This document shows positions 1 through 64,000 of a stretch of DNA of 64,000 nucleotides, piece by piece. This DNA comes from Kiloniellaceae bacterium (lineage in GTDB: Bacteria; Pseudomonadota; Alphaproteobacteria; Kiloniellales; J153). The notes below the pieces were generated by a model that did not search any database, was not told the origin of the DNA, and saw only the letters and a program-made list of their open reading frames with translations. Each line of letters opens with the position of its first letter. The first letter of the stretch is position 1. The translations under genes were made by a program, and so were the position numbers. The stretch lies in NCBI GenBank assembly GCA_021776175.1, contig JAJFGJ010000002.1, forward strand, positions 124,001 to 188,000. The letters are read 5' to 3'.

Positions 1-2
1 AA

Positions 3-692
3 GTCAGAAATTTTGAAACCCTCGGGCGGTTCGACAACGACTGGCTTTCTGCGCGCTATCATTTCAGCTTCGCCGGCTACGACGATCCGGCGCGGCGGGG
101 AATCGGGCCGCTTTTGGTCTGGAACGACGACACAATCCGTCCCGGCACCGGCTTCGGCGCGCACGGCCACCGCGATATGGAGATCATTACCTACATCCGG
201 CGCGGCGCCATCACCCACGAGGACCACCTGGGCAATCGCGGCCGCACGGCGGCGGGCGACGTTCAAGTCATGTCCGCCGGAACCGGGATCAGGCATGCCG
301 AGTTCAATAAGGAAGACGAGGAGACCGAGCTGTATCAAATCTGGATCGAGCCCAGTGAGAAGAACCTGAAGCCACGCTGGGAGCAGCGCCGTTTTCCAAA
401 AGCCGAACGTGGCGGCGCACTAGTGGCGCTGGCTTCGGGCCGGGCCGGCGACGAGGCCGCGCTGACGATCCATCAGGACGCCGCCATTCTGGGCGCGACC
501 CTCTTGGCGGGCCAGAGTGTCACTCACCATCTGGACCACGGGCGCCGGGCCTATCTGGTCGCGGCGCGGGGCGCGATAGAGGTAAACGGCATAGCCGTTG
601 GCGCCCGCGACGGGCTCGCCATCACAGACGAACCGGAAATCGCCATCGCCGCGCGCGAGGATTCGGAAATACTCCTCGCAGATCTGCCATGA
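3..692 (+). CDS. Pirin family protein (5' end outside window)
   Basis: The reading frame is already open at the left edge, so the N-terminus is missing. The visible part is a typical pirin/YhaK bicupin. The N-terminal cupin carries the metal ligands in AHGHRDME (the HxH pair) and later GIRHAEF (His and Glu). A second, less conserved cupin follows and ends in LADLP. Pirins bind Fe(II) or another metal; some act as quercetin 2,3-dioxygenases or redox sensors, but the substrate here cannot be told. The stop overlaps a possible ATG of the DoxX gene, so the two are probably co-transcribed, a common pairing in stress-related operons. Confidence 0.88.
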   Translation, partial: VRNFETLGRFDNDWLSARYHFSFAGYDDPARRGIGPLLVWNDDTIRPGTGFGAHGHRDMEIITYIRRGAITHEDHLGNRGRTAAGDVQVMSAGTGIRHAEFNKEDEETELYQIWIEPSEKNLKPRWEQRRFPKAERGGALVALASGRAGDEAALTIHQDAAILGATLLAGQSVTHHLDHGRRAYLVAARGAIEVNGIAVGARDGLAITDEPEIAIAAREDSEILLADLP

Positions 693-715
693 CCCAAACC
701 AAGGGAGACGAAGCC

Positions 716-1189
716 ATGACCGCTCCGGCCATCGAGACCAAAGCCATCGTTCCAGCATTGGCGCCACTGCATAGAGGTCTGGCCCCCCTCGCCTATCCGT
801 TGATCCGCGTGGTCGCGGGCCTGTTCCTCGTGCCGCACGGCGCCCAGAAGCTGTTCGGCTGGTTCGGCGGCTATGGTCTACAAGGCACCGGCGGTTTCTT
901 CGCCGAAAACCTGGGCCTGGAACCGGGTGTCTTCTGGGCCGCCTTGGCCGGCGGGACCGAGTTTTTCGGCGGAATTTTAATCGCCCTCGGCTTCTTGACC
1001 CGGCCCGCCGCCGTGGCGGTTGCCATCCTCATGGCCGTGGCGGCCTTGAAAGTGCATCTGGTCAACGGCTTCTTCATGACCAATGGCGGTTACGAATACG
1101 CCGCCATGTGGGGCCTGATCGCCCTCGCCATCGCGTTTCGCGGCGGCGGCGAGATGTCGATCGACCGCACCCTCGGCCGGGAGTTTTGA
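716..1189 (+). CDS. DoxX family membrane protein
   Basis: This small protein has about four membrane segments and DoxX hallmarks: VPHGAQKLFGWFGG near residue 35, then GGTEFFGGILIALGFLTRPAA, and a short tail with FRGGGEMSIDR. DoxX-family proteins are inner-membrane proteins linked to redox or thiol stress, with no firmly known reaction in most bacteria. An upstream ATG at 689 overlaps the pirin stop. The ATG at 716 is preferred because AAGGGAG lies at 701-707 with good spacing. It is probably co-expressed with the pirin gene. Confidence 0.88.
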   Translation: MTAPAIETKAIVPALAPLHRGLAPLAYPLIRVVAGLFLVPHGAQKLFGWFGGYGLQGTGGFFAENLGLEPGVFWAALAGGTEFFGGILIALGFLTRPAAVAVAILMAVAALKVHLVNGFFMTNGGYEYAAMWGLIALAIAFRGGGEMSIDRTLGREF

Positions 1190-1205
1190 GGTTGTTACTT
1201 CCCGC

Positions 1206-3743
1206 GTGGCGAATGCGCCATGCGTAGCTAGTGTGGTGGAACGTGCTAAAGTAACGCGACCAATCGACCTTTGCGGGGTTCGCGCTTTGCCACGTCTTCT
1301 TGCCGCCGGCCTTGTGGGCCTGCTTATTCTATTCCTCGCCGTTCCCGATGCGGCGGCCCAGGTTTCAAAACCTCAGCGGCCGTTCAGTACCGTGGTCGAG
1401 CAGTGGGGCCGTGCTTTCAATGCCATCGCTCAGGAAGTAGGCAGGGGAGGAATCGGCCCGGCAAGAGCCGATGCGCTAAAAAAATCGCTTACCAAAATCG
1501 ACACGGAAGCAGAGGAAATACGCCAAAACGCGCGCGGCGCGCTCGATCCCTTGGGGGTTCAGCTAGAGGCGCTAGGCCCCGCGCCGGCCGAGGGCGCACC
1601 ACCCGAAGCACCGGAAATCACAGAGCAGCGTACGAAGATCGCGGAAGACATCGCCGCCTATGAAGCGCGCATCAAACAAGCCGATCTGGCCTCGACCCGG
1701 GTCAAGGACCTGACGGTTCAGATCAACGACTTGACCCTGGAACGCTCGATCGAACTGCTTATCAAGGTATTTCCCCTGCCCGTGGCGCCCGGCACCATCG
1801 CCAAGGCGGCGCCGGAGTTCTTCCAGTCCTTGACCGCCATGACCAAGGCGCCGGCCGAGTGGTGGCGGTCCCTGGCGGTGGACGAGCAACACAGATATCT
1901 CTCCCGCAATGCCTTGTTCCTGTTGCCCGCGCTAGTGCTGGCATGGCTGCTGCGCCGGGCATTGTCGCGATTTTTCGGGCGCGATCCGGAAATTCAGCAC
2001 CCGACCTACATGCGTCGCCTGACCGGCGCCATCGCCGAGGGCCTGGCCCACGGTATCGTACCGTCCTTCATCTTGGCGGTGATCGTCTTGCGGGCCAGCG
2101 CCGAGTCGAGCCTTATGAGCGGGCTCTTCGCCCAGATGGCGATAGCGGCCTGTTCCGTCGCCATCATGGTCATTCTGGCATGGGCACTGCCCCGGGCGGT
2201 GCTGGCGCCCGACCTTCCGTCATGGCGCCTTATCCCCTTCACCGCGGCGCACGCCCGCATCATCAGCCGGCGGATCACGTATCTGGCGGCTGTGTTCGCG
2301 GTCGATATATTTCTTGTCGTCTCGGCACGTCAGATGGATTTCTCGGATCAGCTGACCTCGATTTACACGCTGATCTTGAGCGCGATGGAGGTGTTCGGGA
2401 TTCTTCTCCTCACCCAAGGAAGGTTGTGGATCTGGGAGGAAGAGAAGCAGGATCCGAGCGCCGCGAACACGGACGCGGCCGCCGCCGAAACCGGCCCAGC
2501 CAGCCGAATGCCGCGCTGGCGCTTCTGGCCAACGCTACGCTGGCTCGTCGGGCTGCTCGCCCTCGCCGCAGTCGTGAGCGCGGCGAGCGGCTACGCCAAT
2601 CTCAGCCGCTACGTCATCGAAAACTTGGTCATCAGCGGCATGGCGATTGGCATTCTATTCTTGGTCCGCGGCCTGATTCGCGAATTGATCGGCGCCGCGT
2701 TGCGCTTGCGGGTCGTGCAAGTCCAACTAGCCATCCCGCACAAGACACGGCAGCGCTACAAGTTTTGGCTGCGTGCGTTGCTGGACATTTCGATCAAACT
2801 CGGTGGTGCGGTAATCCTGCTGATCGTCTGGGGCGTGCCGGGCGAAGACATTTATGCCTGGTCGCGCAGCGTCCTGCAGGAATTCACGATCGGCAATGTC
2901 ACGATCTCACCCACCGATATCGTCGTCGCCATCTTCATCTTTGTCGCCATCATAACCGCGACCCGCGCTGCGCAGCGGGCCCTGACAGACCATGTTTTCC
3001 CCCAAACGAATCTGGATGTCGGGGTTCAGAATTCCCTGTCTTCCGGATTCGGATACATCGGCCTGGGGGTCGCCGCGATGCTCGCCATTTCGGCGATAGG
3101 CCTCGACCTATCGAACATCGCCTTGATAGCGGGCGCTCTCTCCGTCGGCATAGGTTTTGGACTTCAGGCGATCATAAACAACTTCGTGTCCGGCCTGATC
3201 TTATTGATCGAACGGCCGATCAAGGTAGGCGATTGGATCGTGGTTGGCGGCTACGAGGGGATGGTCAAGCAAATCAACGTACGCGCGACGGAGATAGAAA
3301 CATTCCAGCGCGCCTCGATCATCGTGCCCAACAGCGAATTGATCTCGGGCGCGGTAACGAATTGGACCCACAAAAACCGCTATGGCCGCGTCGAAATTCC
3401 AATCGGCATCGCCTATGGCTCGGACATCGAACAAGCCATGGCAATCCTGAAAACGTGCCTGCGGGACCACGATCAGATCCTTCCCTGGCCAGAACCCTAT
3501 GCCCTGTTTCGCCGGTTCGGAGATAGCTCGCTCGACCTGGAAGCACGCGGCTTTATCGGCAACATCGCCAATCGAACCATCGTCACTAGCGATCTGTGCC
3601 TGGCTATAGACGCTGCGTTCCGCGAGGCGAATATAGAGATCCCCTTCCCGCAGCGCGACTTGCATATTCGCGGCGCCGAGGGTTTGGACCAAGCCCAACG
3701 CCAGCGCCTGGCCGCCGCCGGCTCAGCGCCCAAAGAACCATGA
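1206..3743 (+). CDS. Mechanosensitive channel, MscS family with N-terminal DUF3772-like region
   Basis: The 845-residue protein starts with a hydrophobic signal-like stretch ending in AAAQ. A soluble coiled periplasmic region follows (about 50-190, DUF3772-like), then many membrane segments (about 230-640). The MscS core near 640-760 contains GFGLQAIINNFVSGLILLIE, the KVGDWIVVGG beta domain and IVPNSELISG. It should act as an inner-membrane tension-gated channel that releases solutes on hypo-osmotic shock. The GTG at 1206 is the longest start; GTG codons a little downstream are alternatives, so the exact N-terminus is uncertain. The stop overlaps the greB start by ATGA. Confidence 0.9.
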   Translation: MANAPCVASVVERAKVTRPIDLCGVRALPRLLAAGLVGLLILFLAVPDAAAQVSKPQRPFSTVVEQWGRAFNAIAQEVGRGGIGPARADALKKSLTKIDTEAEEIRQNARGALDPLGVQLEALGPAPAEGAPPEAPEITEQRTKIAEDIAAYEARIKQADLASTRVKDLTVQINDLTLERSIELLIKVFPLPVAPGTIAKAAPEFFQSLTAMTKAPAEWWRSLAVDEQHRYLSRNALFLLPALVLAWLLRRALSRFFGRDPEIQHPTYMRRLTGAIAEGLAHGIVPSFILAVIVLRASAESSLMSGLFAQMAIAACSVAIMVILAWALPRAVLAPDLPSWRLIPFTAAHARIISRRITYLAAVFAVDIFLVVSARQMDFSDQLTSIYTLILSAMEVFGILLLTQGRLWIWEEEKQDPSAANTDAAAAETGPASRMPRWRFWPTLRWLVGLLALAAVVSAASGYANLSRYVIENLVISGMAIGILFLVRGLIRELIGAALRLRVVQVQLAIPHKTRQRYKFWLRALLDISIKLGGAVILLIVWGVPGEDIYAWSRSVLQEFTIGNVTISPTDIVVAIFIFVAIITATRAAQRALTDHVFPQTNLDVGVQNSLSSGFGYIGLGVAAMLAISAIGLDLSNIALIAGALSVGIGFGLQAIINNFVSGLILLIERPIKVGDWIVVGGYEGMVKQINVRATEIETFQRASIIVPNSELISGAVTNWTHKNRYGRVEIPIGIAYGSDIEQAMAILKTCLRDHDQILPWPEPYALFRRFGDSSLDLEARGFIGNIANRTIVTSDLCLAIDAAFREANIEIPFPQRDLHIRGAEGLDQAQRQRLAAAGSAPKEP

Positions 3744-4309
3744 GTAAAGCTTTCACCAAGGAAAACGACAACGAGGGTGAAGACGAGCCTGAAGCCCCCG
3801 ATTCCCTGCCCGTGGGGTTGAAGAATTATATCACGCCCCGTGGCCTTGGGCGGCTAAAGGAGGAACTCCAGCACTTGTGGACAGTTGAGCGCCCCAAGGT
3901 GGTCGAAGTCGTCTCCTGGGCGGCGGGTAACGGCGACCGTTCGGAGAATGGTGACTATATATATGGCAAGAAGCGCCTGCGCGAGATTGACCGGCGTGTC
4001 CGCTTTCTGCGCAAACGCCTGGAGATCGCCCACGTCGTGGATCCAGCCCTGCAAACCAAACACGATCAGGTGTTCTTTGGCGCCACCGTCACCTACGCCG
4101 ATGAGAAAGACGTGGAACGCACGGTGCGCATCGTGGGAGTCGACGAAACACGCGGTGAAGCCGGCGTGGTGAGTTGGATTTCCCCCATCGCACGGGCGCT
4201 TCTCAAGACGCGCGTGGGCGACACGGCCGAGGTCCGTACCCCGAACGGGCCGGAACCCATCGAGATCGTCAAGATTTCCTACAACGAAACTTCCACCGGA
4301 GAGCCTTGA
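3740..4309 (+). CDS. greB: Transcript cleavage factor GreB
   Basis: This 189-residue protein has the GreA/GreB layout: an N-terminal coiled coil beginning NYITPRGLGRLKEEL and a C-terminal FKBP-like domain. The basic GreB-type segment GDRSENGDYIYGKKRLREID near the coiled-coil tip contains the acidic pair expected at the RNA polymerase active centre. It should rescue backtracked RNA polymerase by stimulating RNA cleavage. A non-conserved acidic N-terminal extension of about 30 residues precedes the domain. The ATG overlaps the MscS stop, which fixes the start and suggests coupling. A convergent hairpin follows. Confidence 0.93.
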   Translation: MSKAFTKENDNEGEDEPEAPDSLPVGLKNYITPRGLGRLKEELQHLWTVERPKVVEVVSWAAGNGDRSENGDYIYGKKRLREIDRRVRFLRKRLEIAHVVDPALQTKHDQVFFGATVTYADEKDVERTVRIVGVDETRGEAGVVSWISPIARALLKTRVGDTAEVRTPNGPEPIEIVKISYNETSTGEP

Positions 4310-4320
4310 CAATGCTAGAA

Positions 4321-4343
4321 CCCCGCCGCCGCCGGCGGCGGGG
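4321..4343. terminator. GC-rich hairpin between convergent genes
   Basis: A perfect 10-bp stem (CCCCGCCGCC / GGCGGCGGGG) with a 3-base loop sits between the ends of greB and the OmpA-like gene. It is placed where a bidirectional terminator would serve both genes. There is no clean U-run on either side, so intrinsic termination is only plausible. Confidence 0.5.
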
Positions 4344-4358
4344 CAGTTCGCATTCGGT

Positions 4359-5216
4359 TTATTTCGAGAACTTGATCTCGACCCGGCGGTTACGCTGTTC
4401 TTGAACACCGTCTTCGGTGCTAACGACCGGCAGTTTCTCGCCAAAGGCATCGGTCAAGACCTTACCCTTCGCTAGACCGCTTTCGAGGAGGAAAAGCCTC
4501 ACGGCATCGGCCCGGCGCGTCGCCAGACCGGCATTGTAACCCTGATCCCCCGCACGATCGGCATGACCGCTGGCCACCACCTTGGTGACCTTAGCCTGCT
4601 CGGCATCGCGAACGACTTTCGCGAGGACCGACTTAGCGTCAGGCGTCAGCTTGTCGTTGTCAAAATCAAAGTAGACAACATACGGCCCTGGCAAGGCAGG
4701 GGCTGGCGCCGGAGCCGGAGCCTTCGCGGCGATCTTTGGCGCTTGCACGATCTGCGCAAGAGCCGCCGCAAAGCCGGCACGGCAGGCCGCTATGTCCTTG
4801 GGCTGGATGTTTTCCTCTTGCTCCTGCATCCAGCAGTCGAACATGACCTGAGCGCGCGCCGCTTCCGCTGGCTTACGCCCGGCCGCACCGGCGCCAAGCG
4901 CCGCGACCAGCTGCTCGCGGGCGCTGGAAAGCTCGCCGACCTTATCCGCCGGCAATTTTCGCGCATTGATCGCTTCCGGCTGAACCGAGTTGTTCGACGC
5001 GGCTTCCAGGGCGCGGTTCGCGAACACATCTGAATCGGGGTAGTCTGCCTCCGCGAACTCGGAGCCGGCTAGATCGAGATAGCCTTTGTATAGGCCAGCG
5101 TTGAAATCCGAGCCAGATGGCGTCGCATTCTTCGCATTTTCAAGCTGAAATCCGGCACAGGCACTCAACAAAAACGCACTGGACAGCGGTACCAAGACCC
5201 TTGCACACTTAAACAT
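4359..5216 (-). CDS. OmpA-family outer-membrane lipoprotein
   Basis: This 285-residue protein begins with a lipoprotein signal (LSSAFLLSAC, lipobox Cys at residue 20). A variable alpha-helical, Ala-rich region follows, with a CWMQEQEEN stretch. The C-terminal OmpA-like domain (about 180-285) shows VYFDFDNDKLTPDAKSVL, ASGHADRAGD, LATRRADAVRLFL and NRRVEIKF, the residues that grip peptidoglycan diaminopimelate. It is therefore probably an outer-membrane lipoprotein tethering the envelope to the cell wall, Pal-like in design, but it lacks the tol-pal gene context. It stands alone between a convergent greB and a large 5' gap. Confidence 0.88.
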   Translation of the reverse strand: MFKCARVLVPLSSAFLLSACAGFQLENAKNATPSGSDFNAGLYKGYLDLAGSEFAEADYPDSDVFANRALEAASNNSVQPEAINARKLPADKVGELSSAREQLVAALGAGAAGRKPAEAARAQVMFDCWMQEQEENIQPKDIAACRAGFAAALAQIVQAPKIAAKAPAPAPAPALPGPYVVYFDFDNDKLTPDAKSVLAKVVRDAEQAKVTKVVASGHADRAGDQGYNAGLATRRADAVRLFLLESGLAKGKVLTDAFGEKLPVVSTEDGVQEQRNRRVEIKFSK

Positions 5217-5337
5217 ACCTTGACCTCCCGTATTCTACATGAATTCACCGGAAAATATCTTCCGGGTGCACCGCAGGGTTGCACAATAATCTGGCAATCT
5301 CAAACATATTTGCATACCTACATAGCGGTTTAAGCCC

Positions 5338-6336
5338 CTAAGATAGATCGAAGCTGGCGGCCAAGGGCGCGTGGTGGGATTGCGGACCGCCCTCGATCAG
5401 TTCGTCCTCCAAACCCTCGTTCAAGACCTCGAGTTCCCGGTAGTGGGCGAAGAGCGCGGGCGAGACCAGAACATGATCCAACATGGCGGGGCGGCCGCCG
5501 TGGATGACCGAATAGCGCCTGGATTCCGGCAAGGTCGCGTCGAGCGGGATCATGGTGCGTGATTCAAGATCCGGGTTGCCGGTGTCGCCGGGGCCGCCGC
5601 GCATGATGCGTAGCGGCATTTGCCGCTCTTCGGCGTTGAAGTCGCCGCAAACGGCGATCAGGGCTTGCGCCTCGGCGTCGAAAAGCCGCTCGATCAGCAG
5701 CCGCGCCTCCAGTGCCTGACCGGCACGCTTCAGGGTCGCGAGGTAGAAACCCTCGGCCCAGCCGCCCACACTTTTCCACCGCGCGGCATCCGCCTTTTGA
5801 CCCGGAACCGGCGCGGCCAACGGCGCGCGCAGGTGCAAGTTGATGACATGAAGCAAGCGGCCATCCGGTAACTCCATGGAAGCGAGAAGGATTGGCCGGT
5901 TCCATTCCACGGGATCCGCGGCTTGTCCGGGGGGGCACGCCGTCGCCAAGCGAACGCGCGGCGGGGCGATGAGATCGTGGCGAAACTCCTGGCCACCGCG
6001 CAGCGGATAGCGGCTGAGTATTACCAGATTGTGCACGGCATCCGCGCCGCGTGCCGCGCCCGTCTTGGCCGCCGGCCCCGAGACACGCGAGGTCTCGGCC
6101 CGGTGGAAGTCCGCATATTGCGTTTCCGCCAGCAGGCGATCGAGCGCCAACAACCCGCGCGGCCCGCCGCCGGGAGGTCGCTGGCCGTTGACTTCCTGCA
6201 GGCACAACACATCCGCTTCCAGGCGTTTCAATTGCGGCCGCAGAATTCGGACGCGCGCCTGCAACGGCACCGGCAGGTCCGGCCCGTCGTCCAAGCTCTC
6301 CAGGTTGAAAGTCGCGATACGAAGTCCGCCGCGCAT
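5338..6336 (-). CDS. Endonuclease/exonuclease/phosphatase (EEP) family hydrolase
   Basis: The 332-residue protein has the EEP catalytic series in order: LRIATFNLESL at the N-terminus, DVLCLQEVN (metal-binding Glu), INLHLRAP, CGDFNAEE (Asp/Asn pair), LDHVLVSP, and the catalytic His in QSHHAPLAASFDL at the end. The fold cleaves phosphodiesters in DNA, lipids or small molecules; the actual substrate is unknown. There is no signal peptide, so it is probably cytoplasmic. It lies 44 bases downstream of the DUF924 gene on the same strand and may share its transcript. Confidence 0.85.
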   Translation of the reverse strand: MRGGLRIATFNLESLDDGPDLPVPLQARVRILRPQLKRLEADVLCLQEVNGQRPPGGGPRGLLALDRLLAETQYADFHRAETSRVSGPAAKTGAARGADAVHNLVILSRYPLRGGQEFRHDLIAPPRVRLATACPPGQAADPVEWNRPILLASMELPDGRLLHVINLHLRAPLAAPVPGQKADAARWKSVGGWAEGFYLATLKRAGQALEARLLIERLFDAEAQALIAVCGDFNAEERQMPLRIMRGGPGDTGNPDLESRTMIPLDATLPESRRYSVIHGGRPAMLDHVLVSPALFAHYRELEVLNEGLEDELIEGGPQSHHAPLAASFDLS

Positions 6337-6380
6337 TGGACGATTATAACCTTCGCGGCGCCAACCGCCAAGAAGCGGCG

Positions 6381-6938
6381 TTAAAACGACGATCCAGGTT
6401 GGGTCAGGAACTCCGTCTCTTCTGGCGTACCCACGCGGCCAAGTACGGCGTTACGGTGGGGAAACCGCCCAAAGCGGGCGATTATATCGCGGTGCCGCGC
6501 CGCGTAGTCCAGCCACTCCGGGTTCTCGTCCAGGCCCGCGAATAACCGCACGGAAAGTTCCTGATCCACAAGATTCTCGCTGTGTTCGAGCGGCAGGTAC
6601 AAGAATACCCGTTGTTCCTGCGGCACATCGCGGTCGAGTTTTTGCTCCAGCGCGTGCCGCGTGACCGCGCGCGCCACGGCGTCGCTGGCAAAAGATCGTG
6701 GATCGCCGCGAAACAAATTTCGCGGCGCCTGATCGAGCAGAACGCACAAGGCGACACAGCCAGCCGCGCTCTCCCGCCAGTCATGGAAATCGCCGGCCAC
6801 GGCGGCTTCGTGCGAATGGGACAAACGCGCGCGGACCTCGACATCGAAGGCCGGATCCTTGACGAACCACCTGTGCGCCGGCCCCTCCACGAAGCAGAAA
6901 TCGAGAATCCCGGCGATGGTGCTCCTGGGCTCGAACAT
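6381..6938 (-). CDS. DUF924 family protein
   Basis: This 185-residue helical protein has DUF924 hallmarks: ILDFCFVEGPAHRWFVKDPAFD at the start, LCVLLDQAPRNLFRGDPRSFASD in the middle, FLYLPLEHSENLVDQE and FGRFPHRNAVLGR near the end. The family is widespread, predicted to have a TPR-like fold, and has no defined biochemical role. An in-frame extension up to 7040 overlaps the TVP38 gene. The ATG at 6938 (MFEPRST) matches where the family normally begins and is preferred. Confidence 0.85.
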   Translation of the reverse strand: MFEPRSTIAGILDFCFVEGPAHRWFVKDPAFDVEVRARLSHSHEAAVAGDFHDWRESAAGCVALCVLLDQAPRNLFRGDPRSFASDAVARAVTRHALEQKLDRDVPQEQRVFLYLPLEHSENLVDQELSVRLFAGLDENPEWLDYAARHRDIIARFGRFPHRNAVLGRVGTPEETEFLTQPGSSF

Positions 6939-7036
6939 GGGAAATATGATTGAACGAAACAGGCCCCATGTCCATCCGGGCAAGGGGCCTATCGCGGGGC
7001 GGCACTTGAAAAAGCGCCGCCGCGATGCGGTGCCGG

Positions 7037-7810
7037 TCACATGGTCCGGCGCGCGCGGAACCGCTTGTAGGCGACAGGCAGGAGAGACAACAATCCCAAG
7101 CCGGTCAGCGCCACCAGTATCTCGGGGGTAACCACCGATTTAGCGGTGAAACTTTGGGAGGAGTCGAAAACGCTGCCCAAGCCGACGCCGGAGGAAGCGA
7201 AGACGAAGGCGCCGGGAATGACGCCAATCAAGGTTGCCGCGACATAGGTGCGCAGGCTCACACCCAGGAAGGCCGGCACCAGATTGACCAGGAAGAAGGG
7301 AAACAGCGGAATCAACCGCAAGGTCAACAAATAGCTGAAGGCATTTTGTTCGAATCCTGCTTCCATGCGCCGCAGGGCCGCGCCGGCGCGGCGGCGCAGG
7401 AAGCCGCCCAAGGCCGTGCGCGCGAGCAGGAATATCACGGTCGCCCCGGTACTGGCCGCGATCACGATCCATAGCGTTCCCAGCCACGGCCCGAAGAGAA
7501 ACCCGCCGGCGATGCTAAGAAGCGCGCCGCCGGGCAAGGACACGGCGGTCGCCAGGGCGTAAACCGCCAAGTAGGTCAAAACCGCCAGACCCATCCGCTG
7601 CTCGACGAAGTCGACGAGCATGTGGCGATTTTCCCTCAGGGCCGTGAAGGTGAGATAACGATCCAGATCTAACCAATAAATGAGCCCGGCGGCGATGGCC
7701 AAGGCGCCCAGCAGCGCGATTCTAGGGGCCGCGCCGGCCAGCGCGCCGCCGCTTGAGGTGGCTTGGGTCCCGGTCTCGGGAAGCGTGGGGGCCGCATTCG
7801 GTATGGTCAT
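7037..7810 (-). CDS. TVP38/TMEM64 (VTT-domain, DedA-like) membrane protein
   Basis: The 257-residue protein has about six hydrophobic segments and the VTT/SNARE-associated core: LPGGALLSIAGGFLFGPWLGT, then FLLARTALGGFLRRR, and RLIPLFPFFLVNLVPAFLGV with IPGAFVFASSGVGLG. VTT proteins are membrane scramblases or transporters of lipids or small solutes. The gene is 13 bases downstream of a MerA-like flavoprotein gene, a pairing that recurs in bacteria, where the two are sometimes fused. This suggests a common redox or transport job that has not been defined. Confidence 0.88.
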   Translation of the reverse strand: MTIPNAAPTLPETGTQATSSGGALAGAAPRIALLGALAIAAGLIYWLDLDRYLTFTALRENRHMLVDFVEQRMGLAVLTYLAVYALATAVSLPGGALLSIAGGFLFGPWLGTLWIVIAASTGATVIFLLARTALGGFLRRRAGAALRRMEAGFEQNAFSYLLTLRLIPLFPFFLVNLVPAFLGVSLRTYVAATLIGVIPGAFVFASSGVGLGSVFDSSQSFTAKSVVTPEILVALTGLGLLSLLPVAYKRFRARRTM

Positions 7811-7823
7811 CTTCTCCCCTAGC

Positions 7824-9263
7824 TCACACGAAATCGAGGCGTTGCAGGAACCCGACCAGCTTGCGGGTGCCTTGGCTGAATAGCTTGGGCGTGAAGTAAG
7901 ATCCGGCCGCGCGCTTAGAGGCTTCGCCCAGGGTTGGATAAGGTGCGATCATCCCAGCCATGGCGCCGATCTTCAGGCCCCGCTCGACCGCCAGGACCCA
8001 GGGCAAGATCAACTCCCCCGCGTGGCGGCCGACAATGGTGGCGCCGAGTATCCGCCCCTTGGCATCCATGACCGCCTTGACGAAACCCTCGGTCTCGCGC
8101 TCGGCGCGGGCGCGGTCGTTTTCTTCGAAAGGCCAGGCCACGGTCCGTACCGCGCCGTGCTTGCCGCGCGCCGCCGCTTCGTCAAGGCCGACATGGGCCA
8201 ATTCCGGGTCGCTATAGGTAACCCAGGGCACCGCGTGATATTTGACCTTCGCGGGCAGCTTGAACAGCGCGTTCCGGATCACGATGCCGGCGTGATAGCC
8301 GGCCATGTGGGTGAACTGATAACCACCGGCGACATCGCCAATGGCGAAAATACGCTTGTTTGAGGTGCGCAGACGGGCATCCACCGAAATACCCTTCTTG
8401 GTATAGACGACCCCGGCGGCCTCCAAGCCTAGGTTTTCGACGTTCGGGCGCCGCCCGGCCGCGACCAGGAGATGCGATCCAATCACGCTCTCAAGCTCGC
8501 CGTCAGCGCCTTCTATCTCAATGGCGACGCCGTTGCCGCGCCGCGTGGCGCGCGTGACCCGCACGCCTTCGCGCAAGCTCAAACCCTCGGCGGTCAAGCG
8601 CCGGCGCACGACCGCGACCGCGTCGGGATCGTCCTTGGCCAAAATGCCGAAGGCTTCGATCACGGTCACCCGCGCGCCCAGGCGGCGATGCGCCTGGGCC
8701 AATTCTATCCCGATCGGGCCGCCGCCCAGGACGATCAGATGCTCCGGCCGCTCGGTCAACTCGAAGATCGTTTCGTTGGTGAGAAAGGACACCTCGGCCA
8801 GGCCCTCGATGGACGGCAAGGCGGGCGAGGAGCCGGTCGCGATCACAAAGCGCCGGGCCCGCACAACCTGACCGCCCGCCCTTAGACCACGCGAATCCGT
8901 GAAGTGCGCCGCAGCCTGGATCACCTTTACCCCCAAGCCCTCGAAACGCTCTACCGAATCGTTCGGGGCGATCCCGCCGATCACCCCCTTGACGTGATCG
9001 TGGACCTTGAGAAAGTCGATTTCCGGCTCGTGACCGTTGACGCCGAAGCGGCCGCTGTCGCGCACCGCCTGGGCGGCATGGCCGGCGGCCAGCAGCGCCT
9101 TGGAAGGCACACAGCCGGTATTCAGGCAGTCCCCGCCCATGGCGCCCTTTTCGATCAGCACCACGCGGGCGCCCATTTGAGCGGCCCCGGCGGCGACGCT
9201 CAAACCGCCGGAACCGCCCCCAATAATCGCGATATCGGCCGTGACGATACTTTCATTCGACAT
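7824..9263 (-). CDS. Class I pyridine nucleotide-disulfide oxidoreductase (MerA/Lpd-like)
   Basis: The 479-residue flavoprotein has an FAD-binding GGGSGGLSVAAGAAQMG, the redox-active disulfide in GGDCLNTGCVPSK, an NAD(P)-binding GGGPIGIELAQAHRRLG, the second FAD motif IFAIGDVAGG, and a dimerisation domain. In place of the His-Glu proton-transfer dyad of dihydrolipoamide dehydrogenase it reads APYPTLGE, with Tyr where His is expected. The N-terminal HMA domain and C-terminal Cys pair of true mercuric reductases are both absent. It is therefore neither a standard Lpd nor a standard MerA. The substrate is unknown, probably linked to the adjacent TVP38-type membrane protein. Confidence 0.85.
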   Translation of the reverse strand: MSNESIVTADIAIIGGGSGGLSVAAGAAQMGARVVLIEKGAMGGDCLNTGCVPSKALLAAGHAAQAVRDSGRFGVNGHEPEIDFLKVHDHVKGVIGGIAPNDSVERFEGLGVKVIQAAAHFTDSRGLRAGGQVVRARRFVIATGSSPALPSIEGLAEVSFLTNETIFELTERPEHLIVLGGGPIGIELAQAHRRLGARVTVIEAFGILAKDDPDAVAVVRRRLTAEGLSLREGVRVTRATRRGNGVAIEIEGADGELESVIGSHLLVAAGRRPNVENLGLEAAGVVYTKKGISVDARLRTSNKRIFAIGDVAGGYQFTHMAGYHAGIVIRNALFKLPAKVKYHAVPWVTYSDPELAHVGLDEAAARGKHGAVRTVAWPFEENDRARAERETEGFVKAVMDAKGRILGATIVGRHAGELILPWVLAVERGLKIGAMAGMIAPYPTLGEASKRAAGSYFTPKLFSQGTRKLVGFLQRLDFV

Positions 9264-9295
9264 GTCATTCCCTCTCCGGTTCGGAATCGCGCGGG

Positions 9296-9775
9296 CTAGC
9301 CTTCGACGATGATTTTGTAATCGGGTGTCGGATTTAGCGGGCAGGAATAGACGTACTCCCCTGGCTTCAGATTAATCGCGTAGTCCTTGGTTGTTCCTGT
9401 CCTTAGACCGCCGCCGGAAACACTAGGCAGAGTCGCGCGCGCGATCAGGCCATCGCCGCGCATCCAGAATCCGAGCGAATAGGGAACGTTCTTATTGGTG
9501 ACCCGAAAGATGTACTTCCCGGGCTTCAACCGCAGGACCTTGGCTTCGACCAAACGCCGCGCCCCGGTCTTCGCGTTGATCGCATCGCAGTCGGCCTTGC
9601 GGTGCGAGGTGAAGCCACGGTCAATGCCGTTTTCGGATTCGAGGAATTGACACGGCGTCTGCGTAAGCTCGACCACGGTCGGCTCCACGGCCAGCGCCTG
9701 GGCTCCGCCCTGGGTCATGACGGCAACCAAGCCCGCCGCCGCGATCAAGCCGCGAATCCCACGAATTTCAGTCAT
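9296..9775 (-). CDS. Secreted cupredoxin-like protein
   Basis: The ATG at 9775 is preceded by TAAGGAG and is preferred over a longer frame. The 159-residue product has a signal peptide (AAAGLVAVMTQGGAQALA), then a single beta-rich domain with GKYIFRVTNKNVPYSLGFWMRG and, near the end, LKPGEYVYSCPLNPTPDYKIIVEG. The latter resembles the C-terminal copper loop of cupredoxins (Gly-x-Tyr-x-Tyr-x-Cys-Pro). The usual loop His is not obvious, so copper binding is uncertain. It lies just upstream of the flavoprotein/TVP38 genes on the same strand and may belong with them. Confidence 0.7.
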   Translation of the reverse strand: MTEIRGIRGLIAAAGLVAVMTQGGAQALAVEPTVVELTQTPCQFLESENGIDRGFTSHRKADCDAINAKTGARRLVEAKVLRLKPGKYIFRVTNKNVPYSLGFWMRGDGLIARATLPSVSGGGLRTGTTKDYAINLKPGEYVYSCPLNPTPDYKIIVEG

Positions 9776-9927
9776 GTATTTCTCCTTAGATGTTCCGCCG
9801 CCTGGCCGGTTTGGGCCGCCCGGGCGTTTTCCCAATGACGGCGGGAGCAAGATTACGCCCGCCGCCCAATAGGAAATACCGCTCAGCGCCGAGTTCAATA
9901 GCCATAAAGCCACGCAATGATCAGGTA

Positions 9928-9943
9928 TGTGACGGTCGTCACG
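9928..9943. promoter_or_regulatory. CRP/FNR-superfamily-like palindrome
   Basis: TGTGA-N6-TCACG contains perfectly inverted GTGAC/GTCAC arms and matches the CRP-type half-sites at 9 of 10 positions. It lies about 150 bases upstream of the cupredoxin-like gene. Which family member would bind it cannot be told. Confidence 0.35.
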
Positions 9944-10036
9944 CCCGATACCCCAGCTCACGGGGATATGATGGCCTGTGAAGGTATTGGGCAAAGGCGC
10001 GGCCATGAGGGATGGCGCCAGCCTATGGAAAAATAC

Positions 10037-11149
10037 TTAACGCGGGCCTGCCGCGAGTCCACCTACGTATTCCGCGATCGCCAGGCAGGACGTCAAACCC
10101 GGCGATTCAATGCCGAAGAGATTAACCAACCCTTTGACGCCGTGCTGGTCTTCGCCGCAAATCATGAAGTCGGTTCGTAGCTCCCCATCCATCACGATCT
10201 TGGGCCGGATACCGGCATAGTCGGGCACCAAGCTTCCCGCTTCCAGCCCCGGCCAGTATTCGCGTATCCGATCGTAGAACCCCTGGGCCCGGCTGGCGTC
10301 CACATCGAAGTCGAAGTCCTCGATCCACTGCACATCCGGTCCGAACCGCGCCAGTCCGCCCAGGTCCAGGGTAAGGTGGACGCCCAGGCCGCCGGGTTCC
10401 GGGACCGGATAGATTAGCCGTTGAAAGGGCGAGCGGGCCGCCAGCCGGAAGTAGTTTCCCTTGGCCAACCGTTGTTCGGGGATATGCGTTTTCGCCAGAC
10501 CCACGACCCCGCACGCCAAGTCCACCGCCCCCAGCCCGGCGCAATTGACGACACTTCTCGCGGCGATCTCAATATCTTGGGCGCCGGCGATCTCCAGCAA
10601 TAGGCCCTGGGGAATGGCCGCCACAGTGTGGATTTTACTGGAGAAAGCGATCATCGCGCCATGCGCCTCGGCGTCGCCCTGCAACGCGGTCATGAGGGCG
10701 TGGCTGTCGATAATCCCGGTGGAGGGCGAGTGGAGGGCGCCCAAACACCGGATTTCCGGCTCCAAGGCCTGGACGTCTTGGGGCGGGAGGGGCAGGAGAT
10801 CCTCGACACCATTGGCCTCGCCGCGCGCCTTGAGTTCCCGCAGGGTGTCGAGCTGTTCCGGAGCCGTGACGACAATCAGCTTTCCGCAGCGGCGATACCC
10901 GACATGGTAATCATCGCAAAAGGCGTAAAGCAGATCCCGGCCGCGCCGGCAAAGCCGCGCTTTGAGCGAGCCTGGTTGATAGTAAATCCCGGCGTGGATC
11001 ACCTCGGAATTGCGCGAGCTGATCTGCGTGCCCATGGCGCTCTCGGCCTCGACGATCAGAACATCGCGGCCGTCGCGCGCCAGCTGGCGGGCAACGGCCA
11101 AGCCCACGACACCGGCCCCCACGACAACGCAATCGACCGTCTCCACCAT
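10037..11149 (-). CDS. FAD-dependent oxidoreductase, L-2-hydroxyglutarate oxidase (LhgO)-like
   Basis: This 370-residue DAO-family flavoprotein begins with the dinucleotide-binding VVVGAGVVGLAVARQLARDG. It continues with SSRNSEVIHAGIYYQPGSLKARLC, a segment very typical of the LhgO/L2HGDH group, and ends with YAGIRPKIVMDGE and HGVKGLVNLFGIESPGLTSCLAIAEYV. LhgO oxidises L-2-hydroxyglutarate to 2-oxoglutarate and passes electrons to the quinone pool. Related DAO proteins act on other 2-hydroxy acids or glycerol-3-phosphate, so the substrate is inferred. It stands as a single transcriptional unit at the left edge of the polysaccharide region. Confidence 0.82.
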   Translation of the reverse strand: MVETVDCVVVGAGVVGLAVARQLARDGRDVLIVEAESAMGTQISSRNSEVIHAGIYYQPGSLKARLCRRGRDLLYAFCDDYHVGYRRCGKLIVVTAPEQLDTLRELKARGEANGVEDLLPLPPQDVQALEPEIRCLGALHSPSTGIIDSHALMTALQGDAEAHGAMIAFSSKIHTVAAIPQGLLLEIAGAQDIEIAARSVVNCAGLGAVDLACGVVGLAKTHIPEQRLAKGNYFRLAARSPFQRLIYPVPEPGGLGVHLTLDLGGLARFGPDVQWIEDFDFDVDASRAQGFYDRIREYWPGLEAGSLVPDYAGIRPKIVMDGELRTDFMICGEDQHGVKGLVNLFGIESPGLTSCLAIAEYVGGLAAGPR

Positions 11150-11486
11150 TCAAGAAATACTCAAGCGCGCGCATGCTTCGGGGGGAGCAGGTAAAAAAAA
11201 CGCCCAGACCAACCCCCGCGAAAATCGGCTTGGACACTCCAAGCTCATTCTACCAGCTTGGCCATGAGAACAGAAGATGTGCCAGAAGCCACAAATGGCG
11301 CAAGCATTCTGATCATGTACCAGGCGGGCGGGGAAGGTGGGGGCATGTGGGGACGGAAGGGGGCAAGGGTGGGCAAACCGCCGCGAGAGCCGGCACCGCT
11401 TGCTTGCTAGGGGCGTACTAGTTGTGAGGTTTCAACCGATTTCTATCGGCGATTGACCGTATTTTATCCCTCAGCACGGCGTAGGA
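11150..11486. other. Intergenic stretch, no gene seen
   Basis: This stretch separates the last core-like gene from the scarred edge of the polysaccharide locus. It holds G-rich runs and no reading frame with recognisable similarity. It would contain the promoter of the minus-strand LhgO-like gene. Confidence 0.5.
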
Positions 11487-11554
11487 GCTGTGGGCAACCA
11501 GCTTGGCCTGGCGACCGCCGAGGGTCAGAGCTAGGCAAGCCGGTTACCCACAGC
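11487..11554. repeat. Imperfect inverted repeat beside the IS256 remnant
   Basis: GCTGTGGGCAACC at 11487-11499 pairs with GGTTACCCACAGC at 11542-11554 with one mismatch. The pairing continues imperfectly inward through GCTTGGCCT / AGGCAAGC, giving an arm of about 23 bp. It lies some 50-80 bases before the first recognisable transposase codons, so it could be the relic of an IS end or a secondary-structure element. Confidence 0.45.
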
Positions 11555-11603
11555 GGGCGGTCATCGCGGTTTCCGGAATAGGGCTTGCCCATCACGACGC
11601 AAC

Positions 11604-12060
11604 TTGGAGCCAGGGAATGCCTCGATTGTCGATGACATGATGACGCTTCGTGTTTTGCGGGAAAAGAGATCTGACGCCGATCTGCTGCGCGAATTGATCT
11701 GCTTCACCGCCCAGCGTTTGATGAAACTGCAGGTGCAAGGCCTGACTAGCGCCGGCTGCGGCAAGCGCTCGCCCGATCGGATCAACCAGCACAACGGCGA
11801 CCGGGTCTGGGAGACCCGCGCCGGCACCGTCGAGATGAAGATATTCCCAAGCTGAAGAAGGGATCCTACTTCCCCGACTTCCTGGAGCCCCGGCGGATGA
11901 CCGAGAAGGCGCTCACTGCGGTGATCCAGGTGTCCCATATCCAAGACGTCGATCCGTTCTGTCGACGACCTGGCGCAAGGCAAGTGCCTCGGTCGTAGTG
12001 ATCGCCGCCGACGGCCTGATAGAAAAACGTGAATTTGCGCTCACGTCACCCGATCAAAGT
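11604..12060 (+). pseudogene. IS256-family (mutator) transposase remnant
   Basis: The plus-strand reading DADLLRELICFTAQRLMKLQ, then KRSPDRINQHNG and VWETRAGTVEMKI, is the N-terminus of an IS256-type transposase. After a one-base frameshift near 11845 it continues as KLKKGSYFPDFLEPRRMTEK and ALTAVIQ. After another shift it reads SVDDLAQGK and then a fragment like the ASVVVIAADG strand further along the protein. The catalytic domain is deleted. It is a dead scar marking the left border of the polysaccharide locus. Confidence 0.75.
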
Positions 12061-12124
12061 TCCTGGGATTGGACAGAGTTTATACATACCAATGACCTTT
12101 CGGGATCCATTACTCCATGCATGG

Positions 12125-13252
12125 TTAGCCGTTTTTCCATGCGGAAAACCAAAGATCCCGATAGAACCTTGCCACTCTTTCGATGCCATATTGGTGCTTT
12201 ATTTTATCCCGAGCTCGTTGACCTCTAAAGGCTCTGCTGTCTCTACTTTCCGAGATAACGACATCGATCGCGCTTGCAAGTGCTACAGGATTGCGGGGCG
12301 CAACCACCAACCCCGTGTCCCCTATCAGTTCCGCTGTATCACCGACATCGGTTGCCACGCATGGCAATTCGGTCGCCATGGCTTCACCAAGTGTGTTTGG
12401 GAACCCCTCGCCATAAGCTGAACTTAGAACGGCTATGTCGAGGCCGCGCAAGAGGCGCGCCACATCACGCCGCTCTCCAAGAGGCGTCAGTCGGCCCAGT
12501 AAAATTGGCGGGATCTTTAATTGGTCGGTGTTACGGCCGATCAACACGAAGCATGCCTGGGGATGCTGCGCCGCCACAAGCTCGGCGGCGGCAAGAAAGG
12601 TAGCGTGATCCTTTTGTGGATCTACGCGAGCCACCATGCCAACCGCCAGCGCAGTATCCTCGAGGCCTAGATCGTTCCTCACCATGGCGCGGTCCGTTGC
12701 ATCGGGACGCCATTCTTCGGTATCGAAGCCATTGGGGAGATAGAACCAACGACGAGGGCGATAGCCCAACGCCTCGTGAACTCGCCGACCGGCCTGAGAG
12801 TTTGTTGCCACCGCCCACGGCAAGGGCGATAACCGAGCCAGCAGCGCCACGGTCCACCGGGTAGATCGGACATGGTGCGAGAAGTCAATGTCCGAACATC
12901 TCAAGTTCCAAACCACACGGCGCATTCCTAAGCCAGCCAAGGTGGCGCCCAATATGCCGACAAGGTCGGCATGATAGAGCCACGTCATTATCACGTCGGG
13001 TTGAACTTTGCGCATAATGGCGATCAGGCGAGGGAGTAGCGCAAGGAACGAAAGCCCGCGTCGCATACCTAGGCAGTGAAGTTCGACACCGTTAGCCCTC
13101 AAGCTCGCACCGTGCGCGCCATCGTCCATCAGCGAAACAACGACTTGTCTGGGCGCATCCGGCCCACAGTCAGTGAAGACGATACGAGTGAGCATTCGCT
13201 CGGCCCCGCCAGAGCCCAGCCCAGTGATGACGTGCAGAACGGTCGGCGTCAT
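12125..13252 (-). CDS. Glycosyltransferase family 4
   Basis: The 375-residue GT-B enzyme has an N-terminal VLHVITGLGSGGAERMLTRI, typical of GT4, and a C-terminal nucleotide-sugar domain with VARVDPQKDHATFLAAAE, FVLIGRN, LSSAYGEGFPNTLGEAMATE (the Glu-x7-Glu motif) and GLVVAPRNPVALASAI. It should add a sugar with retention of configuration during polysaccharide or O-antigen assembly at the cytoplasmic face. It is the last gene of the minus-strand locus, separated from the next one by 305 bases, so it may have its own promoter. Confidence 0.87.
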   Translation of the reverse strand: MTPTVLHVITGLGSGGAERMLTRIVFTDCGPDAPRQVVVSLMDDGAHGASLRANGVELHCLGMRRGLSFLALLPRLIAIMRKVQPDVIMTWLYHADLVGILGATLAGLGMRRVVWNLRCSDIDFSHHVRSTRWTVALLARLSPLPWAVATNSQAGRRVHEALGYRPRRWFYLPNGFDTEEWRPDATDRAMVRNDLGLEDTALAVGMVARVDPQKDHATFLAAAELVAAQHPQACFVLIGRNTDQLKIPPILLGRLTPLGERRDVARLLRGLDIAVLSSAYGEGFPNTLGEAMATELPCVATDVGDTAELIGDTGLVVAPRNPVALASAIDVVISESRDSRAFRGQRARDKIKHQYGIERVARFYRDLWFSAWKNG

Positions 13253-13557
13253 GCGGCCGTCGTGCGCCGCTCGAACCGAACCTGAGGTTCTAGCAATTTC
13301 CGCATCGGAGGCTCCCTCTACAACCAGTCGCTCATGTGTCCGCGAAATTCGAGAATTCCTCCCGCGCCCATTTCATCGCCGAAGATACTAGGCACAGAAA
13401 ATGGCGCATTTCTTTACACTTATTCGCGGAACTTACTCGCTGCGCCTATGGAAACAGTAATAGTTCTTTTGCATGCGGACTGCACACGCAGCATTGCCGA
13501 CGTTACCGGCCGTCTGGAAGCAAAAAATGTCGTGCCCACCGCGATTCCTGTCCACGC
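13253..13557. other. Gene-free gap inside the polysaccharide locus
   Basis: The 305 bases between two minus-strand glycosyltransferase genes show no convincing coding frame and no recognisable transposon piece. The gap breaks the otherwise tight operon and could carry a promoter for the final glycosyltransferase; none was clear by eye. Confidence 0.4.
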
Positions 13558-14760
13558 CTACGAACCAGCGGATGCCCCTAAAGCGAGCCGGCGGTAGGCC
13601 GTGACAACATCGCCGCGAATTGCTGACCGGCCGGCCAGCTGCTGCAAAAGCGATCGATTGGCAAGTGCGATTCGGTCGGCGAGCGCGTCGTCATCCATAA
13701 GGCGGATAACGGCGGCACCGATCTCGTCAGGGAAGAGGTTTCGAGCATAGAGCAGGTGGCGTTCATTCTCAAACAATGGCGTCAATCCGGAAAGTGGGGA
13801 GACGACGGGTGCGGCCCCTCCCAGCATTGCCTCGTAAAGCACGTTTGGAATTCCGTCCATCAAGGAAGGGGCCAGCATGACCCGTGCCCGGTGCATAGCC
13901 TCCATCACAAAACCCCGGTCCACACGATCATGCCATTGGATTGCCGCCTGTATGTTAGCAGGCAAGCGGCGAATGGCGTACTCGGCTTCGGGATTTACGG
14001 CTGTCATCAGAATTGTGATTGGCTGAAGCTGATCCCAGACCGAATGGAGCCCCTCAAGCATCGGCAGCACCTTGCTCTGATACCCCTCATAAGCTTTCGG
14101 AATAAACAAAAGCCTGGAGCGGCCTGATGGGGGCGTAGGAGGTATGTCGGGAACGTCAAAACCGCCGGTGCCTGGCACCGAGCGCTCAAACTGGCGGTCC
14201 GGCGCGCAACCATGGTCCGTCGCAATTCGGTAGTTCTCTGGATTGTCGCATATGAGCAAATCGCATAGCCGAAACAGCCTGTCGAGCCGATCCCGCGTTC
14301 GAGAATGAGTCAAACCGTCCAGCAGATCGGGGCCGCCGCGGACCTGAACTGCCAACCGCGTGGCCCCAACCAGACCCGCCTTCTCTAGAGCAGATAAGGC
14401 GAACAACCCACCGTAGCTGGCGCCGAAGCAATGTAGGATGTGCGGCCGGAAGCGGCGTACGAGCCGGCCTAGAAGCCGCCTGCCCAACACGGCGTGCAAA
14501 TCGCGCCCCGTCTTGATCGACAGGGCTGAAAGTAGATCGACCAATGGTGCCGGCAAGCCGCGCCGGCGCGGCCAGTCGCGTAACCGCGTCTTCCCCGTGT
14601 AGGTCACGGAGTGCTCAAAGTCGGGCGCGATGGCGCCGCGGCTGATGGCGAAACAGCGGATATCGAATCCGTGACCGTCGAGCAGCCGAATCCACGACTG
14701 TGCATGGGTGCTCTGAATCTCCCCGACGAAGAGGATGCGAATAGGATTGGCCGGTATCAC
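13558..14760 (-). CDS. Glycosyltransferase family 4-like protein (paralogue A)
   Basis: The GTG at 14760 overlaps the stop of the upstream gene (GTGA), which fixes the start despite a longer open frame. The 400-residue product begins IRILFVGEIQSTHAQSWIRLLDG. It has VRGGPDLLDG and DLLICDNPENYRIA in the N-domain, and RVMLAPSLMDGIPNVLYEAMLGGAAPVVSPL with NERHLLYARNLFPDEIGAAV in the C-domain. The last resembles the GT4 donor-binding region, although the classical EX7E spacing is altered. It is a clear paralogue of the protein at 17738-19054. It probably adds a sugar to the growing chain. Confidence 0.8.
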   Translation of the reverse strand: MIPANPIRILFVGEIQSTHAQSWIRLLDGHGFDIRCFAISRGAIAPDFEHSVTYTGKTRLRDWPRRRGLPAPLVDLLSALSIKTGRDLHAVLGRRLLGRLVRRFRPHILHCFGASYGGLFALSALEKAGLVGATRLAVQVRGGPDLLDGLTHSRTRDRLDRLFRLCDLLICDNPENYRIATDHGCAPDRQFERSVPGTGGFDVPDIPPTPPSGRSRLLFIPKAYEGYQSKVLPMLEGLHSVWDQLQPITILMTAVNPEAEYAIRRLPANIQAAIQWHDRVDRGFVMEAMHRARVMLAPSLMDGIPNVLYEAMLGGAAPVVSPLSGLTPLFENERHLLYARNLFPDEIGAAVIRLMDDDALADRIALANRSLLQQLAGRSAIRGDVVTAYRRLALGASAGS

Positions 14761-17729
14761 GTAGCTTCGACCACCGAGACGGAAGCCATCGCAGTATCGA
14801 CAGAGACCGTGGCACGGGCAGCGCAGTCCATTATGGCCTCCTCCCACAAAGGCAAAACTCGCGTTACGTCGTACTCCAGCGCCCTCTCACGTCCCAACCG
14901 GATAAGTTCATCCGCCAGCGCGGCGTCCTCGGCTAACCTTCGGATAGCCTCGGCGAGGCTTTCGGCATCGTCCGGGGGAACAAGGATGCCGAAATGTCCA
15001 TTGTCTAGCACTTCGCTCGGACCAAATGGGCAATCGACCGCGATCGTCGGCACGTCGAGCGCCATGGCTTCGACAAGCACCAACCCGAATGCCTCGAAGT
15101 GCGATGTTAAAATCAGGCCATGAGCCCGCTTCAACAACGGAAAGGGGTTCGCCATGGTACCCACAAACCGAATTCTACCATCGAGGGTACGGCGGCGTAC
15201 GTTAGACTCCAGGTCTCGGCGTAGGCTGCCATCGCCGATGCAGACAACGGCTATGTCTTCTCGCACACCCAGGCGCTCCACGGCGTCGATTAGCAGTGTG
15301 TGGTTTTTCTCCGGGTTAAGACGCGCGATCGACACGAAAAATTTGCGGCCCGCAATCCAGCGGTCCAACTCCTGCTGGTCACTCTCAGCGGAGGCGAGAA
15401 ACCGAATTCGGGCAACGTTCGTCGGATTTGGCAAGACGCCGACGAGTTCTGGCGTGAGGTCGAGATAATTTTCCAGATCCCGCGCGCAACCCGGTCCGGG
15501 GAGATAGACTCGCCCACTTTCAGAAACCGCCCGCCGTAGCATCGCTTCAGCGAAAGCGCGTTCCTCTTCCTCTTGAAAAATAATGGGCAAATAATTACTT
15601 TCCCGGGTGTGAAGCGAAACAATGTGGCACGTGCCGTCGGGAAGCGTGGTAAGCTGTGTTAGAATCGTCGCGTGTTCCATGAAAGAGATCACGATGGCGC
15701 CCTTTGTGCGGTCGAGGAGATCTGCCAACCGGGCGAGCATCGGCCGGTAGCGCATCCGCCATATCGCGGCGTGGTACGCTTCCTGATCGGTGAACTTGTT
15801 CAAGACCAATAGATATCGGCGAGCGTTGAAGGCTAGGCGCAAAGCCGCACGTAGACCGATATAGCAGGACCGCCGGGCCAGACGGGCAATCAATCGAATG
15901 CCCAAGAGTAGCTGCCGGCCACCCAAGCTCTTGAGCATGGCGCGCAATTCCGGTGACATGGCTAGGATAAAACGATCCAGGCGGCTGACAGGAACTGGCG
16001 GCGGCGGTTGGGTTCCAGTCGAATGCTTCAGGGTGGAATAGGTTTCATTACTGCTGTCACTCAGAATGTGAATGATGCTGTCCTGCGGATAATCGCCGCC
16101 TGTCTGCGACCGATAGAGGCAGGCTATCTCAACAGAGAAGCGTTCGCGGTCGATGCCCGAACAAAGCTCCGCCATCACTCTTTCGGCACCGCCGCCCCAG
16201 GGCGACAGTCCGAGCACGAGCACCCGCACCTTGCCCGCTTCGACTGCTGCCTCGCCACAGGCTGCCCGAGGTAACCGCTCGCGAATGTTTCCGGCCCATT
16301 CGTCCGCAGGTCCTTCCAACACCACCCGCTGGGCGCCGCATATCCAGGGCAAATCCGCCGCCTTGCATGACGCGGCAACGTCAAAACAGCCCAGAAGCGG
16401 CAGTATCTCGCAGTTTTCCTCTCCGCCCGCGAGGGGCACCGTGTAGCCTAGGCGATCCTGGCCTAGGTATTGGCCCGAGCGCACGATTAGGACACCGCCC
16501 TGGACAAGCTCCGCCGCACACCGGTTCAGGTCGGCATGATCTGAGTACGCCAAAAGAAGCACCCGCCCCCCTGGTCGAGACTTGCTGACGGGCGAAACGG
16601 TAACTTTCATCAATGAAGTGAGATAGCGCTCCATCTCGAGGGCCTGGTCATGGCCACTTGCGGCATATCTAGCGTAGGTTGACATGGCCAATTCAACCGG
16701 GTCCACCATCAGAGGCTCGGCCACCTGGGCAGAGGCAATATATGTGGTGCGTAGGACAGACCACATGAGACCGAAATCATCGTCCTGGTGGCTCAACGCC
16801 AAGCGCCCCGCCTCCGCCAGAAAGCACGGGCGCAGTTCCTCCGCCGCCAGAGGCGCATCAGGCGCCCACAGGAATTCCGCCAGCCGCGCGGCCAGTAGAG
16901 GAGTGCTGCCCAGCCGGTAGACGAAGGATGTAGGATCGGCGGCCACCGTCATGACGGAGTCCATCAGCGACTTCAGCGCTTCGGGCTCCGAGAGGTCGAC
17001 AAACGGTGCTAGTGTGTGTAAATCCGACTCGTTGAGCACCTGGAGTGCGGCCCGCGCACTATCGAAATAGCAGGCGGCAGGGAACACTTCTGAACCCTGC
17101 GCATCGTGATTGCGGCTGATGACCGTCGACTGTTCAATAAATTTCGGCTTCGCCCGTTTTAACAGCCGGAGCCACATGCCGTAATCCTGGCCGAACCGCA
17201 GTTCCTCTTCAAAATAGCCGACCTGTTCCCAAAGTGCCCGCCGGACGCAGATGGTAATGCCACTGATGTAATTGCGGAGAAACAGGCCGATGACCTCGTG
17301 GTTGGTTGTCGGACGCGGTCCCCAAAGGCCATGCTCCTCGATCTGACCGGTGTGTTCGCGCAGGAGCTGGAAATAACTATAGAAAAAGTCGGCATCTGGA
17401 TACTCAGCGATGTACCGCAAGTTACATTCCAACTTGTGCGGCTCGAACAGATCATCGGAACTAAGCCAGTTGAACCACTCTCCCTGTGCCTCGGCGAGCC
17501 CGCGGTTCAGCGCCGAAGCAACACCTCCGTTAGCTTTATGAATCACCCTGATCCGGCTATCGCGTGCGGTGTAGGCATCGAGGATCTGCCGGGTGCCATC
17601 GGTGGAGCCATCGTTGACAACCACCGCCTCCCAATCGGAGCAGGTCTGGGCCAGGATGCTGTCCAGCGCCGCCGGAAGGTACTCCTCCTGATTGTAGGTG
17701 GGAACAATGATGCTGAAAGTCGGTGTCAT
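14757..17729 (-). CDS. Bifunctional GT2-GT4 glycosyltransferase fusion (990 aa)
   Basis: Two glycosyltransferases are joined in one frame. Residues 1-230 form a GT-A/GT2 domain with FSIIVPTYNQEEYLPAALDS, VVVNDGSTDGT and the DxD-like NWLSSDDLF. Residues 230-495 are a helical linker followed by a small Rossmann-like segment (GGRVLLLAYSDHADLNRCA) of unknown role. Residues 500-970 form a GT4 domain with LVLGLSPWGGGAERVM, RLNPEKNHTLLIDAVE, SHFEAFGLVLVEAMALDVP and GILVPPDDAESLAEAI. Such fusions usually carry out two successive transfers or polymerise a repeat. It is flanked by two paralogous glycosyltransferases and overlaps the downstream one. Confidence 0.88.
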   Translation of the reverse strand: MTPTFSIIVPTYNQEEYLPAALDSILAQTCSDWEAVVVNDGSTDGTRQILDAYTARDSRIRVIHKANGGVASALNRGLAEAQGEWFNWLSSDDLFEPHKLECNLRYIAEYPDADFFYSYFQLLREHTGQIEEHGLWGPRPTTNHEVIGLFLRNYISGITICVRRALWEQVGYFEEELRFGQDYGMWLRLLKRAKPKFIEQSTVISRNHDAQGSEVFPAACYFDSARAALQVLNESDLHTLAPFVDLSEPEALKSLMDSVMTVAADPTSFVYRLGSTPLLAARLAEFLWAPDAPLAAEELRPCFLAEAGRLALSHQDDDFGLMWSVLRTTYIASAQVAEPLMVDPVELAMSTYARYAASGHDQALEMERYLTSLMKVTVSPVSKSRPGGRVLLLAYSDHADLNRCAAELVQGGVLIVRSGQYLGQDRLGYTVPLAGGEENCEILPLLGCFDVAASCKAADLPWICGAQRVVLEGPADEWAGNIRERLPRAACGEAAVEAGKVRVLVLGLSPWGGGAERVMAELCSGIDRERFSVEIACLYRSQTGGDYPQDSIIHILSDSSNETYSTLKHSTGTQPPPPVPVSRLDRFILAMSPELRAMLKSLGGRQLLLGIRLIARLARRSCYIGLRAALRLAFNARRYLLVLNKFTDQEAYHAAIWRMRYRPMLARLADLLDRTKGAIVISFMEHATILTQLTTLPDGTCHIVSLHTRESNYLPIIFQEEEERAFAEAMLRRAVSESGRVYLPGPGCARDLENYLDLTPELVGVLPNPTNVARIRFLASAESDQQELDRWIAGRKFFVSIARLNPEKNHTLLIDAVERLGVREDIAVVCIGDGSLRRDLESNVRRRTLDGRIRFVGTMANPFPLLKRAHGLILTSHFEAFGLVLVEAMALDVPTIAVDCPFGPSEVLDNGHFGILVPPDDAESLAEAIRRLAEDAALADELIRLGRERALEYDVTRVLPLWEEAIMDCAARATVSVDTAMASVSVVEAT

Positions 17730-17737
17730 TGTGCCAT

Positions 17738-19054
17738 CTACCTGATGCAGGATCCGACTAATGCCGATTCGCCACGGCGCGCCCGGTCCGACGCCGCTAG
17801 GATATGGTAGAATTCGACAACACGGTTCCTCACCCCTACCCGGTCGGTCAGCTCGCGGGCGCGAGCCAGATTGTTTCGCGCTGCCGTGTCTACTAGTGCA
17901 TCGTCACTCATGGCCCGCATCAGAGCCTCCGCGATTTCTTCCGGATACAGGTTACGCGCGAACAGTACGTTGCGCTCGTTCTCGACGATCGGCGTAATCG
18001 TGGCGAGGGGTGATACGATGGGGAAGGCGCCGGTCGCCATCGCCTCCAACATGGCGTTCGGTATCCCATCAGTCAGCGAAGGTGCCAGCATGATTCGCGC
18101 CTCAGCCATCATTCGCAGGACCGGCTCACGATCAAGGCGCTGATGGATGCGGCAGCTTCGCTTTACGTCCTCACGCAGCATCTTGTTGAACCAGATACGG
18201 ACCTCGTCCTGAACCAACCACAGGCACTCAATGCGGGCCGGCTGGATGCGATCCCAGATTGTATTCAGCGCTTCAAAGACTGGCAGCGCCTTGGACGACA
18301 TCGTCTCATAGGTTTTCGGCCAGACGATGATCCGCTCGCGGCGTGAAGGTGGAGCGGCCGATAGAGCGGCCAGGGCATCCACGTCTAGCCCTCCGGCCCC
18401 CGATACCACGCCGACGCCGGGGTTTTCGATTTTAGAACTGTCGAGGCCATGCTCCAAAGCGAATGCGTAATTGCGTTCGTTGTCGCAGATATAATGATCG
18501 CAAGCGCGGAACACCTCCTTGATTAGTGCGAGACGTTCGGGCAGGTGCTGAAAGAGATCGAGGTCCGGCCCGCCGCGTGCCTGAGCGACCCATCGCACCT
18601 CACTAAGGAACCCATAGGCACGCGCCGTACGGAGAAAGAGATACGCGGCGGGATCGAAGCCCAATGTGTGCACGATATCGGGCCGCCATGTCCGCAAGAC
18701 GTTGGCCAGCGCTTCTTCGAGACTTGCCGGCCATTGCCGTCCCAAGCGATCGGCCATCTGAGCGGCCAACCGCCGGGAGGGACCGGGCATCCGCGCGGCA
18801 ATATTACGAAAGGCACGGCTTGCCTTTGATCCCGGTGTCGGCCGGGGGTCATATGCTTGGATGCGCGGTCCAATGGCATTTCCTGGGCGGGGGTCAATGT
18901 CGGTAAGATAGATAGGGCAGGCAAGGGCTACTGGCGGGGCGAGCGATGGCAGGGCAAAAAGCCGAACATCAAAGCCCGCCCCATCCAGCAACTCAATCCA
19001 CGACGCCGTATGTGACGAATCGGCGTATCCTATGAAAAGTATTTTTGGGTTCAC
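17738..19054 (-). CDS. Glycosyltransferase family 4-like protein (paralogue B)
   Basis: The 438-residue protein has a GTG start and begins KILFIGYADSSHTASWIELLDG, the same opening as the protein at 13558-14760. The two also share QARGGPDLDL, HYICDNERNYAFALEHG, ARIMLAPSLTDGIPNAMLEAMATG and NERNVLFARNLYPEEIAEAL. The two paralogues flank the GT2-GT4 fusion, which points to duplication of a glycosyltransferase gene around it. Its role is probably sugar transfer in the same polysaccharide. Donor and linkage cannot be deduced. Confidence 0.8.
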   Translation of the reverse strand: MNPKILFIGYADSSHTASWIELLDGAGFDVRLFALPSLAPPVALACPIYLTDIDPRPGNAIGPRIQAYDPRPTPGSKASRAFRNIAARMPGPSRRLAAQMADRLGRQWPASLEEALANVLRTWRPDIVHTLGFDPAAYLFLRTARAYGFLSEVRWVAQARGGPDLDLFQHLPERLALIKEVFRACDHYICDNERNYAFALEHGLDSSKIENPGVGVVSGAGGLDVDALAALSAAPPSRRERIIVWPKTYETMSSKALPVFEALNTIWDRIQPARIECLWLVQDEVRIWFNKMLREDVKRSCRIHQRLDREPVLRMMAEARIMLAPSLTDGIPNAMLEAMATGAFPIVSPLATITPIVENERNVLFARNLYPEEIAEALMRAMSDDALVDTAARNNLARARELTDRVGVRNRVVEFYHILAASDRARRGESALVGSCIR

Positions 19055-19074
19055 GGAAAATACATCGTCAGAGA

Positions 19075-19323
19075 TCAGTGTGCGGAACGTTTTTCGACGA
19101 CGTCCCTGAGACTGGCGATATCGCGCTCTATACTGTTCATTTTCTGATCGAGTTCTATCAATCTGTTCATGATCGCCACGTCATTCGCAGACAGATGGAG
19201 CCCGTTTTCGTTGAGCCGTTTGTCGATGTGATCCTTTAGAATATAGGTGCCTGTTACATGGCGGATAAACCTGACCAGGGCGCAGCTCATATCATGCAAC
19301 CAGCCTCTGACGGTGGTACTCAT
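19075..19323 (-). CDS. Small hypothetical protein with predicted coiled coil
   Basis: The ATG at 19323 overlaps the methyltransferase stop (ATGA), so a translated, coupled gene is likely although the product is only 82 residues. The N-terminal half (RGWLHDMSCALVRFIRHVTG) is amphipathic. The C-terminal half (ANDVAIMNRLIELDQKMNSI, then ERDIASLRDVVEKR) has a heptad pattern typical of a short coiled coil. The family is not recognised. Position suggests a small accessory or scaffold protein for neighbouring polysaccharide enzymes; this is inference only. Confidence 0.55.
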   Translation of the reverse strand: MSTTVRGWLHDMSCALVRFIRHVTGTYILKDHIDKRLNENGLHLSANDVAIMNRLIELDQKMNSIERDIASLRDVVEKRSAH

Positions 19324-20354
19324 TCCTTTCGCCATTTCTCTTGCCCCGCAGTATTTGCTCCCTGATCACCCGGCGCGACTCTTGCTTCCACGAGAACGGT
19401 ATGACTATCGACGCCCCAAAGACAGTCGATTCCCCTGGCCTGCCATTGCTTGCGGATCAGCTTCGCCATCTCAGCCGGGTCGCCGGCAGCTTCAACGAAG
19501 GGCGCCAGGAAACCCATAAACCAAGGTCGGGCCGCGAGTGCCGCATCGATGTAAGAGTCCCAAAGATATTTCTCCAATGGCTGGCGGGTCACCGATATGA
19601 CCTCCAGGCCGCAACGTTCCATGAGCGCCCGCAATGCACCTTCGTTCCAGCGGGTGACGTGATGTGGCGGCAATTCCGTCAACGCGTCGGGGAAGTTTCC
19701 CACCAAACTGTCGGAGTCCGGAACGCTCACGACCACCGCGCTCAACGGCTTCCCAACTCGCGCCAGCTGCAGCAGGCACGCCTCGGGGTCGATAGCGTGC
19801 TCAAGCACCTGCAAGGCCGAGACAAAATCCACGCTGCTGTCGGCAAGGGTCGACAGATCGCGTCCTACAAAGCGGTGGCCATCAGCTTCCAGCGCTGTCG
19901 AGATATTCTTGTTGAGGTCTTGGCCGAAAGTATCGATATCGGGAAAGCGAGCCTTGATATGGCCCAGGAAACCACCGGTCCCACATCCGATATCGAGCAC
20001 CGAGCGGGGCCGGCGCCGGCCGACGACACGCAGAGATTCTTGAAAATCCCATCGGTCGTCCAAGTAGTAGTCAACCGCACTCACGAAACGATAGAAGTCT
20101 TCGTCACCGGGAACCACCGGCAGGAACATGCCTAGGCCGCAGCACTCGCATTCATGCAGTTTGCACGGCCCCTGGCTCCGGTAGCGAGTCACCAGCTCCT
20201 CGGGGGGCATTGTCCCGACGACCTCACCCCATCGGCGCACCACTTCGCCCAGGTCGACAATCTGATCGCACGGCGCCAAGCGGCCCTCGGCGCAAGCCGG
20301 GCAAGGCGCCGACACTGTCGGGTCCGAGTGTGTCATGCCGGCAGTATCATCCAT
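19320..20354 (-). CDS. Class I SAM-dependent methyltransferase with N-terminal zinc-ribbon-like region
   Basis: The 344-residue protein opens with a Cys-rich region (CPAC, then CKLHECECCGLG), like sugar C-methyltransferases and other EPS-associated methyltransferases. It then has SAM motif I in SVLDIGCGTGGFLGHI and the post-motif SALQVLEHAIDPEACL. It probably methylates a sugar or a nucleotide-sugar of the polysaccharide. The N-terminal Cys cluster may bind zinc. Its start overlaps the asparagine synthase stop by 8 bases and its stop overlaps the next small gene, so it is firmly within the operon. Confidence 0.82.
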   Translation of the reverse strand: MDDTAGMTHSDPTVSAPCPACAEGRLAPCDQIVDLGEVVRRWGEVVGTMPPEELVTRYRSQGPCKLHECECCGLGMFLPVVPGDEDFYRFVSAVDYYLDDRWDFQESLRVVGRRRPRSVLDIGCGTGGFLGHIKARFPDIDTFGQDLNKNISTALEADGHRFVGRDLSTLADSSVDFVSALQVLEHAIDPEACLLQLARVGKPLSAVVVSVPDSDSLVGNFPDALTELPPHHVTRWNEGALRALMERCGLEVISVTRQPLEKYLWDSYIDAALAARPWFMGFLAPFVEAAGDPAEMAKLIRKQWQARGIDCLWGVDSHTVLVEARVAPGDQGANTAGQEKWRKE

Positions 20355-22245
20355 CGAGGACCTGTTCCTTCCACAAGGTTATCACGAGCAAGAGCCACAG
20401 GCTCGACGCCGGCGTCCGGCCGGTTTCGAAACCTTCTCGGACGTTGCCGACGAATTTCGGGTCAAGGAGGCCCGCGCGCTCGACCCTCGCCTCGCCCAGC
20501 GTCTCCGCCGCCAATTCCCGCAAGGGACCGCGTAGCCAGTCGGCCACCGGCATGTTGAACCCACGCTTCGGCCGGGTGGCGAAATCGGTTGGCAAATAGC
20601 GCTGCCCGACATCGAGAAGAACCTTCTTGATCCCCGCGGCGGCATAGCTTCCCGTCGGGGCCGCCCGATCCGCTGCACCGGTCTTGTGACGCTCGGGCAG
20701 AGACATGGCGACATCGGCGACGACAGGATCCAGAAAGGGCACCCGCACCTCGATGCCGCAGCTCATCGAAGTGGCGTCGATGTCGCGCAGCAACTGGTTG
20801 CTGGTGTAGCCAGCCAGGCAAAGCGCCGAGCAACGGTTCAGCACGCCGTCCTGGCGCACCGTGTTGCGTGAGTCGATGTCGAGATAGCTATCGCGCCACC
20901 CCCCCGCATCGGCGCGCAGATACGGTGCCATGCCCCGAGCAGCGCCACCGAGGCCGAAAACCTGATGCTGGCGGCTGAAATAGCCCGCAACGTCGGAAAA
21001 CGCCCATTTAGTCGCTAGACTGTCATCCTCCGGTGGCCAAGGCAGGAACCGCCGGCCCAGCCAGGCTAGCGCGCTACCCGTGGGCGGCTCATAGGCCGAG
21101 GCAGCTTGGAACCAGGGATAGCCGGCGAATAGTTCATCGCCGCCAGTGCCGGACAACGCCACCTTGTAATCCTGCGCCACCGCGCGGGAGACGAAGTAGG
21201 AGTTGACGCCGTCGATACTCGGCTGGTCGAGGGTGCCCCCAAGCCGCCCCATCAGCTCGGTTACGTCCCGATCGCGGATCAGCACTTCATGATGGTCCGT
21301 CTCCAGGTGCCGGGCGACGACGGCGGCGTCCGCCGTTTCGTCGAGCTGCGAGCGCAGACCGTCAAATCCCACCGAATAGGTGCAAACGCGGGAATTATGG
21401 TGCTTGGCCATGATGGCCGTTGTCAGGGCGGAATCGATCCCACCGCTAAGAAAACAGCAAATCGGCACGTCGGCAACGAGCTGCCGTCGCACCGAATCGC
21501 TGAGTGCGTCTTCCACCGCGGCCGCCGCCTCGGCGTTGGTGGCATCGGCGAGGTCGGGCACGCGACCGGCGCCGAATTGCCAGTACACGGTCTCCCGCCA
21601 GCGCCCACCTTGGTAAACAGCAATCCGCCCGGGCGGCAGAGCGCGCACACCACGCAACAATGTCCTCGGCTGGTAGACCGCGCCGACCGTCAGCAGATCG
21701 CGCAGGGCAACCGGATCGATCTCGCGCGCGACCTTGCCACTCGCCAGCATAGCCTTGAGTTCCGAGGCGAACACGATGCCGCCGTCCGCGGTTTCCGCGT
21801 ACAGAAGCGGTTTGATGCCGAACGGATCGCGCGCCAGGATCAGCGCCTCGCGGCCAGGACCGCCGCGCTTGTCGTAGATGGCGAAAGCGAACATGCCCCG
21901 GAGGTGGCGAACAAAACCCTCGCCGTGCTCAACGTAGAGGCGCAACACAACCTCGGTGTCGGAATGGGATCGGAAGCTGTGCCCACAGGCAATCAACCGT
22001 TCACGCTGCTCCTGGAAGTTGTAGATTTCGCCGTTGTAAACGATGACCACTTGGCCCGTCTCGTCGGCCATGGGCTGCGTCGCGGCGTCGCTGAGGTCGA
22101 TGATGCTGAGCCGAGTGTGATACAGGGCGGCGGCGTGGTCGACGTAGCGCCCCGACCCGTCGGGCCCTCGATGGCGCAGCGCCCCATCCAGAGCCGGCGC
22201 GGCGCCAGGGTCCCTGATACCGAAATAACCGCCTATGCCGCACAT
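20347..22245 (-). CDS. asnB: Asparagine synthase (glutamine-hydrolysing)
   Basis: The ATG at 22245 places Cys2 (MCGIGGYFG), the glutaminase nucleophile, directly after the initiator; an in-frame extension upstream is rejected for that reason. The N-terminal Ntn domain has LRHRGPDGSG, YNGEIYNF and SHSDTEVVL. The C-terminal synthetase domain has the PP-loop CFLSGGIDSALTTAIM and GGDELFAGYPWF. The 632-residue length is normal. In polysaccharide loci such AsnB paralogues often amidate uronic acids or other carboxylated sugars rather than aspartate, so its product here may be a sugar amide (inference). Confidence 0.9.
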   Translation of the reverse strand: MCGIGGYFGIRDPGAAPALDGALRHRGPDGSGRYVDHAAALYHTRLSIIDLSDAATQPMADETGQVVIVYNGEIYNFQEQRERLIACGHSFRSHSDTEVVLRLYVEHGEGFVRHLRGMFAFAIYDKRGGPGREALILARDPFGIKPLLYAETADGGIVFASELKAMLASGKVAREIDPVALRDLLTVGAVYQPRTLLRGVRALPPGRIAVYQGGRWRETVYWQFGAGRVPDLADATNAEAAAAVEDALSDSVRRQLVADVPICCFLSGGIDSALTTAIMAKHHNSRVCTYSVGFDGLRSQLDETADAAVVARHLETDHHEVLIRDRDVTELMGRLGGTLDQPSIDGVNSYFVSRAVAQDYKVALSGTGGDELFAGYPWFQAASAYEPPTGSALAWLGRRFLPWPPEDDSLATKWAFSDVAGYFSRQHQVFGLGGAARGMAPYLRADAGGWRDSYLDIDSRNTVRQDGVLNRCSALCLAGYTSNQLLRDIDATSMSCGIEVRVPFLDPVVADVAMSLPERHKTGAADRAAPTGSYAAAGIKKVLLDVGQRYLPTDFATRPKRGFNMPVADWLRGPLRELAAETLGEARVERAGLLDPKFVGNVREGFETGRTPASSLWLLLVITLWKEQVLDG

Positions 22246-22398
22246 TCGCGGTTTATCCCTCGTACATCTCAATAATAACTCGTGCGAGACGCTGACACAG
22301 CGCACCAGCGATAGCGGTGCGGGCCAATTGGACAGTCGGCTCTACATGCCGACTACCTATGTGATGGTAAAACACGCCATGATGGAAGACTGTCTCGA

Positions 22399-22690
22399 TT
22401 GTCGGCCTTGCCGCAAACCGCCTCTGAGCGCGACCGCATCCAGGACTGCGACGGCCCACGCGGCGTGCTGCACGCGGTCCACCCGGTTTTTCCTTGGCTG
22501 CATAACGTTAACATAGATGGCGGTCTTGCCGGATCGCGATTGCATCGCGCCGGTGAGCGGATCAGAAAATTGACGTTGGAAACCACCGAGCGCTCTGATG
22601 CCACAGCTAACTTGCCGACGTTGGTTCGGGACTGGATCATTGAGACGACATTCGACTGAATCAAAAGCAAGCTCGACTGCCAAAAAACTT
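22399..22690 (+). pseudogene. IS5-family transposase C-terminal remnant
   Basis: The plus strand reads RDRIQDCDGPRGVL, VFPWLHNVNIDGGLAGSRL, then RKLTLETTERSD and RDWIIETTFD. This mirrors the catalytic end of IS5-type transposases: the second Asp in DGG, then the segment before the catalytic Glu in WVVERTF. The N-terminal half and the remaining C-terminus are missing or shifted. It sits in the 588-base gap between asnB and the AT-rich sulfotransferase, so it marks a likely insertion or rearrangement point. The rest of the gap shows no gene. Confidence 0.65.
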
Positions 22691-22832
22691 GGGGGCCGTG
22701 ATGGACAACGCCGTGGCTGGCGCCATCTCCTAACGTCCAGGTTATCATACACAAATGGGCAAAATTTACGATCTAACAACATCACCTAAATCGAATTCTG
22801 AATAGGGCTAGATTATAAAAACCGATGCAAAA

Positions 22833-23723
22833 TCAGCTAATATTATAACCCCACTCTTCAGCAACAAGTCGATTATTTTCAATAATCTTACTGCAATCGT
22901 TGTCACTCAAATATTTTTTCCATCTTCCTACGGCGCTTCCAGATATAGAAAAATTTCCCGCCAAATAATCCTCATATGACATAGACACAGTAGACGCATT
23001 GGATATTCGCCTAGTGAATGGTTCAAGCATTTCCGAAGAAAACGGAATCGATAAGAACGAGCACAAGTCTCTAACTCTTTCCAATGGGTTTTTTAGCAAA
23101 TCTTCATATTTCATAATATAACAGCTATTGGGGAACAAACTTGCGGTCACGTCTAGCTCTGAATAAACCATCCCCCAATAAGAATGCGGTGAATTCGATA
23201 ATTCTAGCAAATCTGGACTATTGACTGCATCTCTATAAAAGTTTTCAGGTAAATAGGAAATCATGTTCGGCGATGCCTGCATCGAGGCAAACGTGTCCCT
23301 AGGATCACGAACAAGAATAATAAATTTGAGGCCCGTAAATATTTTTTTCAAATATTTCGACGTACGAGCCATATTTAACCCAGGGGATTTAGCCCCCCAG
23401 AACCGATGGCGCGCTTGTCTGTTCTTTCTAAAAGAAACTCCATAAGAATTTTCTACAAACATCCGCACTGCGCCATCCCAGATAGCTTGCTCTTCCGTTT
23501 CAACGTCAATTTCTCTATGCCAAACCCCACAAGCATGCCACCTTTCTCGGTAGAAGTATGGTAAAATCCAATTTTCTTCAAACATAAATATTTCACCCGT
23601 ATTCAGCACCTCTTTCAGTAATGTAGTGCCTGACCTCTGGCATCCAAGAATCACGGCTTCAAAATTGTTAGCCGTTGTGTTTTCAAAATATTTTGTCAGT
23701 CGCCTTAAGGCCATCACCTTCAT
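22833..23723 (-). CDS. Sulfotransferase family protein
   Basis: The 296-residue protein has the PAPS 5'-phosphosulfate loop as ILGCQRSGTTLLKEVLN and the 3'-phosphate-binding segment as IILVRDPRDTFASMQ, with a terminal helical region typical of bacterial carbohydrate sulfotransferases. It should move sulfate from PAPS to a hydroxyl or amine of the glycan, giving a sulfated surface polysaccharide. An AAGGAA Shine-Dalgarno precedes the ATG. The gene is markedly AT-richer than most of the locus, which points to separate acquisition. Confidence 0.85.
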   Translation of the reverse strand: MKVMALRRLTKYFENTTANNFEAVILGCQRSGTTLLKEVLNTGEIFMFEENWILPYFYRERWHACGVWHREIDVETEEQAIWDGAVRMFVENSYGVSFRKNRQARHRFWGAKSPGLNMARTSKYLKKIFTGLKFIILVRDPRDTFASMQASPNMISYLPENFYRDAVNSPDLLELSNSPHSYWGMVYSELDVTASLFPNSCYIMKYEDLLKNPLERVRDLCSFLSIPFSSEMLEPFTRRISNASTVSMSYEDYLAGNFSISGSAVGRWKKYLSDNDCSKIIENNRLVAEEWGYNIS

Positions 23724-24037
23724 TCCTTAGTGCCCGTTCGCAAGGTTCTTGTGTAGCGAAGGCCGTCGATGTGCGCGAGGTTTTTGAACGCGCTTTGTTG
23801 ACGCAATCTCGACTGGCTGCCTGTGGCGCACCGAGAACTTCGAATGCCTCTCCTGCGCCGCCATCGCCTTCCTTTGGCTCGCTCCCACCGGCTTCTTGCT
23901 ACGCAGACTGCACAAGGATCCATCCTTGAGCGTAAATTTTCCCAACGAAATTTCAAAATTATAAATTAATTCGAAGATTGCAGATCTGAAGCTCCCTTTA
24001 TTCGTCCATGTTTTACATGCATCAAGGCGCAGCAATT
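23724..24037. other. Gene-free gap between wzt and the sulfotransferase
   Basis: About 314 bases without a supportable gene. A GC-richer patch (roughly 23740-23930) is embedded between the AT-rich sulfotransferase gene and the AT-rich 3' half of wzt. It may be the relic of an inserted element, but no family could be recognised in any frame. Confidence 0.4.
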
Positions 24038-25276
24038 TCAAATATTGAGTGTCTTGGCTCTATCGAATGAGCCTTTCAAATTAACAAGGCCTGAGAACCG
24101 GCTCGTTGTCTCAGCCTCAACAAATATGGCATCCGCGAGAATGTGCACCATCCAGAAATTTGTCGTGTCACCCTCAGAAATAGCAAAGTTGAATATGTAC
24201 GTTCCATTATTTAGTTTCGCGGGAAGAATAAAATCAAATTGAACAGTCTCACCTGCATTCAAAGAAATTGGGATGCCACTGTCCTGCGTCGAGAAACTGT
24301 ATATCCGTACACCTAGTTCTGTTCGAATGTTATAGCCAATTGAAGCTTTTTGAATTGCTTCCAAACACCTCACGATCACGCGAATGGTGTATGTCTTCCC
24401 GTCATAAAGCCGTCTCGCAGACTTTCCGTCTCCGTTAAATATTTCGGCAGATGTTATATGCGCTTTTGCTGAAGAATTATCTGCGGTCTCCGCTCCAATA
24501 ACACGGAGTGGAGGCCGGGCTTTGTTTAATAATGCTACTTCTTCTGCGATATTCTGCTCATAAATGTATCCCACCTCGCGCGGGTTTCCGATGGCTGTTA
24601 CCCTTCCGCCTTCCAGCAGGACCGCCCGGTCGCACATTTCGTAGATCTGCTGCAGGCTGTGGGTGACCAGCAGGACGGTGGCGCCGCTCTCGGCGATTTC
24701 GCGCATCCGGCTGAAGCTCTTGGCCGCGAACATCATGTCGCCGGTCGACAGGGCCTCGTCGACGATCAGGATATCGGGGTCGACGCTGGCGGCGATGCTG
24801 AAGGCGAGGCGCGCGAGCATCCCGCTGGAGTACGTCTTGCACGGGGCGTCGATGAACTCCTTGAGGCCGCTGAAGGCGATGATGGCATCGGTCTTACTCT
24901 CTATTTCCTCGTGCGTCATGCCCAGACACAGGCCACCTAGCAGGATGTTCTCGCGGCCCGCCAGGTCCATGTTAAAGCCCGTGCCCAGGACCATGATCGC
25001 GGAGACGCGGCCCTGGACCTCGACCGTACCGCAAGTCTTGTCCAGCGTATCGGCGATGATCCTGAGAAGAGTGGTCTTGCCGGCGCCATTGCGCCCGATG
25101 ATACCAACGACTTCACCCCGGTACACGTCGAACGAGACGTCCTTGAGCGCCCAATGCTCCACGTGCCGGGACCGGCGCGTCACCAGCTCGCGCAGGATAT
25201 CCGACGGCCGGTTATAGACCCGGTACATCTTGCCCAGGTCGCGCACCCGTATTGCTATATCCCTGCCGTCACTCAT
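24038..25276 (-). CDS. wzt: Polysaccharide ABC exporter ATP-binding protein with C-terminal glycan-binding domain (Wzt)
   Basis: The ATG at 25276 overlaps the permease stop (ATGA), which rejects a longer frame. Residues 1-250 form the ATPase: Walker A GRNGAGKTTLLRII, signature YSSGMLARLAF, Walker B ILIVDEALS, and His switch VTHS. Residues 270-412 form a beta-rich Wzt C-terminal domain (SAEIFNGDGKSARRL, then GYNIRTELGVRIYSFSTQDS) that in the E. coli O8/O9a systems recognises the finished O-antigen end. Base composition changes sharply between the GC-rich ATPase part and the AT-rich C-terminal part, suggesting a recombinant gene. Confidence 0.93.
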   Translation of the reverse strand: MSDGRDIAIRVRDLGKMYRVYNRPSDILRELVTRRSRHVEHWALKDVSFDVYRGEVVGIIGRNGAGKTTLLRIIADTLDKTCGTVEVQGRVSAIMVLGTGFNMDLAGRENILLGGLCLGMTHEEIESKTDAIIAFSGLKEFIDAPCKTYSSGMLARLAFSIAASVDPDILIVDEALSTGDMMFAAKSFSRMREIAESGATVLLVTHSLQQIYEMCDRAVLLEGGRVTAIGNPREVGYIYEQNIAEEVALLNKARPPLRVIGAETADNSSAKAHITSAEIFNGDGKSARRLYDGKTYTIRVIVRCLEAIQKASIGYNIRTELGVRIYSFSTQDSGIPISLNAGETVQFDFILPAKLNNGTYIFNFAISEGDTTNFWMVHILADAIFVEAETTSRFSGLVNLKGSFDRAKTLNI

Positions 25277-26085
25277 AGATAACTCCCGAAATGCGGCTTG
25301 AGGCGGCTGAAGACGAGCGCGCCCAGGACGACCGAAAGTAGGGAAAGCACTAAGGCGGCACCCCAGACCGGCGGCGACTGGATCGCCCCGTGGTAGGCCA
25401 AATCGTGGAAGATCATCACGAAATATGTGACCGGATTGAGGTATAGGACGACTCGGAAATTCTCTGGCACCCAATTGATGAAATAGAAGATGGGCGCCAG
25501 ATATAGGCCCAGCAGCGTGTAGAGCTGGACGATGTCCTTAAGGTCACGGAAGAATATCGCGATCGCGGAAATCATAAAGGCCACGCCGATCAGGAAGACA
25601 TAGAGGATGGCGACTGCCGCCGGCAACATCAGGTAACTCGCGGGAAGCGTCCCGAAACGTATCAACACATAGGCAGTAAGCCCGGCGAAGCCGATAATCA
25701 TGGTCGGCAGGGTAGCCATAACCATCTTCACCGGCAGAATTTCCAGTGGGAAGACCACCTGCTTGACCAAAGCAGCATTGCCAGAGATGGAGGCCGACGA
25801 ACGCGATATCACCTCCGCCACCACCAGCCAAGGTATCAATCCGCTGACCATATAGACGGCATGGTCAGCCGGGAAATCCACCCCTACACTCGACGCCTTG
25901 GCCTGAAAGACGGCGCCGAAGATGAATAGAAACACTCCGACCGTCGCCGCAGGGTGTACGAAGCCCCAAACCTTGCCGAGGATCTGCCCCGAATAGCGGT
26001 CGGACAGGTCGCGCTTGGCCATCTCCATGAGGAGGCGCCGGTTCTTCGCGAGAGTTCTCAAGATAAGCCAGAGGGCGTTCAGCAC
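25273..26085 (-). CDS. wzm: Polysaccharide ABC exporter permease (Wzm)
   Basis: The 270-residue ABC-2 permease has about six membrane segments: WGFVHPAATVGVFLFIFGAV, VSGLIPWLVVAEVIS, MVMATLPTMIIGFAGLTAYV, LMLPAAVAILYVFLIGVAFM, LLGLYLAPIFYFINWVPE and a final hydrophobic helix. The juxtamembrane KRDLSDRYSGQILG is typical of Wzm/KpsM/TagG exporters. With Wzt it should export a completed, lipid-linked polysaccharide across the inner membrane. ATGA overlap with wzt and 33-base spacing from the upstream glycosyltransferase support one operon. Confidence 0.93.
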   Translation of the reverse strand: MLNALWLILRTLAKNRRLLMEMAKRDLSDRYSGQILGKVWGFVHPAATVGVFLFIFGAVFQAKASSVGVDFPADHAVYMVSGLIPWLVVAEVISRSSASISGNAALVKQVVFPLEILPVKMVMATLPTMIIGFAGLTAYVLIRFGTLPASYLMLPAAVAILYVFLIGVAFMISAIAIFFRDLKDIVQLYTLLGLYLAPIFYFINWVPENFRVVLYLNPVTYFVMIFHDLAYHGAIQSPPVWGAALVLSLLSVVLGALVFSRLKPHFGSYL

Positions 26086-26118
26086 GTCGCAATCATCCGC
26101 AGTGGTGTCGGGCCGATA

Positions 26119-27294
26119 TCATTGCACGCTGCGCCGTAGCAACTCGCGATCGCCGGCCGCCGAGCCGGCAGGGGACTCTCCGGTGAGAGACGATAGGCTC
26201 GCGGCGTAGCTGTCAAGAACTGTCTCGGCGTCGTAGCGGGCGGCCACGGCCCTAAGGTCCGACGGGTCGCGGGGAGCAGCAAGCGCGCGCCGCACCGCAA
26301 ACGCCAATTCATTGGAGTCGCCGGGAGCCGCCATTTGGCCCCACCGCCCATCTTCGAGGATTTCTTCGGGCGCGCCACAGCGGGTACTGATGACCTGCGT
26401 CCCACAGGCCATTGCCTCGACCAGTACGAGTCCGAAGCCTTCGGCGTGCGACGGCACTACCAAGGCATCGGCGTGGGCCATGTAGGTCCAAGGATTAGCT
26501 TGGGTGCCTACAAATTGTAACACTTCACTATTGAGGCCCAGTCTCCCAGCCAGCGCCTCCAGCGCCGGGCGCTGTGGGCCGTCTCCCACTAACAACAGCC
26601 GGTGTGAGCCGCCCTCGCGGCGCAGGCTGGCCAATGCGCGCAGTAGGACCTCGAAGCCCTTTTCCGGCGCCAGCCGTCCCACACCGAGTAGGGCCGTTGC
26701 CTGCGCCCGCGCAGATTCCGCTAGCCAGGGATGCGGCAACGGCGCGGCGGCACCCCGCCGGACCGCGGCGAGATCGACTGGATTGGGAATCGTCAATGCG
26801 GGCGGCGCAGCAATTCCAAGTTGGTCAGCAACCTCCGCCGCGACACTCCGGGAGATGCAGAACACCGTGTCGGCGCGGCGGTACAAGGCGCGCATCAGCG
26901 CGCGCGCCAAGCGGCCCCGCACAGGTGGATCGGCCTCACGCCCGCGCGAGAACAAGGCGACTTCCTGTACGCAAACGGGGGCAGGGTGACGCCGGATTAG
27001 CCGGGCGGCCAACAGGGTAACGACGTTCATATGGGTCATCGCTGAGAAAACCAGCGCCCGGGGGTGGCGCGTCAGAAACCGTATAAGCGGCACAAGAGAG
27101 CGGCCTACACGTCCCACGCCGAGGTCCACCACCTCCACCGCCGGCGACAACTCGTCGCGTAGCGCGCCGATGCCGGACGGGCTGGCAAGAGATACCCGCC
27201 AGTCACGTTGCGCCAAACCGTTGGCCAACGTGACGATCACCCGTTCGGCGCCGCCCATGGTCAGTGACGGGATCACAAGCACGATAGATCTCAC
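26119..27294 (-). CDS. Glycosyltransferase family 4
   Basis: The GTG at 27294 overlaps the upstream stop (GTGA), so the longer frame is not used. The 391-residue GT-B enzyme begins SIVLVIPSLTMGGAERVIVTLANGL. It has IPNPVDLAAVRRG between the domains, then GVGRLAPEKGFEVLLRALA, PSHAEGFGLVLVEAMACGT (EX7E) and GAPEEILEDGRWG. It is similar in style to N-acetylgalactosamine or galactose transferases of O-antigen loci. It should add one residue to the lipid-linked chain; donor specificity cannot be read from the sequence. Confidence 0.88.
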   Translation of the reverse strand: MRSIVLVIPSLTMGGAERVIVTLANGLAQRDWRVSLASPSGIGALRDELSPAVEVVDLGVGRVGRSLVPLIRFLTRHPRALVFSAMTHMNVVTLLAARLIRRHPAPVCVQEVALFSRGREADPPVRGRLARALMRALYRRADTVFCISRSVAAEVADQLGIAAPPALTIPNPVDLAAVRRGAAAPLPHPWLAESARAQATALLGVGRLAPEKGFEVLLRALASLRREGGSHRLLLVGDGPQRPALEALAGRLGLNSEVLQFVGTQANPWTYMAHADALVVPSHAEGFGLVLVEAMACGTQVISTRCGAPEEILEDGRWGQMAAPGDSNELAFAVRRALAAPRDPSDLRAVAARYDAETVLDSYAASLSSLTGESPAGSAAGDRELLRRSVQ

Positions 27295-28271
27295 AGCCGG
27301 TCCCGGGCCAGGCCGCGCCCGACCGCGGCGAGATAAAGCCAGCGGCTGAGAGGCTGGCACATCACGTAGAGAATACGCGCCCACGACCGCCGGCGTTCGA
27401 TGGTGAAATGGCTCGGCCAAATTGGGCTGAGGACGAGGCTGCGTAGCAGATACCGCCGGCCGGGAACTGCCGGGTCATGAATCGCTAACAAGCCGGCGCA
27501 ATAAAGTGCCGAGGCCAACGCCTGCCGCCGCCAAGCGCACACTGACGCCGGTAGATCATGCCGATTGAAAAATGCCGTGACCATATCGATCTTGTTTGCC
27601 GCCATTTGCCTATTACGGCCCGACTGACTGGTACCGCCCCGGTGCAGCCGCCATGTCGCGAGCACCTGCGGAATACGGGCGATGCGTCCTGCCAGGGCCA
27701 GACGCAGCCACATCTCGTAGTCGCTGGTAAAAGGGAAACGGGGATTTCGGACCGGATCGTCATTAAGAGCGGAAAGGCGGAAGAAGGCGCCCGGTCCGGG
27801 CAGGCATAGGTGCTGCTCAAGATGGACACACAGGTCGAAATCGAGCGTCGTGACCGTGCGAACGGGCACGCCTTTTTCGTCGATCATTTCCCAGTCTGGA
27901 TAAACGGCGACAAGGCCCGCGTCCGCTTCCAACATCGTGACGGCGGCCCGAAGCAACCCTGGTCGCACCGGATCGTCGGCGTTGACGATCCCGACGATGT
28001 CCGATGATGCTTCGGCCACCCCTCGATTAACGGCATCTACCTCGCCCCCATTTTGCTGGCGGATGAGCCGGATACGCTTCCCATAGCGGCTGGCCAGGAA
28101 ATCGCCCGTGCCGTCGGTCGAGCCATCGTCGACAACGACGTATTCACAGGGGGAAACCGACTCGGGATCGCCCATCTGGGCGAGCACGCTATCGACAGTC
28201 TCGGCGATATAGTCCCGCCCGTTGTAGACGGGTGTCACCACAGTGACACGCGCTTTCTCCTGTGCCGACAT
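27291..28271 (-). CDS. Glycosyltransferase family 2
   Basis: The 326-residue GT-A enzyme starts with VTVVTPVYNGRDYIAETVDSVL and YVVVDDGSTDGTGDFL. It continues with NGGEVDAVNRGVAEASSDIVGIVNADDPVRPG (the DxD-like acidic motif) and PRFPFTSDYEMWLRLAL, where the Asp-Tyr-Glu region supplies the catalytic base. It is an inverting transferase, probably adding one sugar of the repeat. Its end overlaps the next glycosyltransferase by GTGA, and it follows the WecB-like epimerase by 9 bases. Confidence 0.88.
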   Translation of the reverse strand: MSAQEKARVTVVTPVYNGRDYIAETVDSVLAQMGDPESVSPCEYVVVDDGSTDGTGDFLASRYGKRIRLIRQQNGGEVDAVNRGVAEASSDIVGIVNADDPVRPGLLRAAVTMLEADAGLVAVYPDWEMIDEKGVPVRTVTTLDFDLCVHLEQHLCLPGPGAFFRLSALNDDPVRNPRFPFTSDYEMWLRLALAGRIARIPQVLATWRLHRGGTSQSGRNRQMAANKIDMVTAFFNRHDLPASVCAWRRQALASALYCAGLLAIHDPAVPGRRYLLRSLVLSPIWPSHFTIERRRSWARILYVMCQPLSRWLYLAAVGRGLARDRL

Positions 28272-28280
28272 GCGCCTGAT

Positions 28281-29375
28281 TTAACCGGATAAGCCGTGGA
28301 TGTGACTAGTGACGATCCGCAGTACGGTATCGCTGACATTAGTCGCCATATATTCTGGCGGCGGGGTCCATTTCGCCGTATCGCCAGTCACCAGGGCAAC
28401 ACCACGCAAGATACTCCGCATGTCGGCACCGCTGATATAGTTAGAGCCGCAATCTAGAGTCTCCGGCCGTTCGGTCACGTCACGTATCGTGACATTGGGG
28501 ACTCCGAATAGGGCGCATTCTTCCTGAACTGTGCCGCTGTCGGATAGGACGCAAAAAGCATTACGCTCCAGGCTAACGAAATCGAAGAAGCCGAAGGGCT
28601 CCGCGAACTCCACACCGTCACCCACTATAAGGTTCGCAGATCGTTTCATTCGGCCACGGGTGCGCGGGTGCGTGCTGACAATCACCGGCATGGCATAATC
28701 GGCTGCCAGGCGTGAGAAGGCGTCAACAAAGGCTCGCAGACGTTCCTCCACATCGACGTTTTCGGCGCGATGCATGGTCACGAGAAAATATTTCTTCTCG
28801 GCCAACCCCAACCGTCTTAGCACGTCCGACTCCCGGATTTGCGAATGGTGAGCGTCTATCACCTCCCCGATCGGGTTTCCGGTGACGAAGATACGATGGC
28901 CGGGAACGCCTTCTCTCAGCAGATTTTCGCGGCTGCGTTGGGTATAAGGCATAAGAATGTCCGAGCAGTGGTCGACGATCCGCCGATTGACCTCCTCGGG
29001 CACCCGGTCGTCGTAGCAGCGGTTACCCGCCTCCATGTGAAAGACGGGTATGCCAAGACGTTTGGCCATGATGGCCGACAGGGCCGAGTTGGTGTCACCC
29101 AGCAGAAGCAATCTGTCAGGCCGCTCGCGGCGAAACATCTCCTCGGCATGTTCCAAGATCTGACCGATTTGCCGGCCTGCGCGGCTGGTATCGACGCCGA
29201 AATGGAAATCTGGCCGGCGCACTTTTAGCTGGCTGAAAAACTCGTCGGACAACTTGGGATCGTGGTTTTGGCCGGTATGGACCAAAACGTGGTCGACGAT
29301 CTTGTCCAGCTTGCCGATCAGCAGAGACAGTCGAATAATCTCCGGCCGGGTGCCGAGGATGGTCGCGATCTTCAT
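28281..29375 (-). CDS. wecB: UDP-N-acetylglucosamine 2-epimerase family (WecB-like)
   Basis: The 364-residue GT-B-fold epimerase has MKIATILGTRPEIIRLS at the start, VHTGQNHDPKLSDEFF, LLLGDTNSALSA, FHMEAGNRCYDDRVPEE, LVTMHRAENVD and SDSGTVQEECALFGVPNVTIRD. It inverts C2 of a UDP-HexNAc. In this cluster, directly downstream of an FnlA/CapE-like dehydratase and an RmlD-like reductase, it most probably acts as the WbvD/WbjD-type 2-epimerase making UDP-L-QuiNAc (or L-FucNAc) rather than UDP-ManNAc; this is inference from gene order. It overlaps the upstream gene by ATGA. Confidence 0.88.
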   Translation of the reverse strand: MKIATILGTRPEIIRLSLLIGKLDKIVDHVLVHTGQNHDPKLSDEFFSQLKVRRPDFHFGVDTSRAGRQIGQILEHAEEMFRRERPDRLLLLGDTNSALSAIMAKRLGIPVFHMEAGNRCYDDRVPEEVNRRIVDHCSDILMPYTQRSRENLLREGVPGHRIFVTGNPIGEVIDAHHSQIRESDVLRRLGLAEKKYFLVTMHRAENVDVEERLRAFVDAFSRLAADYAMPVIVSTHPRTRGRMKRSANLIVGDGVEFAEPFGFFDFVSLERNAFCVLSDSGTVQEECALFGVPNVTIRDVTERPETLDCGSNYISGADMRSILRGVALVTGDTAKWTPPPEYMATNVSDTVLRIVTSHIHGLSG

Positions 29376-30442
29376 CGCAGGATTTCACCCTCCAGATGAA
29401 GTTCGTCGTCGACCATAAGGCGGTGGCGCTCTAGCAGCGCCTTGGTGCCGTCGAAATCCAGCAAATCGTCATTGGACATATAGGGGCGATCGAGCGGTTC
29501 GCCCTCGTAGTTCCGGCCGTCCATCAACTCAGGCAGGATGGGGGCTATCACATAGTAGTTGCCGCGGACGTAGGTCCTAACCGATTCCTCGCCCGACACA
29601 AGGCATTCATGCAACTTCTCGCCCGGCCTAATGCCGGTAATTTCTGTCGGGATAGGTCGATCACCAATCAGTGCGCGCGCCACGTCGGTGATGCTGGCAG
29701 CTGGCACACGAGGAATATAAGTTTCACTTCGCTGGCCGTGCGCGACGGCAGCCAGGACGACGTCCACGGCGTCTTCGAGACTCAGTAGGAAGCGTGTCAT
29801 CCGCTCGTCAGTGATCGTGATCGGCTGGCCGGCGCGAATCCGCTCGTGGAAATAGGGGATGACCGAACCACGCGAGGCAAGCACATTACCATAACGGACC
29901 AAGACGAACCTCGTGTTGGGCGCATCCAGATTGGCGGCCATAAAGATTCGTTCCTGCAACGCCTTGGTCATGCCCATGACATTCACGGGCTGCACGGCCT
30001 TGTCAGTCGAAACGCCGACGACAGTCTCGATCGTAAGGTTCTGCTCGCGGATCACCCGAACGATGTTGTTGGCGCCGATAATGTTGGTCATCACCGCCTC
30101 GGACGGAAAATACTCGCACGTGGGCACTTGCTTGAGGGCGGCGGCGTTGAACACGATGTCAGCGTTTCGCAATGGTCCGGACAAGCTGGCTGGGTCACGC
30201 ACATCACCGATGTGAAAGGACAACCGCTCTCGAACATTGTGATAAACGATGTCGTCTGTTGGGTTAGTGCGGTGCAGGTACTCCAGGCGGAGTTGGTGCT
30301 GCTTCGCTTCGTCCCGAGACAAGATGGAGACGCGCTCCACATCGCCGGCCTGTCCGCTCAGAAGCCGGCGCAGAAGCACCTTGCCGAGGGAACCGGTTCC
30401 GCCGGTGATAAGAACACGCTTGCCCGTGAGATCGGCTATCAT
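29372..30442 (-). CDS. UDP-GlcNAc 4,6-dehydratase/5-epimerase (FnlA/CapE/WbjB family)
   Basis: The 356-residue extended SDR begins with the NAD(P) loop LITGGTGSLGKVLLRRLL. It has FNAAALKQVPTCEYFPSEAV, VGVSTDKAVQPVNVMGMTKA (Met-x3-Lys in place of Tyr-x3-Lys, as in this subfamily) and VRYGNVLASRGSVIPYF. The family converts UDP-GlcNAc into UDP-2-acetamido-2,6-dideoxy-L-hexos-4-uloses, the shared precursor of UDP-L-QuiNAc, UDP-L-FucNAc and, via PseC, of 4-amino sugars. It is followed by a WecB-like epimerase (ATGA overlap) and preceded by an RmlD-like reductase. Confidence 0.9.
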   Translation of the reverse strand: MIADLTGKRVLITGGTGSLGKVLLRRLLSGQAGDVERVSILSRDEAKQHQLRLEYLHRTNPTDDIVYHNVRERLSFHIGDVRDPASLSGPLRNADIVFNAAALKQVPTCEYFPSEAVMTNIIGANNIVRVIREQNLTIETVVGVSTDKAVQPVNVMGMTKALQERIFMAANLDAPNTRFVLVRYGNVLASRGSVIPYFHERIRAGQPITITDERMTRFLLSLEDAVDVVLAAVAHGQRSETYIPRVPAASITDVARALIGDRPIPTEITGIRPGEKLHECLVSGEESVRTYVRGNYYVIAPILPELMDGRNYEGEPLDRPYMSNDDLLDFDGTKALLERHRLMVDDELHLEGEILR

Positions 30443-30457
30443 TCTTTATCTATCCAG

Positions 30458-31339
30458 TTATAATTGTTGATGATTTTCGTACATTACTTGAAGCATCTCC
30501 CGCCAAGTGGGAGGCACGATCCCTGTCCGGCTGCGGAACATGGTGCTGTCAAGCCGGCGGTCACAGACATACGCTTCGTCCCGGTCTATCGTCAGGTCCA
30601 AGCCGTAGATCTCGTTGACTAGGCATATCAGGTCATATTTGCTGATCGGATCGGCCGAAAGGTGCCAAACTCCGTAGAGTTTCGGAAAATCGGTAATTAT
30701 TTGCGTCAGCGCCTGCGTCATGAAATCGGTGGTAACGCCGGTGTAGAGGGCACGCACGAACCCAGACACCCGGCCACCCCGGTTGCGCAGAATCCATGAC
30801 ACCAATCCGGTACCGCCACCTATCTCATGGCCAATAATCGAGGTGCGCAGGGTCAGGGCATTGGGCGCATTGATCTCGCCAAGCAGTTTGCTGCGGCCAT
30901 ACAGGTCCTGGGGATCCGGCGGGGAGGCCTCCGTATACGGGCCAGCGTTGCCCGAAAAGACACAATCGGTCGAAAAATGAATGATCCGCACGCCGCGCTG
31001 CGTGCACGCCCGCGCCAACCGATGCGGGAACAAAGCATTCACCGGAATTGCAACCAGCGGGTCGTTGGCCGAGGCCAGTTGCTTGACCACACCGATGCAG
31101 TTCACCACCACGTCTGGACGCTCGCTATCCAACACCCGCTCAACGAGTCCTTCCGGCTCGACCGAGATGCCGCCGATCAGCCGTGGCTCGACCGGCCCCG
31201 TTTCACCGGCCGCCTCTTCTGCAGCCCCGCGAACCGTACCGACAACTTCATGGCCATATGTCGGCAATATTTGCAGCACACGATGGCCCAGCATTCCGGT
31301 GGCTCCGCAAACAAGAACCTTCATCCTGATTTCATCCAA
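30458..31339 (-). CDS. RmlD-like NDP-4-keto-sugar reductase (WbvR-type)
   Basis: The 293-residue SDR has VLVCGATGMLGHRVLQIL, VVVNCIGVVKQLA, IIHFSTDCVFSGNAGPYTE and the catalytic DLYGRSKLLGEI, as in dTDP-4-dehydrorhamnose reductase. No rmlABC genes accompany it; instead it lies between FnlA/CapE-like and WecB-like genes. It also lacks the C-terminal cupin of CapF/WbjC, which makes L-FucNAc. That combination fits WbvR, which reduces the 4-keto intermediate to UDP-L-rhamnosamine on the way to UDP-L-QuiNAc. A second ATG at 31324 (MKVLVCG) is an equally good start. Confidence 0.83.
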   Translation of the reverse strand: MDEIRMKVLVCGATGMLGHRVLQILPTYGHEVVGTVRGAAEEAAGETGPVEPRLIGGISVEPEGLVERVLDSERPDVVVNCIGVVKQLASANDPLVAIPVNALFPHRLARACTQRGVRIIHFSTDCVFSGNAGPYTEASPPDPQDLYGRSKLLGEINAPNALTLRTSIIGHEIGGGTGLVSWILRNRGGRVSGFVRALYTGVTTDFMTQALTQIITDFPKLYGVWHLSADPISKYDLICLVNEIYGLDLTIDRDEAYVCDRRLDSTMFRSRTGIVPPTWREMLQVMYENHQQL

Positions 31340-31351
31340 CCCAGACGCATG

Positions 31352-32299
31352 TCACTGCTTCGCCTGCATCCAGAATGCGGTCGGTTCCGACGACGGATAG
31401 ACCGCCCTCATATCGTTGATCTCAGGAAACCACTGTAGCATGGGTTCAGGATGCGCCAGCATCATGGCGTTACCGGCCCACACGACGTCGAATCCGCTGT
31501 TGAACGCCAGAAAGGCCTGCAACAGGTACTGCTCGTTCCAAAACACCTGGTTGTCGAAATACACCTTCGGGTAGCGCCGCGGCAAAGAGATGTCGTGAAC
31601 ATGAACCAGAACGCCCGGCTTCAGCCTTGGTAGCACTTCCAGGTACTCGTACTGCACGTCGGAGCCTTCGCGCAGCACGTGTGTGCTGTCGATAAACAGA
31701 ATGTCGCCGGCCTCAAGTTCTTGAAACAGGTCGAGTGGCACATCCTGCACTTTCTTGGCAATCAACTCAATGGAGCGCCCATCTTCGCGCCGGAGAAAGT
31801 CGCTCGGGTATGGCTCGATTGCCCGGATCAGACAGTTTCGGCCGGTTTGCGCCGTCATCGACGCGGTGGCGGCAGTGGACACCATCGTCGACGCATGGGC
31901 ACCGATCTCTATGATCCGCCGCGGCTTGTGATGCTGAACCAAGCACCAGTAAACATGAGCGTCGACCGCCATATAGGTGCCGTTGATCAGGAAAAAGTCC
32001 TCTCCCACAGTCTGATGCAGAGGAAACCGGTCCCGGAAACCGGCGATATGCAGGGGCACGACGCCTTCAAGAAAGGCCAATCCCCGATCGAGGCCCAAGT
32101 CCACGCCGGGCATGCCCGACACCTCATCCCAATACCCGGAGTCAAGGTCAGCGGCGTCGGGTACGGGCGAGTAGTAGTGGCGCCGGATCAGATGAAATCC
32201 GAATTTTTGCTCCAAAACGCGCGCGAGCATAGGAATGGCGCGGATCCCCAGGGATTTGACCGGCTGGAGAATTCGGTTGCGCAATGTCGACAAAGTCAC
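31352..32299 (-). CDS. Class I SAM-dependent methyltransferase-like protein (Methyltransf_24 type)
   Basis: The GTG at 32299 overlaps the end of a decayed aminotransferase frame (GTGA). A longer frame would run over that remnant and is rejected. The 315-residue product has the SAM-binding segment RIIEIGAHASTMVSTAA, an acidic strand DILFIDSTHVLREGSDVQYE, and LVHVHDISLPRRYP, as in O-methyltransferases of polysaccharide and glycopeptidolipid loci. A basic N-terminal helix precedes the domain. The probable role is O-methylation of a sugar hydroxyl. It lies 12 bases upstream of the RmlD-like gene. Confidence 0.72.
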   Translation of the reverse strand: MTLSTLRNRILQPVKSLGIRAIPMLARVLEQKFGFHLIRRHYYSPVPDAADLDSGYWDEVSGMPGVDLGLDRGLAFLEGVVPLHIAGFRDRFPLHQTVGEDFFLINGTYMAVDAHVYWCLVQHHKPRRIIEIGAHASTMVSTAATASMTAQTGRNCLIRAIEPYPSDFLRREDGRSIELIAKKVQDVPLDLFQELEAGDILFIDSTHVLREGSDVQYEYLEVLPRLKPGVLVHVHDISLPRRYPKVYFDNQVFWNEQYLLQAFLAFNSGFDVVWAGNAMMLAHPEPMLQWFPEINDMRAVYPSSEPTAFWMQAKQ

Positions 32300-32586
32300 G
32301 CCTCGCCCGTCATGGTTTTCATCGTCTCGGCTAGCGCCGCGATCACCATTTGCTGTTCGGCATCGCCTATGGGAATGCTGACGACATAGGACTGAACGCT
32401 GCGCGGATAAACCGCTTGCTTCGCTTGCGGTCGCACGCCAGGCGGAGAAGTGAGCTCGCCGCAAGCTTCGGCCTGACCCCGCCGCTGGTTCACAAACGCC
32501 TCAAGCCGTGCGAATTGGCAGAGGCCATTGGTCGTGTGGATCTCGCTCTTCCGCCAATTCATGTCCGGCATGATAAACTCCAGGGT
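32296..32586 (-). pseudogene. DegT/DnrJ/EryC1 aminotransferase remnant
   Basis: The frame reads DMNWRKSEIHTTNGLCQFARLEAFVNQRR, the segment that follows the PLP domain in DegT aminotransferases (normally G-Y-N-x-R-x-x-E). It then jumps to YVVSIPIGDAEQQMVIAALAETM, the C-terminus. The PLP-binding N-terminal half and part of the C-domain are deleted. The stop still overlaps the next gene's GTG, so the remnant preserves the original coupling. It shows that the locus once encoded another amino-sugar. Confidence 0.65.
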
Positions 32587-32587
32587 G

Positions 32588-32851
32588 TCAGCAATGGGTC
32601 CAGCCCGTGATCTCGCTGCCGACGGCATGTTGTCCGAACACCTCGGAAGTGGAAAAGCACACAACCCGCTTGCAAGCATCCAGCGTTTCTGTCACAGCCA
32701 ACACGTTCTCGGAGCCGATCATGTTGACGTCAGACAGTTGTCGATGCTGATTACCGTCGATCGGCCAGTTAGGCAGTCCTGACTGGAGGCGTGTTCCCAA
32801 ACACCACTCTGCTAGCCGGAACGCCGCACGGAAAATCTGTTTTGGTTCCAT
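32588..32851 (-). pseudogene. NDP-sugar epimerase/dehydratase remnant
   Basis: The frame contains VNMIGSENVLAVTETLDA and KRVVCFSTSEVFG, the central strand and catalytic Ser-Thr region of extended SDR sugar epimerases, preceded by an unrelated-looking stretch. The N-terminal NAD loop and the C-terminal half are absent. It directly precedes the aminotransferase remnant, so a former epimerase-aminotransferase pair has been collapsed by deletion. Confidence 0.6.
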
Positions 32852-32893
32852 TTGAAACGTCGAGGAACTAATTATTTTCAGGCCCTTAAGGGT

Positions 32894-33265
32894 CTAATTA
32901 ACGCACGTCTCGGACTTATCCACCCGCTGGCGCAGCAAGGCCAGTTCCTGAGCTAGAGACTTGATCTGTCGCTCCTGCCGAGAGATACGGACCAAGCCAT
33001 CCAAGATTAATACGACCGCTAAAACAAACGCCCCAATGACGAGCGCCATGATCAGCTCTCTGTCCGTCAGCTTCGACGTGTAGCCAAAAAACGGGAGCCA
33101 CTTCCACGCAGCAAGAAGCGCGAATGCCACGAATTCAAATAAAAGCCACAGCACGGTGATATGGGAGTTTAGTCTCCCAGACCGCGTCAGCCAGAGCGTG
33201 TATATAAAAAGACCCGCCAGTAAGCCAAGGCCAGTGTTTTGCACATCAGCGAAAAATGCGGTCAT
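32894..33265 (-). CDS. DUF2304 family membrane protein
   Basis: The ATG at 33265 overlaps the stop of the GT2 gene (ATGA) and gives a 123-residue product. It has three hydrophobic segments (GLGLLAGLFIYTLWL, VLWLLFEFVAFALLAAW, LIMALVIGAFVLAVVLIL) and a C-terminal coiled coil (RISRQERQIKSLAQELALL). DUF2304 proteins regularly follow DPM1-like glycosyltransferases and are thought to help anchor or assist them; the mechanism is not established. It is relatively AT-rich like its neighbours. Confidence 0.8.
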   Translation of the reverse strand: MTAFFADVQNTGLGLLAGLFIYTLWLTRSGRLNSHITVLWLLFEFVAFALLAAWKWLPFFGYTSKLTDRELIMALVIGAFVLAVVLILDGLVRISRQERQIKSLAQELALLRQRVDKSETCVN

Positions 33266-33987
33266 TTCTTTTTCACCGGCTGGGGATTGGAGAACAGACC
33301 AAAAAAACCTACGATAACGCGCAAGGGGTAAAAGACTGCTTTCCAAAATGTAAACAAAGATTGTCCGGCGTCTCGAGTCCGCATCTGGATGCCGACTTCC
33401 TTAATTTTGAAGCCCGCCTGGTGCAGCATTAACAAGGACTCTGCTTCTGGATGGTCCGTCGGGTAACAATTTGCAAAGAACTCCATTGCAGCTCTGTTCA
33501 AAGCACGATACCCGGAAGTGGTATCGTAAATAACTAGCCCTGAAGCCAGCTTCAATATGCCCGTCGAAAAGTGCATCCCCATCCGTCTGAAAAAAGGCGT
33601 TTTGTACTCTGTATCCTTCGCAGATGGTAGATATCGGGAACCGATCGCACAGTCTACTTCCCCGTTAATTACGGGCGTCGTCACATTGAACAACAAGGAC
33701 GGATCGTGCTGTCCATCGCCATCAATCTGAACTGCAATATCGTAATCATTACGAAGGGCGTAAATGAAACCTGCCTGAACCCCCCCACCAATGCCAAGAT
33801 TAATCGGCAGTGTGAGTACAGGAGCATTTTTTTCTCTGGCGACCTGCTCGGTTCTATCGGACGACGCATCGTTGACAACAACCACGTCCGCGCCTGTTTT
33901 AAATATTTCCTCCAGCAGCCCGGGGAGATTGTGTTCTTCATTATATGAAGGAACAATAATTAATATTCTTGATGCTGAATGAGCCAT
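33262..33987 (-). CDS. Glycosyltransferase family 2, DPM1-like
   Basis: The 241-residue enzyme has ILIIVPSYNEEHNLPGLLEE, VVVVNDASSDRTEQVA, NLGIGGGVQAGFIYA, the catalytic IAVQIDGDGQHDPSLL and IGSRYLPSA, then TSGYRALNRAAMEFF. This pattern is that of polyprenyl-phosphate sugar synthases (DPM1/ArnC-like without membrane helices). Together with the coupled DUF2304 protein it could load a sugar on undecaprenyl phosphate, which the GT-C-type protein at 38473-40491 could then use. That link is inference. Confidence 0.86.
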   Translation of the reverse strand: MAHSASRILIIVPSYNEEHNLPGLLEEIFKTGADVVVVNDASSDRTEQVAREKNAPVLTLPINLGIGGGVQAGFIYALRNDYDIAVQIDGDGQHDPSLLFNVTTPVINGEVDCAIGSRYLPSAKDTEYKTPFFRRMGMHFSTGILKLASGLVIYDTTSGYRALNRAAMEFFANCYPTDHPEAESLLMLHQAGFKIKEVGIQMRTRDAGQSLFTFWKAVFYPLRVIVGFFGLFSNPQPVKKK

Positions 33988-34136
33988 TAAAACCTAGATT
34001 CTTCTTTCGTCAACCCAGTTGAAAATTCAATTCCAAAAAATAGATATCCCCTGCACTCTAGTTGGAAGAGAAGATAGCCTGATGGGATGGACAGCGCGAC
34101 AAATTTTTCGCGATGGCAGAGAACGCCCGTTCGCAG

Positions 34137-34880
34137 GGGTTGATTATCCACGTACGTTTCAGGAGATGATGAGTGGTTCCGGAGCGGCGCCGGATTTCGG
34201 GACTAAATTCATCGGTTGCGTTGGCCAGACGGGTTTGCCTGCGGACGGATTGGAGAGCCGTGAGTGACATCGCGGGGACTGTTGCACCGCCGGATGCCAG
34301 GGGCAAGCGTCCTAGACTGCAGGCACCGTGTTCGAGGGGCGCGAAAGCCGCTACGTATGTGGTCCGTCACCAGCCAGAAGAACGGCGTTAGCGCGTTGGG
34401 CTTACAACTGGTGCTTGGCCTAGACAGCCATGGGACGGCCTGGGCCTAGCTCCACAAGCTACGGCGGGCGATAGTTCGGCCCGATCGGGATTGCCTCACG
34501 GGTGCCGTCGAGACGGACGAAACCTATTTCGGCTGCCCGGAAGATGACAAGTACGGCCGGGGAATCGAGACCAAAGCCATTGTAACAGTGGCTGCCGAAA
34601 TGAGCGGTTAGAGTATCGGTCGAATCCGCCTTCGGCGCGTCACGAACGTGTCCTCGGACTGCCCTCTTCCCTTCGTCCAGAATGCCGTGACGCCCGGGTC
34701 GGTGGCACATGTCTACGGATGGAGCGGTTATCGTGCGCTGACGGCGCACCGGCTACCAGCACCAAGTCACTATCATCAGTGACGGTCCAGAACCGGCCCA
34801 CGAGGTCATGTCGCGGGTCCACACCGTTGATTCGCTTCTCAAACGGTCGGTCCTGAGACGGTATGTGCTGAGAGGGCATT
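34137..34880 (+). pseudogene. IS1595/ISXO2-type transposase remnant
   Basis: Several frames on the plus strand, joined, spell a near-complete ISXO2-like transposase: DYPRTFQE, RLRWPDGFAC, TSQKNGVSALGLQLVLGLDS, then after a stop LHKLRRAIVRPDRD, GAVETDETYFGCPEDDKYGR and VTVAAEMSG, and finally SVAHVYGWSGYRAL and EVMSRVHTVDSLLKR. Stops and frameshifts interrupt it, and the Asp normally found in TDGW is replaced (VYGW). It lies inverted relative to the operon, in a 932-base gap between the DPM1-like and methyltransferase genes. The flanks of the gap hold no gene. Confidence 0.8.
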
Positions 34881-34919
34881 CGAATTTTATGGGTGAAACT
34901 CAAAATTATACAAAACTTC

Positions 34920-35786
34920 TTATGCCACTTTTCGAAAAACGATACGCATTGCATCTCCCATATTTGCTGGCAGGCCCAGTGTCTTAAACGGGCCAAACAG
35001 CTTGGGTTTGAGATCGACGCCCAGCATTATCGCGGCTTGCTGCAAGATTAACTCAAGTGGAACAATCTTCCAGGGATGGCTGCAAGACACAACTTTCAGC
35101 CCAAAACGTTTGCCCAATCGGGCAAGGCTTTCAGGCGTAAAATACCAAAGATGCAACGGGGGTGCCATCAATCGCCACCTTGAGCCAGTCAATCTCGCGG
35201 CCAATGAGGCCCAATCACCGGTTGTCACAATGAAACTGCCGCCCGGTCGTAAGTTCCCGCCAATCATTTCAACAACTTCAGAAACATTATCTATATGTTC
35301 AATGACATCTAGCATGACGACAACGTCCAAGGCACCGATCCGCTCAATGTCTTCCTTATTCAGCTCCCCGTGCTTAACATTTCCAAGGCCAGTATTGCGG
35401 CAATGGGCAGCGGCGGCTTCGACAATTTCTACGCCATGAACGTCGAAATATGGCTTTGCTTGTTGTAAAAAGAGCCCGTAGGCGCAGCCAATTTCCAGTA
35501 ACGTCCCTTGCGACGGCCCCACCGATCGAACGAAATCAACCGTTTTTGCAAACTCCCGCCCGATAGTTTCTTGACTGCCGAGATAGTCAATATAGGAATG
35601 CTTATATTTTCCGGTAAAATAACCGTTATCATAATAACGGTAAGGATCAAAACCTTGGACGTCTACACGGCCAACTCCGCAATCTCTGCATTTGCAGATT
35701 GGGTAACCTTCAATTGTGTAGATCACCTTGTGACGGTTAACAACATTGCACACTTGGCAATGAAAATTCTTGTATGTGGCTATCAT
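34920..35786 (-). CDS. Class I SAM-dependent methyltransferase with N-terminal zinc-ribbon-like region
   Basis: The 288-residue protein starts with a Cys pattern (CQVC, then CKCRDCGVGR) found in many methyltransferases of sugar loci. It continues with SAM motif I LLEIGCAYGLFLQQAKPY and motif VVVMLDVIEHIDNVSEVV, then LHLWYFTPESLARLGKRFG. It probably methylates a carbohydrate or a lipid-linked glycan. An upstream in-frame TTG (35906) would add 40 residues; the ATG at 35786 is preferred because the conserved region begins right after it. The gene is moderately AT-rich. Confidence 0.82.
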   Translation of the reverse strand: MIATYKNFHCQVCNVVNRHKVIYTIEGYPICKCRDCGVGRVDVQGFDPYRYYDNGYFTGKYKHSYIDYLGSQETIGREFAKTVDFVRSVGPSQGTLLEIGCAYGLFLQQAKPYFDVHGVEIVEAAAAHCRNTGLGNVKHGELNKEDIERIGALDVVVMLDVIEHIDNVSEVVEMIGGNLRPGGSFIVTTGDWASLAARLTGSRWRLMAPPLHLWYFTPESLARLGKRFGLKVVSCSHPWKIVPLELILQQAAIMLGVDLKPKLFGPFKTLGLPANMGDAMRIVFRKVA

Positions 35787-35971
35787 TTCCGTATTTCTAA
35801 CCAATGCCTCATCTTTAAGATTGAGTGGCCGGTCAGCCCATGAGGGCACCCCACCCGGAGAGTAGGAGCTTTCTCCAACGACTAATTTACACTCATCAAG
35901 AGGCAATAGAACACCTGTCCCATCGAACTTCCCGAGATGGCTCCTTGATGGGTGCCGTCATTACAATGCGG

Positions 35972-36748
35972 TTAATTTTTTCCCCAAATCAAAAGCTTAG
36001 TTGCTCCGAATTCTCCATACGGCGGAAGATCCAGCGCAACTTTATTGATTTCTGAATCATATCTGGGGTCTTCATTATTGTCGCGCGCGATTTTTGCATT
36101 CACAACACGGCTTAGAAAATAATAAGTACTACTGAAATGAGATAATTCTTGTAATTTCACAGGAAATTCTCGCGCCCAATTAAGAACATCATCAAGCTTA
36201 AAATATAAATTATGCCAAGGCGCCTTCATTGGCTCCAAGCCCAGCGGAATGCGTAATTCGTTTAGTTTCTCGTTGCCATCGTCAAAGGCCTCTACCATGA
36301 GGTAAATTCCAGTTGGCTTGAGTAAATTGATTATTTTCCCAAATGCGGCCTTTTGCGCCTCTAAATTTTCTAAATTAATCAAACACCTTTTCGTAATCAC
36401 AACGTCAAAAGGACCTAAGGAACCATCCAGCTGGGCAATATCGTGCCATTCAAATTTCAAAGACTTGCTCGTGTTATTTTCGTTGCATTGCTCTATAAAG
36501 GGTTGTGAATAATCTACGCCAATACCGTGACACTGCTTTTGAGCATGAAGTTGGAAAAGTAGATTGCCATCCCCGCATCCAATATCACAGACATGAGCAT
36601 TTTCCGGAACACGTGCTAATAAAATTTTCTCCTCAATTTCTTGAGCTATTTGATCGTTCGTACCGCCAACCCTTTCCATTTTTCCACGTTCATTCCAAAA
36701 ACTACGAACTTTGGACATATCTCTTTTATCATCTGTCATCGGCTTCAT
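35972..36748 (-). CDS. Class I SAM-dependent methyltransferase
   Basis: The 258-residue protein has SAM motif I HVCDIGCGDGNLLFQLHA, an acidic strand-2 end (GIGVDYSQPFIEQC), motif II DVVITKRCLINLENLEAQ and motif III LLKPTGIYLMVEAFDDGN. The Asn-Leu-Glu element instead of the usual Leu-His/Glu-His hints at a specialised acceptor. Its end contains YDSEINKVALDLPPYGE, a segment seen in methyltransferases of LPS and capsule loci. It is AT-rich compared with the core genes and lies 52 bases downstream of the PseC-like aminotransferase gene. Confidence 0.82.
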   Translation of the reverse strand: MKPMTDDKRDMSKVRSFWNERGKMERVGGTNDQIAQEIEEKILLARVPENAHVCDIGCGDGNLLFQLHAQKQCHGIGVDYSQPFIEQCNENNTSKSLKFEWHDIAQLDGSLGPFDVVITKRCLINLENLEAQKAAFGKIINLLKPTGIYLMVEAFDDGNEKLNELRIPLGLEPMKAPWHNLYFKLDDVLNWAREFPVKLQELSHFSSTYYFLSRVVNAKIARDNNEDPRYDSEINKVALDLPPYGEFGATKLLIWGKN

Positions 36749-36800
36749 TTCTCAAAAATTTCTTAGATTTTCACTCGCCGTATCGGCATTTTCAATTACT

Positions 36801-37991
36801 TCATCGGCGATACGCTTTCCAGACCTTGTTGACGGCCTTGATCGTGTCCGAGATATCTTGCGGCGTCATTGTCGGGTACATGGGCAAACTCAAAAGACGC
36901 TCATATTGGCCCTCGGCCACAGGCCACTGTCCAGGTTGATAGCCGAGTTTTTTGTAGTAGCTTAACCAAGGAATGGGAATGTAATGGACGTTCACGCCAA
37001 TGTTTTCGGCGCGCAACGCCACAAATATTGTTTCCTTTGGGACGCTGACGACTTCAAGGTTCAGTCGCACAACATACAAATGCCAAGCCGATTGGCATTG
37101 CTCGCGCTCCGTTGGACAGTCCAATAATGGCAGGTCGGCAAAAGCTTCATTGTACGTCGCGGCGATAGCGCGACGAGCCGCAAGCCACCCCGGTTGCTTT
37201 CTCAGCTGACTGGTGCCCAGCGCGCAGTTGATGTCGGGAATGCGATAGTTATAACCAAGGGTGATGACGTCGTACTCCCACGAGTTTCGCTCACCTCGTG
37301 AGTGCAGGTCCAGGTCAATCCCGTGATGGCGAAACGATTTGAGCCGCTGGGCAATTTCCGAATCATTGGTGAGAATCGCGCCCCCTTCACCCGTTGTGAT
37401 GTGCTTCACCGGATGGAAGCTCAGATTGGTGAAGTTATAAAAAGCTCCGACGGGGCGTCCCTTGTACGTCGCGCCAAGCGAGTGCGCCGCATCGTGGACT
37501 ATTGGGATGTTGTACTGCTTTGATATCTCAAGAAGCCTGCCGTGCTCACAGGGATGCCCGGCAAAATCAACCGCAACAATGGCTTTGGTTTTGTCTGTGA
37601 TCTTTCGCTCAACGTCAGCGGGATCGATGTTCAGGGTGTCCGGTTCCAAGTCGGCAAAGATAGGACGTGCACCTTGATAGATCGCGCAATTGGCGCTGGC
37701 TACAAACGAAATAGCGGGAACGATGACCTCGCTCCCCGCAGACACATGCGCCGCATTGCACGAAGCGTGCAGTGCGGCCGTCCCCGTGTTGACCGCAACA
37801 GCGTGCTTCGCCCCGGAAAAACCACACAGGGCATTTTCAAACTCCGCAACTGCGGGACCTGTCGTCAGCCAATCACCGAGAAGTATGTTTTCAACGGCCT
37901 TGCGGTCTACGTCATCGATACTTTGGGCGCCATATCGGAGCATCGTGGTGCGCACCGGAGAACCGCCGTCAATAGCGAGCATTGCTGACAT
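36801..37991 (-). CDS. DegT/DnrJ/EryC1 sugar aminotransferase, PseC-like
   Basis: The 396-residue PLP enzyme has YGAQSIDDVDRKAVENILLGDWLTTGP, VNTGTAALHASCNAA, PDTLNIDPADVERKIT, VDFAGHPCEHG, DAAHSLGATYKG and the Schiff-base lysine in SFHPVKHITTGEGGAI. These closely match PseC-type aminotransferases, which aminate C4 of UDP-2-acetamido-2,6-dideoxy-L-hexos-4-ulose. The FnlA/CapE-like enzyme of this locus makes such a 4-keto sugar, so substrate sharing is possible. No other pseudaminic acid genes are present. A good AAGGAAG Shine-Dalgarno precedes the ATG. Confidence 0.87.
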   Translation of the reverse strand: MSAMLAIDGGSPVRTTMLRYGAQSIDDVDRKAVENILLGDWLTTGPAVAEFENALCGFSGAKHAVAVNTGTAALHASCNAAHVSAGSEVIVPAISFVASANCAIYQGARPIFADLEPDTLNIDPADVERKITDKTKAIVAVDFAGHPCEHGRLLEISKQYNIPIVHDAAHSLGATYKGRPVGAFYNFTNLSFHPVKHITTGEGGAILTNDSEIAQRLKSFRHHGIDLDLHSRGERNSWEYDVITLGYNYRIPDINCALGTSQLRKQPGWLAARRAIAATYNEAFADLPLLDCPTEREQCQSAWHLYVVRLNLEVVSVPKETIFVALRAENIGVNVHYIPIPWLSYYKKLGYQPGQWPVAEGQYERLLSLPMYPTMTPQDISDTIKAVNKVWKAYRR

Positions 37992-38009
37992 CGTACTTCC
38001 TTGGTGAAC

Positions 38010-38383
38010 TTATTGCTGAAGGATAAGAATCAACCCAGTTGTGATAAAGGCGCAGCCAATGAAGAATTTTGCTGATAGTGGTGTTCCGAAAAAAAAAACT
38101 CCATGATCGCCGCGAAGATAAAAGCCAAAACGACAAAGGGATAGGCCTTTGTCAGCGGGACGACGGTTAATATCCACGCCCAAAGCAGCACCAGAGACCC
38201 GCACAATAAGATTGCGGCCCAGAATTGCCATGTCTGGATCAACCGTATGCCAAAGGTCCAAACGTTCGGCGAGATCGCTTGAGCTTGGGCCTGCGCGATA
38301 AAAACCCCCATTTTTAGAAGAATTTGCCCCGCCCCCAAGAAAAAAGCGAAGCTCACGAGCAAACTTACGTTCAGCAGTGTCAT
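38010..38383 (-). pseudogene. EamA/SMR-type small transporter with frameshift at a T10 tract
   Basis: The frame from 38383 encodes LLNVSLLVSFAFFLGAGQIL, WQFWAAILLCGSLVLLWAW and VPLTKAYPFVVLAFIFAAI, the first three helices of an EamA/SMR or ArnE-like protein. At a run of ten T (plus-strand A at 38089-38098) it leaves the frame and would end in unrelated residues. One extra T would restore FFGTPLSAKFFIGCAF and TGLILILQQ, the expected fourth helix, ending at 38010. The gene is thus broken, phase-variable, or mis-sequenced. Such proteins often flip lipid-linked sugars, which would suit the neighbouring GT-C protein. Confidence 0.7.
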
Positions 38384-38472
38384 TGGCCGCGATTTCCAAT
38401 CGTTAAATATCCCCGCACCAAGCGGTTGGGAGATTTTAGTTTACAAATATCGTTCACATCGTGTCACCCAGG

Positions 38473-40491
38473 TCACGAGGGTCCATCCGAAATGTGCCAC
38501 ACGTCTCCATCTTCGCTTTGGCATGATGACGTCGGCTCGGGGGCTCCAGACAGCGGCTCAAGAGTGTAAAGGGACAGGTTGCGCCCCTCAAACCCCGTGT
38601 GAACAACCTTCAACCATTTGGGTGCTTTTGACACATCGGGCATTGTGGAGAAAAATTGGCTGTGCGTGACTCCGTCAATCACCAGAAAACGCGCCCCCAA
38701 ATCATGGAGTTGCGTCCAAAGATTTTCCGCCGATACCTTCGCCGCAGCTTGGACCTTTCCGGTCTCCTCGGCGGTCAACACGCATTGCAACAAATCAACA
38801 CGAAAAAAGGACCGATAATACATGGCCAGCAACATGCGGGATCCCGGCTGTGATTCGCCGGTTATTTCCGCCACCGTCCACATGGGGGCCCCCCATGGGG
38901 TTACCGATACACCAGCGTAAATTCGTGCCCGCTCCAGCCCGGGCTGCAACCGCAACCAAGCTAGCCCGAGCACGGCAAGCAAAGTCAAAACGATAATCCA
39001 GCGTAAATAGAATAGCGGCTTGCGCTGCCAAATCATCTCGACAGCATAGGCCGCAAGAGGAAGCGAAGTGACAAGCACCGGCAGAATGTAACGCGGCGCC
39101 AACATCGACGGGCGCAAGGCAACCCAGATAGCCACGGCAAGGGCCGAACCGACGGACAAAACAAACAACGGGTGAGTCTTGACAAACCAGTCGGGGGGAA
39201 ACCACGGTCGAGGGGCCAGCAGCATCAGCGGTAAAAATGCCAGCCACAATGGCGTTAGATTACCGTGTTGCGCCCAGTAGGTACCGTATACCAGCGCCAA
39301 GGGATAGGTCGAAACGATCCAGCGTGTGCTTTCCTCGCTGAACCACTCCCCGCTCAACGGAAACGGAACCGCATCACCAAAATAGTACAACGGTGCCAAG
39401 GGCTCGGCAAAAACATAGGCATTTTTAAGGATTGTTGGCGACATGCCGATCAGCCCCCAAACACCCAGGCCGATACCCACGATTAGTACAGTCCTGAACC
39501 AAGGGCCGAACTGTCGAACAATGAGCCCTCGCGCGTTTGGCGCCTCCGCGTCAAGGGGGCGTGCGCCGGCAACGGGGGTCTGAAATATCACCAGGATCGC
39601 CATCAGCGGGATCAAGACCGGCGCAAACGAAAGTTTCGCCGTGACCGCAACGCCCGACGTGATCCCGGCAACGGCCAGGATCCGCCAGCTTGGCTCTTTT
39701 CTAAAACGCAGCAACATGTACACCGACGCCAACGCCCAAGCCGTAGGGAACAATTCGGTCTTGCCATCCCACAACACGTTGGTGAACCCGGTGCTAGAAT
39801 ACAACAAGCCGAGTAACGTCCACTGCCCACGGCGCCCCAGCCCCACTTCGGAACCAATCGCCCACAGCAAAGCGCCACTACACAACGCCGTCGGCCAGAC
39901 CAGTATTTTCGCCGCAAACTCTCCGTCCAGCGCGTACAGAATAGCGTATTGCATTTCAGAAGCCAGACCAAGCACACCGAACATCTCATAGCTTGGCAAC
40001 AACCGCAGCGACTGGGTGGCGGCAAACAATTTTGGTTGCGCCAAGTAGTAGGCCAGCGCGTCTCCATCCGGTCGGTGCCACGTCATCGGAAGGAACGTTG
40101 CGATCAAGACCACCGTTAAGGCCGCAACCCCCCACCAGATGCCCCAGAGCTTCCAGGTGTCGCCGACCAGCGCCAATGAACGACGGACGACCAAAGGCGC
40201 CGCCCATGGGACGGCTGGCAAGCCAATCAGCACAGCCAGAACCAGTCCCATACCAATCATCGTTGGTGAAAACAGGCTGGCGGCAGCCAAGAGCATCCAT
40301 ATGCTTCCGAGAAGCGCTTGCCCAAAGGCGAAGCCGGTTCCCAAGTACCCCGCAGCGGACAAGCTCCCCGATGCGGTCGGAAACGCGTGCAATTTCCGCA
40401 ACACGCCAAGGCCAAACACGAGGCACACCAAGGCATAAAAGCCTGTGACCCCCGCCGACAGCAAGATTGGAAGAGAATTCCCCCAAACCAT
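38473..40491 (-). CDS. Polytopic membrane protein, probable GT-C/GT39-like glycosyltransferase
   Basis: The 672-residue protein has a dozen or so hydrophobic segments over residues 1-510 and a soluble C-terminal domain (about 510-672). An acidic site after the first loops (MTWHRPDGDALAYYLAQPKL) resembles the Asp-containing first periplasmic loop of GT-C enzymes, and WDGKTELFPTAWAL follows. GT-C enzymes transfer sugars from polyprenyl-phosphate donors in the periplasm. The DPM1-like gene downstream could supply the donor. Sequence evidence for the exact family is weak, so function is tentative. Confidence 0.65.
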   Translation of the reverse strand: MVWGNSLPILLSAGVTGFYALVCLVFGLGVLRKLHAFPTASGSLSAAGYLGTGFAFGQALLGSIWMLLAAASLFSPTMIGMGLVLAVLIGLPAVPWAAPLVVRRSLALVGDTWKLWGIWWGVAALTVVLIATFLPMTWHRPDGDALAYYLAQPKLFAATQSLRLLPSYEMFGVLGLASEMQYAILYALDGEFAAKILVWPTALCSGALLWAIGSEVGLGRRGQWTLLGLLYSSTGFTNVLWDGKTELFPTAWALASVYMLLRFRKEPSWRILAVAGITSGVAVTAKLSFAPVLIPLMAILVIFQTPVAGARPLDAEAPNARGLIVRQFGPWFRTVLIVGIGLGVWGLIGMSPTILKNAYVFAEPLAPLYYFGDAVPFPLSGEWFSEESTRWIVSTYPLALVYGTYWAQHGNLTPLWLAFLPLMLLAPRPWFPPDWFVKTHPLFVLSVGSALAVAIWVALRPSMLAPRYILPVLVTSLPLAAYAVEMIWQRKPLFYLRWIIVLTLLAVLGLAWLRLQPGLERARIYAGVSVTPWGAPMWTVAEITGESQPGSRMLLAMYYRSFFRVDLLQCVLTAEETGKVQAAAKVSAENLWTQLHDLGARFLVIDGVTHSQFFSTMPDVSKAPKWLKVVHTGFEGRNLSLYTLEPLSGAPEPTSSCQSEDGDVWHISDGPS

Positions 40492-40520
40492 CTGTATTCG
40501 AACCTCTTAAGTTTCGTTCA

Positions 40521-40733
40521 TTACTGTTTATATTGTTTGTGAAAGAGCGGTTTGAGAATCTTGCCCGCTTGAGCCACCATCGGATATTGCGCGGCGGCTT
40601 CACGATAACCTGCAGCGGGCTGGACAATCCAATGGACCGAAACCACGGCCACCATCCACACAACAAGTACGATCTGCTGCCATGTCTTTGGTTTTTTCAA
40701 ACCGCACACTCCGCAACTGAGGTGGTCCCACAT
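40521..40733 (-). CDS. Small hypothetical membrane protein
   Basis: A 70-residue frame with a Cys pair near the N-terminus (CGVCGLKK), one clear membrane segment (IVLVVWMVAVVSVHWIV) and a basic tail. The tail half resembles nothing recognised. It lies between the GT-C-like gene and the IS3 remnant on the operon strand. It could be real or chance; the hydrophobic segment is the only support. Confidence 0.35.
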   Translation of the reverse strand: MWDHLSCGVCGLKKPKTWQQIVLVVWMVAVVSVHWIVQPAAGYREAAAQYPMVAQAGKILKPLFHKQYKQ

Positions 40734-40859
40734 TGTTGGACTATTTGGCGGCGCGGTCCTTTAGATGTAATCCGATGTCTGATCAAGCTGCCAATACCTT
40801 GTTTATCACGTCTTGCCTTGGATGTTGAGCCTGTGGGGCCAGAATGCATTTGTTCCAGA

Positions 40860-41100
40860 GCAGGCCGTCAGGCTTATCCATCATATCCACGGGCTGGTCG
40901 TGACGATAGGCCTTCACCGGCGGCCAGCCGGCCAGGACGGATGAAACCGCTCGGTAATTTAGAAGCCGATCCACTCGTCGATGACCCGGCCGACCTTGAA
41001 GCCATCGGTCAGCTCGTGCAGATAGGCCACCTCATATTTTATCAACCGCCATAGACGCTCGATAAAGATATTGTCCATGTATCGCGGGGTGACGTACTCT
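40860..41100 (-). pseudogene. IS3-family transposase (OrfB) C-terminal remnant
   Basis: The minus strand reads YMDNIFIERLWRLIKYEVAY, then LHELTDGFKVGRVIDEWIGF, followed by a stop and a shifted frame with AGWPPVKAYR. This is the C-terminal part of IS3-type DDE transposases (the catalytic Glu in IERLW, then the conserved P-x-x-A-Y end). The first two catalytic residues and the rest of the element are missing. It lies in the leader region between the ops-like site and the first structural gene. Confidence 0.72.
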
Positions 41101-41278
41101 GCGGCCCCGATAAGGGCAAAGCCGATGAGAGACACGCCCCAGCTTTCTTACTTAATCGGGCTACAAATTTGCGATGGAACCTAGTGATTTCTTGGGATTG
41201 AGGGCCCAGCGAGTCGGGGGACGCCAGCGCCAGACCACTATCACGTGCAATGACAACGCTCGCAAACAGAAACTGGAT

Positions 41279-41289
41279 ACGCTACCGCC
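41279..41289 (-). promoter_or_regulatory. ops-like element (RfaH recruitment sequence)
   Basis: The minus strand reads GGCGGTAGCGT, identical to the 11-base core of the E. coli ops element that recruits RfaH to paused RNA polymerase. It lies 70 bases downstream of the RfaH-like gene, on the coding strand of the polysaccharide operon and ahead of its structural genes, as a leader ops should. A hairpin ends 3 bases upstream of it. Direct function in this lineage is inferred from sequence and position. Confidence 0.65.
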
Positions 41290-41292
41290 CTT

Positions 41293-41315
41293 CGGGTGAA
41301 AGAGTTTTTCACCCG
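41293..41315 (-). promoter_or_regulatory. Leader hairpin immediately before the ops-like element
   Basis: CGGGTGAAA / TTTCACCCG form a perfect 9-bp stem with a 5-base loop, between the RfaH-like gene's end and the ops-like site. There is no U-run after it, so it is not a standard intrinsic terminator. It could be a pause hairpin or a regulated stop that RfaH-modified polymerase reads through. Confidence 0.6.
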
Positions 41316-41359
41316 TCCCGGTGCGCGCCGCGCACCAAAATCATTCCCGCCGCCAGCGC

Positions 41360-41857
41360 TCAGCCAGCCGGCGCGACTTGGTTCCTGGCAGCAACGGCGA
41401 GAACCTCGCCACCAAGCATACTCAACAGCAACTCGACCCGCTCATGGCGTGTCAGGCGCACGACGGTCGCAACGCACCCCCTGAACGCGCCTCGAATCAG
41501 GCGCACCTTATCGCCCGGGTTGATCTCCGGTTCTGGAAAACGTAATGCGCCGTCCGCATCGGCATCCGCCCGCAACCCCTCGATGAAGTCTTCGGGAACA
41601 TACGCTGGCCGATCGCCCAGCTTAACCAAGGCACGAACCCCGTAGGTGTTATCGATCATTCGCCACGGCGATACCGCGACATTCAGGTGCACGAAGAGGT
41701 AGCCGGGGAACAACGGCTCCAGAACCTGATCGACCTTCCGCGCGTGCCGGCGGGTCCTCCATAGGCGAGGCAGGAACACGCTGACATCCTGGCGCCGCAA
41801 ATTCAGCTCCGCGCGCCGCTCCTGGTGGGGCAAAGTGTTGACCGCACACCACGCCAT
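41360..41857 (-). CDS. rfaH: RfaH-like NusG paralogue (operon-specific antiterminator)
   Basis: The 165-residue length equals that of E. coli RfaH. The NGN domain has WCAVNTLPHQERRAELNLRR, EPLFPGYLFVHLNV and YGVRALVKLGDRPAYVPEDF. The C-terminal KOW-type domain has EINPGDKVRLIRGAFRGC and ERVELLLSMLGGEVL, close to RfaH segments. RfaH travels with RNA polymerase, suppresses pausing and Rho termination, and aids translation of long LPS and capsule operons. Its gene lies 4 bases after the MarR-type regulator and immediately before the ops-like site and the long polysaccharide operon, matching that role. Confidence 0.88.
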   Translation of the reverse strand: MAWCAVNTLPHQERRAELNLRRQDVSVFLPRLWRTRRHARKVDQVLEPLFPGYLFVHLNVAVSPWRMIDNTYGVRALVKLGDRPAYVPEDFIEGLRADADADGALRFPEPEINPGDKVRLIRGAFRGCVATVVRLTRHERVELLLSMLGGEVLAVAARNQVAPAG

Positions 41858-41861
41858 GACG

Positions 41862-42500
41862 TCACGCCATCGCCTTGTGTTTGGTAATCAGCGTTTCACG
41901 ATCACGAACGACACGCAGGAAATCAGGCACCAGGACCCGGCTCGCCTCAACTTCGGCCGCCAAGCGCTCGAAGCTCTCCTGGGGCGCGCGCATGTCGGTC
42001 AGCATGACCGCGTCAAAATCGCCCACCTCGTCGAGAGAGCGGACCACCACACAGCCGGCCATCCGATCCCTGTTGTCGCCTTCCCCCAAGATCGCGCAAA
42101 TCGAGACGTCGAGATCATGGGCTGCGAGGACCGCGATTTCCGCAAGCTCGCCGGCTCCGACGAGCACAATCCGTTTCATTCCGAGCCGCTCCGCACGCAG
42201 TAAAAGTGCCTCATATTCTTCACGCGCCTGCCGGAACAGGCCCAGGGATATCTCCAAGTATTCAGCAACCAACCGGCTTTTCTCGGCAAAGCCCTTCGGC
42301 GTCAAGTAATATGCCCACCTCTTGGCCGGCGCACTCTTGGCCTTGACATAGCCTTTCCGCATCGTCCTCTTGAGAAGAGCGTTGATTAGTCCTACCGCCG
42401 CTCCGACACGGGTCGAAAGGACCTGTTGGCTGACCACCTCACCGCGCTCCACGGCGGTCAGAAAGTCCAGTTCTGTTTTCGATTTTGGCATGGCGGCCAC
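41862..42500 (-). CDS. MarR-family EPS-associated regulator fused to a Rossmann-like domain
   Basis: Residues 1-105 form a winged-helix domain of the EPS-associated MarR type (LDFLTAVERGEVVSQQVLST, GLINALLKRTMRKGYVK, AYYLTPKGFAEKSRL). Residues 108-205 form a small Rossmann-like domain with the nucleotide loop KRIVLVGAGELAEIAVLAA and a second strand ICAILGEGD, similar to the N-terminal part of PglD-type sugar acetyltransferases. The second half could sense a nucleotide sugar. It is the first gene of the polysaccharide operon. An inverted repeat and a promoter-like sequence lie just upstream, compatible with autoregulation. Confidence 0.78.
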   Translation of the reverse strand: MAAMPKSKTELDFLTAVERGEVVSQQVLSTRVGAAVGLINALLKRTMRKGYVKAKSAPAKRWAYYLTPKGFAEKSRLVAEYLEISLGLFRQAREEYEALLLRAERLGMKRIVLVGAGELAEIAVLAAHDLDVSICAILGEGDNRDRMAGCVVVRSLDEVGDFDAVMLTDMRAPQESFERLAAEVEASRVLVPDFLRVVRDRETLITKHKAMA

Positions 42501-42520
42501 AGTGAAAAACCAGATGCTAG

Positions 42521-42561
42521 GGTGAAGGTCTTGAATATCACATTCACCTTCTGAACGTCAA
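42521..42561 (-). promoter_or_regulatory. Candidate promoter and operator of the polysaccharide operon
   Basis: On the minus strand, TTGACG (42556-42561) and TATTCA (42532-42537) are 18 bases apart, resembling a weak sigma-70 promoter. GGTGAA/TTCACC arms (42521-42526 and 42543-42548) form an inverted repeat overlapping the -10 and spacer, where a MarR-type repressor would block transcription. The MarR-like start codon follows about 20 bases later. Confidence 0.4.
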
Positions 42562-43052
42562 GCCGTGAAGTTCAGCCTATGAATATTACTACCGGATTAA
42601 TTTCGTAGGCCCGTTTCTAGCGCCGCATCGCTCGAGGCGGCTTTACAGTGGCGCCGAAATGGAGCCACCCAGCCTTTTGCCGGTGAGTAGCCCATCGGTA
42701 GTGGAGAGCACTCTTCAAATCGTACGGTTACGGGCTCGCGCTTATCCTATCCCCACTATGGTCGTTGCATGGAAGGGACCTGCCTGGCTCGGCATGCCCA
42801 TAACAATCGCAGCCTATTCTTGGAGTTTGGGCTGATGCGCTGTGCAGACAGTATCCGTTGTCACCTAGCCAACATATTCCCTCTGAGCCGCGCATTTGAA
42901 CTCCAGTCTCCTCATCCGGGCCATTCAGGTCCACCCTGCCCGGCAAGGGTTGGCTCGAATCCACGGCGGGCGGATCCGCTATACCGAACAATACTTGGTG
43001 GCGTATCTAGAACGTGAGACCCGGCAATGCTGAGGCGAAAGCACGCGGCGAC
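42562..43052. other. Intergenic region upstream of the polysaccharide operon, no gene supported
   Basis: About 490 bases hold only short frames on both strands without recognisable similarity. It separates the regulator of the polysaccharide operon from a series of mobile-element scars leading to tRNA-Gln. A short minus-strand frame at 42728-42991 is judged to be chance. Confidence 0.45.
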
Positions 43053-43058
43053 GCCCTG

Positions 43059-43127
43059 CTGGAGCTGGAGCTGGAGCTGGAGCTGGAGCTGGAGCTGGAG
43101 CTGGAGCTGGAGCTGGAGCTGGAGCTG
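43059..43127 (+). repeat. Hexanucleotide microsatellite (CTGGAG, about 11.5 copies)
   Basis: Eleven perfect tandem copies of CTGGAG plus a half copy. In the frame of the recombinase remnant just downstream it encodes alternating Leu-Glu and runs directly into that remnant. Perfect copies imply recent expansion by slippage. Confidence 0.95.
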
Positions 43128-43262
43128 ATGCCCTATGCGATCCAACACACGGTCGCCTGAGAAATGCGCACGCGCGGCGGGCCGGGGTGGGAGGTAACAG
43201 GTTTTCTTGGCCACTCCTCCGGTTTCCAGACGACCGAGCATTATACCAAATACAACACTACA
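43119..43262 (+). pseudogene. Tyrosine recombinase (integrase) C-terminal remnant
   Basis: The plus strand reads LMPYAIQHTVA, a TGA stop, then EMRTRGGPGWEVTGFLGHSS and GFQTTEHYTKY. This is the end of a phage/ICE-type tyrosine recombinase: the His-Thr box region (Arg replaced by Gln), the GFLGHSS segment and the catalytic Tyr motif TTERYAKY (here TTEHYTKY). Upstream sequence is replaced by the Leu-Glu microsatellite. A decayed integrase 500 bases from tRNA-Gln suggests that an integrative element once used this tRNA. Confidence 0.68.
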
Positions 43263-43287
43263 AACACTCTTGGGGTCATGCACTCTT

Positions 43288-43560
43288 GGGGTCAGGTCTT
43301 GCGATCATACACTTATGCTGGCGCCACGGCCCTGGATCTCGTGGCGCCGCACCATCTGGCTGACGGTGGCGTAGTACACGCCGAAGTGCTCAGTGTAGAG
43401 ATCGGGAAATGTCACCCGGCCCGCATCGTCGCGGTGAATCGCCGCACGGGCCTTGCCCCGAGCCGTTACATGATAGAGCGCACCGGGGAACTCGAGTCTA
43501 AGAGGGCGGATCATGTCCAAACGGTCTCTAATCTTGTGTCGCATTGCAAGACCTGACCCC
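43288..43560. mobile_element. RAYT-derived miniature element with 15-bp terminal inverted repeats
   Basis: GGGGTCAGGTCTTGC at 43288-43302 is perfectly inverted as GCAAGACCTGACCCC at 43546-43560. Between them lies an internally deleted REP-associated tyrosine transposase on the minus strand. A 14-base duplication (CACTCTTGGGGTCA) abuts the left end. The whole behaves like a non-autonomous element. Confidence 0.7.
43305..43544 (-). pseudogene. REP-associated tyrosine transposase (RAYT/Y1), internally deleted
   Basis: The frame starts with MIRPLRLEFPGALYHVTARGKARAAIHRDDAGR, the well-known N-terminus of the Y1/IS200-like RAYT family (His-hydrophobic-Thr region). It then jumps to TEHFGVYYATVSQMVRRHE, the C-terminal helix-turn-helix end. 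The catalytic Tyr and central fold are gone, so it is inactive. It is enclosed by 15-bp inverted repeats of the sort RAYT enzymes act on. Confidence 0.75.
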
Positions 43561-43754
43561 GTTTCCTGTGGTGGGGCTTTCCATAATTTCGTGTGAGAAG
43601 GTCACGGAATCGACAGGGCCGCCACTGCCTGAGGTCGCAAACATCGTCGTCGGCGGACACGACGTGATCCATGCCGTGCCACCTTGATATTTTCCGCCCA
43701 CATCTTTGCGAGGCAGATCACCTAATAGATAGTAGATCCAATAGCGTGAGAACT

Positions 43755-43828
43755 TGGCTGGGGCGCCAGGACTCGAACCTGGGGTCGCGGGATCAAAACC
43801 CGCTGCCTTACCACTTGGCTACGCCCCA
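43755..43828 (-). tRNA. tRNA-Gln(UUG)
   Basis: The minus strand folds as a tRNA. The acceptor stem is TGGGGCG/CGCCCCA with discriminator G and encoded CCA at 43757-43755. The D-arm contains TAGCCAAGTGGTAAGGCA. The anticodon stem GCGGG/CCCGC encloses loop TTTTGAT with anticodon TTG. The T-arm has GGTTCGAGTCC. The mature body is 43758-43828 (71 nt) and CCA is encoded. A decayed integrase lies nearby. Confidence 0.95.
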
Positions 43829-43897
43829 AAATGCCTGGGTCAAGCGGGCGAAACCTAGCGCCGATGCAACGCCTTCGCAACGCCCGCATCGCCTGGT

Positions 43898-44920
43898 TCA
43901 GTCCTCGCCCGCCTCGCCATCGCGCGGTTCGGCCACCAGCGCCGGGATTTTCGCCGGGGTCAAGGAATACAGCCACCCCAACCCCAGGCCCCAAGCCGCC
44001 CAAACGGCCTCGCGGCCGCGCCGGATCAGCGCGACCGCCAAGCCCAGCGCCGGGCGTCCGGACAAGGCATCGAAAATCACAACCATGACCGCCTCGCTGG
44101 CACCCAGGCTGCCCGGAATAAAGAAGGTCCCGGCGCGCACCAATTGCGCGGCGGTCTCGATGGCCCAGGCCTCGGCCCAGGTGATCGGCTGACCCAGGAA
44201 CCATAGAATGGCGTAGAGCTCCACCATATTGACGGCCCAGTTCGCCAGGGCCAGGGCCAGGGCCAGGGCGAAGCGCCCGCGCCGGGCGATATAGAAAGCA
44301 CCGAAGCGATCGTCGATGTCGTGGATGTGCTCGAGAAACCGTTCCAGGGCGGCGGCGAAGCGCCAGCGGGCGAACAGCCGGGCGAGGCGGCTGGCGGCAC
44401 GGCCGTGCTGAACCGCATAGAACCCGAACACCCCCAGGGCGAGGCCCCCTAACCCGGCGGCCACGGTCATGCGGAAGGTTTCCGAAAACCGCGGTTCGCG
44501 CCATATGAGGGCGAGGCCAAGGGCGCAAAAGGCGATCAGCGCCAGGAGATTGACCGTCTTGGCCATGATCAGGGAGGCCGCGCTTTCCCGGTATCCAATG
44601 CCGTGCGAGCGTTTGAGCAGCCATGCCTTGACGGGCTCGCCCCCCAGGGTTCCGGCCGGAACCACAAGGTTCAGCGCCTCCCCGACCAGGCGCACCTTGG
44701 TCACCCGCACCAACCAGGCGCCATCGAGCCGGGCGCTGGGCAGCATGAGTTGCCAGGACGCGCTGTCGATGACGAAAGAGGTGGCGAAGATCGCCAGAAC
44801 AGCGGCAACCCCAGAGAATCCGATCCCGCCCATGGCGGCCCATACCTCCGCCAGGTCGGCCTGGGAGAAGATGAAACCCAGAAGGACGAGACCCAGGATG
44901 AGCGCCAGGTAACGCTTCAT
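43898..44920 (-). CDS. Flippase-like (UPF0104/LPG-synthase TM) protein, HpnL-like
   Basis: The 340-residue protein has about eight membrane segments and the family marks LNLVVPAGTLGGEPVKAWLL, RESAASLIMAKTVNLL and RAGTFFIPGSLGASEAVMVV. It lacks the soluble LPG-synthase domain. Its ATG overlaps the stop of the hpnN-like RND gene. HpnL is a UPF0104-type protein found next to hopanoid genes, so this pair may serve hopanoid transport. The gene symbol is withheld because the general flippase-like family is broad. Confidence 0.75.
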   Translation of the reverse strand: MKRYLALILGLVLLGFIFSQADLAEVWAAMGGIGFSGVAAVLAIFATSFVIDSASWQLMLPSARLDGAWLVRVTKVRLVGEALNLVVPAGTLGGEPVKAWLLKRSHGIGYRESAASLIMAKTVNLLALIAFCALGLALIWREPRFSETFRMTVAAGLGGLALGVFGFYAVQHGRAASRLARLFARWRFAAALERFLEHIHDIDDRFGAFYIARRGRFALALALALANWAVNMVELYAILWFLGQPITWAEAWAIETAAQLVRAGTFFIPGSLGASEAVMVVIFDALSGRPALGLAVALIRRGREAVWAAWGLGLGWLYSLTPAKIPALVAEPRDGEAGED

Positions 44921-47547
44921 GGCGGACTTACGGGTTTAGCGCCCCGGCCTTTCTCGGCCCGTGCCAAGAGCGCCGGCAGAACAACCAGCGTCGTCGCCAG
45001 AGTCAAGGCAATGGCGACGGTCAGCAAGATCCCCATGCTGGCGGTGCCGCGATGGCTGGACAAGGCGAGCGCGCTGAAGGAGGCGATCGTGGTCAGGGAA
45101 CTCAGGACCACCGCGCGGGGCGTGCTGGTCGCGGCGAGCCCGCCGGCACCGGCATCGCGGGCGCGCACGACGACATGAATTCCACCGGCCACGCCCAGGC
45201 CGAACAAGAGCGGCAGCACAATCACGTTGGCGAAGTTGAAGGGCACGCCGAAGATCACCGTCGCCGCCACCGTCAGGAGCGCGGCCAGCAGAAGCGGCGC
45301 CAGGACCAGGGCGCTGTCGCGCGCGCTGCGCAACACGATCAACAGCAGAATGGAGATCGCGAACAGGGCGATCCCCGCCGCTTCCAGGAACGCGTGCACG
45401 ACCGCGCGCCCGGCCTCGGTAATGGTGATCGGGGCGCCGCTGGCGCTCGGGGCCAGGGCGGTCACCGCATCCACGAAGCGCCGCCGCGCCGCCGCGTCGC
45501 GCAGGTCCTCGCGCGGCACGATCTCGATCCTGGCCCGGCCATCGACCGTGAGGCTGCGGTCGCGCAAGCGTTCGGGCAGGTCTTCCAAGCCGACCGGGCC
45601 CGCTTCCAAGGCTTCGCCCAGATCGTCGATCCGCGACCGCAGCCCGCCGAGCAGGGCGGTCTCCAGGGTCTTCGCATGCCGGGGTTCCGGCCCAATTCCG
45701 TCCAGGGCCGCGATCAAGCGACCGGCCGGGGCGGCAAGCGCCCCTTCGGCCCGCCGCAAGCTGGCGCGGAGCCGATCCAGGGCACCTTGGCGTGGCCCGG
45801 CGTCGCGCGGCGCGGCGGCGCCCTGAAACAGCGGCAAGAGGAAGAAACTCATCTCCTCGATAAGCGCCAGTTTATCGTCCTGCTGCTTGGGGATGTAATC
45901 GCCGATGGTGATCGCGGCCTCGACTTCCGGCAGCCGCTCCAATTCCGCCGCCAGGGCTTCCGCTCGCGCCAGATCGGGGGCCAGCAGATCGGCGCTGTAG
46001 GGTTGCACGCGCGGGTCCCCGATCAGATCGTTCAGGGTCGAGACGGATTCGGTATCCGGGTCGCGCAAATTGAAGGGATCGTCATCGAAAGCGGCGAAAG
46101 GAAGCGTCGCCAGCGCGCCCAAGCCCAGGATCGCCGCCACCGCCAGGACCGCCCGGGGCCACTCGACCGGGGCCCGCCGAAGCGCGCCGCCAAGATACCG
46201 CGCGTCCGGGGCGCGGCCGCCACCCCGCGCGGAGACCGGTAACAGACTCAGAATCGCGGGCAGCACGGTCAGATTGGCGAACAGGGCGATGAACATGCCA
46301 GCGCCAGATATGAGTCCCAGTTCGGACAGGCCCCGGTAGGAGGTCGGCAAGAACGCTAAAAAACCGATCGCGGCGGCCACGGCGGAGAGCGTGAGCGGCC
46401 CGCCCACGCCGCGCGCCGCCGCGCGCAAGGTTTCATTCGACGGCACGCCGTGCGCGGCCTCGCGGCACCGCAGCACGAAGTGAATTCCAAAATCGACGCT
46501 GAGACCGATGAAAAGCACGGCGAAGGCAACCGAGATCAAGTTCAATTCGCCAACCGCGAGAGCCGCGAACCCCGCGGTCCAGATCAATCCCATGACCAGG
46601 GTGGCGAGAACCGCGAAAATCAGACGCGGCGAGCGCAGCCCCATGGCCAGAAGGGCGGACACCAGGACCAGGGACAATGCGCCAACCAGGCCCATGCCGT
46701 CGCGCACGCTGCGCAACTCCTCCTGGAACATGACCGGCGAGCCGGTCAGGCGCACCCGCACGCCGGCTCCCTGGTCCAGGCCCAGGGCAGCGGCGCGGCG
46801 GCGCACGGTCTCGATCGCCGCCGCCGCCGGCTCCAACGACGTGTAGTCCAATGCCGGCTGGGCCAATATAAGGTGACGCTTGTCGCGCGCCGCCGCTTCT
46901 TTCCCGCTCAAGATCGTGGACCACGCCATGGCTTGAACGCTATGCCCGCCGCCCGGCGCGGCGGCGGCGCGCGCGACTGCGGCCATGCGGTCGAGAATCG
47001 GCGCCAGGACCGCTTGCTCCCGCGAATCGAGTTCCTCGCCAAAAGCCCGGTCCAGAACCCGCGCCAGGCCGGACAGCGACAGGTCCCGGGCCAGCGAGGC
47101 CAAGAGCGGTTGCACCTTGGCCAAGCGGTCGCTCAAACTTAGCAAGTCGGGCATATCCAGATAGAGTAACCCGTTGCGGCGGAAGAAAGGATCCGCCTCG
47201 GCATAATAGACGCTTTCGAAGGCTTCTGGGCGCCCGCGCAGGTCCTGGGCCAGGCGCGCCGCCGCCGCGCCGGCCGCGTCAGGCGATTCGGCCTCGACCG
47301 CGATCAACAGCACATCGGTGAATTGGGGAAAGGCCGCGCGCATGGCGGCATCGTTGCGCCGGAACGCCAAGTCCTCCGACAGCATGTCGGCCGTGTCGGT
47401 GTTGATGCCAATCGTCGTGACCGTCTCGTAACCGGCGCCAAGGGTCAGCGCCAAGGCAAGCACGATCACAGCGGCTGGGCGCCGCGCCGCGCCGCCAACC
47501 CAAGAGGTCAACAATCTTTGGCCTAGACTGATCGCGGGCGTGGACAA
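44917..47547 (-). CDS. hpnN: Hopanoid-associated RND/MMPL-type transporter HpnN
   Basis: The product is a two-repeat RND protein of about 876 residues: a membrane helix (AVIVLALALTLGAG), a large periplasmic loop, five membrane segments (including LISVAFAVLFIGLSVDFGIHFVL), then a second loop and bundle (VIVLPLLFGLGVAGGIHVVV). HpnN carries hopanoids to the outer membrane in Rhodopseudomonas. The open frame reaches 47781, overlapping the divergent gene; a TTG at 47547 is preferred because it gives a normal N-terminal helix. Coupling with the HpnL-like gene supports the call. Confidence 0.78.
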   Translation of the reverse strand: MSTPAISLGQRLLTSWVGGAARRPAAVIVLALALTLGAGYETVTTIGINTDTADMLSEDLAFRRNDAAMRAAFPQFTDVLLIAVEAESPDAAGAAAARLAQDLRGRPEAFESVYYAEADPFFRRNGLLYLDMPDLLSLSDRLAKVQPLLASLARDLSLSGLARVLDRAFGEELDSREQAVLAPILDRMAAVARAAAAPGGGHSVQAMAWSTILSGKEAAARDKRHLILAQPALDYTSLEPAAAAIETVRRRAAALGLDQGAGVRVRLTGSPVMFQEELRSVRDGMGLVGALSLVLVSALLAMGLRSPRLIFAVLATLVMGLIWTAGFAALAVGELNLISVAFAVLFIGLSVDFGIHFVLRCREAAHGVPSNETLRAAARGVGGPLTLSAVAAAIGFLAFLPTSYRGLSELGLISGAGMFIALFANLTVLPAILSLLPVSARGGGRAPDARYLGGALRRAPVEWPRAVLAVAAILGLGALATLPFAAFDDDPFNLRDPDTESVSTLNDLIGDPRVQPYSADLLAPDLARAEALAAELERLPEVEAAITIGDYIPKQQDDKLALIEEMSFFLLPLFQGAAAPRDAGPRQGALDRLRASLRRAEGALAAPAGRLIAALDGIGPEPRHAKTLETALLGGLRSRIDDLGEALEAGPVGLEDLPERLRDRSLTVDGRARIEIVPREDLRDAAARRRFVDAVTALAPSASGAPITITEAGRAVVHAFLEAAGIALFAISILLLIVLRSARDSALVLAPLLLAALLTVAATVIFGVPFNFANVIVLPLLFGLGVAGGIHVVVRARDAGAGGLAATSTPRAVVLSSLTTIASFSALALSSHRGTASMGILLTVAIALTLATTLVVLPALLARAEKGRGAKPVSPP

Positions 47548-47704
47548 ATCGAGAAACCGGCGGTGAAACTGAATGCAAACAGCATGTCGCGGCTTATAGC
47601 CCCAGCCAAGGACGCGAACAACACGGGGCAGAGGTTGAATTTGACAAACGGCGAATCTTGGCTCACACGTATTGCAACAGTTTATTCGCTGCGGGAGACA
47701 GCGA

Positions 47705-48370
47705 GTGACAAAGGAACTGTACGCGCAACGCTTGGCAAGCGTCTTGGCGGTCCAACTCGCCAAAATTGACGCCAGCCCCAATCACGTTACCGCCGTCTCG
47801 CTCCTTTTCGGACTAGCAGGCGCCGGATTTTTCGCGCTGGGCGAGCCCTGGGCCGCGAACCTGGGCGCCGGCCTGTTCGTCATAGCGCGTTTCCTGGATT
47901 CCGTGGATGGCCGGCTCGCCGTGGTCGCGGACCGGCGAACGAAGTTTGGCTACTATTTCGACTACGTGACCGGCGTACTCTGTTACTCCGCGCTTTTCGC
48001 GGGCATGGGGATCGGATTGGCGGGGGGGCCGCTGGGTTCCTGGACCTATGCCGTGGGCGCCGCCGGGGTGACCTCGGCCATCGTCTCCGCGTTCCTGAAT
48101 CACAGCCTGGACCGCCTAAGCGGGCTCGGTGAAAGCGAGAGCGTGGGCTATCCTGTTTTTGGCGGTTTCAGTCTCGAAGACGGGATATTTCTGATTGCCC
48201 CGGTCACCTGGATTGGTTGGCTGACTCCCTTTTTTGTGTTGGCCGGGATCGGCGCCACTATCTATTGCCTGTGGACGCTTGGCCGCTTGCTGGTTACCCG
48301 CCGCCAGCGCCGCTCCCGTGTCAGACCTACGGCGAGCCGCCCAGGCGGCGCCAAAACAGGATCAGCATGA
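47705..48370 (+). CDS. CDP-alcohol phosphatidyltransferase family protein with degenerate motif
   Basis: The GTG at 47705 follows GGGAG with good spacing. The 221-residue protein has about five or six membrane helices and the family signature region LDSVDGRLAVVADRRTKFGY, YFDYVTG. Against the canonical D-x2-DG-x2-AR-x8-G-x3-D-x3-D, the Arg after Ala is Val and the last Asp, the usual catalytic base, is Gly. It may therefore have altered chemistry or be inactive. It runs divergently from hpnN, and its 3' end overlaps the convergent paralogue by 44 bases. Confidence 0.8.
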   Translation: MTKELYAQRLASVLAVQLAKIDASPNHVTAVSLLFGLAGAGFFALGEPWAANLGAGLFVIARFLDSVDGRLAVVADRRTKFGYYFDYVTGVLCYSALFAGMGIGLAGGPLGSWTYAVGAAGVTSAIVSAFLNHSLDRLSGLGESESVGYPVFGGFSLEDGIFLIAPVTWIGWLTPFFVLAGIGATIYCLWTLGRLLVTRRQRRSRVRPTASRPGGAKTGSA

Positions 48371-48929
48371 AGACCGCGAAGGCCGGGGCGCCCAGGCTGG
48401 CGGCCACCAAGAGCCCCTCCGCCTGACCAAGCCAGATCAGTAAGGGCAGCACCAAAAGGGCATCGTCGGGATCGAAGCCGGCAAATCCGCCGATTTCTCC
48501 GGCCCGGGCGCCATGACGCTCCTCCATTTTCATGACCAGCCACAGGATAGCGGCAATCGCGAGTCCCGCGGCCAGGCCCATGACCGGCGCCCAATCGCCA
48601 TGGGAGCCATGCCTGAGTCCGACACCCAGGCCGAAAAAAGCGACCGCGTTGCTAATGGTGTCGCTCACCAGATCGTAGCTATGGCCCCAGGGGCTGGTTT
48701 TACCGCTCTGGCGGGCCAGTTCGCCATCGGCCCGGTCCAGCAACATACCTAGCAGGAACAGACCGGCCCCAAGGTGACGCCACCCGTCGCCGCCCTGCGC
48801 CAGTGCCAGCCCGGCCGCCACCCCCACGGCCAAGCGCAAGGTGGTTATCTGATTGGGCGTCACCGGGGTCGCGACAAGGGGCCGTACCGCACGGCGCACG
48901 GTCCGGTGAATCCAGGTATTGTGGCTCAT
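48327..48929 (-). CDS. CDP-alcohol phosphatidyltransferase family protein
   Basis: The 200-residue membrane protein carries an intact signature, LLDRADGELARQSGKTSPWG then HSYDLVSD, matching D-x2-DG-x2-AR-x8-G-x3-D-x3-D. It begins with TPNQITTLRLAVGVAAGLAL, a typical N-terminal helix. Enzymes of this family make phospholipids or phospho-polyols from CDP-diacylglycerol or a CDP-alcohol; the substrate is not evident. It converges on a paralogue with a degenerate motif, with a 44-base 3' overlap. Confidence 0.85.
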   Translation of the reverse strand: MSHNTWIHRTVRRAVRPLVATPVTPNQITTLRLAVGVAAGLALAQGGDGWRHLGAGLFLLGMLLDRADGELARQSGKTSPWGHSYDLVSDTISNAVAFFGLGVGLRHGSHGDWAPVMGLAAGLAIAAILWLVMKMEERHGARAGEIGGFAGFDPDDALLVLPLLIWLGQAEGLLVAASLGAPAFAVFMLILFWRRLGGSP

Positions 48930-49063
48930 AACGGCGGAATTTAAGGCCGGAGCGGCCCGGCGGCAAGCGGCGCGCCATGGTTAAGTGATTTGCGAGGGTT
49001 AATCTGCATTTAAGACCTGGTCAGGCATCATGCCCCAGCCTTGTCACAGGAGGGTGGAGCCCC

Positions 49064-50116
49064 TTGACCGTGAAACAAAAATCGACCGTGAAACGTAAAC
49101 CTAAAGCCCAGCCGGCGCGAAAAACCGCAGCCAAGGCGGCCGCGAAACGTAAATCCGCGCCGCCCAAGGCCCGCGGCGCGAAAACCGTGGCCAAGAAAGC
49201 GGCCCCGGTCAAATCGGTGGCGCGCAAAGGCACCGCCGCGCGTGCGGCCCAAGGCGGGCCCGCCGCAAAACGCGCCAAGCCCAAAAACACCCTGGTCAAG
49301 GCCAAGAAAACCGTGATCAAGGCCAAGAAAACCCTGGCCAAGCCCAAGAAAACCGCCAAAACCAAGGCCAGGAGAAAGCCTGCCGCGGCTAAACCCGATC
49401 GAAATTCGATCGCCCAGAATGTGCCGCTCATCGAGGCCCTGGATCAGGCCCTCGCGGGACATAAGGCGGAGACTGCCGGGCAGCCCGGCAATAGCGCGCC
49501 CAGCCTCGCAGGCGAGTCGGCCGGCGATCAAGGACGGCCACCGGTGTGGCGCCCAGTTTTGGGCGAATTGGGTAAGGACCCGGCCGAAACTCCGGCACGG
49601 ACCAATAAGCTGGTGCCGACAAACGCGGTGCATACAACCAAGCGCCGGATGAAGCGCAACTCCATGCTGGGCCCGGTCTTGGGCTTGGGCGCCGTTGCCG
49701 CGGTCCTGGCTGTCCTGGTACTGGGAAACAACAATCATCCGCCCGATGTGTCGCCCCTGGAACGCCGTGCGGAAGCCCAACCCAGCGTGCCCTTGCGGCA
49801 AACGGCCAAGACACCGCGCGCGCAAGATCCCGCCAGCTTGGCTCAGCCCGCCCCGCCGCGCGATCGTGGCCAAGAAACCTCGCGAGAGCCGGATTCACCG
49901 CGCGACTTGAAAGTGCTGGAACTGGTTGAGATGGAACGTATGCTCGCGCGTCTGGAAATGGACCCCAGCCAAGCCGATGGGGTCGTCGACGGTCAGACCG
50001 TAACCGCCATCCGCACCTACCAGCAAATAGCCGGTCTTCCGGTCGATGGCGAAGCCACGCCGGAATTGCTGGACGACATGCGCGAAGTGGTCAAGATGAT
50101 GGACGGGGTCAACTAG
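49064..50116 (+). CDS. H1-like Lys/Ala-rich protein with TM helix and peptidoglycan-binding-like end
   Basis: The start is TTG at 49064, set by AGGAGGG at 49048-49054. Residues 1-115 are extremely basic, with Ala/Lys/Pro repeats (RKTAAKAAAKRKSAPPKAR, KAKKTVIKAKKTLAKPKKT), like bacterial histone H1-type or AlgP tails. A membrane helix follows (MLGPVLGLGAVAAVLAVLVL, about 210-230), then a disordered linker. The C-terminal segment DGVVDGQTVTAIRTYQQIAG, LPVDGEATPELL matches a peptidoglycan-binding (PGBD-1-type) fold. The layout suggests a membrane protein linking cytoplasmic nucleic acid to the cell wall; that is inference. Confidence 0.75.
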   Translation: MTVKQKSTVKRKPKAQPARKTAAKAAAKRKSAPPKARGAKTVAKKAAPVKSVARKGTAARAAQGGPAAKRAKPKNTLVKAKKTVIKAKKTLAKPKKTAKTKARRKPAAAKPDRNSIAQNVPLIEALDQALAGHKAETAGQPGNSAPSLAGESAGDQGRPPVWRPVLGELGKDPAETPARTNKLVPTNAVHTTKRRMKRNSMLGPVLGLGAVAAVLAVLVLGNNNHPPDVSPLERRAEAQPSVPLRQTAKTPRAQDPASLAQPAPPRDRGQETSREPDSPRDLKVLELVEMERMLARLEMDPSQADGVVDGQTVTAIRTYQQIAGLPVDGEATPELLDDMREVVKMMDGVN

Positions 50117-50117
50117 C

Positions 50118-50996
50118 CTAAACAACCGGTGCCGGGCTGATCCACCAGTCCGGCCAAGCCTCGCGAAGACGCGCCGCTGCCGCCGTGGCGGCCTCTTCAT
50201 CCTCGAATAATCCAAAGCACGTGGCGCCGCTGCCCGACATGCGCGCCAAATGACACGCCGGCGTGGCGCGCAGCGCCGACAGGATGCCGCCGATTTCAGG
50301 CACCATGAGGGCCGCCGGCGCTTCCAAGTCGTTCCCTCCCTCGCGCAGGCGCGCGGCGAGGGCCGGCACATCGCGCGGCGGATCGCGCCAACGCAGGGGT
50401 TTGGAAAACGGGCCCGCCCGGGACTTGAATACCGCCGGCGTCGAAAGCGGGATGCCGGGATTGACCAGGACAAACCAGAACCGGGGCAGATCCGGCGCTG
50501 GCGCGATCCGCTCCCCCATGCCGCCCACGAAGCTGGACCGCGCGGCCAGGCAAACCGGCACATCGGCGCCAAGCGCCGCGCCCAGGTCGATCAGGTCGGC
50601 CGTGGCCGCGCCCAGCCGCCAGTATTCGTTCAGGCCGCGCAGGGTGGCGGCGGCATCGCAGGATCCACCGCCTATGCCGGCCGCCACCGGAAGCCGCTTG
50701 GTCAAGTGTAAATGCGCCCCCGCGCGATGCGAAAAGCTCGCGCGCAGGGATTCGGCCGCCCGCATAACCAAGTTGGCCGAGGTGTCATCGCCCAGGGCGG
50801 CGGCGAAAGGCCCATCGACCGTTAGACTCAAGTCCGCGCCGGGCGTTATCTCCAGAGTGTCGCCGACCGCCGCGAAAACCACGAGGCTGTCCAGTTCATG
50901 GTATCCATCGGCCCGGCGGCCCGTGACGTGCAGAGTCAAGTTGACCTTGGCCCAGGCGTCGATACGCAGGGCGCCGCTAGAGCATGAGCCGTTCAT
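50118..50996 (-). CDS. ispE: 4-diphosphocytidyl-2-C-methyl-D-erythritol kinase
   Basis: The 292-residue GHMP kinase has WAKVNLTLHVTGRRADGYHELDS at the N-terminus, the ATP loop LPVAAGIGGGSCDAAATLRG, and the C-terminal motif ARMSGSGATCFGLFEDEE. It phosphorylates the 2-hydroxyl of CDP-methylerythritol in the MEP isoprenoid pathway, feeding ubiquinone/rhodoquinone side chains and hopanoids. It follows the TPR lipoprotein gene by 6 bases, a pairing common in alphaproteobacteria. Length and motifs are normal. Confidence 0.95.
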   Translation of the reverse strand: MNGSCSSGALRIDAWAKVNLTLHVTGRRADGYHELDSLVVFAAVGDTLEITPGADLSLTVDGPFAAALGDDTSANLVMRAAESLRASFSHRAGAHLHLTKRLPVAAGIGGGSCDAAATLRGLNEYWRLGAATADLIDLGAALGADVPVCLAARSSFVGGMGERIAPAPDLPRFWFVLVNPGIPLSTPAVFKSRAGPFSKPLRWRDPPRDVPALAARLREGGNDLEAPAALMVPEIGGILSALRATPACHLARMSGSGATCFGLFEDEEAATAAAARLREAWPDWWISPAPVV

Positions 50997-51002
50997 ATTG
51001 GA

Positions 51003-52796
51003 TCAGATGTCTTTGGGCCGGTCGGAAAGGCCTTTGTCGATCTTCGATTCTATCTTGGGGACCTCTTCCGCCTCGGGCTCGAGGCTTAAGGCGCGGCGCC
51101 ATTGGAACCGCGCTTCCTGTTTGCGGCCAACGCGCCAGTAGGCGTCCCCGAGATGATCGTTGATCACCGGGTCCTGGGGGCGAAGTTCGACCGCGCGCTC
51201 CAGGTACTTCACCCCGAGAACGTATTCACCCAAGCGGAAATAGACCCAGCCCAGACTATCGACGATGAAGCCGTCGTCGGGCCGAAGCTCCACCGCCCGC
51301 ACCAGCATTCCCTTGGCCTTGTCGAAATGGAGCTTCTTCTCGATCCAGGAATAGGCCAGGTAATTCATGACGAAGGGTTGTTCCGGCTCCAGTTCAAGCG
51401 CGGTCAGGAAATCGCGTTCGGCGCGCGTCCATTCGGAAAGCCGCTCAAGGGCGATGCCGCGAAAATAAAACAAGGTCCAGTGGCGCCGCTCCGGCTTGCC
51501 GATGCGTGCCACCGCCCGGTCATAGGCTGAAACAGCCTCGGCGAAACGCTCGCTATTGCGCTGCAGGTTACCTAATTTAATCAGGGATTCGGCGCGTTTC
51601 GGCTCCAACTCGGCAAGCGTCTCCAACTCGGCCGCCGCTTCGTCGATCTTTTCCAGCCGTTCCAACTCCTCGGCGATACGCAGACCCACCATCCACGAGA
51701 ACGCCGAACTGGAAGGAATGTCACGGTAGGCGGCGATAGCCTCGGCGCTGCGATTTTGGCTCTGCAGGATCTCGCCCAAAAGAACCTTGGCGATCGCGAA
51801 CTCGGGATTCAACCGCAACGCCAAGTGCACATGCACGAGCCCGACGTCTTCAGCCCCTTCCTGCGATAGCAAACTGGCAAGATTGAACAGGGCTTCCGCG
51901 ATGCCCTGAGTGGAATTGCTCAAAACCGGCGGCGCCTGGCCCATGGTTCGCGCGCGCGCCAAGGCGGCTGCGATTATGCTCGAATCCGGGTTGGTTTTGA
52001 GAAACGCCTCGTAGAGTTCGACCGCGCGCGCGCGGTCGTCTTGCCGTTCGAAAAAATTGCCGGCCAGCCAGACCAGGCGCAGGCTCGGTTTACCGGCCTC
52101 TTTCAGGGCATGTTCGAACTCGGCGCGGGCTTGGCTGGCGTCGCCCAAGGCGTCGTTCATAAGGGCGGCATGAAGGCCATAAAAAACACCGAACCCGCTC
52201 TTGTTCCGCAGCGGGGAAATCTCGGTCATGGCGCCGGCGCCATCGCCCTCGATAACTCGGATCCACCCCTTCAGCACGGGTCCGGCAATGCCGCTCAAGC
52301 CCTTCTCGGGCATGGCCGCGAGGCGGGTCCGCGCTTGCGCTATGTCGCCGCGCTTAACCGCCTCGACAGCCAGAACAAGAATGGCCAGTCCGTTGCTTGG
52401 GCTATGGACCTCGATCCGCCGGGCGATTTCGGCCGCCTTTTCGTGGCGTCCATCGCCCGCCAGCAGAAGTAGCGAGCGGTTGAGCAGTTGAAGGTTATCG
52501 GGGTCGTAGGAAAGAGCGTGCAGCATGAAATCCGCGGCCGCCGATAAATCGCGCGCACGCCCGGCGTGCAACCCGGCCAGATAGGAGCCATAGGGAGATC
52601 CGGCCGAGGGATCGGCATCGCTGCGCGCCGAACTCTGAGCCGCCGCCAAGAGAATAAGTCCGCCGCGAGAGCGCCCCTCGGCCACTTCCGGCTCGCTCGC
52701 GCAGGCCGCCGTTAAAATCAGCAGAAGAGGCGCCAGAAGGCGCGGAAAACCGGCCGCCGATGGGCCAATACGGTTGGGAAGCGCTCTTAAGTTCAT
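51003..52796 (-). CDS. Tetratricopeptide-repeat lipoprotein
   Basis: The 597-residue product starts with a lipoprotein signal (RLLAPLLLILTAAC, lipobox Cys near residue 32). About a dozen TPR-like helix pairs follow, including YLAGLHAGRARDLSAAADFM, AELEPKRAESLIKLGNLQRN and SLGWVYFRLGEYVLGVKYLE. It is probably an outer- or inner-membrane anchored scaffold for protein-protein contacts. The ATG at 52796 is preferred to 52847 because it gives a normal signal peptide length. It is upstream of ispE by 6 bases. Confidence 0.85.
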   Translation of the reverse strand: MNLRALPNRIGPSAAGFPRLLAPLLLILTAACASEPEVAEGRSRGGLILLAAAQSSARSDADPSAGSPYGSYLAGLHAGRARDLSAAADFMLHALSYDPDNLQLLNRSLLLLAGDGRHEKAAEIARRIEVHSPSNGLAILVLAVEAVKRGDIAQARTRLAAMPEKGLSGIAGPVLKGWIRVIEGDGAGAMTEISPLRNKSGFGVFYGLHAALMNDALGDASQARAEFEHALKEAGKPSLRLVWLAGNFFERQDDRARAVELYEAFLKTNPDSSIIAAALARARTMGQAPPVLSNSTQGIAEALFNLASLLSQEGAEDVGLVHVHLALRLNPEFAIAKVLLGEILQSQNRSAEAIAAYRDIPSSSAFSWMVGLRIAEELERLEKIDEAAAELETLAELEPKRAESLIKLGNLQRNSERFAEAVSAYDRAVARIGKPERRHWTLFYFRGIALERLSEWTRAERDFLTALELEPEQPFVMNYLAYSWIEKKLHFDKAKGMLVRAVELRPDDGFIVDSLGWVYFRLGEYVLGVKYLERAVELRPQDPVINDHLGDAYWRVGRKQEARFQWRRALSLEPEAEEVPKIESKIDKGLSDRPKDI

Positions 52797-52985
52797 AGAT
52801 AGACCCTGTTTGCGCGGAAAGGGTGACTGGCGATCCGCCGCATCCACACGATCACTGGGCTAGTCGAGGGCCGACCGGCGCGGATACTCTCTCAAATTGG
52901 CACCGCGCGGCCCCCGGCACAAGAGCGGCCGCAGGCCAAAGCCTAGCCCAGAACGGTAACCAACCCTTGAATACAGGCACCGGCG

Positions 52986-54638
52986 CTACATGTTGGGGTA
53001 GTTCGGGCCGCCGCCTCCTTCGGGCGTAACCCAGTTGATATTCTGTGTCGGATCCTTGATATCGCAGGTTTTACAGTGGACGCAGTTCTGGGCGTTGATC
53101 TGAAGGCGCGGGTTTGAATCGTCAACGCCGCGCACGATCTCATAGACGCCGGCTGGGCAAAAGCGCTGCTCAGGGGCGTCGTAGAGCGCCAAATTATGGG
53201 CGATCGGCACACTTTCATCCTTGAGGGTCAGGTGGGCCGGCTGATCTTCCTCATGGTTGGTGCCTGACAGGAAGACAGACGACAGGCGGTCGAAAGACAC
53301 CTTCCCGTCCGGCCTCGGGTAATCGATCATCGGCGCCTCGGCCGCCGGTTTCAATGTTTCGTGGTCGCTATGGCTATGGTGCAGGGTCCAGGGGGCGCGG
53401 CCACCGAGCAGCTTCAAATCGAGGCCCCCGTGGATCATGCCGCCGAAAAGCCCCCAGCGGGCGAAACCGGGCCGGAAATTGCGCGCCTTGCGCAACTCCT
53501 CGTGGACCCACGATTGGCGAAGCAGCTCTGGATAAGCGTCCAGGACACCGCCGCCCGCGTCACCGCCCGCCAGCGCGTCGAACACCGCCTCGGCGGCGAC
53601 CATGCCACTTTTAAGGGCGTTATGACTGCCCTTGATCTTCGGCACGTTCAAAAGCCCGGCCGCGCAGCCGAGCAGTAGACCGCCGGGAAAAATGAGTTTT
53701 GGAACCGATTGCAGGCCGCCTTCATTTAGGGCCCGGGCGCCGTAGGCGATTCGCTTGCCGCCTTCGAACATGGGGCGAATCTTGGGGTGGGTCTTGAAGC
53801 GCTGGAATTCCTCGAACGGCGAAAGATGCGGGTTCGCGTAATCGAGGCCGACGACATATCCGACCGAGGCCTGATTACCCTCCATGTGGTAAATGAAGGA
53901 GCCGCCCCAGGTCTTGCGGTCCACCGGCCAACCGGCGGTGTGGACAATCCGGCCTTGCCGGTGTTGGGACGGATCCAATTCCCAAAGCTCTTTCATGCCA
54001 AGGCCGTAGGTCGGTGGATCGGAATCTTCGCACAAGCCGTAGCGTGTCATCAAAGACTTGCTCAGCGAGCCCCGGCAACCTTCGGCGAACAAGGTGTACT
54101 TGGCGTGCAGTTCCATGCCCGGCTGGTAGCTGTCCTTACGCGCGCCATCTTTGCCGATGCCCATATCCCCGGTGGCGACGCCGCGCACATGGCCTTGCTC
54201 GTCATAGAGGACTTCCGCCGCGGCGAAGCCCGGATAAACCTCGGTGCCCAGGGATTCCGCCTGCTCGCCCAGCCAGCGGCACAAATTACCCAAGGAAATA
54301 ATATAGTTACCGTGGTTTTGCATCTGCGCCGGCAAGAGGCCGGTCGGGATACCGAACCCTCTCTTTTCGGTCAGAAAAAGAAACTTCTCCTCGCCGGCCA
54401 GCGTGTTTAGCGGCGCGCCTTTGTCCTGCCAGTCGGGGATAAGCTCGTTAAGGGCCTGGGGCTCGAAAACCGCGCCTGAGAGAATATGCGCGCCCACTTC
54501 GGAACCCTTCTCCAAGACGCAGACACTGATATCCTGACCGCGTTCAGCGCTAAGTTGCCGCAGACGAATCGCGGCGCCCAGCCCGGCCGGACCGGCGCCC
54601 ACGATCACCACGTCGAATTCCATCGACTCCCGTTCCAT
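52986..54638 (-). CDS. etfQO: Electron transfer flavoprotein:ubiquinone oxidoreductase
   Basis: The 550-residue protein has the FAD loop [34 protein letters not shown], the quinone-binding region [22 protein letters not shown], and a C-terminal 4Fe-4S ferredoxin domain with CPAGVYEI and [21 protein letters not shown] passes electrons from acyl-CoA and amine dehydrogenases, via ETF, into the quinone pool at the membrane. It lies 114 bases downstream of rquA on the same strand, which suggests a link with rhodoquinone. Confidence 0.96.
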
Positions 54639-54752
54639 GGTGTCGTTCCCTTATCCCAAGGATTACTCTCGCGCCGCCCCGGGGCGCGGCCATAACCGCA
54701 TCGTGGCTAGAGATAATACACAATGGCCCGCGCCGGCCATCATGAAACAACT

Positions 54753-55496
54753 CTATGACACTTGCTGGAGTTCAATGGAAGCGGGCCGGCGGGCGACCGT
54801 CTTTTGATACAGGCCGCCGAAATAGGTCTGCTTGGACCAGCCGAATCGCGCCGCTTCACGGGCATAATCGGAAATCTCGTGGTCCCAGAGCCCCTTGGCG
54901 AAGGGCTCCAGGGTATCGAAGACGCGGCTCATAACCGGCTTGAGCGGGTGGGCCCAGTGCGGGCGGTGATAGTCGACGAATATCACCTTGCCACCCGGCG
55001 GAACGCAATCGAGCAAGGCGTTGACCACCCTGCGTTTGTAGTCCTCCGGCACTTCGTGGAGCAGGAAGAAGCAACACACTGCGTCGTAGCCGCCGCCGCG
55101 CAAGTCGGCGGCACAGCTGACGCGCGTGCTGGCGTTCGCGAAACGGCTTAGCTTGCGCTTGCAGTTCTCAATTTGCAAAGGCGCTATATCGGTCACGTCA
55201 AGGTGCCCATCCGGCCCCAGATGCTCAGCGACGCTGGGCGAGAAATCGCCATAGACGCAAGCCGGCTGCAAGACCCGCTGTCCGGGGCGCACTTCGGCAA
55301 GCGTCGCATTCAATAGCCTGCGGTAATTGCCCCAAAGAATAGCCGAGACAATCAGCGGCCGATCCAACCACTTCAAGTTACGCGAATCCAGGTAGGCCCA
55401 GTCGTAAGTCTCCTTGAGGTAAGGGGGAAGGGGCGACGCCTCGGGCCGCCGCCCCATGCATGGCGCGCTTTCGATCGCCGATTGTTCAAGACTCAC
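54753..55496 (-). CDS. rquA: Rhodoquinone biosynthesis protein RquA
   Basis: The 247-residue SAM-fold protein has the distinctive RquA series: YLKETYDWAYLDSRN, VSAILWGNYRRLLNA, GQRVLQPACVYGDFSPSVAE, DAVCCFFLLHEVPEDYKRRV, PPGGKVIFVDYHRPHWAHPL and KQTYFGGLYQK. RquA converts ubiquinone to rhodoquinone, taking the amino group from SAM instead of methylating. Rhodoquinone lets fumarate reductase run in anaerobic respiration. Presence here implies an anaerobic or micro-aerobic mode. An FNR/FixK-like box is 155 bases upstream. The only plausible alternative is a general SAM methyltransferase, but the motif match is strong. Confidence 0.88.
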   Translation of the reverse strand: MSLEQSAIESAPCMGRRPEASPLPPYLKETYDWAYLDSRNLKWLDRPLIVSAILWGNYRRLLNATLAEVRPGQRVLQPACVYGDFSPSVAEHLGPDGHLDVTDIAPLQIENCKRKLSRFANASTRVSCAADLRGGGYDAVCCFFLLHEVPEDYKRRVVNALLDCVPPGGKVIFVDYHRPHWAHPLKPVMSRVFDTLEPFAKGLWDHEISDYAREAARFGWSKQTYFGGLYQKTVARRPASIELQQVS

Positions 55497-55650
55497 AATA
55501 CACTGCCTCCGCCGTTGCTTGAGCGTTCTAGAAAGTCATCGCGCGCATGACCTTATCGTGGGCCAGGCCGTGGTGGCACGAAATATTCGAACGGGTTGAA
55601 GCGAACGTTGCTCATTGCAAGACCGATACCCCAATTCGGCGAGAAATATG

Positions 55651-55664
55651 TTGATTTAAGTCAT
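55651..55664. promoter_or_regulatory. FNR/FixK-like box upstream of rquA
   Basis: TTGAT-TTAA-GTCAT matches the alphaproteobacterial FnrL/FixK consensus TTGAY-N4-RTCAA at nine of ten fixed positions. It sits between the divergent rquA and uracil-glycosylase genes. Oxygen-responsive control of rhodoquinone synthesis would make sense. Confidence 0.5.
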
Positions 55665-55750
55665 GGTTTTTCGCACCAGGAGACGAACCGGGAATCCACG
55701 AGCTTGGACAGCGCGTTTTCCGCGCGCGGCGGGCCTGCTATGCTGGCGTC

Positions 55751-56548
55751 ATGGAATCGAAGGAAACATCCCTGGCCGCCTTGCGCTGGCTGGTCGAGGC
55801 CGGTGCCGACGAGGCCGTCGATGAGGTGGCGCATGACCGCATGGCCCGCCACGCGGCCGCGCCGCCCGGACCCGGGGCGCGCTCACCCAAACCGGCCGCT
55901 CCCAAACTAACCTCGAACGACGCTGTCTTGGCCTCGGCGCGCGATCTGGCTCGTGGCGCGCAAGACCTGGCGCAGCTTCGCGCGGCCCTGGATTCCTTCG
56001 ATGGCTGCCCCCTGCGCCACGACGCGACCAACCTGGTTTTCGCCGACGGCGATCCGCGGGCGCGGGTCATGATTCTGGGCGAAGGGCCGGGTGCCGAGGA
56101 AGACCGGCAAGGCCTGCCCTTCGTCGGCGCTTCGGGCCGGTTGCTCGATCGCATGCTGGCTTGCATCGGCCTGGACCGGACCAGCGTGTACATCAGCAAC
56201 GTTCTGTTCTGGCGCCCGCCGGGCAATCGCACCCCGACCGGGCACGAACTTGCCGCGTGCCTGCCCTTCGTCGAGCGGCACATAGAACTGGTCGACCCAG
56301 CATTTCTGTTCTTGATCGGCGGCACCCCGGCCAAGACGCTTCTGGGCCGTAGCGAGGGTATCCTGCGTCTGCGCGGCAAATGGGCCCATTATCAGCACCC
56401 AGGCATGCCCCGCCCCATCCCCGCCTTGCCGAGCCTGCACCCGGCCTATCTGCTGCGCCAGCCGGGCCAAAAACGCTTGGCCTGGCAAGACCTTATGGCC
56501 CTGCAAGCGGCGATCCGATCGGGCAGGGATCCCTTGTTGGCAGGCTAA
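55751..56548 (+). CDS. Uracil-DNA glycosylase family 4-like
   Basis: The 265-residue protein has a variable N-terminal extension (about 75 residues) and then a UDG superfamily domain. It shows [17 protein letters not shown], the catalytic loop [40 protein letters not shown] and the His motif [12 protein letters not shown]. It should remove uracil from DNA in base excision repair. Family 4 enzymes bind an Fe-S cluster with four Cys; only some of the ligands are evident here, so cluster binding is uncertain. It is divergent from rquA. Confidence 0.88.
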
Positions 56549-56659
56549 TCGTTAAGGCGATCTTCACGCCAAAAAGCGATTCTACGAGGCTATCGGAGAG
56601 GCATGAGTTGCCTCGCTTTGGGCGAATAGTTAACGTATCCCGCAAACAAGGGGGCTAAA

Positions 56660-58549
56660 GTGCGTTTGGTTCGCGATTCCCGGCAAGTTCGGGCGGTTCG
56701 CCGCTGTGTTTTGGGGTTTGGAGTGGCATGGCTTGCCCTGGGCGCCATGACCGCCGCCGCCGAAGCCGCGCCGGCGGACGGATCGCTGGTTGTGATCCCG
56801 GCGGCGGGCGGCGCGATGGCGCACGCCTCCTCGCACGAAAGGCTGCGCTTGCCCCAGGTCCTGTCGGACCAGGACGCCGGGCTTTACCGCGAGATCTTCA
56901 GCCTCCAGAAAAGCGGCAAGTGGAAAGCGGCGGACGTGCGCATCGCGCGGCTGACGGACCGGCGCCTGATGGGCCATGTCCTGGGGCAGCGCTATATGCA
57001 CCCGACGGCCTATCGCTCCAAGTATAAGGAATTGCGCGCTTGGATGGCCGCCTATGCCGACCATCCCGAGGCGCGCCGAATCTATAAACTGGCGGTCAAG
57101 CGGCGGCCCAAGAATTACCTGCGGCCAGCGCCGCCGGCGGTGCGCAAGGCCAGCCTGGGAAGCCCGGCATACAGGCCGGCGAGCACCTACCGCTCGACCA
57201 AGCGCCTGGGCTCGAAAAAACGGCGCCAAGCCCGGCGCCTGAAACGCCAAATTCGGCGCAATGTGCTGCGTACCCGGCTGTCGGTTACCGAGGAGCTGCT
57301 GAATAGCCGCCGGACCGAAGCCTTGCTGGACGCGGTGGAAATCGACATGGGCCGCAGCGATGTCGCGGCCGCCTGGTACTACTTCGGGCGCGATGAAAAA
57401 GCCTATGGCCTGGCCAGCGCGGCGGCGGCGCGATCGGGCGATCATGTCGCCATCGCCAATTGGACCGCCGGCTTGGCCGCTTGGCGCCTCGGCAATTTAG
57501 AGCACGCGCGAAAACACTTCGAGGCCTTGGCCCTGTCCAAGCAGGTGTCGAGCTGGAACGCGGCCTCCGGCGCGTATTGGGCGGCGCGCGCGAATCTCAA
57601 ACTGCGGCGGCCAAGCGAGATGAGCAAATGGCTATCGCGGGCGGCGCAGTATCCGCGCACCTTTTACGGCCTGCTCGCGCTTCGTGCCCTGGGCCTGCAA
57701 CCGAGCTTCGAGTTCACGCGGCACAAGCTGGAACCCGAGATGCTTGCCCGGCTCGAGGCCGAACCGACCAGCGCCCGCGCCCTCGCCCTCATACAAATAG
57801 GCCAGAATCGGCGCGCGGAGATGGAACTGCGCGCCATGAACGCTTGGGCCGGCGCGGAAATGACACGCGCCCTTCTAGCCTTGGCCGAACGCGCGCAGAT
57901 GGCGTCGTTGTCGTTCCGCCTAGGCAACCGCCTGGCGCTCGCCGAGCATCCCAACGCGGCGCTGGGCCCGCTGGATGTCGCGCTTTATCCAATTCCCCCG
58001 TGGCGCCCGGATAGCGGTTTCAAGATCGACCGGGCCCTGGTCTACGCTCTTATCCGGCAGGAATCCGGATTCAACCCCAAGGCCAAGAGCCCCGACGGCG
58101 CCCGCGGCCTCATGCAACTCATGCCGCGCACCGCCGGCTATATGGCCCGCGACCGCGGATATCGGCGTTCCAAGCGGAGCAAGCTATTCGATCCGGGCAT
58201 CAACTTGGAGCTTGGCCAGCGCTATATCACGCATTTGTTGGGCCATGCCTACGTGCAAGGCAATTTGTTTCGACTGACCGCGGCCTACAACGGCGGGCCG
58301 GGGAATCTCAATAAGTGGCAACGTAAGATGGACTATGGGGACGATCCCCTGCTATTTATCGAGAGTCTGCCGTCCAAGGAGACCCGCCTTTTCATCGAAC
58401 GAGTGCTGACCAACCTATGGATTTACCGCATGCGCCTGGGCCAGGAGGCCCCCTCCCTCGACGGCTTAGCCGCCGGACGCTGGCCGCTCTACGTGCCGCT
58501 CGATACCGCGACACCGGAGCTTGCCAGCCGTGAGTCCATCAGCAACTAG
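56660..58549 (+). CDS. slt: Soluble lytic murein transglycosylase (Slt type)
   Basis: The start is GTG with AAGGGGG upstream. A signal sequence (VAWLALGAMTAAAEAAPA) is followed by an alpha-helical superhelix (about 60-430). The C-terminal SLT domain contains the catalytic Glu in YALIRQESGFNPKAKSPDGA, then GLMQLMPRTA, LELGQRYI and AAYNGGPGNLNKW. It cleaves the peptidoglycan glycan strand in the periplasm with formation of 1,6-anhydro ends. The 629-residue length fits Slt70 enzymes. Its 3' end overlaps the moaB start region by 20 bases. Confidence 0.92.
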   Translation: MRLVRDSRQVRAVRRCVLGFGVAWLALGAMTAAAEAAPADGSLVVIPAAGGAMAHASSHERLRLPQVLSDQDAGLYREIFSLQKSGKWKAADVRIARLTDRRLMGHVLGQRYMHPTAYRSKYKELRAWMAAYADHPEARRIYKLAVKRRPKNYLRPAPPAVRKASLGSPAYRPASTYRSTKRLGSKKRRQARRLKRQIRRNVLRTRLSVTEELLNSRRTEALLDAVEIDMGRSDVAAAWYYFGRDEKAYGLASAAAARSGDHVAIANWTAGLAAWRLGNLEHARKHFEALALSKQVSSWNAASGAYWAARANLKLRRPSEMSKWLSRAAQYPRTFYGLLALRALGLQPSFEFTRHKLEPEMLARLEAEPTSARALALIQIGQNRRAEMELRAMNAWAGAEMTRALLALAERAQMASLSFRLGNRLALAEHPNAALGPLDVALYPIPPWRPDSGFKIDRALVYALIRQESGFNPKAKSPDGARGLMQLMPRTAGYMARDRGYRRSKRSKLFDPGINLELGQRYITHLLGHAYVQGNLFRLTAAYNGGPGNLNKWQRKMDYGDDPLLFIESLPSKETRLFIERVLTNLWIYRMRLGQEAPSLDGLAAGRWPLYVPLDTATPELASRESISN

Positions 58550-59084
58550 CCGTATCGACGAAAGCAAGCCCTTCCAGCCGGTCCGCATCGCGGTTCTGAC
58601 CGTTTCCGATACCCGCACCCTGGACGACGACAAGTCCGGCCGCACCCTCACCGAGATGATCGCCGCCGACGGCCATGTCATCGCCCGGCGCGAGATCGTG
58701 AAGGACGACATGGCGGCCATCGTCGCGTGTCTGCGTAGCTATATCGAAGACCCCGAGATCGATGTCGTGATTTCGACCGGCGGCACCGGCGTGACCGGGC
58801 GCGACATCACGCCGGAAGCTTTCAAGCAGGTCATGGAGAAAGAGATCGAGGGTTTCGGCGAATTGTTCCGCTGGCTCAGCTTCGAAAAGATCGGCACCTC
58901 GACCATGCAAAGCCGCGCCCTGGGCGGCGTCGCCATGGGAACCTATCTTTTCGCCCTGCCCGGCTCGCCCTCCGCGTGCCGCGACGGCTGGCAGGGTATC
59001 TTGCGGCAGCAATTGGATATCCGGACCGGGCCGTGCAACCTGGCCGAACTCATGCCGCGCCTGAAAGAGCATCTCGAGACCTAA
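58530..59084 (+). CDS. moaB: Molybdenum cofactor biosynthesis protein MoaB
   Basis: The 184-residue product has [70 protein letters not shown] (read in the protein as a Glu-Phe-Arg-rich helix) and [15 protein letters not shown]. MoaB/MogA proteins adenylylate molybdopterin before molybdenum insertion. GTG at 58530 is preferred over a TTG at 58521 because GGAG lies 10 bases upstream; the 5' end overlaps slt. Its 3' end overlaps the DUF2064 gene tail by 35 bases. Confidence 0.92.
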
Positions 59085-59664
59085 ATTCCATCAGGTCGGC
59101 GCCGGTATCTATGTCCGCGAGCTGCTCCAAATAAGCGACACGAAACCGGCGCAGGTTCGCGAGCGTATCGGCGCGGGTATGGGCACTGGACCAGCGCACT
59201 TGAGCGAAGGGATCGCGCGGGCCGGGCCGGCGCCGCGCCGCGCCGATCAGCCAATAACCGCCGTCGGCCGCCGGGCCGAAAACCCAGTCATTCGACCCAA
59301 GGGCACACAGGGCCCCGGCGATATGGCCACGCCGCAAGTCCGGAATGTCGGTGCCGACAATGACCACGGGGCCGGGCGGCAGGCCGTGCAGGAACCGCCC
59401 CATGCGCGCGCCCAGATCGCCCCGCCCTTGGGGGACAATCCGGTACCGCCCGCGCCCCACGGGATTGCGCGCCGCGCGATCCGGCGTCATGGCCAGCCAC
59501 AGCGTCCAACGCCGATCGCGGCCCAGCTCGCGTAGTAGCTTCGCCAAATTCCGCCGGTAAAAATTCAAGGCCGCGAGCGCCCCGATATCGCGCGCCAGGC
59601 GGCGCTTGACCGCCCCCAGACGCGGCGCCCGCGCCATGACCACCAGATGCGCGCGCCGGGTCAT
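59050..59664 (-). CDS. DUF2064 (TIGR04282-type) glycosyltransferase-like protein
   Basis: The 204-residue product has LVVMARAPRLGAVKRRLARD at the start, VVIVGTDIPDLRRGHIAGAL in the middle and WVFGPAADGGYWLIGAARR, the nucleotide-diphosphosugar-transferase-like pattern of DUF2064. This family usually accompanies TIGR04283 glycosyltransferases, as here (59866-60567). The reaction is unknown. The ATG at 59664 is used because the longer frame begins with TTG in a repeat. It overlaps moaB by 35 bases at its 3' end. Confidence 0.85.
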   Translation of the reverse strand: MTRRAHLVVMARAPRLGAVKRRLARDIGALAALNFYRRNLAKLLRELGRDRRWTLWLAMTPDRAARNPVGRGRYRIVPQGRGDLGARMGRFLHGLPPGPVVIVGTDIPDLRRGHIAGALCALGSNDWVFGPAADGGYWLIGAARRRPGPRDPFAQVRWSSAHTRADTLANLRRFRVAYLEQLADIDTGADLMEFRSRDALSGAA

Positions 59665-59704
59665 GCGGGCACCGGGCTTTCGCAAGGAAAGTCACCCCCA
59701 CCCC

Positions 59705-59830
59705 GGCCCTCCCCCCTCAAGGGGGAGGGGGAAGAAAGCGGAGTCATATGGACAGACGCCCCCAGCATTGGCTCGGGCGCAAGGGGCCGCACCGGCCTTA
59801 CACTCCCTCCCCCCTTGAGGGGGAGGGTTA
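59705..59830. repeat. Pair of inverted intergenic palindromes
   Basis: Two hairpins (59707-59729 and 59805-59827) each have CCCTCCCCC / GGGGGAGGG stems, and the two units are inverted copies of each other. They fill the 200-base gap between two minus-strand genes. Similar G/C palindromes occur as dispersed repeats in alphaproteobacteria. Confidence 0.8.
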
Positions 59831-59865
59831 GGGTGGGGGGGTGCGGCGGCGAATTCATCTCGGAA

Positions 59866-60567
59866 TCATCCGTAAAGCCGCTTCAAGGTTTCCGGCGATA
59901 GCCCCAAGAAATAGAGTAAGAGGATCGCCAGGTTGCGCAAGGGCCGCAACCACCAGCCCCCAGCCCGGTAACGCGCGGCGGAGGTAAGCGCGGCCACGTC
60001 CAGCTCAACCAGTCCGCGCCGTCCTACGCGGCGCACGAAATCGACATCCTCCATGAGCGGCAGGGGCCGAAAACCGCCGAGCGCATCATAGAGCCCACGC
60101 GATATCAACAACCCCTGGTCGCCATAGGGCAAAGCCAGAGCACGGCCGCGCCAGCGCGCGAGCCGTTCGATCCGCCGGGCGCGAGGATCGGCATCGTCCA
60201 AGGTAAATCGAAACACCGCCGCGCGGTCTTCGCTGCCCGGCGCGGCCATAAATTCACGCACCGCTACTGCCCAGCCTGCCTCCAACACCGTGTCGGCGTG
60301 CAAAAACAAAATCCAAGGCGAGGTTGCCGCCGCCGCGCCCGCCACCAGTTGCAAGCCCCGGCCAGGGGGGCTTTCCAGAACCCGCGCGCCGCCTTCTTGC
60401 GCCACGGCCCTGGTCCCGTCTCGCGACCCGCCATCGACCGCCAGCACCTCGCCTACCAGGCCGCACCGCCGCCCCTCGTCCAAAGCCCGCAGGGCCGCCG
60501 CAAGAGTCGGCGCCGCGTTGAGAGCGGGAACGACGACATCGAGAGTGACGGAAAGAGTCTGACTCAT
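59866..60567 (-). CDS. TIGR04283-type glycosyltransferase family 2 protein
   Basis: The 233-residue GT-A protein has LDVVVPALNAAPTLAAALRAL, AVDGGSRDGTRAVAQEGGAR, LESPPGRGLQLVAGAAAATS, ILFLHADTVLEAGW and PYGDQGLLISRGLYDALGGF, the TIGR04283 signature. Some members belong to arsenosugar pathways; the family is also found with DUF2064 outside arsenic loci, as here, so no arsenic role is claimed. It is probably co-transcribed with the DUF2064 gene, though 201 bases of palindromic repeats separate them. Confidence 0.85.
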   Translation of the reverse strand: MSQTLSVTLDVVVPALNAAPTLAAALRALDEGRRCGLVGEVLAVDGGSRDGTRAVAQEGGARVLESPPGRGLQLVAGAAAATSPWILFLHADTVLEAGWAVAVREFMAAPGSEDRAAVFRFTLDDADPRARRIERLARWRGRALALPYGDQGLLISRGLYDALGGFRPLPLMEDVDFVRRVGRRGLVELDVAALTSAARYRAGGWWLRPLRNLAILLLYFLGLSPETLKRLYG

Positions 60568-60604
60568 GACCGGGTCTTAGCACAGGGGCGCCCACTGAGG
60601 GAGC

Positions 60605-61747
60605 GTGGACCTAGCCCTCGCTCCCATGCTAGGGCTTCGCGCCGATATGCCGCAGGATCCAAACACCTTGACCCAACGACTTGACCTCGACGCCCTGGCG
60701 TCCGCCGTGGCCGAATTGCCGAACTTTCGCGATGCCGCGCGAACCGATCTGGAACCGCTCCGGGTCAAGGGCCTGGCGCACGATCATGTGGCCTTGCGCG
60801 GGCGCGGCGTGCTGCTGCGCGTGCCCAAGCAGAGCCAATTCGCCCTTTCGGCGGCCGAGAACCTGGCCTATCAGGCGGCCTGTTTCGAGCGGGTGAGCGC
60901 GTCTGGCCATGGACCCTGTCTGCACGGTGTGATCGCGCCCCAACCCCGCATTCCCATGGGCGCCCTGCTGGTCGATCACATCGACGGGCGCCCGCCGCGC
61001 TTACCGCAAGACCTGGCCGCCCTGGCCGCGTGCATGGCGCGGGTCCATGCCCTGCCGCCGCCGCGCGAGCGCCCGCCGCTCGCCGATCATACGGACCCCG
61101 TGGGCGGCGCCATGGCGGAGATCGAGGCGCAGGCGGGTTTTCTCGATGACGCCGGGTTAAGTATCGAGGCACGGGCGGAGATCGAGGAGGAACTGACCTG
61201 GGCGCGTGCTTATCGGGGTGAGATCGCGGGCGCGGAACAGCCGGTGACCCTGGTTCTGACCGACACCCACCCCGGCAATTTTTTGATCGACAAGCAAGGC
61301 CGCGCCATCATCGTCGATTTGGAAAAGGCACTCTACGGCTCGCCCGGCACCGATCTGGCCCACGCGACCATCTATTCCTCGACCACCTGGGATACCGATA
61401 CCTGGGCCGATCTTGGCCTCGAAGAGGTGGCGGAATTTTACCGGCACTACCTCGCCCTGCTCAGCCCGGAATTCGCCCAGCGCCTGCGCCCCTGGCTGGT
61501 GCCCCTGCGCCGCATCACCATGTTGCGGGCCATCACCTGGTGCGTGAAGTGGCAGGTCCTGCACCAAGCCGGCCGCCAGGAAGCCAAGCACACCGCCACC
61601 AGCACCGAGGATTGGTCGGCTGAGAACACCGACCCGGCCCTGATCGCCCATGTGGCGGGCCGCGTCGCCGAGTACCTGAGCGCCCCCATCCTGCATCGAA
61701 TGCGCGCCGAATGGTTGGGGACACCGGGCTTGGAGGAGATGATTTAG
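60605..61747 (+). CDS. APH-fold phosphotransferase family protein
   Basis: The 380-residue protein (GTG at 60605; ATGs at 60626 and 60647 are alternatives) has LRVKGLAHDHVALRGRGVLL and RVPKQSQFALSAAENLAYQ in the small lobe. The kinase core follows as LVLTDTHPGNFLIDKQGRAI then IVDLEKALYGSPGTDLAHA, where Asp-x-His-x-Gly-Asn and Asp-Leu-Glu replace the usual HGDxxxxN and DFE. It is likely to phosphorylate a small molecule or a sugar, not necessarily an antibiotic. There is no operon partner. Confidence 0.82.
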   Translation: MDLALAPMLGLRADMPQDPNTLTQRLDLDALASAVAELPNFRDAARTDLEPLRVKGLAHDHVALRGRGVLLRVPKQSQFALSAAENLAYQAACFERVSASGHGPCLHGVIAPQPRIPMGALLVDHIDGRPPRLPQDLAALAACMARVHALPPPRERPPLADHTDPVGGAMAEIEAQAGFLDDAGLSIEARAEIEEELTWARAYRGEIAGAEQPVTLVLTDTHPGNFLIDKQGRAIIVDLEKALYGSPGTDLAHATIYSSTTWDTDTWADLGLEEVAEFYRHYLALLSPEFAQRLRPWLVPLRRITMLRAITWCVKWQVLHQAGRQEAKHTATSTEDWSAENTDPALIAHVAGRVAEYLSAPILHRMRAEWLGTPGLEEMI

Positions 61748-61870
61748 CGTCGCATCCATTTCGATCAAGCAAACCCCTCACCCAGATCCGGCTAGGGCTC
61801 AGCCTTCGGCTTCCCCCAAGCCTGCACAACCTCTCCCGCCGGAGACTTCCGCGAAACGGACTTTTCCCCG

Positions 61871-62071
61871 TCCTTCGACAGGCTCAGGATGAGGAAAAGT
61901 CAGCTACAGCGGCCTCATCCTGAACCTGTCGAAGACACATCCCAGACCTGTCGAAGCCTCATCCTGAACCTGTCGAAGACACATCCCAGACCTGTCGAAG
62001 CCTCATCCTGAGCCTGTCGAAGACACATCCCAGACCTGTCGAAGCCTCATCCTGAGCCTGTCGAAGGACGA
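61871..62071. repeat. Tandem 44-bp repeats with an inverted flanking copy
   Basis: Three full copies of a 44-base unit (61913-61956, 61957-62000, 62001-62044) and a partial fourth end at 62071. Each unit holds two versions of a palindromic core like CATCCTGAACCTGTCGAAG. A single inverted copy (TCCTTCGACAGGCTCAGGAT) lies at 61872-61891. Core sequences of this kind are dispersed REP-like repeats. Confidence 0.9.
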
Positions 62072-62097
62072 GGCCGCGCTCGGTTCAAGCCTGCAAA

Positions 62098-62118
62098 CCC
62101 TCTCCCAGCGGGAGAGGG
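62098..62118. repeat. Short perfect hairpin
   Basis: CCCTCTCCC / GGGAGAGGG form a 9-bp stem around AGC. It lies between two larger repeat elements and belongs to the same class of intergenic palindromes. It could act as a terminator for the APH-fold gene, but has no U-run. Confidence 0.6.
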
Positions 62119-62202
62119 AGGGGCCCGCGCAGCGGGAGTGTGAGGGGCTTTGGGCGGGGCCAGATGAGACCCTTATTGGTCACCGAATCATAAAGAGAAG
62201 AC

Positions 62203-62286
62203 CGTCATCCCGGACTTGATCCGGGATCTTCAGGTCAGATCGAGCCCGGTCCACAACAAAGATCCCGGATCAAGTCCGGGATGACG
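62203..62286. repeat. 28-bp perfect inverted repeat (REP-like)
   Basis: The arm at 62203-62230 (starts CGTCATCCCGGACTTGATCC) is exactly inverted at 62259-62286, with a 28-base spacer. Each arm is itself nearly palindromic (CCCGGACTTGATCCGGG). Such GGATCAAGTCCGGGATGAC palindromes are abundant in alphaproteobacterial intergenic DNA. Confidence 0.92.
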
Positions 62287-62355
62287 ACGTTTATGTGTAG
62301 CTGGTGCGGAGTTTTATGTTCTTGCTTCGTTCTCGTCCTCCTCTACACTCATCCC

Positions 62356-63435
62356 ATGGTCGATACCCTACCCAGCCGGGCGCGCAAGGGGCGCGGCGCG
62401 GTCAGTAACGCGGTCGGGCGCTATGAGCCCCTGACCCGGGTGGCGGTCGACGATGGCTGGATGGATGAAGACGACGGCCTGCCGCCCCTGCGCACCAGCG
62501 TTTCCGTCGATGCCAGCCGCACCATCATCGCCCGCAACCAATCGCCGGACGTGCCTTTCGACCGTTCGATCAATCCCTACCGGGGCTGCGAACATGGCTG
62601 CGTTTATTGCTTCGCGCGCCCGACCCACGCCTGGCTCGGCCTGTCGCCGGGGCAGGATTTCGAGACGAAGCTGTTCGCCAAGCCCGAGGCGGCGCGGCTT
62701 CTGGAAGCGGAACTCGCCAAGCCCTCCTACAAGCCCAAGGTCATCGCCCTGGGCACCAATACCGACCCCTATCAACCGGTGGAGCGGCGCATGGGCATCA
62801 TGCGCGAGATTCTCGAGGTCCTATGGCGCGCCCGCCACCCGGTCGCCATCGTCACCAAGTCGAACCTGATCCTGCGCGATCTGGATATCCTGGCGCCCAT
62901 GGCAGAGGCGGGGCTGGCGCGGGTCATGATCTCCCTCACCACCCTGAAACCCGATCTCGCCCGCAAGATGGAACCGCGTGCCGCGCGCCCGGCCTTGCGG
63001 GTCGCGGCCGTGCGACAGCTCGCGGCGGCCGGGGTGCCGGTTGGCGTCTTGACGGCGCCGCTCATCCCCGCCTTGAACGACGAGGAACTCGAAGCCCTGC
63101 TGGAAGCGGCGGCGGAGGCGGGCGCCACCAGTGCCGTCTATGTCCTGCTGCGTCTGCCGCTGGAGATCAAGGACCTGTTCGAGGAATGGCTGGAGGCGCA
63201 CTACCCGGACCGCAAAAGCCGGATCCTGAGCCTGGTGCGCCAAAGCCGGGGCGGCAAGCTCTACGAGTCCGGCTGGCACACCCGGCAGCGGGGGCGCGGC
63301 CCCTACGCCGACCTGCTGGAGCGGCGCTTCGCCCTCGCCTGCTCGCGCCTGAAGCTGAACCGCGGCGCCTGGGCTCTCGACACCACGCGGTTCCGACGGC
63401 CGTCAAGACCCAGCGCCCAGCTTAACCTGCTCTAA
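62356..63435 (+). CDS. PA0069 family radical SAM protein
   Basis: The ATG at 62356 is preferred; an upstream in-frame ATG at 62281 would reach into the repeat. The 359-residue protein has INPYRGCEHGCVYCFARPTH, with the CxxxCxxC cluster of radical SAM enzymes, then ALGTNTDPYQPVERRMGIMR, AIVTKSNLILRDLDIL, VLTAPLIPALNDEELEALLE and LPLEIKDLFEEWLEAHYPDR. The family is related to spore photoproduct lyase, but its substrate is undetermined. It ends 82 bases before the Kef-type antiporter. Confidence 0.9.
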   Translation: MVDTLPSRARKGRGAVSNAVGRYEPLTRVAVDDGWMDEDDGLPPLRTSVSVDASRTIIARNQSPDVPFDRSINPYRGCEHGCVYCFARPTHAWLGLSPGQDFETKLFAKPEAARLLEAELAKPSYKPKVIALGTNTDPYQPVERRMGIMREILEVLWRARHPVAIVTKSNLILRDLDILAPMAEAGLARVMISLTTLKPDLARKMEPRAARPALRVAAVRQLAAAGVPVGVLTAPLIPALNDEELEALLEAAAEAGATSAVYVLLRLPLEIKDLFEEWLEAHYPDRKSRILSLVRQSRGGKLYESGWHTRQRGRGPYADLLERRFALACSRLKLNRGAWALDTTRFRRPSRPSAQLNLL

Positions 63436-63517
63436 ATCCCGCCAGAGGCACTGTATTGATCGAATTCGGGCGACAAGTGTATGCCTGAGTCTTCTCTTCG
63501 ACGCCTGAGCCTGGGAA

Positions 63518-64000
63518 ATGCACGAAACCGCGAGCGCCCTGACCGGATTGGCGATTGTCGCTCTCGCGGCCCTGGCCTGCGGCATGGTCATGCGGCGCTT
63601 CAAGCAGCCGGCGGTCATGGGCTATATCCTGGCCGGGGCGATCCTGGGGCCGGGCGCCCTGGGCCTGGTCGAAAGCCGCGAGTTCATTTCCCTGCTGGCG
63701 GAACTTGGCGTGCTCTTGCTGCTGTTCCTGATCGGCATGGAGATCTCCCTGCGCGCGATCCGCGAGGTCTGGAAGATCGCGGTCACCGTGACCCTGCTTC
63801 AAATCGCCATCGGCTTGATCGCCATGTCGGCGATTGGCGCCTTGCTCGACTGGCCCCTGCCGCTCACGGTTCTGCTCGGCTTCGTGGTCGCCTTGTCGAG
63901 CACCGCGGTCGCCATCAAGATGCTGGAGGACCTGGGCGAACTGCGAAGCCGCACCGGACAGATCACGGTCGCGATACTAGTCGCCCAGGATTTGGCCGTG
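63518..64000 (+). CDS. Kef-type monovalent cation:proton antiporter (3' end outside window)
   Basis: The first 161 codons are present, all in frame to the right edge. They encode LTGLAIVALAALACGMVMRR, the conserved PAVMGYILAGAILGPGALGL, LAELGVLLLLFLIGMEISLR, LLGFVVALSSTAVAIKMLED and VAILVAQDLAV, the CPA2/KefB transmembrane core with the Asp of the transport site near the cut end. It should exchange K+ or Na+ for H+ at the inner membrane. A regulatory RCK domain would be expected beyond the window. Confidence 0.9.
   Translation, partial: MHETASALTGLAIVALAALACGMVMRRFKQPAVMGYILAGAILGPGALGLVESREFISLLAELGVLLLLFLIGMEISLRAIREVWKIAVTVTLLQIAIGLIAMSAIGALLDWPLPLTVLLGFVVALSSTAVAIKMLEDLGELRSRTGQITVAILVAQDLAV

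What the first reader, a model, noticed from the sequence alone, without database searches (positions are those of the whole stretch)
41279..41857. Self-contained RfaH-ops antitermination module at the head of a 30-kb polysaccharide operon
An RfaH-sized NusG paralogue is followed, on the same strand, by a perfect 9-bp hairpin and then GGCGGTAGCGT, an exact 11-base match to the enterobacterial ops core (expected about 0.03 times by chance on both strands of the whole window). It lies in the leader of the long operon that RfaH would need to serve. In E. coli rfaH is unlinked from its targets; here factor, site and operon are adjacent in what looks like an alphaproteobacterium. A locus-bound, possibly transferable antiterminator would be a new arrangement. 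The hairpin just before ops could be a pause or regulated terminator.
Basis: partly seen in the sequence, partly recalled or inferred. Interest (0 to 1): 0.9.

Follow-up and report, generated by a model that had tools for sequence, protein, structure and literature searches.

The report
Polysaccharide antiterminator with adjacent loading site
A gene for an RfaH-like protein, which keeps RNA polymerase going through long sugar-coat operons, is followed by a conserved hairpin-plus-ops DNA signal that is probably its loading site, and the same pairing recurs across the Alphaproteobacteria, where it appears not to have been described before.

Summary
A NusG-paralogue gene (41857..41360, minus strand) is followed 70 nt past its stop by a perfect 9-bp hairpin and GGCGGTAGCGT (41289..41279). 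It is not chance. The same hairpin-ops element sits 46-220 nt 3' of 44 of 105 related alphaproteobacterial rfaH-like genes (reverse-complement control: 1). In 385 class genomes, 24 of 46 element sites lie directly 3' of rfaH and 42 of 46 are in rfaH-bearing genomes. In an independent scan of GTDB genomes, 86 of 118 sites are adjacent to rfaH. Most of the others, in genomes such as Rhodospira trueperi, precede polysaccharide genes elsewhere. The hairpin arms covary. The element resembles the enterobacterial JUMPstart, but Rfam's JUMPstart model misses it. The family core is usually TGCGGTAGC.

Most likely this is a pause site that recruits the resident antiterminator to its polysaccharide operon. 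Operon-resident NusG paralogues are known, but their recruitment is described as unknown. A 2026 preprint proposes that beta-folded, operon-linked RfaHs work without ops. This family is predicted beta-folded and operon-linked, yet keeps an ops. The window copy itself may be partly broken: the first downstream gene is truncated by an IS remnant, and a single 30-kb operon is not shown. No function was tested.

The parts
41360..41857 (-). rfaH-like NusG-paralogue gene (165 aa): NGN domain plus C-terminal KOW domain
   Evidence: Pfam NusG 6e-17; NCBIfam RfaH 107 bits, below its 144.5 cut-off; one of only two NusG-family genes found in the genome; AlphaFold2 beta-barrel KOW; best PDB relatives include RfaH on the ops-paused complex
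41862..42500 (-). MarR_EPS-like regulator gene (212 aa), 4 nt upstream of rfaH
   Evidence: TIGR04176 4e-12, below cut-off; homologue present in 91 of 110 rfaH loci, 86 upstream on the same strand
41320..41336 (-). Additional 7-bp stem-loop GGTGCGC-GGC-GCGCACC between the rfaH stop and the conserved hairpin
   Evidence: read; window copy only, conservation not tested
41293..41315 (-). Perfect 9-bp hairpin CGGGTGAAA-AACTC-TTTCACCCG, the JUMPstart-like stem-loop
   Evidence: equivalent stem covaries across relatives
41279..41289 (-). ops core GGCGGTAGCGT
   Evidence: GCGGTAGC conserved 46-220 nt 3' of rfaH in 44 of 105 relatives
40964..41141 (-). Remnant: start of a WlbA-like oxidoreductase (..FALIGAAEYVTPRYM) fused to an IS3-type integrase fragment (DNIFIERLWRLIKYE..)
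   Evidence: relatives L007 and L024 carry an intact WlbA-like gene directly after the site; fragment names recalled from family knowledge; boundaries approximate
12125..40491 (-). Putative target: co-directional polysaccharide cluster (PseC-type aminotransferase, RmlD, Polysacc_synt_2, UDP-GlcNAc 2-epimerase, glycosyltransferases, Wzm/Wzt ABC exporter, sulfotransferase, asparagine synthase)
   Evidence: gaps up to 932 nt, so one transcript is not shown
42534..42561 (-). Weak promoter-like site upstream of marR-rfaH
   Evidence: one match against 1.5 expected by chance, so not evidence by itself

Best explanation
The element is the loading site of the RfaH-like antiterminator encoded just upstream. 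RNA polymerase transcribes marR-rfaH and, about 80 nt past the rfaH stop, forms an RNA stem-loop and reaches an ops-type consensus pause. The exposed ops bases in the non-template strand recruit the RfaH-like protein. It excludes NusG/Rho and helps polymerase, and perhaps the ribosome, traverse the long polysaccharide cluster. The same protein serves copies of the element at other polysaccharide loci where these exist. Shown by sequence: the element, its covarying stem, its position and its association with rfaH and polysaccharide genes. Inferred: pausing, binding, antitermination and the order of events.
For: Adjacency: 24 of 46 class-wide sites lie 43-219 nt 3' of rfaH on the same strand; 40 of 44 site-bearing genomes have rfaH against 50 of 341 others (Fisher p 1e-24). 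Reversed-pattern control: 4 sites against 46. Independent scan: 86 of 118 sites adjacent. 44 of 105 rfaH 3' flanks carry GCGGTAGC, against 1 reverse-complement, 5 reversed and 11 complement. Stem: swapping 5' arms between loci destroys pairing (z -9.5, 0 of 300; z -8.4, 0 of 200); compensatory pairs CG 27/GC 20/AU 1 and CG 41/UA 10/UG 4. First genes after the site are polysaccharide genes. ops-contact positions Q24 and T72 (E. coli numbering; contacts from PMC5995543) are kept in 38/40 and 39/40 adjacent-site proteins, against 48/60 each in the others. No terminator-like T-run follows the hairpin.
Against: No experiment. Other E. coli ops-contact or autoinhibition residues are not conserved: K10, H65, T66, R73, E48, F126, F130. 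61 of 105 rfaH genes lack the element nearby; trans sites are known for only some of those genomes. In the window the first target gene is broken and 868 nt separate rfaH from the next ORF. The Q24/T72 comparison is weak (p 0.04 and 0.01, uncorrected, phylogeny not controlled).
Confidence: 0.82

Rival explanations
1. The protein reads the RNA hairpin rather than the ops DNA, as LoaP does with its leader hairpin; GCGGTAGC serves only as a pause.
For: The stem is under strong structural constraint; LoaP binds a small RNA hairpin that is essential for antitermination (PMC12691694); the classical ops-contact residues K10 and R73 are mostly absent.
Against: Stem sequence varies freely, and SAR11-like loci keep only structure plus TGCGGTAGC, while the GCGGTAGC core, whose central bases in E. 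coli serve RfaH rather than pausing (PMC5995543), is the more constant part. LoaP model score is far below cut-off.
Confidence: 0.2
2. Ordinary E. coli-style RfaH that acts in trans; the site beside the gene is simply one of its target leaders and adjacency has no mechanistic role.
For: Sites away from rfaH in the same genomes, for example Rhodospira trueperi (L195, L205), LM-1 (L288, L233) and JACRPC (L187, L238).
Against: Adjacency is the commonest arrangement (86 of 118), at a median 69.5 nt from the stop, spread across the protein tree with at least 7 state changes. Autoinhibition residues are not conserved and the predicted KOW is already beta.
Confidence: 0.45
3. Relic: the module is conserved in relatives but decaying in this genome.
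For: First downstream gene truncated and fused to an IS3-type remnant, 868-nt gap; ops TG at positions 11-12 reads TA in the window.
Against: rfaH and marR ORFs are intact, hairpin is a perfect 9 bp, ops core complete.
Confidence: 0.3
4. The hairpin is a regulated terminator or attenuator.
For: A 9-bp G+C-rich stem stands between rfaH and the cluster.
Against: No T-run follows; it is followed by AAGGGCGGTAGC. Relatives likewise have GCGGTAGC instead of a U-tract.
Confidence: 0.04

Closest known systems
E. coli RfaH with ops / JUMPstart (RF01707) leaders
   Same: NusG paralogue; GGCGGTAGCGT core; stem-loop just upstream of ops; polysaccharide operons as targets; sites away from the rfaH gene occur too
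   Different: E. coli rfaH is unlinked from its targets; the family core is usually TGCGGTAGCNTGG; the stem sequence differs and Rfam's JUMPstart model scores 12.6 against a threshold of 35; most ops-contact and autoinhibition residues are not conserved; KOW predicted beta
UpxY antiterminators of Bacteroides capsule operons
   Same: Encoded at the head of the polysaccharide operon they serve
   Different: UpxY acts on the 5' leader upstream of its own gene (PMC7819879) and has the UpxZ partner; here the site is 3' of the gene; score 73.7 below cut-off 100
LoaP (Bacillus velezensis)
   Same: NusG paralogue, short leader hairpin required
   Different: LoaP binds an RNA hairpin and overcomes NusA-dependent terminators; no ops; score far below cut-off
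Monomorphic operon-linked RfaH clade (Tabilo-Agurto et al. 2026, PMC13015549)
   Same: Beta-folded KOW predicted, gene next to an LPS-type operon, proposed to act in cis
   Different: That work proposes ops-independent action; searching its text gave no mention of Alphaproteobacteria and none of the passages read describes an ops-like site beside the gene

Membership tests
NusG family (Pfam PF02357) | NGN domain over gathering cut-off | tested here: met
   62.4 bits against 22.2
RfaH (TIGR01955 equivalog) | Score over curated cut-off 144.5 | tested here: not met
   107.4 bits; best of the NCBIfam models but below cut-off, so filed as RfaH-like
RfaH | Conserved ops-contact residues | tested here: inconclusive
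   Q24, T72 and Y54 kept; K10, H65, T66, T68 and R73 mostly not
RfaH | Autoinhibited alpha-helical KOW | tested here: inconclusive
   AlphaFold2 gives a beta KOW for the window protein (pLDDT 94) and for L176 (pLDDT 83), and F126/F130 are not conserved, which speaks against it; but this is a prediction and E. coli RfaH could not be run as a control
RfaH | Recruitment at ops and antitermination | not testable with these tools
   needs in vitro transcription or reporter
JUMPstart RNA (Rfam RF01707) | Score over gathering 35 bits | tested here: not met
   12.6 bits in the window; none of 20 relatives at gathering
JUMPstart RNA | Stem-loop followed by GGGCGGTAGCGT before polysaccharide genes | tested here: met
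UpxY (NF033644) | Score over cut-off 100 | tested here: not met
   73.7
LoaP (NF033641) | Score over cut-off 125 | tested here: not met
   43.1

The most novel reading that the evidence does not exclude
A cis-loading antiterminator: the RfaH-like protein is not autoinhibited (KOW already beta) and is delivered as it leaves the ribosome that finishes rfaH, onto the polymerase held about 80 nt ahead at a hairpin-flanked ops pause. Sequence-specific ops reading would then have arisen before autoinhibition, in a factor that acts first on its own transcript, contrary to the current picture in which the two evolved together and cis-acting RfaHs need no ops.
Probability: 0.25. Interest if true: 0.78.

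Novelty: new variant of a known kind. Interest (0 to 1): 0.62.

Why it matters
The literature states that operon-resident NusG paralogues have unknown modes of recruitment and that E. coli RfaH is the only one understood in detail (PMC7593976). This supplies a concrete, conserved, testable recruitment element for a whole class of bacteria, with many natural variants (T6C cores, divergent stems, sites adjacent or distant). It also gives a test of whether ops recognition came before autoinhibition in RfaH evolution, and a way to predict antiterminator targets among alphaproteobacterial polysaccharide operons.

Tried and rejected
Chance motif: rejected by the relatives. Intrinsic terminator: no T-run. 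Known Rfam RNA: none at threshold; the D12-methyl hit in the window (13.6 bits against 57) is noise. Phage origin: 13 viral-contig matches, none near an rfaH; most are one repeated sequence. Plasmid mobility: rfaH-like genes lie on alphaproteobacterial plasmids, but the three checked (Cereibacter, Bradyrhizobium, Aestuarium) carry no hairpin-ops element after the gene, so 'transferable module' was not supported there. MAFFT alignment of the elements misaligned the 5' arms, so covariation was measured by arm-swapping and by a covariance model instead. The model alignment A6 holds one reverse-strand duplicate (L291), a minor flaw.

Full report
Observation. The rfaH-like ORF 41857..41360 (-), the perfect 9-bp hairpin 41315..41293 (-) and GGCGGTAGCGT 41289..41279 (-) are exactly as described. 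The ORF matches the NusG family (Pfam 6e-17) and, best among NCBIfam models, RfaH at 107 bits, below that model's 144.5 cut-off. The genome holds just one other NusG-family gene, the housekeeping one. A MarR_EPS-like regulator gene lies 4 nt upstream. The hairpin-plus-core pattern occurs once without mismatch in the genome; near-matches are at the level of the reversed-pattern control.

Conservation. In relatives of the same order the 3' flank of the rfaH-like gene repeatedly reads TTTCACCCG-GAN-TGCGGTAGCNTG. Over 385 genomes of the class, the pattern TCACCCNNNNKGCGGTAGC gives 46 sites in 44 genomes, against 4 for the reversed pattern. Searching the same genomes for the protein finds 90 with a homologue. 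40 of the 44 site-bearing genomes are among them (Fisher p 1e-24), and 24 of 46 sites lie 43-219 nt 3' of the gene on its own strand. Starting from the gene, 44 of 105 3' flanks contain GCGGTAGC within 400 nt, against 1, 5 and 11 for reverse complement, reverse and complement. Looking only for the hairpin arm, 40 of 50 TTCACCC-type arms within 300 nt are followed by GCGGTAGC, and four of the other ten by variants: GCGGCAGC three times and GCGTGAGC once. The named hosts are nearly all Alphaproteobacteria: Kiloniella, Pelagibius, Rhodospira, Pleomorphomonas, Bradyrhizobium, Hyphomicrobium, Methylosinus, SAR116, Odyssella and others.

Structure. Exchanging 5' arms among 40 elements weakens pairing by 9.5 standard deviations; among 109 elements of the named scan by 8.4. 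A covariance model built from four elements and applied to 98 other loci gives compensatory changes at two pairs (CG 27/GC 20/AU 1; CG 41/UA 10/UG 4), covariation 0.205 against 0.137 +/- 0.006 in shuffles and at most 0.062 when slid. Small-genome loci L174, L176 and L177 keep the core and a hairpin of quite different sequence. Rfam's JUMPstart model aligns to the window element at 12.6 bits (threshold 35) and finds none of 20 relatives, though a conserved stem-loop is the feature reported for JUMPstart in gammaproteobacteria (PMC2864571).

Targets. The first gene after the site is typically a polysaccharide gene: WlbA-like, GDP-mannose dehydratase, UDP-GlcNAc 4,6-dehydratase, UDP-sugar dehydrogenase, NeuB-like, DegT aminotransferase, ABC permease (names from N-terminal motifs, inference). 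Sites without rfaH nearby precede similar genes, and Rhodospira trueperi, LM-1 and JACRPC carry both kinds. In the window the cluster includes PseC-type aminotransferase, epimerases, glycosyltransferases, a Wzm/Wzt exporter and a sulfotransferase. Gaps reach 932 nt, and the first 868 nt hold a WlbA-like start fused to an IS3-type integrase fragment, so the ancestral first gene is broken here.

Protein. E. coli RfaH contacts ops through K10, H20, R23, Q24, T68, N70, A71, T72 and R73 (PMC5995543). In this family Q24 and T72 are near-constant among adjacent-site proteins (38/40, 39/40) and lost together in a subset without sites; K10 and R73 are mostly absent; a tryptophan replaces T66 (39/40 against 45/60) and an RRHAR tip is nearly constant. 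AlphaFold2 predicts a beta-barrel KOW for the window protein and for L176; PDB matches include fully recruited RfaH on the ops-paused complex. The site label changes at least 7 times on starred branches of the protein tree and is present in its most divergent clade, so the pairing is probably old and the adjacency has been gained or lost repeatedly.

Mechanism. Best reading: polymerase passes rfaH, forms the stem, pauses at ops and receives the RfaH-like protein, which then escorts it through the cluster. By the E. coli register the stem ends at or just behind the RNA-DNA hybrid of the U11 pause (inference), where it could limit backtracking or lengthen the pause. The median 69.5 nt from rfaH stop to core would place the ribosome that finishes rfaH close behind the paused polymerase, which allows, but does not show, delivery in cis.

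Known and new. Operon-resident NusG paralogues (UpxY, TaA, LoaP) are known, their recruitment mostly not (PMC7593976; PMC7819879). A 2026 preprint links beta-folded RfaHs to adjacent operons and proposes ops-independent action in cis (PMC13015549). I found no description of a hairpin-ops element beside alphaproteobacterial rfaH genes in the held library; subscription papers were not searchable.

Noticed in passing
window 40964-41141 (-): WlbA-like gene start fused to an IS3-type integrase fragment: an IS remnant has broken the gene that follows the ops site in relatives.
   Followed up: partly
L114, L129, L139: Elements adjacent to rfaH whose core reads GCGGCAGC, changing the flipped T6 of ops to C: natural specificity variants.
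   Followed up: partly
L247 (Fluviispira) and L253 (Phormidesmis contig, 5.1 kb): Exact elements before ABC-transporter-like genes in records labelled Fluviispira and Phormidesmis, outside the Alphaproteobacteria: transfer or contamination.
   Followed up: no
L209, L259: MAGs labelled Gammaproteobacteria and Planctomycetota (both BWOrgHeat) carry rfaH with an adjacent element; labels may be wrong.
   Followed up: no
window 43758-43828 (-): tRNA gene upstream of marR-rfaH, possibly an island boundary.
   Followed up: no
window 44917-47781 (-): HpnN-like hopanoid transporter gene upstream of the locus.
   Followed up: no
L203 (uncultured Rhodopila): Two elements 183 nt apart in tandem on the same strand, no rfaH in the fetched stretch.
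   Followed up: no
rfaH-like family, window residues 36-40 and 65: Near-constant RRHAR beta-hairpin tip and W65, not shared with E. coli RfaH: candidate nucleic-acid or polymerase contacts.
   Followed up: partly
G352 and G429: Sites 3.4 kb and 14.3 kb downstream of rfaH on the same strand and contig, perhaps internal operon reloading sites.
   Followed up: no
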